A stretch of 26,976 bases of DNA, from positions 1 to 26,976 of the forward strand of contig CADBQK010000234.1 in the NCBI GenBank assembly GCA_902796775.1, in the 5' to 3' direction. The DNA comes from an uncultured Lachnospiraceae bacterium. GTDB lineage: Bacteria > Bacillota_A > Clostridia > Lachnospirales > Lachnospiraceae. This document shows, in pieces, positions 1 to 26,976 of this stretch; within the stretch, counting starts at the first letter, position 1, and every line of letters begins with the position of its first letter. A program made the position numbers and the translations under genes. The notes under the pieces are model-generated. The model did not search any database. It had not been told where the DNA came from and saw only the letters and a list, made by a program, of their open reading frames with translations.

Positions 1-66
1 AACCAGACCAACCAGGATTGCCGGTATAAGAATATATAAATAGCGGGACTTTGTTTTTCCTCGCAT
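1..66 (-). CDS. N-terminus of an unidentified membrane protein (partial, runs off window)
   Basis: On the minus strand an ATG (complement of 64-66) opens a frame that stays open to the window edge. It reads MRGKTKSRYLYILIPAILVG: a short basic start followed by a hydrophobic stretch, typical of a first membrane helix or signal anchor. A GGAAGGG ribosome binding site lies about 9 bases upstream of the ATG, and a near-consensus promoter lies further upstream (126-154). Only about 22 residues are visible, so the family cannot be told. Its divergence from the polymer locus suggests, without proving, a polysaccharide polymerase, flippase or membrane glycosyltransferase. Confidence 0.55.
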   Translation of the reverse strand, partial: MRGKTKSRYLYILIPAILVGLV

Positions 67-125
67 TGCAGGACCCTTCCGTCATCATAAAAATTCAGGC
101 ACAATACGACTGTTTAGCTTTCATT

Positions 126-154
126 ATTATACTGGACCGCCGCCCTTCTTTCAA
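126..154 (-). promoter_or_regulatory. Sigma-A-type promoter for the divergent minus-strand gene
   Basis: Read on the minus strand, TTGAAA (149-154) is followed after exactly 17 bases by TATAAT (126-131): 5/6 and 6/6 matches to consensus. Transcription would start near 119, leaving a leader of roughly 50 bases before the ATG of the partial gene at the window edge. Confidence 0.65.
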
Positions 155-233
155 TCCTTTTCAAGCCGGAAATCTGCCGTCGTCGTGTTTCAAGTGCTTT
201 TTCCCCGCATTTTTCCTGAAATGCTTGTTTTAC

Positions 234-262
234 TTGCATTTCTCTTCTCTGTTTGATAAAAT
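234..262 (+). promoter_or_regulatory. Possible promoter of the surface-polymer operon
   Basis: TTGCAT (234-239), a 17-base spacer and TAAAAT (257-262) lie about 65 bases before the first LicD start. The -10 matches 5/6 but the -35 is weak, so this is a candidate only. The rest of the 67-327 gap between the divergent genes is AT-rich, with no convincing gene or stem-loop. Confidence 0.35.
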
Positions 263-327
263 AAGAAAGCTTATGGTCTCATACTTTAGTATTTATGTAT
301 TGTACTCTTTATAGACAAGGTATGGAT

Positions 328-1239
328 ATGCGTCTGAATCTGGAAACCACATCTGATTTCAAAGCTTTAGCCACGCGGAATAAAAACCTGATCATGTTAT
401 CTGACGAGGACCTCCGGCAGGTTCAGCAGATTGCGCTGGAGGCTGTTCATGATATTGTAAGCGTGTTTAATGATCTGGGAACAGTTTATCACCTAAGCGG
501 CGGCTCTGCACTCGGGGTTGTTCGTCACCGGGGTTTCATTCCCTGGGACGATGATGTGGATATCGATATCGCCCGCAAGGATCTGGACCCTTTTCTTCGG
601 GAATTTTCACGCCGTTTCGGTGATAAGTATTGGATTCACGGACCTTACAGTCAGGACGCATTCAACATGCGCTGTCCCCAGATACGCAGAAAAGGAACTG
701 TCTTCCAGGGCTGTACGGATGCGACACCGGAAGAAAGCGGAATCGCAATTGACCTCCCGGTCATGGAAAACACCTTTGACAACCCTGTTCTGCGCAAGAT
801 TCACGGTTTCTTCAGTCTTGCTTTTGGCTTAATCATCTCGTGCAGACGGTTTTATATGAACCGAGACTTTCTCTTAAACCTGGCTTCTGAAAGTCCCGAG
901 ATACAGGCTAAGTTCAAAAAGAAAATCCGCATCGGTTTTCTCTTTTCCTTTGCCTCCCTCCGTTTCTGGTCAATTCTGAACGACAAATGGAATTCCATCT
1001 GTCACAATGAGCATTCCAAATACGTCACCGTACCTACCGGCAGAAACCACTTTTTTAAAGAAACCTATTTGCGTTCAGGTTTTGCAGAGACAACATCCGG
1101 TTTATTCGAGGATATCGAGGTTCGAATTCCCAAAGAGTGGGATCGATATCTCACCCATATGTACGGCGATTACATGACACTTCCTCCGAAAGAAGACCAG
1201 GAACGGCATCTCCTTATAAGATTTGAAATCAACACTTAA
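328..1239 (+). CDS. LicD family phosphotransferase (first copy)
   Basis: LicD/fukutin-family nucleotidyltransferase-fold enzymes move a phospho-substituent (phosphocholine in the classic case) from a CDP-activated donor onto a cell-surface sugar or polyol. The hallmark block is at residues 58-80: GGS, then ALGVVRHRGFIPWDDDVDID, whose acidic cluster is the expected metal site. No membrane helix is evident, so it should act in the cytoplasm before export. I chose the ATG at 328 because AAGG at 317-320 is well spaced for it; in-frame starts also exist at 295 and 322. The protein is about 303 residues, usual for the family. It opens the operon, 20 bases ahead of the exporter permease. The donor (CDP-choline, CMP-phosphonate or CDP-polyol) cannot be told from sequence. 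Confidence 0.87.
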   Translation: MRLNLETTSDFKALATRNKNLIMLSDEDLRQVQQIALEAVHDIVSVFNDLGTVYHLSGGSALGVVRHRGFIPWDDDVDIDIARKDLDPFLREFSRRFGDKYWIHGPYSQDAFNMRCPQIRRKGTVFQGCTDATPEESGIAIDLPVMENTFDNPVLRKIHGFFSLAFGLIISCRRFYMNRDFLLNLASESPEIQAKFKKKIRIGFLFSFASLRFWSILNDKWNSICHNEHSKYVTVPTGRNHFFKETYLRSGFAETTSGLFEDIEVRIPKEWDRYLTHMYGDYMTLPPKEDQERHLLIRFEINT

Positions 1240-1259
1240 CGCTTGGAGCTTTACTAGAT

Positions 1260-2045
1260 ATGTCCGGTATGAAAAAATCCTTCGCCCGTTTGAAAGAGAA
1301 TCAGTTTCTTTTCGAAGAACTGGTGAAGCGTGATTTCAAGATTAAATATAAACGTACAATCCTCGGCGTAGGCTGGAGTCTGCTTTCTCCACTGCTTACT
1401 CTTTTGGTCATGAAACTCGTCTTCACGCAGTTCTTTGGCCGTAACACGCCTCATTATACGATCTATATCTTCTGCGGCAACGTCGTCTGGTCCTATTTCA
1501 GCGAAGCAACAAAAGGCGGTATGCATGCACTGATCGGGAACGCAGAGATCTTCTCCAAGGTGAACGTCCCGAAATACCTGTTTGTGCTCTCCAAGAATGT
1601 CCAGAGTTTATTGAGCTTCCTTCTTACACTCATTATTCTGTTCCTGTTTGTCGCCTTTGACACGTTGCCCTTCACCTGGCGCTATCTGATGCTGGTCTAT
1701 CCGATTGTGCTGCTGGTTTTATTCAACATCGGTCTTGGCATGGTTTTGTCCGCCCTGTATGTGTTCTTCCGTGACACGGAATACCTCTATGATGTCTTTT
1801 TGCGTCTCCTGATGTATCTGTCTGCGATTTTCTATAATGTCAGCAATTATGATGCGCATGTCCAGCGCATGTTTCTGATTAACCCGGTATATCTGTTTAT
1901 CAAGTACTTCCGATGTGTCATTATCGACGGCAATCTTCCCTCTGCCCAGTTTCATCTGTTGATGCTGGCTGATACTGTGATTGTTTTTCTTCTCGGCTGC
2001 TTGATTTACAAGAAAAACAACACCAAATTCCTTTACTACGTCTGA
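1260..2045 (+). CDS. ABC-2 type polysaccharide/teichoic acid exporter permease (TagG-like)
   Basis: Membrane subunit of an ABC exporter that carries undecaprenyl-linked polymer across the cytoplasmic membrane, as TagG and Wzm do. The family signature is in the first 45 residues: ELVKRDFKIKYKRTILGVGW followed by SLLSPLL, an amphipathic interface helix leading into the first transmembrane segment. About six hydrophobic segments follow. At 261 residues it has the normal family length. A GGAG lies 11 bases before the ATG. It is followed after only 10 bases by the matching ATPase gene, the standard exporter pair. The polymer identity comes from the neighbouring phosphotransferase genes rather than from this protein. 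Confidence 0.92.
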   Translation: MSGMKKSFARLKENQFLFEELVKRDFKIKYKRTILGVGWSLLSPLLTLLVMKLVFTQFFGRNTPHYTIYIFCGNVVWSYFSEATKGGMHALIGNAEIFSKVNVPKYLFVLSKNVQSLLSFLLTLIILFLFVAFDTLPFTWRYLMLVYPIVLLVLFNIGLGMVLSALYVFFRDTEYLYDVFLRLLMYLSAIFYNVSNYDAHVQRMFLINPVYLFIKYFRCVIIDGNLPSAQFHLLMLADTVIVFLLGCLIYKKNNTKFLYYV

Positions 2046-2055
2046 CGGAGGAGTT

Positions 2056-2814
2056 ATGAGTGTACTCGAAGTAAAAAACGTCTCCATCCGTTATATGACC
2101 GGAGATTTCAAGCAGATCGGTCTAAAAGAATATATTATGCGCAAACTTTCCGGGAACTATCATGTGAATGAATTCTGGGCAGATAAGGACATTACATTCT
2201 CTTTGGAGAAAGGCGAGCTTCTCGGGATCATCGGTACAAACGGCGCAGGGAAGTCTACGATCTTGAAAGCTGTCGCCGGTATCATGGAGCCGACAGAAGG
2301 CCACGTTCATCGCTCCGGAAAGGTGGCTGCACTGCTGGAGCTCTCCAGCGGTTTTGACAAAGAACTCACAGTCAAGGAAAATGCTTACCTTCGCGGTGCC
2401 ATGTTAGGTTATACACGTCAGTTTATGAATGATACCTATGAAGAGATTATTTCTTTTGCTGATCTGAAGGAGTTTGAGGATCGCCCTTTTAAGCAACTCT
2501 CTTCAGGGATGAAATCGCGCCTTGCGTTCTCTGTTGCCAGCATGGTCCAACCGGATATTCTGATTCTTGACGAAGTCCTTTCTGTCGGTGACGGAGCATT
2601 CCGAAAAAAGAGTGAGCAGAAAATGCTGGAGATCATTCATGGCGGTGCTGCTACGATTCTCGTTTCTCACTCACTTCCGCAGATTCGCAACATGTCAACG
2701 AAAATTCTCTGGCTTCATAAAGGGAAACAGATTGCATGTGGGAATGATGTGCAAGGGCTGTGTGACCGCTATGAAAGGTTTCTGAACGGCGATAAGGAAG
2801 CGTTGGTTCAATGA
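2056..2814 (+). CDS. ABC exporter ATP-binding protein (TagH/Wzt-like)
   Basis: The nucleotide-binding subunit that pairs with the preceding permease. Walker A GTNGAGKST is at residues 60-68, signature LSSGM at 148-152, Walker B ILILDE at 168-173 and the switch histidine at 205 (SHS). An N-terminal section before Walker A (about residues 15-45) matches the longer lead-in of TagH and Wzt ATPases. At 252 residues it has no extra C-terminal polymer-binding domain of the Wzt type, which suggests export is not gated by recognition of a chain end by this subunit. GGAGG precedes the ATG at 2056. The gene's end overlaps the next start by four bases (ATGA), so the two are probably translationally coupled. 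Confidence 0.92.
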   Translation: MSVLEVKNVSIRYMTGDFKQIGLKEYIMRKLSGNYHVNEFWADKDITFSLEKGELLGIIGTNGAGKSTILKAVAGIMEPTEGHVHRSGKVAALLELSSGFDKELTVKENAYLRGAMLGYTRQFMNDTYEEIISFADLKEFEDRPFKQLSSGMKSRLAFSVASMVQPDILILDEVLSVGDGAFRKKSEQKMLEIIHGGAATILVSHSLPQIRNMSTKILWLHKGKQIACGNDVQGLCDRYERFLNGDKEALVQ

Positions 2815-3857
2815 AAAAAGAGCGTACTTTACGTATTGTATTGTTCATTCTTTTCGTTCTTGCCGGCGTAATTCTCATCGTTGATCTTCTGCTTTTAACA
2901 TTTCCATCCATGAAGGATTTTTCCTTCATTTACCAGCGCGAAGTGATCGCGGAAGATACAAGTCCTAAAATATCACCTTTGCTTCGTAAAAATCCATCTG
3001 TTTTGACCAGTTCTGTTGGTGGCACAGATGAGATTCTGGACAGCTCATATGAGAATGTCATTTACTCTTTAATGGGCGATAATACCATGGGTGTACTCCA
3101 CACTCAGGGGGCCTGCTCAGACGGCACCTATATTTGGTCTGGCTCTGACACACCGCATTCTATTCGGCGTCTGCATATTTTAACAGGTGAAACATTTTCC
3201 AGAGACTTCTCGACTGATGAATGGCTCTGTGGTCATATCAACGATATGACATATAATCCATATACAAACAAAATATATGTATCGGCCTTTGACCCTGATG
3301 ACTACTCGACCAGCGGGAATATTGTTGTAATTAATCCCGATACGCTTCTTCAGGAAGAAGTGATTCATTTGCAGCGGGAAAACGGGAAAATGTGCCCGGT
3401 ACATGGGATAGCATATGACCGGTTAAATCGTTGCTACTATACCCCGACAAGAGATAGTCGAGGCTGTGGTTATGCGGTTTTTAATGATGATTTTCAATAT
3501 ATCCGTACAATTATGACCACTCGTTATGAAAACTTCGTTTTGCAGGGGATAGAGACAGATGGAAAATATATCTATCGTTCCCTTTCAGCGGAAGACGGCT
3601 CGCAGTGGTTCGCTATTTATAATTTCAACGGCAATTTTATTAAGCTTGTATTACTTCCCGTTCCATATATGGTGAACGAACTGGAAGTTGCCATGTATGA
3701 CTGGAACGGGAACTGGTTTGCCAATGTTGCCAGCCATGCAACAACTTTGGGCGGATATGCATACTACCGTATCGGATTTCAGTCGGATATAGATTATTCT
3801 GCTGTGGAAGATTTTCATTCATTGCTTGAAGATGTTCTGATAGGAAAAACCATGTAA
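2811..3857 (+). CDS. Membrane-anchored extracytoplasmic protein, probable beta-propeller
   Basis: I do not recognise a named family. Residues 7-31 form one strongly hydrophobic helix after a basic start (MKKERT), so the roughly 315 remaining residues should face outwards, anchored at the N-terminus. That part has repeated short beta-strand units with Asp/Gly turns, for example DGTYIW, NDMTYNPYTNKIYVSAFDPD, HGIAYDRLNRCYYTP and ETDGKYIYR, like YncE/NHL-type beta-propellers or glutaminyl-cyclase-like folds. No catalytic motif is evident. It overlaps the ATPase gene by four bases, tying it to the exporter. A role as exporter accessory or polymer-binding protein is possible but is inference. A sampled 60-base row here has about 33% G+C, lower than the dehydrogenase-aldolase stretch downstream. 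Confidence 0.75.
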   Translation: MKKERTLRIVLFILFVLAGVILIVDLLLLTFPSMKDFSFIYQREVIAEDTSPKISPLLRKNPSVLTSSVGGTDEILDSSYENVIYSLMGDNTMGVLHTQGACSDGTYIWSGSDTPHSIRRLHILTGETFSRDFSTDEWLCGHINDMTYNPYTNKIYVSAFDPDDYSTSGNIVVINPDTLLQEEVIHLQRENGKMCPVHGIAYDRLNRCYYTPTRDSRGCGYAVFNDDFQYIRTIMTTRYENFVLQGIETDGKYIYRSLSAEDGSQWFAIYNFNGNFIKLVLLPVPYMVNELEVAMYDWNGNWFANVASHATTLGGYAYYRIGFQSDIDYSAVEDFHSLLEDVLIGKTM

Positions 3858-3885
3858 CCTCAAACTGATTTATGGTGGTTTGTTC

Positions 3886-4767
3886 ATGTTACGCTTTACA
3901 ATAGACAATTGCGGCGATCCCGTATCTCCCGATGAGGTTAAACAATGTCAGGTTGCCATGCTGTCTGCACTTGCAGACTTCTGTGAAGAGAACGGGCTGC
4001 GTTACTATCTGGACGGAGGGTCCCTTTTGGGGGCTGTACGCCATAAGGGATTTATCCCCTGGGATGATGATATCGATCTTATTCTCCCTCATCCCGACTG
4101 TATACGACTTCAGCAGCTCAGCGGCGGGCAGCTCGGCAGATATCTCATCCGCCCGCCTGAAATTGACGGCTCTTTTTTTGCAGAGAGCTGGAAGATGTAT
4201 GACCCGGAATACATCATAGAAAGTGATCTTGACGGCGCCAGTTCCAAGAAGTATTATTATCCTGTTTTTTTGGATCTCTTCCCGATGGAGGGATTGCCGA
4301 ACTCCGATGCTGAAACCGCCCGATGGTATCGCAGAACGGTTTTTCTCCGAAAACTTCTGTACTGTCTTACCGGTTCCTTCTGGCACGGACGGACCTTGCC
4401 AAAAAAAATCGCACACGGACTGATGCGGCCTGTGGTATCGATTATCGGTGGGGAGAGGCTGTTTTTATTTCTGCAGGCCTCGAAAGAGCATCTGGCATTC
4501 GATCAGGCGGACTATGTTGGCAACATGTCCGGGCCGGTACACACCGTCGACAGCAAAGTGCCAAAAGCGGAATACCTGAAATCCGTTTCTCTCCCATTTG
4601 AAGGACGGGATTACTCTGCACCGGGCAACTACGCTCAGTATCTGACCCAGCTCTATGGTCCGGACTGCATGACAACACTTCCTCCGCCGGAGCAAAGGAA
4701 GACAAACCATAATTTTAAAGTTTACCGATATAAGGAAACCCATCCCGCTGAGGAGGATGATTTATGA
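3886..4767 (+). CDS. LicD family phosphotransferase (second copy)
   Basis: A second LicD-fold enzyme, about 293 residues, soluble and presumably cytoplasmic. The core motif spans residues 44-64, with GGSLLGAVRHKGFIPWDDDI containing the acidic metal-binding cluster. I chose the ATG at 3886 because GGTGG at 3874-3878 is 7 bases away; a TTG at 3880 is also in frame. It is clearly diverged from the first LicD outside the core, so the two probably differ in donor, acceptor or attachment position. Its stop codon overlaps the start of the dehydrogenase gene (ATGA at 4764-4767), coupling it to the putative CDP-polyol genes. That position leaves open that it transfers the polyol phosphate made by them rather than phosphocholine or a phosphonate. 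Confidence 0.87.
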   Translation: MLRFTIDNCGDPVSPDEVKQCQVAMLSALADFCEENGLRYYLDGGSLLGAVRHKGFIPWDDDIDLILPHPDCIRLQQLSGGQLGRYLIRPPEIDGSFFAESWKMYDPEYIIESDLDGASSKKYYYPVFLDLFPMEGLPNSDAETARWYRRTVFLRKLLYCLTGSFWHGRTLPKKIAHGLMRPVVSIIGGERLFLFLQASKEHLAFDQADYVGNMSGPVHTVDSKVPKAEYLKSVSLPFEGRDYSAPGNYAQYLTQLYGPDCMTTLPPPEQRKTNHNFKVYRYKETHPAEEDDL

Positions 4768-5825
4768 AAGCTGCTGTATTATACGGTGATTATGACCTTC
4801 GATATGAAGAATTTCCCGAACCAGAGATTCAGCCCGGTTGTGTAAAGATTCAGGTAAAAGCCTGTGGAATCTGTGGCTCGGATATTCCAAGGATCACAGC
4901 CGGGGGGGCGCATTATTATCCCATTGTGCTGGGCCATGAGTTCTCCGGTATTATCACAGAAACCGCATCAGACGTGCATCGTCTTTCCGTCGGTGACCAC
5001 GTTGCTGCAGTCCCCCTGATTCCCTGCATGAAATGCCGCGATTGCGAGCAGGGGCATTACTCCCAGTGCAAGCACTACACCTTCATTGGTTCCCGTATTC
5101 AGGGCGGCTTCGGAGAATACGTTGTCCTGCCGGAACGCAATGCCGTTCGTATTGATCCTGACATCCCGTTTGAGCAGGGAGCCTTATTTGAGCCTTCTAC
5201 GGTAGCGCTTCACGGTCTTCGTCTCACCGGATTTCAGGGCGGCAAGGCCGTTGCCATTCTCGGCGGCGGTACCATCGGTCTTTTTGCTCTTCAATGGGCA
5301 AGAATTCTCGGTGCCGGAAAGATCGTTGTATTTGGGCGAGACAAAAAGCACCTGTCTGTTGCAAAACGCCTCGGGGCTGACGAAGTGATCAGCACCCTGG
5401 ATGATGGTTATCTTGATCAGGCCCTGGCTATGACAGATAATATCGGCTATGATTACGTATTCGAGGCTGCCGGTGCAGCTGCAACGATCCAGCTTTCCTT
5501 TGACCTTGTCTGTAATCACGGTTCCGTCTGTATGATCGGTACTCCGACCAAAAGCATTGAGTTCACCCGTCGGCAATGGGAGCTTCTGAATCGGAAAGAA
5601 TTCCACCTTACCGGGTCCTGGATGTCGGGCAGTGCTCCCTTCCCGGGAGACGAGTGGGCGCTGACAGCGCAGTGTTTTGCCGATGGGCGGCTGAAATATG
5701 ACCCGGAGATTTTCTATCGCCAGATTCCGATTCAAAACACGATGGAGATTGTGGAGGCGCTCCGGGAGCGCTCCAGGATCAAAGGAAGGATTCTTCTCCT
5801 TCATGAAAACGCTTCTGTGAGATAA
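4764..5825 (+). CDS. Zinc-dependent medium-chain dehydrogenase, galactitol-1-phosphate 5-dehydrogenase (GatD)-like
   Basis: Reversible oxidation of a hexitol phosphate to a ketose phosphate. In E. coli GatD this is galactitol 1-phosphate and D-tagatose 6-phosphate; here the reductive direction is inferred. Catalytic zinc ligands fit C37, H58 and E59. The structural zinc cysteines are C88, C91, C94 and C102, and the Rossmann GGGTIG is at 167-172. From memory of E. coli GatD, shared blocks include GAHYYPI.LGHEFSG, FIGSR..GGF.EY and the C-terminal GSWM...PFPG.EW. At the end of the second Rossmann strand the Asp expected of an NAD enzyme is Gly191-Arg192, suggesting NADP(H). The family also contains TarJ, the ribitol-5-phosphate dehydrogenase, so another polyol is possible. 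GAGGAGG precedes the ATG, and the start overlaps the LicD stop. Confidence 0.85.
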   Translation: MKAAVLYGDYDLRYEEFPEPEIQPGCVKIQVKACGICGSDIPRITAGGAHYYPIVLGHEFSGIITETASDVHRLSVGDHVAAVPLIPCMKCRDCEQGHYSQCKHYTFIGSRIQGGFGEYVVLPERNAVRIDPDIPFEQGALFEPSTVALHGLRLTGFQGGKAVAILGGGTIGLFALQWARILGAGKIVVFGRDKKHLSVAKRLGADEVISTLDDGYLDQALAMTDNIGYDYVFEAAGAAATIQLSFDLVCNHGSVCMIGTPTKSIEFTRRQWELLNRKEFHLTGSWMSGSAPFPGDEWALTAQCFADGRLKYDPEIFYRQIPIQNTMEIVEALRERSRIKGRILLLHENASVR

Positions 5826-5831
5826 AACAAT

Positions 5832-6548
5832 ATGAATGCTTTTATGCTGATGATGGGCGGCAGTGGAACCCGCTTCGGCGCAGAACGTCCGAAGCAGTTT
5901 ACACTGGTTCATGATCGTCCGCTTTTCTCCTACATTCTGGAAAAAGCCAATCAAATTCCGGAAATCAATTATATTACCGTTGTCTCACATCACTCCTGGT
6001 TGGACTATGTTCAGGAATGGTGCCGGAAGGTTGTGACCAATGTTCCGTTTCATGTTGCGGGTGGTGGAGACACCCGTTCTGAATCTGTATTCAACGGTCT
6101 TCATTCTCTCGAGGAAGTTCTGTCACCGGCAGATGTTGTCCTGATTCATGATGCGACACATCCTTACCTTGACCCGGATGCGGTTCGTCGGGTAGCAGAG
6201 GCCGCTTCCAAGTATGGCGGTGCAACCGTAGCGAGCAAAAATTATGACACCGTCTATCGAACAGACCAGGAAGGCTTTTTGGAAAAGGTTGAGCCACGTG
6301 AACTGATCGTCGCCGGAGCATCTCCTGAGGCTTTTCGCTATGGTGATATTCTGGATATTTATCAGAATTCAACCCCGGAAGAACTGCAGGCAATGACCTC
6401 TGCCGGGGCGATCGCGCTTGCGCACGACATTCCCATGCAGGTGATCCCGACATCCGTTCTGAACTTGAAGATAACATATCCCCCCGATATGGAGCTTTTC
6501 CTGCAGCTTGCAGACCACTACTTTTTCCCCGATCATTCAATGGATTAA
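5832..6548 (+). CDS. IspD/TarI-like polyol-phosphate cytidylyltransferase
   Basis: Uses CTP and a sugar-alcohol phosphate to make a CDP-polyol plus pyrophosphate. The nucleotide-binding loop is GGSGTRFG (residues 9-16), with PKQF at 20-23, the CTP-contacting TRSESV at 81-86, HDATH at 106-110 and a late LNLKITYPPDMELF segment. All are IspD/TarI-family landmarks, and the 238 residues match the family. It starts 7 bases after the dehydrogenase stop, with no strong Shine-Dalgarno, so translation probably depends on coupling. The dehydrogenase-cytidylyltransferase pairing mirrors TarJ-TarI. Because the dehydrogenase looks more like GatD, the substrate is more likely a hexitol phosphate than ribitol 5-phosphate. 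A methylerythritol-phosphate housekeeping role (IspD proper) is less likely in this operon. Confidence 0.85.
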   Translation: MNAFMLMMGGSGTRFGAERPKQFTLVHDRPLFSYILEKANQIPEINYITVVSHHSWLDYVQEWCRKVVTNVPFHVAGGGDTRSESVFNGLHSLEEVLSPADVVLIHDATHPYLDPDAVRRVAEAASKYGGATVASKNYDTVYRTDQEGFLEKVEPRELIVAGASPEAFRYGDILDIYQNSTPEELQAMTSAGAIALAHDIPMQVIPTSVLNLKITYPPDMELFLQLADHYFFPDHSMD

Positions 6549-6570
6549 AGACTGGAGGACGATTTTTATT

Positions 6571-7905
6571 ATGCAGAATCCGCTGAAAGAAATGGTGATT
6601 AAGCGTCAGAATGGCATTCACTGCGGTATTCCTTCCTTTTGCTGCGCAAATAAGATTGTTATTGAGGCAATACTCAGCCAGGCGTTGCGATTTGGTGATA
6701 CTTCTTTGATTGAAGCGACGTCCAATCAGGTGAATCAGGAAGGCGGCTACATGGCCATGACGCCGCAGGATTTCACCGATTACGTTTATCATATTGCAGA
6801 CAAGCTTGGCATCGCACGGGAGAAAATCTACCTGGGCGGCGATCATATGGGTCCTCTCCCCTGGATGGATCTGCCTGCCGCTGAAGCAATGGAACGCGCG
6901 AAGGTGCTTGTCACCATGTGTGTGAAGGCCGGATATAAGAAAATCCACCTTGACACAAGCATGCGTCTGGGCGATGACTCCCGAACGGAGCGTCTCTCGG
7001 ATGAGGTAATTGCCGAGCGCGGAGCCATTCTTTATCAGGCATGTGAAGAAGCCTGGCTGGAGATGAAGAAAACGAATCCGGATGAGATGCATCCGGTATT
7101 CGTCATCGGCAGCGAGGTTCCCGTTCCCGGCGGAATCAATGAAGAAGAAGCCGAGGGAATGGCCCTGACAAAACCGGAGGATTTCGAGAACACACTTCTG
7201 GCCTACAAGAAAAAGTTCCGTGAACTGGGCCTGGAAAGTGCATGGGAGCACATCATCGCAATTGTCGTGCAGCCCGGCGTGGAATTTGGTGACGACACGA
7301 TTCATAGATATAACCGTTCTGAGGCGGCCGCTCTCTGCAACACATTGAAAAAGTATCCCGATATTGTTTTCGAGGGGCATTCGACCGATTACCAGTCTCC
7401 GGTCAGTCTGAAGGAGATGGTAGAAGACGGGATCGCCATCATTAAGGTCGGACCGGCCCTTACATTTGCACTTCGTGAAGCGCTCTTCTCACTCTCTATG
7501 ATAGAGGATGAACTCATTCCGGATCCGGAGAAGCGCTCCCATTTCCGCGATGTACTGGAAGCTGAGATGGTTCAGGATCCCCGGCATTGGATAAAATACT
7601 ATTCCGGCACAGAGGATGAGAAAGCCATAAAGCGGAAATACAGTTTCTCAGACCGCAGCCGCTATTATATGTCGCGCCCGACTGTTGAGAATGCACGCAG
7701 GAAGCTCTTTGAGAACATCGACACACTGGATATTCCTATGAGTATGCTGAAGCAGTATATGCCCATGCAATACATCAAGGTGAGGGACGGCGTGCTCCCC
7801 TTGAAAGCCAGAGAACTTGTCAAAGACAACGTGGTCACTCTGGTGGAAGACTACAATTATGCAGTCAAATACAACTATATGATCAGCGGTGTGTTCATTC
7901 GATAA
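6571..7905 (+). CDS. GatZ/KbaZ-family protein (class II tagatose-bisphosphate aldolase non-catalytic subunit family; possible ketohexose-phosphate 4-epimerase)
   Basis: A TIM-barrel protein of 444 residues. Strong family blocks are IEATSNQVNQ (47-56), GGDHMGP (89-95), HLDTSM (126-131) and, later, SEVPVPGG, VVQPGVEF, GHSTDYQ and KVGPALTFALREALF. GatZ and KbaZ support the catalytic aldolase GatY or KbaY in tagatose 1,6-bisphosphate cleavage, but neither catalytic partner is present here. Relatives have been reported to act as ketohexose or ketohexose-phosphate C4 epimerases. Next to a GatD-like dehydrogenase and a cytidylyltransferase, supply of tagatose 6-phosphate from fructose 6-phosphate is an attractive inference. 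I took the ATG at 6571; GGAGG at 6554-6558 is a slightly distant 12 bases away. A plain catabolic role cannot be excluded. Confidence 0.88.
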   Translation: MQNPLKEMVIKRQNGIHCGIPSFCCANKIVIEAILSQALRFGDTSLIEATSNQVNQEGGYMAMTPQDFTDYVYHIADKLGIAREKIYLGGDHMGPLPWMDLPAAEAMERAKVLVTMCVKAGYKKIHLDTSMRLGDDSRTERLSDEVIAERGAILYQACEEAWLEMKKTNPDEMHPVFVIGSEVPVPGGINEEEAEGMALTKPEDFENTLLAYKKKFRELGLESAWEHIIAIVVQPGVEFGDDTIHRYNRSEAAALCNTLKKYPDIVFEGHSTDYQSPVSLKEMVEDGIAIIKVGPALTFALREALFSLSMIEDELIPDPEKRSHFRDVLEAEMVQDPRHWIKYYSGTEDEKAIKRKYSFSDRSRYYMSRPTVENARRKLFENIDTLDIPMSMLKQYMPMQYIKVRDGVLPLKARELVKDNVVTLVEDYNYAVKYNYMISGVFIR

Positions 7906-7936
7906 GACACTATTAATGCCGAAGCGGGTGGAATAA

Positions 7937-9673
7937 ATGCTAAAGCTTCAAGCCATACAGTGGGAACGGATTTATCTCAAACCGGTTATCACTGCAGATA
8001 ATAATGAATACGAAGATACAGATCTTCATTTCTATCTCGTCAATTCATTCGACGAAGTCCGGGCAGAATTCAGTATTCTTGATGTGAAGGATAACACCGC
8101 ATCTCTGCTCTTGAATATAACGAATGACGGCACAAATCAGTGTATCGAAAATGGTAATTATCGTATCATTCTGTCCTCAGGCTGTTCCGTCATCGGTTCT
8201 GTACTATACGATGGTGGGAATGAAACACTGTCCCTGTGGAATAATCATTTCTTGTATGGCAATAATTCCGGCTGTTACACCGTCACATTCATGACGGATC
8301 AGTTCAAGGATGATCCTGAGTTAAATATTATTATTCTGGATACTTCTCGAAAAGGGGCCATCTTATCACAGCAAGCAAAACAAGCGGTTAATCAAAGCTT
8401 TCAGAAGAGGAAGCAAAAACTGATTAATCATCTGAAAAAAACGCGCAGTACTCTTCGGAGACTACTGTATCGTCTTATGCGATCAAAGACAAATAATACT
8501 ATTTTATTCTTGTCAGAAATGGATGACCATCTTGCTCCTAATATGTCCGCCATATATGAACGGATGAAGGAACGCGGGTTAGATAAAGAATTCAAGATAT
8601 CTTTTTTTCTTGAGCGCAAAACCGAAGAGCACTACTCCGTTCGCAGCGCAATAAAAAGGACCTTGGCCGTCTGTAAAGCCGACATAATCTTAATCGACGA
8701 CCATGTTTCATTCTTTGATAATTTTAAACTTGCTGATAATGTCAAATTAATCCAGATCTGGCACGCAGGAGCGGGATTTAAAGGTGTCGGATACAGTCGC
8801 TGGGGGCATTATGGCTGCCCGCCTCCCTTTTCCTGTCACAGGCAATATACTTACTGTATCTCCGGGTCCAAATCTATCAATCATTTCTTCTCTGAGCAGT
8901 TCGGTATTCTGGATGAGCAGATCATTCCCACCGGCATGCCCAGAATGGATCAGTATATGGATCCCGCCCGGAGGAAGGAAGTAACCGATCAGCTTTATCA
9001 GAACTACCCGTTCTTTAAAGGGAAACAGATCATTCTGTTTGCACCGACCTATCGTGGCCAAGGAAGAAAAACCGCGTATTATCCTTTCAACCTGATTGAT
9101 TTTCAAGCTCTATATCAGTATTGTACAGAACAAGACGCTGTTGTGCTGTTCAAAATGCATCCCTGGGTCTCTGATCCTGTGCCAATTCCTGAGGAACTAC
9201 ATGACCGTCTCTTTGATATGAAGAGTGATGCAAACATCAATGACCTGTTCTACATTACGGATCTACTGATTACCGACTATTCCTCCAGCATGTATGAATT
9301 CTTGTTGATGAACAAACCAATGTTGCTTTTCCCGTTTGATAAAAACCAATATTCTGTATCACGGGGTTTTCATCGAGATTATGACAGTAACGTTCCCGGT
9401 AAAATCTGCATGTCCTTTGATGAATTGATGACAGCACTTCGAAATAGAGACTATGAATATGAGAAAGTGTCCTCATTTCTCTCCTACTATTTCGATCAGG
9501 TTGATACTTCCAATTGCGACCGAGTAATTGACTGGTTAATCCTGGATCAGCTGCCAGCAGAGTATAAGACTGCCCTGACCAGCAAAAGAGAGCACATCAA
9601 CAATGTTAGAAATCTGATTATTCATCGTTCTAATTCTTCACCTTTGAACGATGCTGTTGTTACACATAATTAA
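7937..9673 (+). CDS. CDP-glycerol/CDP-polyol phosphotransferase (TagF/TarL-like)
   Basis: A GT-B-fold enzyme that adds or polymerises polyol-phosphate units from CDP-polyol onto the lipid-linked chain at the cytoplasmic face. Residues 1-140 form a beta-rich N-terminal domain, 150-185 a strongly basic stretch likely to touch the membrane, and about 185-545 the Glyphos_transf catalytic part. Visible landmarks are WHAGAGFK (275-282), FAPTYRG (368-374), KMHPW (406-410, second catalytic His) and TDLLITDYSS (441-450). At 578 residues it is between short primases and long polymerases. GGTGG precedes the ATG at 7937. By position its donor is probably the CDP-polyol made by the three preceding genes; polymerase versus single-unit transferase is not decidable here. 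A sampled row has about 37% G+C, lower than the aldolase gene before it. Confidence 0.87.
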   Translation: MLKLQAIQWERIYLKPVITADNNEYEDTDLHFYLVNSFDEVRAEFSILDVKDNTASLLLNITNDGTNQCIENGNYRIILSSGCSVIGSVLYDGGNETLSLWNNHFLYGNNSGCYTVTFMTDQFKDDPELNIIILDTSRKGAILSQQAKQAVNQSFQKRKQKLINHLKKTRSTLRRLLYRLMRSKTNNTILFLSEMDDHLAPNMSAIYERMKERGLDKEFKISFFLERKTEEHYSVRSAIKRTLAVCKADIILIDDHVSFFDNFKLADNVKLIQIWHAGAGFKGVGYSRWGHYGCPPPFSCHRQYTYCISGSKSINHFFSEQFGILDEQIIPTGMPRMDQYMDPARRKEVTDQLYQNYPFFKGKQIILFAPTYRGQGRKTAYYPFNLIDFQALYQYCTEQDAVVLFKMHPWVSDPVPIPEELHDRLFDMKSDANINDLFYITDLLITDYSSSMYEFLLMNKPMLLFPFDKNQYSVSRGFHRDYDSNVPGKICMSFDELMTALRNRDYEYEKVSSFLSYYFDQVDTSNCDRVIDWLILDQLPAEYKTALTSKREHINNVRNLIIHRSNSSPLNDAVVTHN

Positions 9674-9686
9674 GGAACTGTTTTGT

Positions 9687-11114
9687 ATGCCATACTATTC
9701 TGATCTTAATAGTCATCTTTTTACACAGTTTTATTCCAAATGGGAAAATGAAATCAATAAGTCTGAAGAATTGAACGCGCCACTTTGTGCCCCTGTCTAT
9801 GAAAATGCAGTATTGCTCCCGCTAAGACCTCGTACTGATGTATCTGTACAGAATGTCTGTTGTGAAGGCGGAGTCTGTGCTCAAGACGGGACTTTTATTA
9901 CTGGTTTAACTCGCGCTCTTGATTCCAGAAATCCGGATTGGTCTTGCAAAAGGGGCTATGAAATCCCTGACCAAGTCAATTTTAGAGACGAAACAGTAAT
10001 GTATGGCGGCGTGCTGATTGCTCATTTTGGGCACACTCTTTTGGACAGCATGTCACGTATGTGGTGGTGGGTAAAAAATCGGGACCAGAAGATTAAGATT
10101 GTATTTCTCCGTATTCCTGGGCAAAAGAAAGTATACGATTGTTTTCTGCAAGCAGCTGGCCTGAGCGAAACGGACTGGGAGATAATTGATGAGCCTACTA
10201 GATTCTCAAAGCTAATTGTGCCAGACGAAGCGATGTTTGCTGTCTCCATGAAGGCTCACAAAGACTGGCTACTTTTCTTCGATTTAATTAGCGAATCTGC
10301 AAAGAAAAAGTGTCGCCCCAATACATACAAAAAAATATATTTAACGAGACGGCAACTCCCAGAGTCGGAAGGTGTTAATGAAGAGTACTATGAAGATTTT
10401 TATGCTCAACGAGGATATAAAATCATTGCTCCAGAAACACTCCCCTTTGAAGAGCAAATTAATTATATATCAAATGCAGAAGAGATTGTCTGCCCAATGG
10501 GGACTCTTTCTCATTTTGCTGTTTTTGCGCAACATGATGCCAAATTAACCATTCTTCTCAGGGTAGCAAGTTCCACTATTCTTCCTCAAATAATTATAAA
10601 CCGAATTTGTTCTAATAATTGGTATATTGTAGAGGCATGTGTTACACCGTTACCAACGAGCCATTCACATTCGTTTTCCATATATGCGCCGACTAAATAT
10701 TTTAGATCATATTTAGATTCTCGTAATATCCCTTATTCCATGGAAGAATTATGGGATCTCCAGATACCTGACGCACTGTATGTCGATTATTTTCGAAAGT
10801 ATACAGATGCATATTCACAACCTAAAAGATTTAAACTAATAAAAAAAGCAGATATGTTCGACGTCCTCAATTCTTTAAACAGGACATTTTCTGACCGTTC
10901 TTTATCCAGAAATGATTTTGAAACGGATTATGAAACAGTAAAAGCAAATAATAGAGCTCTTAGACAAGACCTCAATACTGCAAGAAATAAACTGTATAGA
11001 GCTGAAAAAGAGTTAGCCCAGATCTACAACTCAAAAGCTTGGAAGTGCATTACTCGCTATAGACACAGCCTTGTTTATAAACTATTCCAGAGAATTGCTC
11101 ATTTATTCCGATAA
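9687..11114 (+). CDS. Glycosyltransferase family 61-like protein
   Basis: Predicted cytoplasmic glycosyltransferase that would add a sugar to the polymer. GT61-type features are the HFGHTLLDSMSRMWWW block near residues 115-130, the KKIYLTRR segment, then PETLPFEEQINYISNAEEIV followed by CPMGTLSHF. The C-terminal 60 residues are a probable coiled coil (NRALRQDLNTARNKLYRAEK) ending in SKAWKCITRYR, a tail motif common in surface-polysaccharide glycosyltransferases. AAGGA at 9672-9676 supports the ATG at 9687, giving about 475 residues, rather than an in-frame ATG 36 bases earlier inside the previous gene. Three hand-counted 60-base rows here have 28-37% G+C against 60% in a row of the GatZ-like gene, a sign of separate origin. 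Confidence 0.75.
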   Translation: MPYYSDLNSHLFTQFYSKWENEINKSEELNAPLCAPVYENAVLLPLRPRTDVSVQNVCCEGGVCAQDGTFITGLTRALDSRNPDWSCKRGYEIPDQVNFRDETVMYGGVLIAHFGHTLLDSMSRMWWWVKNRDQKIKIVFLRIPGQKKVYDCFLQAAGLSETDWEIIDEPTRFSKLIVPDEAMFAVSMKAHKDWLLFFDLISESAKKKCRPNTYKKIYLTRRQLPESEGVNEEYYEDFYAQRGYKIIAPETLPFEEQINYISNAEEIVCPMGTLSHFAVFAQHDAKLTILLRVASSTILPQIIINRICSNNWYIVEACVTPLPTSHSHSFSIYAPTKYFRSYLDSRNIPYSMEELWDLQIPDALYVDYFRKYTDAYSQPKRFKLIKKADMFDVLNSLNRTFSDRSLSRNDFETDYETVKANNRALRQDLNTARNKLYRAEKELAQIYNSKAWKCITRYRHSLVYKLFQRIAHLFR

Positions 11115-11583
11115 CTTTCCATTGTTTGCCCCAATCATTAGCTTTTTGAAGCTTCCCTCTTCTTACTCTCAATACTATTTCTATGTTTTTGTGATAATCA
11201 TGCTTATCATTGGTTTGGCTGTTCGTCGGCGTTCTTACTGTGATATTCTCTTTTTTTACCTTGTGTCCCTTGTATGCTTTTCCTCTGCAATCGCTAATCA
11301 ATACTTAGTAATCCCTATGGTTGTATTGTCTGTGTATCAGAAAAAAACCTACTATTGGGCATATGTTGTTTTCGGCGGCATTTATTGTCTCCTGAATAAC
11401 GCTGAACTACATCTGCTGCAAAAGTTTCAAAACCATCTTCCTGAATTCTCACATGAACTACTTGCGAGTTTATCCAAGACAGGTGGTATTACCGTAACTC
11501 TTATGACTTTGGTTCTGTTCCTGCTTGTTGTTGATATGAAGCTTTCTAAGTCGCAGCCTGTTTCTTTGGATAGTTTTCAATAA
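11071..11583 (+). CDS. Short polytopic membrane protein, possible C-terminal remnant
   Basis: About 170 residues with four or so hydrophobic segments, for example YFYVFVIIMLIIGLAV and ITVTLMTLVLFLLVV. The frame is open from 11017, but the only early start is a TTG at 11071 inside the end of the glycosyltransferase gene, with no ribosome binding site visible. The central AIANQYLVIP segment recalls the C-terminal half of polytopic GT-C/mannosyltransferase-like membrane enzymes, which would normally be 350 residues or more. I therefore suspect a truncated remnant left by rearrangement in this AT-rich stretch. A genuine small protein translated by coupling is the alternative. The family call is a weak impression only. 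Confidence 0.45.
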   Translation: MFINYSRELLIYSDNFPLFAPIISFLKLPSSYSQYYFYVFVIIMLIIGLAVRRRSYCDILFFYLVSLVCFSSAIANQYLVIPMVVLSVYQKKTYYWAYVVFGGIYCLLNNAELHLLQKFQNHLPEFSHELLASLSKTGGITVTLMTLVLFLLVVDMKLSKSQPVSLDSFQ

Positions 11584-11758
11584 AACAAATATTTAATATG
11601 GATAATATTTCACTCGTTCTGATACAATCTATTAATTATTTTCCCTTTGATGCTGAGGCGCAGCCGCCAGCACGAGACGAATTAATACTGAACACCCATG
11701 TGGTTATAACTCCTCTACATACAATATCTTTACCTGCCTGTCAATACCGGAGGATAGG
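11584..11758 (+). other. Intergenic gap between the two polymer-gene blocks
   Basis: This 175-base gap is the longest within the polymer locus and marks a change from AT-rich to more balanced composition. It holds a short imperfect hairpin near 11651-11670 (GGCG pairing with CGCC) with no following T-run, and a TACAAT -10-like sequence at 11720-11725 without a good -35. GGAGG ahead of 11759 serves the next gene. A promoter for the second block may lie here, but I cannot place it securely. Confidence 0.4.
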
Positions 11759-12736
11759 ATGAATAAAAGAATTGCTCTCTGGGATAATCTCAGGTTCTTT
11801 CTGATTCTTACCGTTGTTCTCGGCCACTTCTGTGAAGCGCAGTCATTTTATTCGTACCAGCGGCTGTTCCTCTTCATCTATTCTTTCCATATGCCTGCGC
11901 TTATTTTCCTCTCCGGTCTTTTCCATCGGAACACACAGATCAAAGAGAAAACCGCGATGTTTTTTTCATTGTATCTGATCATGAAAGCCCTGATCTACCT
12001 GGTACAGCTAAGTATCGGGAAATCACCTTCGTTTCATCTCTTCCAGGAAGCCGGTCTCCCTTGGTTTATGTGGGCAATGGGTATATTTGTACCCCTGACC
12101 TATTTACTGCGAGGCAGCAGAAAAGCAGTTGTTTTGACAACAGCTCTGGTACTTTCCTGTATCACCGGCTTTTTCTCTTTTGTCGGCGACAGGTTTGTTC
12201 TTTCGCGGACGATTGTTTTCTTTCCTTTCTATTATCTGGGAAGTTTTGTTTCCAGAGACTCACTGACTTCGTTGAAAAAAAACAAACTGCTTGTTTCTCT
12301 TGCTTTTCTAATTCTTCTCTCCTGGTTTATTTTCTGCTTCGCTTTTCCGGAGCTGTATCACCTGCGTCCTTTCTTTACCGGGAGGAATCCCTATGGTGCT
12401 CAGCTGCGGCAATGGGGCTGGGCCGTGCGTATGTGTTGTTACCTCATTTCTTCTGTTCTCTGTTTCAGCTGGATTCTGGTAATGCCTTCTGCGCATTTCT
12501 TCTGGACCGTTTGGGGATCTCGCACGTTGCAGGTCTATTTCTGGCACCGTGTTGTTCTGTATTATCTGTCATATTTCAATATTTCTGCTGTTTTATGTGT
12601 CACACGTGTGGGAAAACTACTTTGGCTCCTTCTGGGTATATGCACGGCTGTTCTACTATCCCTTCACAGGATTTCTTTTCCCACTGAAATCGCACGCGAT
12701 TTCTTTCTTCATTCAAAACATAACTCCTGGAGGTAA
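11759..12736 (+). CDS. Acyltransferase-3 family integral membrane protein (polysaccharide O-acetylase-like)
   Basis: A polytopic protein of 325 residues with about nine or ten hydrophobic helices. The start RIALWDNLRFFLILTVVLGH carries the family's DNLRFFLI...GH signature; the histidine is the expected catalytic residue. SFHMPALIFLSGLF in the second segment is also typical of the OafA/fucose-4-O-acetylase group. Such enzymes acetylate surface glycans using a cytoplasmic acyl donor, so O-acetylation of the exported polymer is the likely role. No extracellular SGNH domain is attached. GGAGG lies ahead of the ATG. The gene ends three bases before the next start, so the pair is tightly coupled. 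Confidence 0.82.
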   Translation: MNKRIALWDNLRFFLILTVVLGHFCEAQSFYSYQRLFLFIYSFHMPALIFLSGLFHRNTQIKEKTAMFFSLYLIMKALIYLVQLSIGKSPSFHLFQEAGLPWFMWAMGIFVPLTYLLRGSRKAVVLTTALVLSCITGFFSFVGDRFVLSRTIVFFPFYYLGSFVSRDSLTSLKKNKLLVSLAFLILLSWFIFCFAFPELYHLRPFFTGRNPYGAQLRQWGWAVRMCCYLISSVLCFSWILVMPSAHFFWTVWGSRTLQVYFWHRVVLYYLSYFNISAVLCVTRVGKLLWLLLGICTAVLLSLHRISFPTEIARDFFLHSKHNSWR

Positions 12737-12738
12737 CT

Positions 12739-14022
12739 ATGCTACGTCTTCTGGCTTCTGGTCCGATTTTGTATATCGATCCCGGTACCGGGAGTATGTT
12801 GTTCAGTATTCTGATCGGCGTTCTCGGTGCTGCTTATTATTTCTTCCGTAGCGCCTTTATTAAGCTGAAGTATTCTGTATCCAACAACAAAACAGAGGTG
12901 AAGAGCGCCTCCCGTCTGGACTATGCGATCTTTTCTGATGACAAACGGTATTGGAATATCTTTAAACCGATCTGTGAAGAATTTGAAGCCCGTCAGGTTG
13001 AGCTCACTTATTTCACCGCCTCAGAAGATGATCCTGTGTTAAATCAGGATTTCCAATATGTCCACGCTGAATACCTTGGTCCCGGAAACAGAGCTTTCAC
13101 CCGCCTGAACATGTTAAACGCGGTAATTGTTCTCTCAACAACACCCAGTCTGGATGTCTATCAGTGGAAGCGTTCAAAGGATGCTCAATTCTATGTCCAT
13201 ATTGCTCATATGCCGAATGATATCTCTGCTTATGAAATGTTTGGACTTGATCATTACGACGCGATTCTTCTCTCCGGTGAATACCAGATTCGTCAGATTC
13301 GAGAACTGGAGCGTCTGCGAAATTTGCCAGAGAAAGAGTGTGTCCTGGTCGGGCTTCCCTATATGGATGATCTGAAAAGGCAGTTGGATGCTGCTCCTCC
13401 GAAACATTCCGAAAGAAAGACCGTTTTATTGGCGCCCTCCTGGGGAAAAAACGGAATACTGCGGAAATATGGTTCAAAGATGCTCGACGCCCTGATCGGT
13501 ACAGGATATGATATTGTGGTCCGTCCGCACCCTCAGTCCTGGTCTTCGGAAAAAAGTATGATGGAAGCACTGATGGAAAAATATCCGGATTCAGAACACT
13601 TTCACTGGAACCGAGACACCTCCAATTTTGAGGTGCTGCGTTGTTCCGATGTTCTGATCTCTGATTTTTCCGGTGTAATCTTTGACTACACTCTCGTTTT
13701 CGATAAACCGGTAATCTATACTGATATCTCTGCATTTGACAAATCTGCATGGGATGCTGCCTGGATTGACGAGGAACTGTGGACCTTTCAGGTATTGCCC
13801 AAATTGGGTGAGCAACTGGAAGATGACAGGCTCGATCACATCAAAGAAGTCATCGACCGAGTTACGGATGAACCGAAATATCAGATTGCCCGGAATACCG
13901 CACGCGCTGAAACCTGGGTTTATGCCGGAGAAGGTGCCCGCCGGACAGCTGATTACCTGATTGCCAAACACACCGCACTGACAGGCGCTTTCTCCGGCCA
14001 GGAAGAGTCTGATCTCAAGTAA
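12739..14022 (+). CDS. Membrane-anchored CDP-glycerol/CDP-polyol phosphotransferase
   Basis: A 427-residue TagF-related GT-B enzyme with a different build from the one upstream. Residues 8-38 form an N-terminal hydrophobic segment with the YIDPGTGSM motif (12-20), a recurrent N-terminal motif in otherwise poorly described membrane proteins. The catalytic part includes IAHMPNDIS (H157, candidate first catalytic His), LAPSWG (231-236), RPHP (262-265, second His) and SDVLISDFSG (303-312). It would transfer polyol phosphate from a CDP-polyol to a lipid-linked acceptor at the inner membrane face. It may be the priming enzyme, with the larger TagF-like protein as polymerase, or it may use a different CDP-polyol. 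GGAGG at 12729-12733 overlaps the end of the previous gene. Confidence 0.83.
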   Translation: MLRLLASGPILYIDPGTGSMLFSILIGVLGAAYYFFRSAFIKLKYSVSNNKTEVKSASRLDYAIFSDDKRYWNIFKPICEEFEARQVELTYFTASEDDPVLNQDFQYVHAEYLGPGNRAFTRLNMLNAVIVLSTTPSLDVYQWKRSKDAQFYVHIAHMPNDISAYEMFGLDHYDAILLSGEYQIRQIRELERLRNLPEKECVLVGLPYMDDLKRQLDAAPPKHSERKTVLLAPSWGKNGILRKYGSKMLDALIGTGYDIVVRPHPQSWSSEKSMMEALMEKYPDSEHFHWNRDTSNFEVLRCSDVLISDFSGVIFDYTLVFDKPVIYTDISAFDKSAWDAAWIDEELWTFQVLPKLGEQLEDDRLDHIKEVIDRVTDEPKYQIARNTARAETWVYAGEGARRTADYLIAKHTALTGAFSGQEESDLK

Positions 14023-14039
14023 AGGAAGATAGTGATACA

Positions 14040-16805
14040 ATGTCTGTTCTGACAGCTCTCTATACTTTGTTGATCCGTCCCCTGGAGCTGGGATTTGAAG
14101 TTGTTTATGTGGTTGTCAACCGTGTCATCAACAATCCCGGTCTTTCCATCATCGCCCTCAGCCTTGCAATGAACTTTCTGGTACTTCCTCTTTATCGCAG
14201 GGCCGATGCGATGCAAGAGGAAGAACGCGCGCTGGAAGCCGGAATGGAAAAATGGGTTACTCATATTCGCAGGACCTTTACCGGTGACAAACGGTTCATG
14301 ATTCTTCAGGAGTATTATCGCCAGAATCATTATAAACCGACATATGCCTTGAGGGGTTCCTTCTCCCTTCTTCTCGAGATCCCTTTCTTCATTGCTGCTT
14401 ACCGTTTTCTTTCCGGCCTGGAGCTTCTACATGGAGTATCCTTCGGCCCCATCATAGATTTGGGTGCCCCGGATGCTCTGATCTGTATCGGTGAATTACG
14501 GGTCAATCTGCTGCCCATTCTGATGACCCTGATCAATGTTGTTTCCGGTGCAGTCTATACCAAAGGGATGCCTCTGAAATCGAAGGTGCAGTTGTACGCA
14601 ATGGCACTGGTCTTTCTGGTTTTTCTGTATTCTTCTCCTTCCGGTCTGGTATTCTACTGGACATTGAACAATATTTTTTCGCTGGTCAAGAACCTGTTTT
14701 ATAAGCTGCGAAACCCTCGGGCGGTTCTCTATGTTCTTGCCTCTGCTTTCGGGTTAGGGCTGATCGCTGTTTTCGGCTTTCTCTATCCCGTTAAACTGAA
14801 ACCGAAACTGTTCTTTGTAGCTCTCGGAGGTATGCTGCAGCTTCCTCTTCTGCTGCGGTTGATCCCCTTTCACTTCAGCTTTGCTGGTCGTCGTATAGAT
14901 CCCGGTTCTGATAACCGGCTGTTCATCATTTCTGCGCTCATAGATACCGTTCTGGTCGGTGTCATGATTCCTTCGGCGGTGATCTCTTCCTCTCCGGCAG
15001 AGTTTATCAATGATGTCTCTCACTTCTCTTCCCCGTTGTCCTATACCCTCTATTCCGGGCTTATCGCACTGGGAACATTTATGCTCTGGGCCGGTCTGTT
15101 CTATTATCTGATGACACCTCAGAGTCGGTCTATCTTCAGTAAGATCTACTTTTCTCTCTCCTGTGTTTTTCTTTTTGATTATCTGGTGTATGGAAAAGGT
15201 CAGAGTAATCTCTCTGCGACGCTTCAGTATGAGAAACAACCCTGGTTTCCACGAGATCTCCAGCTCCTGAATTTATTTGTTGTCTTCGTTCTGGTTGCTG
15301 TCATCTATTACTGTGCTGTACGTCTTCCCAATCTCACCAGGGTGCTGTCTGTATCAGCGCTCCTTGCAGTCTGCGGAATGAGTGTTCTGAACATCAGAAA
15401 TACAACTGTTACTCTCCGTTCTTCTCTTTCATATATCAAAGAACAGTCTGACACTGCTGCGAAAGTGCAGGAAAACGGTCTCATCCATCTCAGCAGGAAT
15501 GGGAAGAATGTTGTCTTTCTGATGCTTGATCGTGCAATGGGCAGTTACACGCCTTTTATTATGGATGAGAAGCCTGAACTGATTGAGAAATTTGATGGAT
15601 TTACGGCTTATCATAATACTATTTCCTACGGTCGCATTACGATCTATGGTGCCCCTGCAATGATGGCAGGATATGAATACACTCCTGCTGCCATCAATGC
15701 CCGGTCAGAGGACACGTTTCTGCAGAAGCACAATGAATCCTCTCTTGTCATGCCGGTTCTGTTTGATAGCAATGGTTTTCAGGTAACTCTCTGCGATCCC
15801 CCGCTCGCTGGTCTTGAGTATGTCCCGAACCTGACCATTTATGATGATTATCCGAACATCAAGACTTATATGATCAACAAGCGTCTTCAACTTGTTGATA
15901 ACGATATCTCTGATTTTACGGAGCCAATCCGAAAACGTAATTTTTTCTTTTTCGGTCTGACGAAAGTTGCTCCTCTGCTCTTCCAGAGTTCCCTCTATAA
16001 TGCGGGTTTATATAACGAGGCCATTCCATCTGATTCTCCGGAGCGTATGACAGAGCAGATTCGATCCGGCTTGTCCACGGCCAAAGGCCTTTCCAAAATG
16101 TTTATGAACACCTATTCTGTCATGCACGAACTGAAATCTCTCACGCGAATTGATGACACCAGTGAAAACCACTTTTTCTTTATGTGCAATGAGATGACCC
16201 ACGAGGTGAACATGCTCCAAGAGCCGGATTATGTTCCAAGCCTGGTCGTGGACAATACCCCCTTTGACGACGATCTGTCCACACGTTACAATATCAACGG
16301 GCGCCATATGAGGATGACCACACCGGGACAAGTTGCTCATTATGACTCGAATATGTCTGCCATGATTCAGCTAGCAGCATGGTTTGATTTTCTCCGTGAA
16401 GAGGGCGTCTATGATAATACGCGCATCATTTTGGTGTCGGATCATGGAACAAGTGCCGGGCAGTTTGACGCACTTGAAATTGATGATGTGTTCGATGCCC
16501 AGGAGGTAGCAGCGCTTCTGATGGTAAAAGATTTTGATGCCACAGGCTTCTCTTTCTCAGAAGAATTTATGACCAACGCGGATGCTCCTCTCATTGCCAT
16601 GAAAGATCTGATCGAAAATCCTGTAAACCCCTTCACAGGGAAAGAACTGAATGATGAGGAAAAATACGCCCATGACCAGGAGGTTCTCCACTGTAAGATT
16701 GCCATGCCGGAGTTCAGAGACGGTTTTACCTACCCTGACGGTGACTGGTATTCGGTCCATGGTAATATTTATGAGAAATCCAATTGGACACACATTGAAA
16801 AATAA
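14040..16805 (+). CDS. Fusion of a YidC/Oxa1-like membrane domain to an LtaS/sulfatase-superfamily domain
   Basis: A 921-residue protein. Residues 1-225 resemble YidC/Oxa1: an amphipathic start, GLSIIALSLAMNFLVLPLYRR, a charged cytoplasmic hairpin at 51-95 and SSPSGLVFYWTLNNIFSLVK (198-217). The groove arginine of true insertases is N45 here. Residues about 228-450 add further membrane helices. Residues about 480-830 look like the alkaline-phosphatase/sulfatase superfamily: VVFLMLDR (D497, metal ligand), SYGRITIYGAPAMMAGYEYT (529-548; T534 candidate nucleophile), MTHEV (H721) and VSDHG (D801, H802), laid out like LtaS. The catalytic part should face outwards. It probably transfers or removes phospho-substituents on polymer or lipid; which is unknown. 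No LtaS or conventional YidC gene lies nearby. Confidence 0.82.
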   Translation: MSVLTALYTLLIRPLELGFEVVYVVVNRVINNPGLSIIALSLAMNFLVLPLYRRADAMQEEERALEAGMEKWVTHIRRTFTGDKRFMILQEYYRQNHYKPTYALRGSFSLLLEIPFFIAAYRFLSGLELLHGVSFGPIIDLGAPDALICIGELRVNLLPILMTLINVVSGAVYTKGMPLKSKVQLYAMALVFLVFLYSSPSGLVFYWTLNNIFSLVKNLFYKLRNPRAVLYVLASAFGLGLIAVFGFLYPVKLKPKLFFVALGGMLQLPLLLRLIPFHFSFAGRRIDPGSDNRLFIISALIDTVLVGVMIPSAVISSSPAEFINDVSHFSSPLSYTLYSGLIALGTFMLWAGLFYYLMTPQSRSIFSKIYFSLSCVFLFDYLVYGKGQSNLSATLQYEKQPWFPRDLQLLNLFVVFVLVAVIYYCAVRLPNLTRVLSVSALLAVCGMSVLNIRNTTVTLRSSLSYIKEQSDTAAKVQENGLIHLSRNGKNVVFLMLDRAMGSYTPFIMDEKPELIEKFDGFTAYHNTISYGRITIYGAPAMMAGYEYTPAAINARSEDTFLQKHNESSLVMPVLFDSNGFQVTLCDPPLAGLEYVPNLTIYDDYPNIKTYMINKRLQLVDNDISDFTEPIRKRNFFFFGLTKVAPLLFQSSLYNAGLYNEAIPSDSPERMTEQIRSGLSTAKGLSKMFMNTYSVMHELKSLTRIDDTSENHFFFMCNEMTHEVNMLQEPDYVPSLVVDNTPFDDDLSTRYNINGRHMRMTTPGQVAHYDSNMSAMIQLAAWFDFLREEGVYDNTRIILVSDHGTSAGQFDALEIDDVFDAQEVAALLMVKDFDATGFSFSEEFMTNADAPLIAMKDLIENPVNPFTGKELNDEEKYAHDQEVLHCKIAMPEFRDGFTYPDGDWYSVHGNIYEKSNWTHIEK

Positions 16806-16827
16806 CTGATACTTTGGAGGAATGACT

Positions 16828-17724
16828 GTGTCTCTGACAAGAAAGCAATTTGACATTCTGGAAAAGCTGATTGACGAAGAAAAGCCTCTGTCACAGCGTC
16901 AGCTCGAAGAGTCTACGCCTTATTCTCTGGGAACCGTAAACCGCACAATCAGAGAACTGACAGAAATGGGATACTTACGTTCCGGTCAGATTACCAAAGC
17001 AGGTTTGGATTCTCTTGAGCCATATCGGGTAAAACGAGCAATCATCGTTGCGGCTGGCTTCGGCTCCAGAATGGTACCCCTGACTTTTAACACACCAAAA
17101 CCACTGGTTCGTGTCCACGGCGTCCGGATTATTGACGGCCTGATTGACTCCTGCCTGGAAGCGGGGATCACCGAGATCTATATTGTCCGCGGTTATCTGG
17201 CCGAACAGTTTGATCAGCTGCTTTATAAATATCCTATGCTGAAGTTTCTGGAGAATCCGATCTATAATGAGGCCAATAACATCAGTTCTGTGATGGTTGC
17301 CCGTTACCTGCTCTCCAATTCCTATGTCTTTGAGGCAGATCTTCTCATTACAAATCATGACCTGATAAAGCGATATCATTACTGCTCCAATTTCCTTGGA
17401 ATAAAAGTCTCCCGGACAGATGACTGGTGCGTCCGTGTCAAAGATGGGGTCATTCTTGAAGAGAAAGTTGGCGGTGAGGGAGAAGATATCTGGCAGCTGG
17501 TTGGTATTTCTTACTGGAGTGAAGCCGACGGGCACAGACTGGCTCAGGATATTCAGGATGTTTATCAGTCTCCCGGAGGCAAAGAGCGCTACTGGGAACA
17601 GGTCCCGCTGGTCTATAAGCAGGAACATTATAGCGTAGAAATACGGAACTGCCTGCAGGAGGATATCATTGAAATTGATACGTTTAATGAACTGAAAGCG
17701 ATCGACCGAACCTACGATGTATAA
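16828..17724 (+). CDS. Winged-helix + LicC/PntC-like cytidylyltransferase
   Basis: The enzyme part (about residues 70-290) is a sugar-nucleotidyltransferase fold of the LicC type: AIIVAAGFGSRM followed by PLTFNTPKPLV, then IYIVRGYLAEQF and NEANNISSVMVARYLLSN with an ADLLITN metal-site region. LicC makes CDP-choline from phosphocholine; its relative PntC makes CMP-2-aminoethylphosphonate. The product would be the LicD donor. Residues 1-62 form a winged helix (TRKQFDILEKLIDEEKPLSQ onward, ending in a YLRSG wing), suggesting DNA binding or regulation. GGAGG at 16816-16820 is 7 bases from a GTG at 16828, preferred over an in-frame ATG at 16822 only one base away. No choline kinase lies in the window, and an aminoethylphosphonate-type importer follows, which favours a phosphonate substrate. 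Confidence 0.85.
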   Translation: MSLTRKQFDILEKLIDEEKPLSQRQLEESTPYSLGTVNRTIRELTEMGYLRSGQITKAGLDSLEPYRVKRAIIVAAGFGSRMVPLTFNTPKPLVRVHGVRIIDGLIDSCLEAGITEIYIVRGYLAEQFDQLLYKYPMLKFLENPIYNEANNISSVMVARYLLSNSYVFEADLLITNHDLIKRYHYCSNFLGIKVSRTDDWCVRVKDGVILEEKVGGEGEDIWQLVGISYWSEADGHRLAQDIQDVYQSPGGKERYWEQVPLVYKQEHYSVEIRNCLQEDIIEIDTFNELKAIDRTYDV

Positions 17725-17738
17725 GCCCGTAGCGGTCG
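17703..17738 (+). terminator. Hairpin overlapping the end of the cytidylyltransferase gene
   Basis: CGACCG (17703-17708) and CTACG (17712-17716) pair with CGTAG (17728-17732) and CGGTCG (17733-17738) around an 11-base loop that includes the stop codon. The downstream sequence is T-rich but lacks a clean T-run, so this is at best a weak terminator or a transcript-end stabiliser ahead of the importer promoter. Confidence 0.35.
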
Positions 17739-17803
17739 TTCCATTATGTTCTGTTAATTTTCATTTTTGAACATTTAAAGATCGATATTCGAGAGTTTCC
17801 CTC

Positions 17804-17832
17804 TTGACTTTTGTTCATCAACTAAGTATAAT
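17804..17832 (+). promoter_or_regulatory. Strong sigma-A promoter of the ABC importer
   Basis: TTGACT (17804-17809), 17-base spacer, TATAAT (17827-17832): 5/6 and 6/6 matches to consensus. The start would be near 17839, giving a leader of about 37 bases before the binding-protein ATG at 17876. It separates the importer from the polymer operon. Confidence 0.8.
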
Positions 17833-17850
17833 CTTTTCGTTCCTGAACAA
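17811..17850 (+). repeat. Inverted repeat flanking the -10, possible operator
   Basis: TTGTTCA (17811-17817) and its exact reverse complement TGAACAA (17844-17850) straddle the -10 box of the importer promoter, 26 bases apart. A further TGAACA lies near 17768-17773, upstream of the -35. The placement suits repressor binding, but seven-base arms can arise by chance in AT-rich DNA. Confidence 0.35.
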
Positions 17851-17875
17851 ACTTAAGAATGGAGAATGATGAACG

Positions 17876-18898
17876 ATGAAACACATAATGGCTTTTGTAC
17901 TCTCTGCCCTTTTGCTTATGGCTTCCGGCTTTTCTGCCTTTGCAGAACCGGCTGTTCCTGTTGCACCTGAAAGGACGGCAGAACTGAACACCGACAGCAA
18001 TAAAGTTGTGATCTACTCCGGTGCCGAAGAGTATCGCAATGAATATTTTAAGCAGAGACTGTCTGAAGAGTTTCCTGATTATGATATTGTCATTGAATAC
18101 ATGCCCACGGGGAATCTGGCTGCCAAATTGGCCGCAGAAGGCACCGATACGGATATGGACATCTTCTATGATCTCGACTTCAGCTATGCGGGGTTGGTTG
18201 AACAGTACCTCGCAGATGTTTCCGATTACGATCAGTCGATCTATGTTGACGACTGCAAAGTAGCAAGTGGAAAGTACCTGGCCGCTACCAGAAACGGTGG
18301 GGCAATTATTGTTAATCCTTCGGTCCTGGAAGCAAAAGGTCTCGATCTCCCGACTTCCTATCAGGATCTGTTAAAACCGGAATACAAAGGCTTGGTTTCC
18401 ATGCCGGATCCAAAATCATCCGGAACAGGTTATATGTTTGTGAAGAGTCTCGTGAATGTCTGGGGTGAAGAGGAAGCTTTTGATTATTTTGAAGCACTCT
18501 CTGAGAATATTCTTCAGTTTACTTCATCCGGCTCTGGTCCGGTAAACGCGCTGATACAGGGAGAAGCTGCAATTGGCCTCGGAATGACGGCGCAGGCTGT
18601 TACTGCGATCAATGAAGGCGCAGAACTGGAGATTCTTTTCTTTGAGGAAGGCTCTCCGTACTCACTTTATGGCTATGCAATGCCGGAAGGCAAGGAAGTG
18701 CGCAAGGCTGTCAAAGATGTTTTTGATTTCTTCTATACAACGCTTGTCCTTGAAGATAAGGCTCTTTTCTATCCTGAGCAGGTCTTTATCGGACAAACGA
18801 ATGAGATTGAGAATTATCCGACAGATATCGCATATGCAGACATGAGCAACAATACGACCGCCGAAAAGACAAGACTTTTAGAGAACTGGGAATTCTGA
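17876..18898 (+). CDS. Extracellular solute-binding protein, Fe(III)/2-aminoethylphosphonate importer type
   Basis: The substrate receptor of the importer encoded downstream, 340 residues. A Sec signal peptide (residues 1-23) ends SAFA before EPAVP, with no lipobox cysteine, unusual for a Gram-positive binding protein. The mature part begins KVVIYSGAEEYRNEYFKQRL and contains RNGGAIIVNPSVLEAKGL and SGSGPVNALIQGEAAIGLG, typical of the FbpA/AfuA/PhnS cluster of type II binding proteins. The Tyr-Tyr pair used by ferric-binding members is not seen, which argues against iron. 2-Aminoethylphosphonate or another small phospho-compound is a reasonable guess given the LicC-like gene just upstream, but a polyamine or sugar phosphate is possible. 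The start is fixed by GGAG at 17861-17864. Confidence 0.85.
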   Translation: MKHIMAFVLSALLLMASGFSAFAEPAVPVAPERTAELNTDSNKVVIYSGAEEYRNEYFKQRLSEEFPDYDIVIEYMPTGNLAAKLAAEGTDTDMDIFYDLDFSYAGLVEQYLADVSDYDQSIYVDDCKVASGKYLAATRNGGAIIVNPSVLEAKGLDLPTSYQDLLKPEYKGLVSMPDPKSSGTGYMFVKSLVNVWGEEEAFDYFEALSENILQFTSSGSGPVNALIQGEAAIGLGMTAQAVTAINEGAELEILFFEEGSPYSLYGYAMPEGKEVRKAVKDVFDFFYTTLVLEDKALFYPEQVFIGQTNEIENYPTDIAYADMSNNTTAEKTRLLENWEF

Positions 18899-18915
18899 TT
18901 TCTAATAAAGCAATT

Positions 18916-18948
18916 AAAAGGGAGGAAGGTTTTCCTTCCTCCCTTTTT
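18916..18948 (+). terminator. Rho-independent terminator/attenuator between binding protein and ATPase genes
   Basis: AAAAGGGAGGAAGG (18916-18929), a TTTT loop, then CCTTCCTCCCTTTT (18934-18947) and one more T: a perfect 14-pair stem whose distal end supplies the U-run. It lies 18 bases after the binding-protein stop, before the ATPase and permease genes. Partial read-through would make binding protein in excess of the membrane parts. The AAAAGGGAGG arm could also be a decoy ribosome site. Confidence 0.85.
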
Positions 18949-18987
18949 GTAAACCGGTCCACAATCTGAAAAAGGACAGCATCTGAT

Positions 18988-19773
18988 ATGGATAAAATAA
19001 TCGTCGAAAACCTTTCAAAAGCCTTTGGTTCATCGGGTGTTCTTCATGATCTCAGTTTCAGTATCCGCGAAGGTGAGTTTCTTTCCATTCTAGGTCCATC
19101 GGGCTGCGGTAAAACAACCATCCTGAGAATTCTGATTGGCTTGGAATCGCCCGACAGCGGGGCAATATATAAGGACGGCAAGGAAATCACCCGCCTTCCG
19201 CCTTATCAGAGAAACATGGGAATTGTTTTCCAGAACTATGCGCTCTTTGAAAATATGTCCGTCCTGCAAAATGTGGAATATGCACTTTTGAAAAGTTCTT
19301 CCACCAAGGCGGAGTACAATCCGAGCACCGCACGCTCCAAGGCAAAACTGATGCTTGATATTGTCGGGTTAACCGACCATCTCTCCAAGAAGCCACGGGA
19401 ACTTTCCGGCGGCCAGCAGCAGCGTGTAGCAATTGCCCGTACGCTCGCACTGAACCCGGATGTGATTCTGTTTGACGAGCCGATGTCCGCATTGGATGTT
19501 GATACCAGACTCTCTCTCCGCAGCGAGCTGAAGGAGCTTCAGAAGCATTTCGGCACAACCATGGTCTATATCACACATGATCAGGAAGAGGCCTTTGCGC
19601 TTTCCGACCGTATTATGGTGATGGACGCCGGGGTCATTCATCAGCTTGATACACCGCACAATCTGATTCACCACCCTGCTGATGATTACGTAAAATGCTT
19701 TGTTATCAAGAACATTGACATTAAGATTAACAGCCTGATTCAGTATGCCCAGCGCAGAGAGGAGTTCTTATGA
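18988..19773 (+). CDS. ABC importer ATP-binding protein (PhnT/FbpC/PotA-like)
   Basis: ATPase driving the importer. Walker A GPSGCGKT (36-43), Q-loop glutamine 82 in VFQNYALF, signature LSGGQ (139-143) within LSGGQQQRVAIARTLALNPD, Walker B VILFDE (159-164), D-loop SALD and switch histidine 197 (THDQEEA) are all intact. At 261 residues it ends soon after the ATPase core and lacks the C-terminal TOBE-type regulatory domain of most 330-370 residue relatives, so substrate-linked feedback at that site is not expected. It overlaps the permease gene by four bases (ATGA at 19770-19773). The transported compound is inferred only from neighbours. Confidence 0.9.
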   Translation: MDKIIVENLSKAFGSSGVLHDLSFSIREGEFLSILGPSGCGKTTILRILIGLESPDSGAIYKDGKEITRLPPYQRNMGIVFQNYALFENMSVLQNVEYALLKSSSTKAEYNPSTARSKAKLMLDIVGLTDHLSKKPRELSGGQQQRVAIARTLALNPDVILFDEPMSALDVDTRLSLRSELKELQKHFGTTMVYITHDQEEAFALSDRIMVMDAGVIHQLDTPHNLIHHPADDYVKCFVIKNIDIKINSLIQYAQRREEFL

Positions 19774-21362
19774 GGTCCGGCGGTCTCTCAGTGAGAAAAT
19801 GGTCTCCAGCGGCTTCTTTAAAACTATTGCTTTGCTGTTTCTGGCTCTTTTCCATCATACTCCCTTTATTGCGGATGCTCTCCACTATCGCTACTGTGGA
19901 TGTTGCTTCCGTCATCACCGCCAGAAAGTTTTCCCGAGCTTTTTCTCATTCCATTGCCGCTTCAACCGTTTCTACAATGATTTCGGTTGTCCTCGCCGGC
20001 ATTCTCTCCTGGTGCGTCGCCCGTACCAACATCAGACATAAAACGATTTTGAATACGCTCATCACCGTGCCTATGCTCATTCCTTCCATCTCTCACGGGA
20101 TGGGACTGATCATCATTCTGGGTGCCAACGGCTGGCTGGCGAGACTCCTGGGGCTGACCGGTGGAATCTATGGCTTCTGGGGAATTGTTATTGGGTCTGT
20201 CATGTACTCCTTCCCTGTTGCCTATCTGATGCTGTATGATGTTCTTCTGTATGAAGATGCCACCCCTTATGAAGCTGCGGATGTAATGGGGTTGAAAGCT
20301 GCAGACAGGTTTTTTGCCATTACTTTTCCCTATCTACGCAAGCCTCTAATTTCTGTGGTGTTTGCTGCTTTTACGATGATTATTACCGACTACGGTGTCC
20401 CGCTTATGGTCGGGGGAAAATATACGACACTTCCTGTCATGATGTATCAGGACGTCATCGGCATGTTGGATTTCGGCAAGGGGTCTGTTATTGGCATGAT
20501 TCTGTTGATTCCGGCGCTGATTGCCTGTATTCTGGATATGGCAAACAGAGATAAGGGAAATGCAGCTTTTATCGGCAAGCCCTACACCCCAAAAGATAAT
20601 CGGTTGAGAGATACCTGTGCCATTCTGATCATAGGTTTTCTCATAGTTCTGATTTTTCTCCCCATCGGTTCTTTTGCAGTTCTCGGATTCATTAACAAGT
20701 ATCCGATTGATATGACCCTGTCTCTCAGTAATATTACGCAGGCGGTTCACATGGGTGCGTTAAAGTACCTCTGCAATTCCCTCGTAATCGCATCGGTTGT
20801 CTCTGTCTTTGGAACCGCACTTGCCGTTTTTAACGCGTATATGACTGCACGCAATAAAACGAAAATGAGCTATGTCCTGCACCTTATGTCTATCACCTCA
20901 CTGGCAATTCCAGGCATCGTTCTTGGCCTGTCCTATGTCATGTTCTTCAAAAAATCACCGATTTATGGTACATTTGCCATTTTATTTCTCGTTAATTCAA
21001 TGCACTTCTTCGCTTCTCCCTACCTGATGGCTTACAACACCTTTGGTAAAATTAACGAGAATCTGGAAGATGTCGGCTCCACACTCGGTATTCCTCACTT
21101 TCTGATCATCCGTGATGTCCTTCTCCCCCAAGCTGCCGGAACCATTCTGGAAATGGTGAGTTATTTTTTTGTAAACTGTATGATGACGATCTCCGCGGTC
21201 TCTTTCCTTTCGAATGTAAACACGAAGCCGGTCGCCCTAATGATCACACAGTTTGAAGGCCAGATGCAGCTCGAGTGCGCGGCGTTCGTTTCTCTGTTGA
21301 TTCTGGTTGTGAATATTATTATGAAGTATGCAATCTTCCTGATAAAGAAAAAGCTTTCCTGA
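19770..21362 (+). CDS. Fused two-domain ABC importer permease (PhnU/FbpB-like)
   Basis: A single 530-residue chain with two BPD_transp_1 membrane domains and about twelve helices. The first has its ATPase-contacting EAA loop at about 168-190 (EAADVMGLKAADRF...FPYLRKP), the second at about 430-455 (EDVGSTLGIPHFLIIRDVLL then P). A linker near residues 265-285 (NRDKGNAAFIGKPYTPKD) joins them. Fused permeases of this size occur among ferric-iron and 2-aminoethylphosphonate importers. It is translationally coupled to the ATPase by a four-base overlap. The start at 19770 is supported by GAGAGGAG just upstream, overlapping the ATPase end. No obvious truncation or frameshift. Confidence 0.9.
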   Translation: MRSGGLSVRKWSPAASLKLLLCCFWLFSIILPLLRMLSTIATVDVASVITARKFSRAFSHSIAASTVSTMISVVLAGILSWCVARTNIRHKTILNTLITVPMLIPSISHGMGLIIILGANGWLARLLGLTGGIYGFWGIVIGSVMYSFPVAYLMLYDVLLYEDATPYEAADVMGLKAADRFFAITFPYLRKPLISVVFAAFTMIITDYGVPLMVGGKYTTLPVMMYQDVIGMLDFGKGSVIGMILLIPALIACILDMANRDKGNAAFIGKPYTPKDNRLRDTCAILIIGFLIVLIFLPIGSFAVLGFINKYPIDMTLSLSNITQAVHMGALKYLCNSLVIASVVSVFGTALAVFNAYMTARNKTKMSYVLHLMSITSLAIPGIVLGLSYVMFFKKSPIYGTFAILFLVNSMHFFASPYLMAYNTFGKINENLEDVGSTLGIPHFLIIRDVLLPQAAGTILEMVSYFFVNCMMTISAVSFLSNVNTKPVALMITQFEGQMQLECAAFVSLLILVVNIIMKYAIFLIKKKLS

Positions 21363-21393
21363 TTTGATACCAGTTACATTCATTTAGTCAAGA

Positions 21394-21510
21394 CTTCCGG
21401 CTAAGCCAGAAGCCTGATTAAGCCCTGGAAGGGCATTTTACCAGCAGCCCCTAAAGAGTGCCCGAAAGGTTTACTAACCTCAGTTTTTTCGGGCGTCCCT
21501 TAAGGGGCTG
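21394..21510. other. Cluster of three hairpins in the intergenic region
   Basis: Three stem-loops lie in a row in the 286-base gap between convergent genes: CTTC.GGC/GCC.GAAG (21394-21412), GCCCT/AGGGC (21422-21434), and a 66-base three-tier structure at 21445-21510. In the last, CAGCCCCTAAAG pairs with CTTAAGGGGCTG with one mismatch, GCCCGAAA (21460-21467) pairs with TTTCGGGC (21487-21494), and GGTT pairs with AACC around a TACT loop. It might terminate the importer transcript, be a small structured RNA, or be the end of a vanished IS200/IS605-type or REP-like element. No coding sequence is convincing here. Confidence 0.55.
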
Positions 21511-21594
21511 TTCATATGCTTCCTTTTTCGTAAGCGGTAAATAGCCGGTACTCTATATCGTGAGTTCTGCTGCTTTTTCTTTGATATTGGGTGT

Positions 21595-21635
21595 AAAAAA
21601 GGAGCTGCGGCAAAAATTCATTTTGCTACAGCTCC
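21595..21635 (-). terminator. Rho-independent terminator of the FN3 protein gene
   Basis: On the minus strand, 14 bases past the FN3 stop codon, GGAGCTGTAGCAAAA pairs with TTTTGCCGCAGCTCC around a TGAAT loop (21601-21635; one mismatch and one G-U pair) and is followed by six T residues (21595-21600). A clear terminator for the large minus-strand gene. Confidence 0.88.
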
Positions 21636-21648
21636 TTCCATAAAGATT

Positions 21649-24600
21649 TTATTTTGCTTTTACGCTGAGACCGGATTCGTATGGACTTGTGAAGATTGTT
21701 CCGGCACCGTTTATACAACGTATCGTATACACATAGGTGTTTCCGGCTTTGGCGGTCTTGTCCTCAAAGGACAGGCTTGTTGTATCGGCCAGTCTCTTCC
21801 AGCCTCCGTCGCCCAGCTTTCTGAAAACACGGTACTTTTCTGCACCAGAAACAGCATTCCATTTGACGGTCACCTTTCCGATGGATGCGCTCGCGCTGAC
21901 AAGTTTGGGTGCGGCGAGCTTGAACGGTACTGAAACTTGCAGGCCGGTGGAATCATAACCAGTGATGAAGTTGCCGTTCTCATCGATGCCTCTTACGGTG
22001 AAGTAATAGGTATGATTCACGGTTGCAGTTGGGTCATCATAGCTGGTTCCCTTGACATCCGCCAACTTCTTCCATCCACTGTTAGCAGTTCTCCAGAAGA
22101 CCCGGTATTTTGTTACTCCGGAGACAGCCTTCCAGGTAATCCTGACGGTTGCTTTGGAAGCCGTGGAAGATACAACCTTTGCGCTGATCAACTGAGGAGA
22201 ACCATAGAACACAATCTCCTTGCTGCCGGACGCAGAGCTCTTCTGCGATCCCTTCAGTGCAAAGATCCTGTAAATATAGCGTGTTCCGGAAGAGGCGGTG
22301 GTGTCTGTGTATGTAGTACCGGAGGTTGTACCTATCGTTGACCAGCTCCCACCGTCCAGTTTGCGGTCAATCTGGTAACTTGTTGCTCCTGAAACGGCAG
22401 ACCACTTCAATACAACGCCGCTTGCTCCGTTTGAGATGGAAGAAATCGTCGGCGTTGACAAGCCATTTGTACTGAATGACTGGGTAATTCCACTGGCTCT
22501 GTACCCGCCCATGTTATTGCCATTTTCGTTATAGGCACGAACAGTATAGGTATATTTGTAGTCTTTCAGAACATCTGTATCCGTCCAGGTCAGCGTTGTA
22601 TATCCACTGACTGTTTTAACGTGTGACCAGCTTTGTGCACCTTCGAGCTTTCTGTAAATGCGGTATCCCTCGGCACCATCTACACTCTTCCACTTGACGG
22701 TAATACCGTTGGTGACGACAGCCGGCGTGACCAGATCCGGTGTCATCAGGAAGTTGACTGTGAGGCCGGTTCCATTATAGTCGCTGACCCTCTCCCCGGA
22801 GGCATTCAGGCAGCTTACCGTATAAGTGTACTTGACTCCGGATTTTGGCGGTGTATCCGTATAACTGGTTCCGGCAAAGCTGCCAACCAGTGTGCTGTTC
22901 GACCAGCTTTTTCCAGCTTCCTTTCGGTAGATACGATAGTTTGTGATGCCGTCACAGGCCCTCCAAGAAAGTGTAACTGTACCCGTTCCGGAGGCAATTG
23001 CACCGTCCACTTTGATCTCCTGCAGGATTGGCGTCACATGACGTGTAAAGGGATTTTTCGTCGTTGCCGCAAAATAACTTAATTCTGTCTTGCCATCGTT
23101 GTCGACACACCTGACGGAATAGTAGAAGTCCTCATTATCCTTGTTCTTGATCGATTCATCCACAAAGCTTGTCCCATGCACTGTCTTGACAAGGGCGTAA
23201 GCTTCTTCTGTGGTATTTCTCTCGCGTCTGTAGACATTGTAGTATTCGACTCCGTCTACTTTATTCCACTTGACGTAAATGCCTTCCGTCTTGTTTTCAC
23301 AGGAGATTAACGTCGGACCATTCTTGATCGATGGGTCTTCATTATACCCATAATAGGTTGCTTTCAGTCCGACAGCATCATACCCGCTGACCTGTTTGCC
23401 ACCTGACTCGCAGGAAACAGTATATGTATACGTCGTTCCGCTCGTCACCTTTGTATCAGTATAGACAAGATATTCTCCGTCTTTGGTTCCGGCAGTCTTT
23501 TCATGTACACTCCAGCTGCCATTCTCCGTTTTCCGTAGAATTCTATACGTAGTGATATCCGCTACCGGAATCCATCTGATCTTGATGCCTTCGGATACGA
23601 CTTCGATATCCTTAAGCTTAGGAGGTCCGTAGTAAAGGGTCGCAATACCGACAGTTCCATCCGCCTCCATGCTCGAGACCTTCCCGTCCTTATTCAGTAC
23701 GCAGACCGCATAACGATAAGTTACGCCGGAAGTCAATTCCTTATCGTTGTCTGTGAAGACCGTATCCGTGGTAGTCCCGATTGCAACATAGGCTGCACCC
23801 GGCTTATCAATTTTGCGGTAAACCTGATACTTCGGTGCTGTCGGCACGATCTCCCAAGTGATGTTGATACCTTCGGGAACCGGCTCTGCCTTTGTCAGAT
23901 TCGGGCTGGGATAATACATGCCCTTAATCCCGTTGGCATCATAAGTGCTCTTGTATTCCGCCCCTGTCGAATCGACACAGCGCACTGTGTATATGAACTC
24001 CGTTCCGATAAATCCTGTTGCCCCGGTATCCACATAGGTGATCTGTGCAGAAGAATACGGACCATAGGCTTTTTCGATGCGAATCCATTCTGTATCGCCG
24101 ACTGCCTTGCGGTAGATCTGATAATACTCTGCTCCTTCGACCTTCTTCCAGGTAACCGTAATACCCTCATCGCCGCTTATTCCATCTACACCAATGCCGG
24201 TCTTGACCAGAATCGGGTAGTTCGTATATCCTGTTGATATTCCAGCAGAATCAAAACTGCTGATAAAGGCACCCGAAGCATTCACACAGCGGACAGTGTA
24301 GACATACTCGCTGCCTGCGGCCGCATTCTTATCCGTATAAGTCGTCGTTGTAACATCTGCAAGTTTCTTCCATCCGCCGCTGGGCATTACTTTGCGGAAG
24401 ACTCTGTAATAAGTTACACCCTTGACGGCATGCCAGTTAATTGTTACACCATCTTTTGTAAGCGTCGGCTGCTTATCAAGTTCCGGCGCATCATAGAAGG
24501 CTATTGTCTTTCCTGTCTCATCATAGATTCCTATGATGCTGTTGCTGGAATCCACACACATCACGCGGTAGGTATAGGTGTTGTCTGACGAGACATCCTT

Positions 24601-26004
24601 ATCTGTCATCGAGGTTGTGTTGGAGAAGTAGAAAGACTTGATGGTGTTGCTGTTCCAAGACTCATTCGAAAGTTTTCTCTGAATCTTGTACTTGGTGCAT
24701 CCAGGCACGTCTGTCCACTTAATTTTTACGCCGCCGACGACATTCTCAACCGATGTTACCTGGACCTTGGTCAAATACATTCTGGAGGTTCCGGCTTTGA
24801 AATCGCTCGTATAGCTTTTTCCATCTGCACTAATGCAGCGCACCGTATAAGCGTATGTATTTCCAGAGACGACCTGTTTATCCGTAAAGCTTGTGCCACT
24901 TACATTGCCAAGCCCAACCCAGGATGAATCTCCAGGTCCTTTATGGAATACTCGGTATTGCGCAGCTCCGACGGAATTCCATGTTACTCTGATTCCGTTC
25001 TCTACAACCGTCACCGAACTGATCTTCGGTGTATCATAGCTCCAGTAAGTCGCCGTTTTTCCAGTACTGTCATAAGAGCTGGTGAACTTGCTGCCATCAT
25101 TGGAAACGCACCGGACCGTATAAGTATAACTGGTTCCGTTGGATACGCCGGTATCTATATAGCTCACCGCGGTTGTATCGGCCAGTTTCTTCCAACTTGA
25201 TCCGTTTTTCCGGAATACACGGTATTTATTACCGCCGGTAACAGGATCCCAGGTAATTTTGAGGCCATTCCCGGACTTAGTAACCGACCGCAGAACAGGT
25301 GCAGAGAGAGAGAACCCACTTTTTGCATCAACCTGTACATTCTCTTCAGGAGAAGTCACAACCGTAACTTCCTCTTCAGGTGCATCTGTAGTCTGAGCAA
25401 CTGTCTCAGTCACAGCTTCTTCCGTGGTTTCTGTCACAGCTTCGGTATCGGAAGATGCAGTACTTTCTGCCTCGTTTGTCTCAGCCGGTGCTTCTGTATC
25501 CGAAGTTGCTTCCGGTTCCGTCACTGTTTCTTCTGTGACGATCGTCTCTGTCTGTACTTTTTCCAGGGCAACGGAAACCTGTACCGCAGAACCCGCCTCA
25601 ACTGGCTGCACAGTAAACGCCACCGCTTCCTGTGCCTCATATCCTTCACAGCTTGCACTGTAGTAATATGTGCCCGGTTCCAAATAATAGTACCCGTCGG
25701 ATCCAGCCTGGATCTCTTGGAGCTCTTCATTCGCATTCTTCTGGTAGATCGTCACTTTAGCCGCCTCGGGCGTGCCCTTGACGATAACCGGAACAGATTC
25801 AGTATTACTCCCTGTTTCGTTTGTATCATTCGTCTCTGCTGGCGCACCTTCGACGCCGTCAACGGAAACGGTCTCTTCTGCATCCACTGTGACTTCCGTT
25901 TCCCCTTCCGCAAAAGCGGAGCTGACCGGAAGCATGGACGCGAACATCACGATGCAGAGAAAGAGCGCCATCCAACGATGAAATACTCCTGTCCTAACCT
26001 TCAT
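21649..26004 (-). CDS. Large secreted protein with about 13 FN3-like repeats
   Basis: A 1451-residue exported protein. The signal peptide is residues 1-32 (MKVRTGVFHRWMALFLCIVM onward, ending SSAFA before EGE). Residues 70-150 resemble a PEGA/carboxypeptidase-regulatory-like beta domain (KVTIYQKN...GYYYLEPGTYYYSASCEGYE). About 150-230 is a Glu/Thr/Val-rich flexible linker. From 231 to the end there are some 13 fibronectin-III-like units of about 90-105 residues, each with a core like W..V.GA..YRVFRK followed by W.KLAD..GTSYTD and YTYTVRC. The chain ends at the last unit (SVKAK) with no LPXTG, membrane anchor or SLH domain, so attachment must be non-covalent or absent. AAGGAG precedes the ATG; promoter and terminator are both visible. 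The ligand is unknown. Confidence 0.88.
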   Translation of the reverse strand: MKVRTGVFHRWMALFLCIVMFASMLPVSSAFAEGETEVTVDAEETVSVDGVEGAPAETNDTNETGSNTESVPVIVKGTPEAAKVTIYQKNANEELQEIQAGSDGYYYLEPGTYYYSASCEGYEAQEAVAFTVQPVEAGSAVQVSVALEKVQTETIVTEETVTEPEATSDTEAPAETNEAESTASSDTEAVTETTEEAVTETVAQTTDAPEEEVTVVTSPEENVQVDAKSGFSLSAPVLRSVTKSGNGLKITWDPVTGGNKYRVFRKNGSSWKKLADTTAVSYIDTGVSNGTSYTYTVRCVSNDGSKFTSSYDSTGKTATYWSYDTPKISSVTVVENGIRVTWNSVGAAQYRVFHKGPGDSSWVGLGNVSGTSFTDKQVVSGNTYAYTVRCISADGKSYTSDFKAGTSRMYLTKVQVTSVENVVGGVKIKWTDVPGCTKYKIQRKLSNESWNSNTIKSFYFSNTTSMTDKDVSSDNTYTYRVMCVDSSNSIIGIYDETGKTIAFYDAPELDKQPTLTKDGVTINWHAVKGVTYYRVFRKVMPSGGWKKLADVTTTTYTDKNAAAGSEYVYTVRCVNASGAFISSFDSAGISTGYTNYPILVKTGIGVDGISGDEGITVTWKKVEGAEYYQIYRKAVGDTEWIRIEKAYGPYSSAQITYVDTGATGFIGTEFIYTVRCVDSTGAEYKSTYDANGIKGMYYPSPNLTKAEPVPEGINITWEIVPTAPKYQVYRKIDKPGAAYVAIGTTTDTVFTDNDKELTSGVTYRYAVCVLNKDGKVSSMEADGTVGIATLYYGPPKLKDIEVVSEGIKIRWIPVADITTYRILRKTENGSWSVHEKTAGTKDGEYLVYTDTKVTSGTTYTYTVSCESGGKQVSGYDAVGLKATYYGYNEDPSIKNGPTLISCENKTEGIYVKWNKVDGVEYYNVYRRERNTTEEAYALVKTVHGTSFVDESIKNKDNEDFYYSVRCVDNDGKTELSYFAATTKNPFTRHVTPILQEIKVDGAIASGTGTVTLSWRACDGITNYRIYRKEAGKSWSNSTLVGSFAGTSYTDTPPKSGVKYTYTVSCLNASGERVSDYNGTGLTVNFLMTPDLVTPAVVTNGITVKWKSVDGAEGYRIYRKLEGAQSWSHVKTVSGYTTLTWTDTDVLKDYKYTYTVRAYNENGNNMGGYRASGITQSFSTNGLSTPTISSISNGASGVVLKWSAVSGATSYQIDRKLDGGSWSTIGTTSGTTYTDTTASSGTRYIYRIFALKGSQKSSASGSKEIVFYGSPQLISAKVVSSTASKATVRITWKAVSGVTKYRVFWRTANSGWKKLADVKGTSYDDPTATVNHTYYFTVRGIDENGNFITGYDSTGLQVSVPFKLAAPKLVSASASIGKVTVKWNAVSGAEKYRVFRKLGDGGWKRLADTTSLSFEDKTAKAGNTYVYTIRCINGAGTIFTSPYESGLSVKAK
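21652..25314 (-). repeat. Tandem FN3-unit coding array
   Basis: Thirteen diverged in-frame units of about 270-310 bases encode the FN3 domains. The recurrent codons for YRVFRK, WKKLAD, GTSYTD and YTVRC recreate short similar DNA blocks. Spacing varies and the units are clearly diverged at the DNA level, so this is old domain duplication under selection and not a recent satellite. Confidence 0.8.
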
Positions 26005-26070
26005 GACATCACAACTCCTTTGCCTTGTCTTTGCAGAACATAATAAGCCCTGCCACTTTGCACGTCATTT

Positions 26071-26099
26071 ATTATACAACACCATTTTGTAAATATCAA
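26071..26099 (-). promoter_or_regulatory. Sigma-A promoter of the large FN3 gene
   Basis: On the minus strand TTGATA (26094-26099), 17-base spacer, TATAAT (26071-26076): 5/6 and 6/6 matches. Transcription would begin near 26064, about 60 bases before the ATG at 26004. It sits between the two tandem FN3 genes, so the downstream one has its own promoter. Confidence 0.75.
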
Positions 26100-26141
26100 G
26101 CAATTTTTTGTTTCCATTTCTTAACTTTTTGTTATTTGTTT

Positions 26142-26976
26142 TCACTTCGCCTGTATACTTAATCCATTTGTGTCATAGGTACTTGTATATGTTTTTCCAT
26201 TTGCGGTAATACAGCGAATTGTATAGAAGTATGTGGTTCCTACCGATGCTGTGGTGTCCGTATAACTGGTTCCTGTCACATTTGCCAGGCCTTTCCAGCC
26301 GCCGCCCTCTGTCTTTCGGAACACACGGTATTTCTCTGCGCCTGCGACTTTATTCCATTTGATCGTCACCTTCCCGTTTGATGCCGTGATGGATTTCAAA
26401 ACCGGTTTTGCGTGGGGATATGAAACTGTAACCGTCTTTCCAGTGCCGTCATATGAGCTGGTAAATTTCTTGCTGTCACTGCTGACACACCTCACGGTAT
26501 AGGTATATGTTGTTCCATAGCTTCCTGCTTTGTCTGTGTAACTGGTTCCCGTCACATCTGCCAGCCTTTTCCATCCTCCGCTTCCTGTTTTCCGGAACAC
26601 CCGGTACTTGGCCGCTCCGCTCACTTTGTTCCATTTCAGAGTAACTTTGCCGCCCGAGGAAGAGATTGACGCCAAAACAGGCCTTGAAAGGGCATAATCC
26701 GCTTTGATCGTCTTGCCTGCCGTGTCGTAGGCACTCATAAACGTTGAACCTGAGCTGTTTACGCAACGCACCGTGTAAACATAGGTCGTTCCAATTGAAA
26801 TTGTCTTATCTGTATAACTGGTTCCTGTCAAATCAGCCAGTTTTTTCCATCCGCTGCTTCCTGTCTTGCGGAAGACTCTGTACTTTTCTGCTCCGCTTAC
26901 CTTATTCCATTTCAACTGTACACCGGATGTGGTGTTGGAGATCGACGTCATCACCGGTGTCGCCAGCTTGAATGCC
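26142..26976 (-). CDS. C-terminal part of a second FN3-repeat protein (partial)
   Basis: The frame stays open to the window edge, so the start lies outside. The 278 or so visible residues are three FN3-like units, each with the W.KV.GAEKYRVFRK core and a GTSYTD then YTYTVRC end. These three are closer to one another than most units in the neighbouring protein. It ends GLSIQAK, parallel to GLSVKAK in the downstream gene, and like it has no sorting signal at its C-terminus. The two genes are in tandem, 137 bases apart, and probably arose by duplication. No hairpin terminator is visible after the stop at 26142, so some transcription may run into the next gene. Confidence 0.85.
   Translation of the reverse strand, partial: AFKLATPVMTSISNTTSGVQLKWNKVSGAEKYRVFRKTGSSGWKKLADLTGTSYTDKTISIGTTYVYTVRCVNSSGSTFMSAYDTAGKTIKADYALSRPVLASISSSGGKVTLKWNKVSGAAKYRVFRKTGSGGWKRLADVTGTSYTDKAGSYGTTYTYTVRCVSSDSKKFTSSYDGTGKTVTVSYPHAKPVLKSITASNGKVTIKWNKVAGAEKYRVFRKTEGGGWKGLANVTGTSYTDTTASVGTTYFYTIRCITANGKTYTSTYDTNGLSIQAK

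Follow-up and report, generated by a model that had tools for sequence, protein, structure and literature searches.

A YidC-like domain fused to a putative outer phosphotransferase, and its TagF-like partner, in an uncultured Lachnospiraceae bacterium

The stretch of DNA analysed here, called the window, comprises 26,976 nucleotides of contig CADBQK010000234.1 from an uncultured Lachnospiraceae bacterium. Its forward strand encodes a 427-residue TagF-like protein with an N-terminal membrane helix (positions 12739–14022; hereafter T) and, directly downstream, an open reading frame of 921 residues (14040–16805; hereafter F), in which a YidC fold, linker helices and an enzyme resembling LtaS and PbgA are joined in one chain. 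Sixteen bases after F, and on the same strand, begins the gene of an HTH protein combined with a LicC/PntC-like cytidylyltransferase (16822–17724; PF00483, PF12804 and a MarR-type HTH), followed by those of an importer of the 2-aminoethylphosphonate (AEP) type, i.e., a PhnS2-like solute-binding protein (17876–18898), a PhnT2-like ABC ATPase (18988–19773) and a PhnU2-like ABC permease (19770–21362). The reverse strand encodes large proteins with fn3 and GH85_C-like matches (21649–26004 and 26142–26975), which are perhaps surface proteins. Elsewhere in the window, a TarJ-like dehydrogenase, a TarI/IspD-like cytidylyltransferase and a GatZ/KbaZ-like protein are encoded in a row (4764–7905) and may produce an unusual CDP-alditol, and the products of two LicD-family genes (295–1239 and 3880–4767) could share a CMP or CDP donor in the cytosol.

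A sequence-only reading of the window had proposed that a YidC-like domain and a domain of the LtaS/sulfatase superfamily are joined in F, and this was confirmed by profile PF02096 and by the folds of both parts. Residues 1–222 (14040–14705) form a complete YidC/Oxa1-like fold and match PF02096 with 75.9 bits, against a curated cut-off of 35. They are followed by an unconserved two-helix linker (residues 223–282, 14706–14885; model helices 226–248, 253–265 and 268–274), then by a PbgA/LtaS-like arrangement of five membrane helices with a long helix that connects to the outer domain (residues 283–486, 14886–15497), and finally by a catalytic domain with the fold of the alkaline phosphatase superfamily (residues 487–921, 15498–16802), which presumably lies outside the membrane. 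The expected profile support was obtained for the YidC part, whereas Pfam Sulfatase reached 18.6 bits in F, under its cut-off of 25; the fold fits nevertheless, and relatives of F in two other loci passed the cut-off (33.5 bits in L057 and 25.8 in L069). By analogy with the superfamily, we take T534 (codon 15639–15641) to be the nucleophile and D497 (15528–15530), D801 and H802 (16440–16445) to be metal-type ligands. Neither these four residues nor H721 (16200–16202) vary in any of the 236 aligned homologues (F of the window, 119 database rows and 116 of 126 ORFs from the loci); all five had been picked out in the sequence-only reading.

Transferases and hydrolases of this superfamily were not told apart by comparing the fold of the outer domain, and the domain could be pictured as one that hydrolyses sulfate, phosphate or phosphonate esters on polymers, with T and the importer serving in salvage of what is released. 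Such hydrolases and sulfatases, however, carry a Cys or Ser that is converted to formylglycine within a C/S-x-P-x-R motif, whereas the nucleophile is Thr in all 236 homologues, and in F the motif is missing at this place. Several loci, moreover, hold genes for the activation of phosphonates or phosphocholine, i.e., parts of a building pathway, and the hydrolytic reading seems highly improbable. The outer domain of F is very probably a phosphotransferase.

Conservation within F is highest in the YidC part, with a mean entropy of 1.18 versus 1.77 in the catalytic domain. Columns with one residue in at least 95% of the sequences account for 50 of its 222 positions, compared with 0 of 60 in the linker, 6 of 204 in the five-helix part and 61 of 435 in the outer domain, which argues against a decaying anchor. 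For comparison, 30 housekeeping YidCs were used, namely the separate one of the same genome (C4:7468–8265) and 29 from relatives of its own order. M162, T163 and N166 are fixed in the F family and occur in 0, 3 and 0 of these 30, respectively; N156 is fixed in 232 of 236 homologues and found in none of the 30, and F192 is another residue that, set against the same 30, is fixed in the YidC part of the F family. Position 45 in the groove, which presumably corresponds to R366 of E. coli YidC and to R72/73 in bacilli, lacks a positive charge throughout the family (Asn in 212, Ser in 21, Gly in one, Cys in one and a gap in one of the 236). Loss of the groove Arg was considered as a mark of changed function and rejected, since Asn also occupies this position in 19 of the 30 housekeeping YidCs (L077 and L082–L110; Lys in 8 and Arg in 3). 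This Asn in housekeeping YidCs may interest insertase researchers in its own right.

The groove of F resembles, at this position, those of most housekeeping YidCs of the order, as would be expected if the domain served as a docking or assembly part or were still an insertase, keeping T close to the outer enzyme or assisting its folding, with the outer domain drawing on bulk phospholipid in the manner of LtaS or EptA, T using cytosolic polymer precursors and no flipping involved. Insertion and assembly are the known role of YidC, and lipid scrambling has been seen for many insertases (PMC10491306, in the accessible part of the preprint). Against this stand the conservation of the YidC part, which exceeds that of the catalytic domain, and its own set of fixed residues, neither of which a passive anchor would need; a further point against it came from T.

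T, to which the sequence-only reading had not drawn attention, matches PF04464 with 47.7 bits (cut-off 22.1), and its residues H157 and H264 (the latter within RPHP), which we equate with the active-site His residues of TagF, are invariant in 67 sequences, including 15 fusions of YidC to a T-like domain that are described below. The fold match of T ties with UDP-GlcNAc 2-epimerases; against the PDB, phmmer gave no match for T and a profile search did. T is likely a CDP-alcohol or CMP-phosphonate phosphotransferase, a putative assignment. The neighbours of proteins with the architecture of F, where the sequence-only reading had suggested looking, proved informative in that T occurs in 55 of 76 F loci (in 47 of them on the same strand and adjoining the F block, with a gap of −4 to +8 bases between T and F in 26 of 39 measured), and the 18 genomes that hold the remaining 21 loci all encode T. 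In a sample of 247 genomes of the same order, F was found in 8 and a close T in 9, the ninth of which precedes an F that runs off its contig; the co-occurrence has a Fisher p of 2.9e-14, with the ninth genome scored as a mismatch and the kinship of the 247 genomes ignored. At the level of the genome or the locus, T was found wherever F was examined and, judging by this genomic association, T is the partner of F. An outer enzyme that draws on bulk phospholipid would not need T, and we hold it rather unlikely that the YidC domain docks, assembles or inserts proteins instead of moving lipids. Because a CDP/CMP-dependent inner transferase always accompanies F, T is suggested to make the donor lipid for it. 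F itself is present in two copies in 21 of the 76 loci, in three copies in 8 and in four in 4, which may reflect several acceptors; loci with three or four such paralogues include L040, L054, L057, L060, L069 and L074.

Other neighbours of F in the window fared less well. In searches by phmmer with one seed per window gene, by which distant relatives may be missed, the 76 loci yielded relatives of the ABC2 exporter permease in 2, TarI in 2, LicD in 1, and TarJ and GatZ in 0. The teichoic-acid-type surroundings of F were accordingly rejected as a conserved setting, and with the permease in just 2 loci the idea that the YidC groove docks an exporter fell away. Glycerol phosphate, the substrate that a likeness to LtaS had suggested, gained no specific support, as the head-group genes near F are those for choline phosphate or phosphonates, with none of them within five genes in 51 of 76 loci. 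An LTA-like polymer might still be imagined, for which T would prime a lipid and F would extend a glycerol- or ribitol-phosphate chain outside in the manner of LtaS; the TarI- and TarJ-like genes of the window would suit it, as would the outer fold and the Thr nucleophile, which resemble those of LtaS and LtaP. The rarity of TarI and TarJ across the loci speaks against such a polymer, and so do the nearby cytidylyltransferases, whose amino-alcohol phosphate or phosphonate substrates cannot be chained, having a phospho group at one end and an amine at the other. LtaS, furthermore, combines its Thr nucleophile with Glu as the first metal ligand, whereas F has Asp. We consider polymer extension of this kind very unlikely.

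The linkage of T, YidC and the outer enzyme was also seen in a second architecture. PF02096 is present in all but four of 120 listed relatives of F (the exceptions being P0129, P0143, P0168 and P0169), and also in relatives with frames of 606–722 residues, the five examined of which consist of a YidC fold followed by a T-like domain (L111:7480–9378, L112:5188–7005, L113:6838–8655, L114:5217–7127 and L115:2993–5128, all from the same order; three of the five were scanned with Pfam). The order sample also held 11 distant T matches in frames of 631–766 residues, whose alignments to T start no earlier than its residue 57; ten were examined as loci (L127–L136) and the eleventh is L115. YidC lies in front in 10 of 10 loci chosen by the T match, and T behind in 5 of 5 chosen by YidC; since the distant matches leave out the start of T, YidC replaces the membrane helix of T itself. 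A separate relative of the F outer domain, adjacent or a few genes off, accompanies YidC–T in 10 of these 15 loci, and none was detected near it in the other 5. These separate enzymes keep the D, H, D and H residues in 10 of 10 cases, with Thr as the nucleophile in 9 and Ser in 1, and two of four scanned candidates passed the Pfam Sulfatase cut-off. They are more distant relatives of the F outer domain, close standalone copies of which were absent from the 247 genomes at E<=1e-10. YidC is thus joined either to the outer enzyme, with the inner one free, or to the inner enzyme, with the outer one free. That both kinds of fusion are formed among the same three partners is strong evidence, of a genomic kind, that these would work as a single machine; the three parts are almost certainly linked.

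What the machine might handle was approached through the head-group genes. The best NCBIfam matches of the three importer subunits all lie under the equivalog cut-offs (TIGR03261 phnS2, 167.7 bits versus 392.75; TIGR03265 PhnT2, 306.8 versus 457.7; TIGR03262 PhnU2, 368.8 versus 593.25). The cytidylyltransferase is closer to LicC (1jyk, E=9.3e-24) than to Tde-PntC (6pd1, 4.6e-10). In the accessible text of PMC6697681, AEP-specific Tde-PntC is distinguished by Glu104 and Glu196 from choline-specific LicC with Asp105 and Asp192. The window enzyme has Glu (E171) at the Glu104 position, its match to LicC Asp105 assuming that the numbering of the printed LicC chain is shifted by 20 residues. Glu was found there in 5 of 5 importer-linked enzymes (that of the window included) and in 0 of 12 choline-kinase-linked ones (Ser in 10, Cys in 1 and Asp in 1). 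Among 17 phosphonate-labelled rows, Glu occurs in 9 (a count that includes L036, whose "PepM" label rests on a distant class V aminotransferase only), His in 6, Ser in 1 and Pro in 1, and among unlabelled rows Glu occurs in 7 of 10. The Glu196 position, E259 in the window, is non-discriminating, with Glu also in 11 of 12 choline-kinase rows and Asp in 4 of 5 importer-linked ones. In a tree of 44 of the 45 enzymes, one having been dropped, the window enzyme shares a seven-row group (100/99) with the other four importer-linked rows and with L063 and L036; a second group contains 11 of the 12 choline-kinase rows plus one L063 row, and L021 branches separately.

The cytidylyltransferase and the PhnS/T/U cassette accompany T and F in the window and in L141, the only T–F loci in which the importer was seen, and YidC–T in L131, L132 and L133; searched by phmmer with the proteins of the window, the 76 loci held no relatives of PhnS or PhnU. 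A full AEP operon (Ppd, PepM, AEP transaminase and cytidylyltransferase) occurs with T and F in L063, L065 and L072, a cytidylyltransferase with choline kinase in L138, L139, L143, L144 and L113, and PepM with an iron alcohol dehydrogenase in L054, L055, L058 and L111. Beside the dehydrogenase lies a triple fusion of NTP transferase, CTP_transf_like and PEP mutase domains (L058:3702–5738, L054:12538–14613 and L055:12580–14616). At the PntC specificity position, the NTP transferase of this fusion carries His, a residue also found there in rows of L060, L069 and L111 and possibly indicative of another phosphonate, e.g., hydroxyethylphosphonate. Within five genes of F, 24 of the 76 loci have a nucleotidyltransferase (phmmer E<=1e-5, a threshold at which some may be of the sugar type), 7 a choline kinase, 11 phosphonate genes (L036 again included) and 25 any of these. 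For the smaller neighbour clusters (at most 14 loci), ten representatives were looked at, and only head-group genes were taken further. The genome of the window itself (91.8% completeness) contains neither a PEP mutase over the cut-off nor a choline kinase match, and the import of ready-made AEP is therefore the simplest reading. AEP is probably the head group in the window.

Comparison of sequences and loci shows the parts, the invariant catalytic residues, the company that T and F keep and both kinds of fusion; beyond this, we infer that T and F form one transmembrane machine that decorates the cell surface. Imported AEP would be converted to CMP-2-aminoethylphosphonate by the enzyme encoded at 16822–17724, and T, anchored on the cytosolic side, would use a cytidylylated phospho-alcohol or phosphonate, in the window most likely CMP-AEP, to load the head group onto a membrane lipid. 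The most plausible carrier is diacylglycerol, with polyprenol as the alternative, a guess based on the reactions of PF04464 proteins and LtaS. The YidC-like domain would then let the loaded lipid pass into the outer leaflet and return after use, and the outer domain would receive the head group on T534 and hand it on to a polymer or lipid of the cell surface. A related enzyme, EptA, takes phosphoethanolamine from a phospholipid. LtaS-type enzymes use glycerol phosphate from phosphatidylglycerol outside the cell, according to the available text of PMC8035078. If the lipid is loaded on one side of the membrane and consumed on the other, it has to cross, and in the accessible part of the preprint PMC10491306, lipid scrambling by E. 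coli YidC is described in vitro, in liposomes, and scrambling was seen in simulation for all tested members of the Oxa1 family; these points led to the model in which T charges, YidC moves and the outer domain transfers. Since insertases in general are said to scramble lipids, this activity cannot single out the role of YidC in F. The earlier suggestion that the groove presents or flips a lipid-linked substrate is the one that fits best, in view of scrambling by E. coli YidC and of both fusions, unlike the exporter docking that was proposed beside it. We give roughly even chances to the YidC part being a lipid transporter rather than an insertase or scaffold, and the machine as a whole appears equally finely balanced between true and false. 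Slightly short of even is the fuller claim that the YidC fold is a dedicated transporter of lipid-linked head groups in a three-domain machine and supplies the missing step of phosphonate transfer.

Each part has known counterparts. F shares with YidC, Oxa1 and SpoIIIJ the full fold, PF02096, a helical region at the cytosolic hairpin and P-S-G-L-x-x-Y-W near the end, but it is fused to an enzyme, has fixed residues of its own and coexists with a separate housekeeping YidC. Like LtaS, PbgA and EptA-MCR, it has five helices and an outer domain with a Thr nucleophile, D and D-H ligands and an invariant His; unlike them, it carries a YidC domain in front and has T as a partner; it also has Asp as the first metal ligand where LtaS has Glu, and it stays under the Pfam Sulfatase cut-off. 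T belongs with TagF, TarL and Cps3D (PF04464) by family, fold and the catalytic-type His residues H157 and RPH264P, yet it is short, has its own membrane helix and is linked to F instead of the WTA pathway. In the CsbB–GtcA–YfhO system, as presented in the accessible text of PMC8035078, loading of a lipid by an inner enzyme is followed by its translocation through a transporter and by transfer of the group to a wall polymer by an outer enzyme; the proposed machine would follow this three-step logic with parts from other families and a phospho or phosphono head group in place of a sugar. With the Pnt and Lic pathways it would share the cytidylyl activation of AEP or phosphocholine by PntC or LicC, as set out in the available portion of PMC6697681, where LicD-like phosphotransferases or glycosyltransferases are noted in the neighbourhoods and the later Pnt steps were called "enigmatic" (2019); the words "sulfatase" and "glycerophosphotransferase" do not occur in its main text.

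No description of a YidC–phosphotransferase fusion was found in the open-access literature, as judged by titles and the openings of abstracts. The F family is large, with 5128 relatives at E<=1e-3 among 7999 scored, mostly known by score alone, and 6 of the 8 source-named relatives among the matches listed are called YidC insertase, so that a probable surface-decorating enzyme has been filed as an insertase. If the model is true, a YidC fold would move lipid-linked donors, which would give the scrambling seen in vitro a physiological use. The transfer step that follows CMP-aminoethylphosphonate, among those called enigmatic in the accessible text of PMC6697681, would become testable with two named genes, T and F. 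The machine, consisting of an inner CDP/CMP-dependent transferase, a YidC transporter and an outer phosphotransferase, would then be connected by fusions of YidC to the enzyme on the inner side in some loci and to that on the outer side in others.
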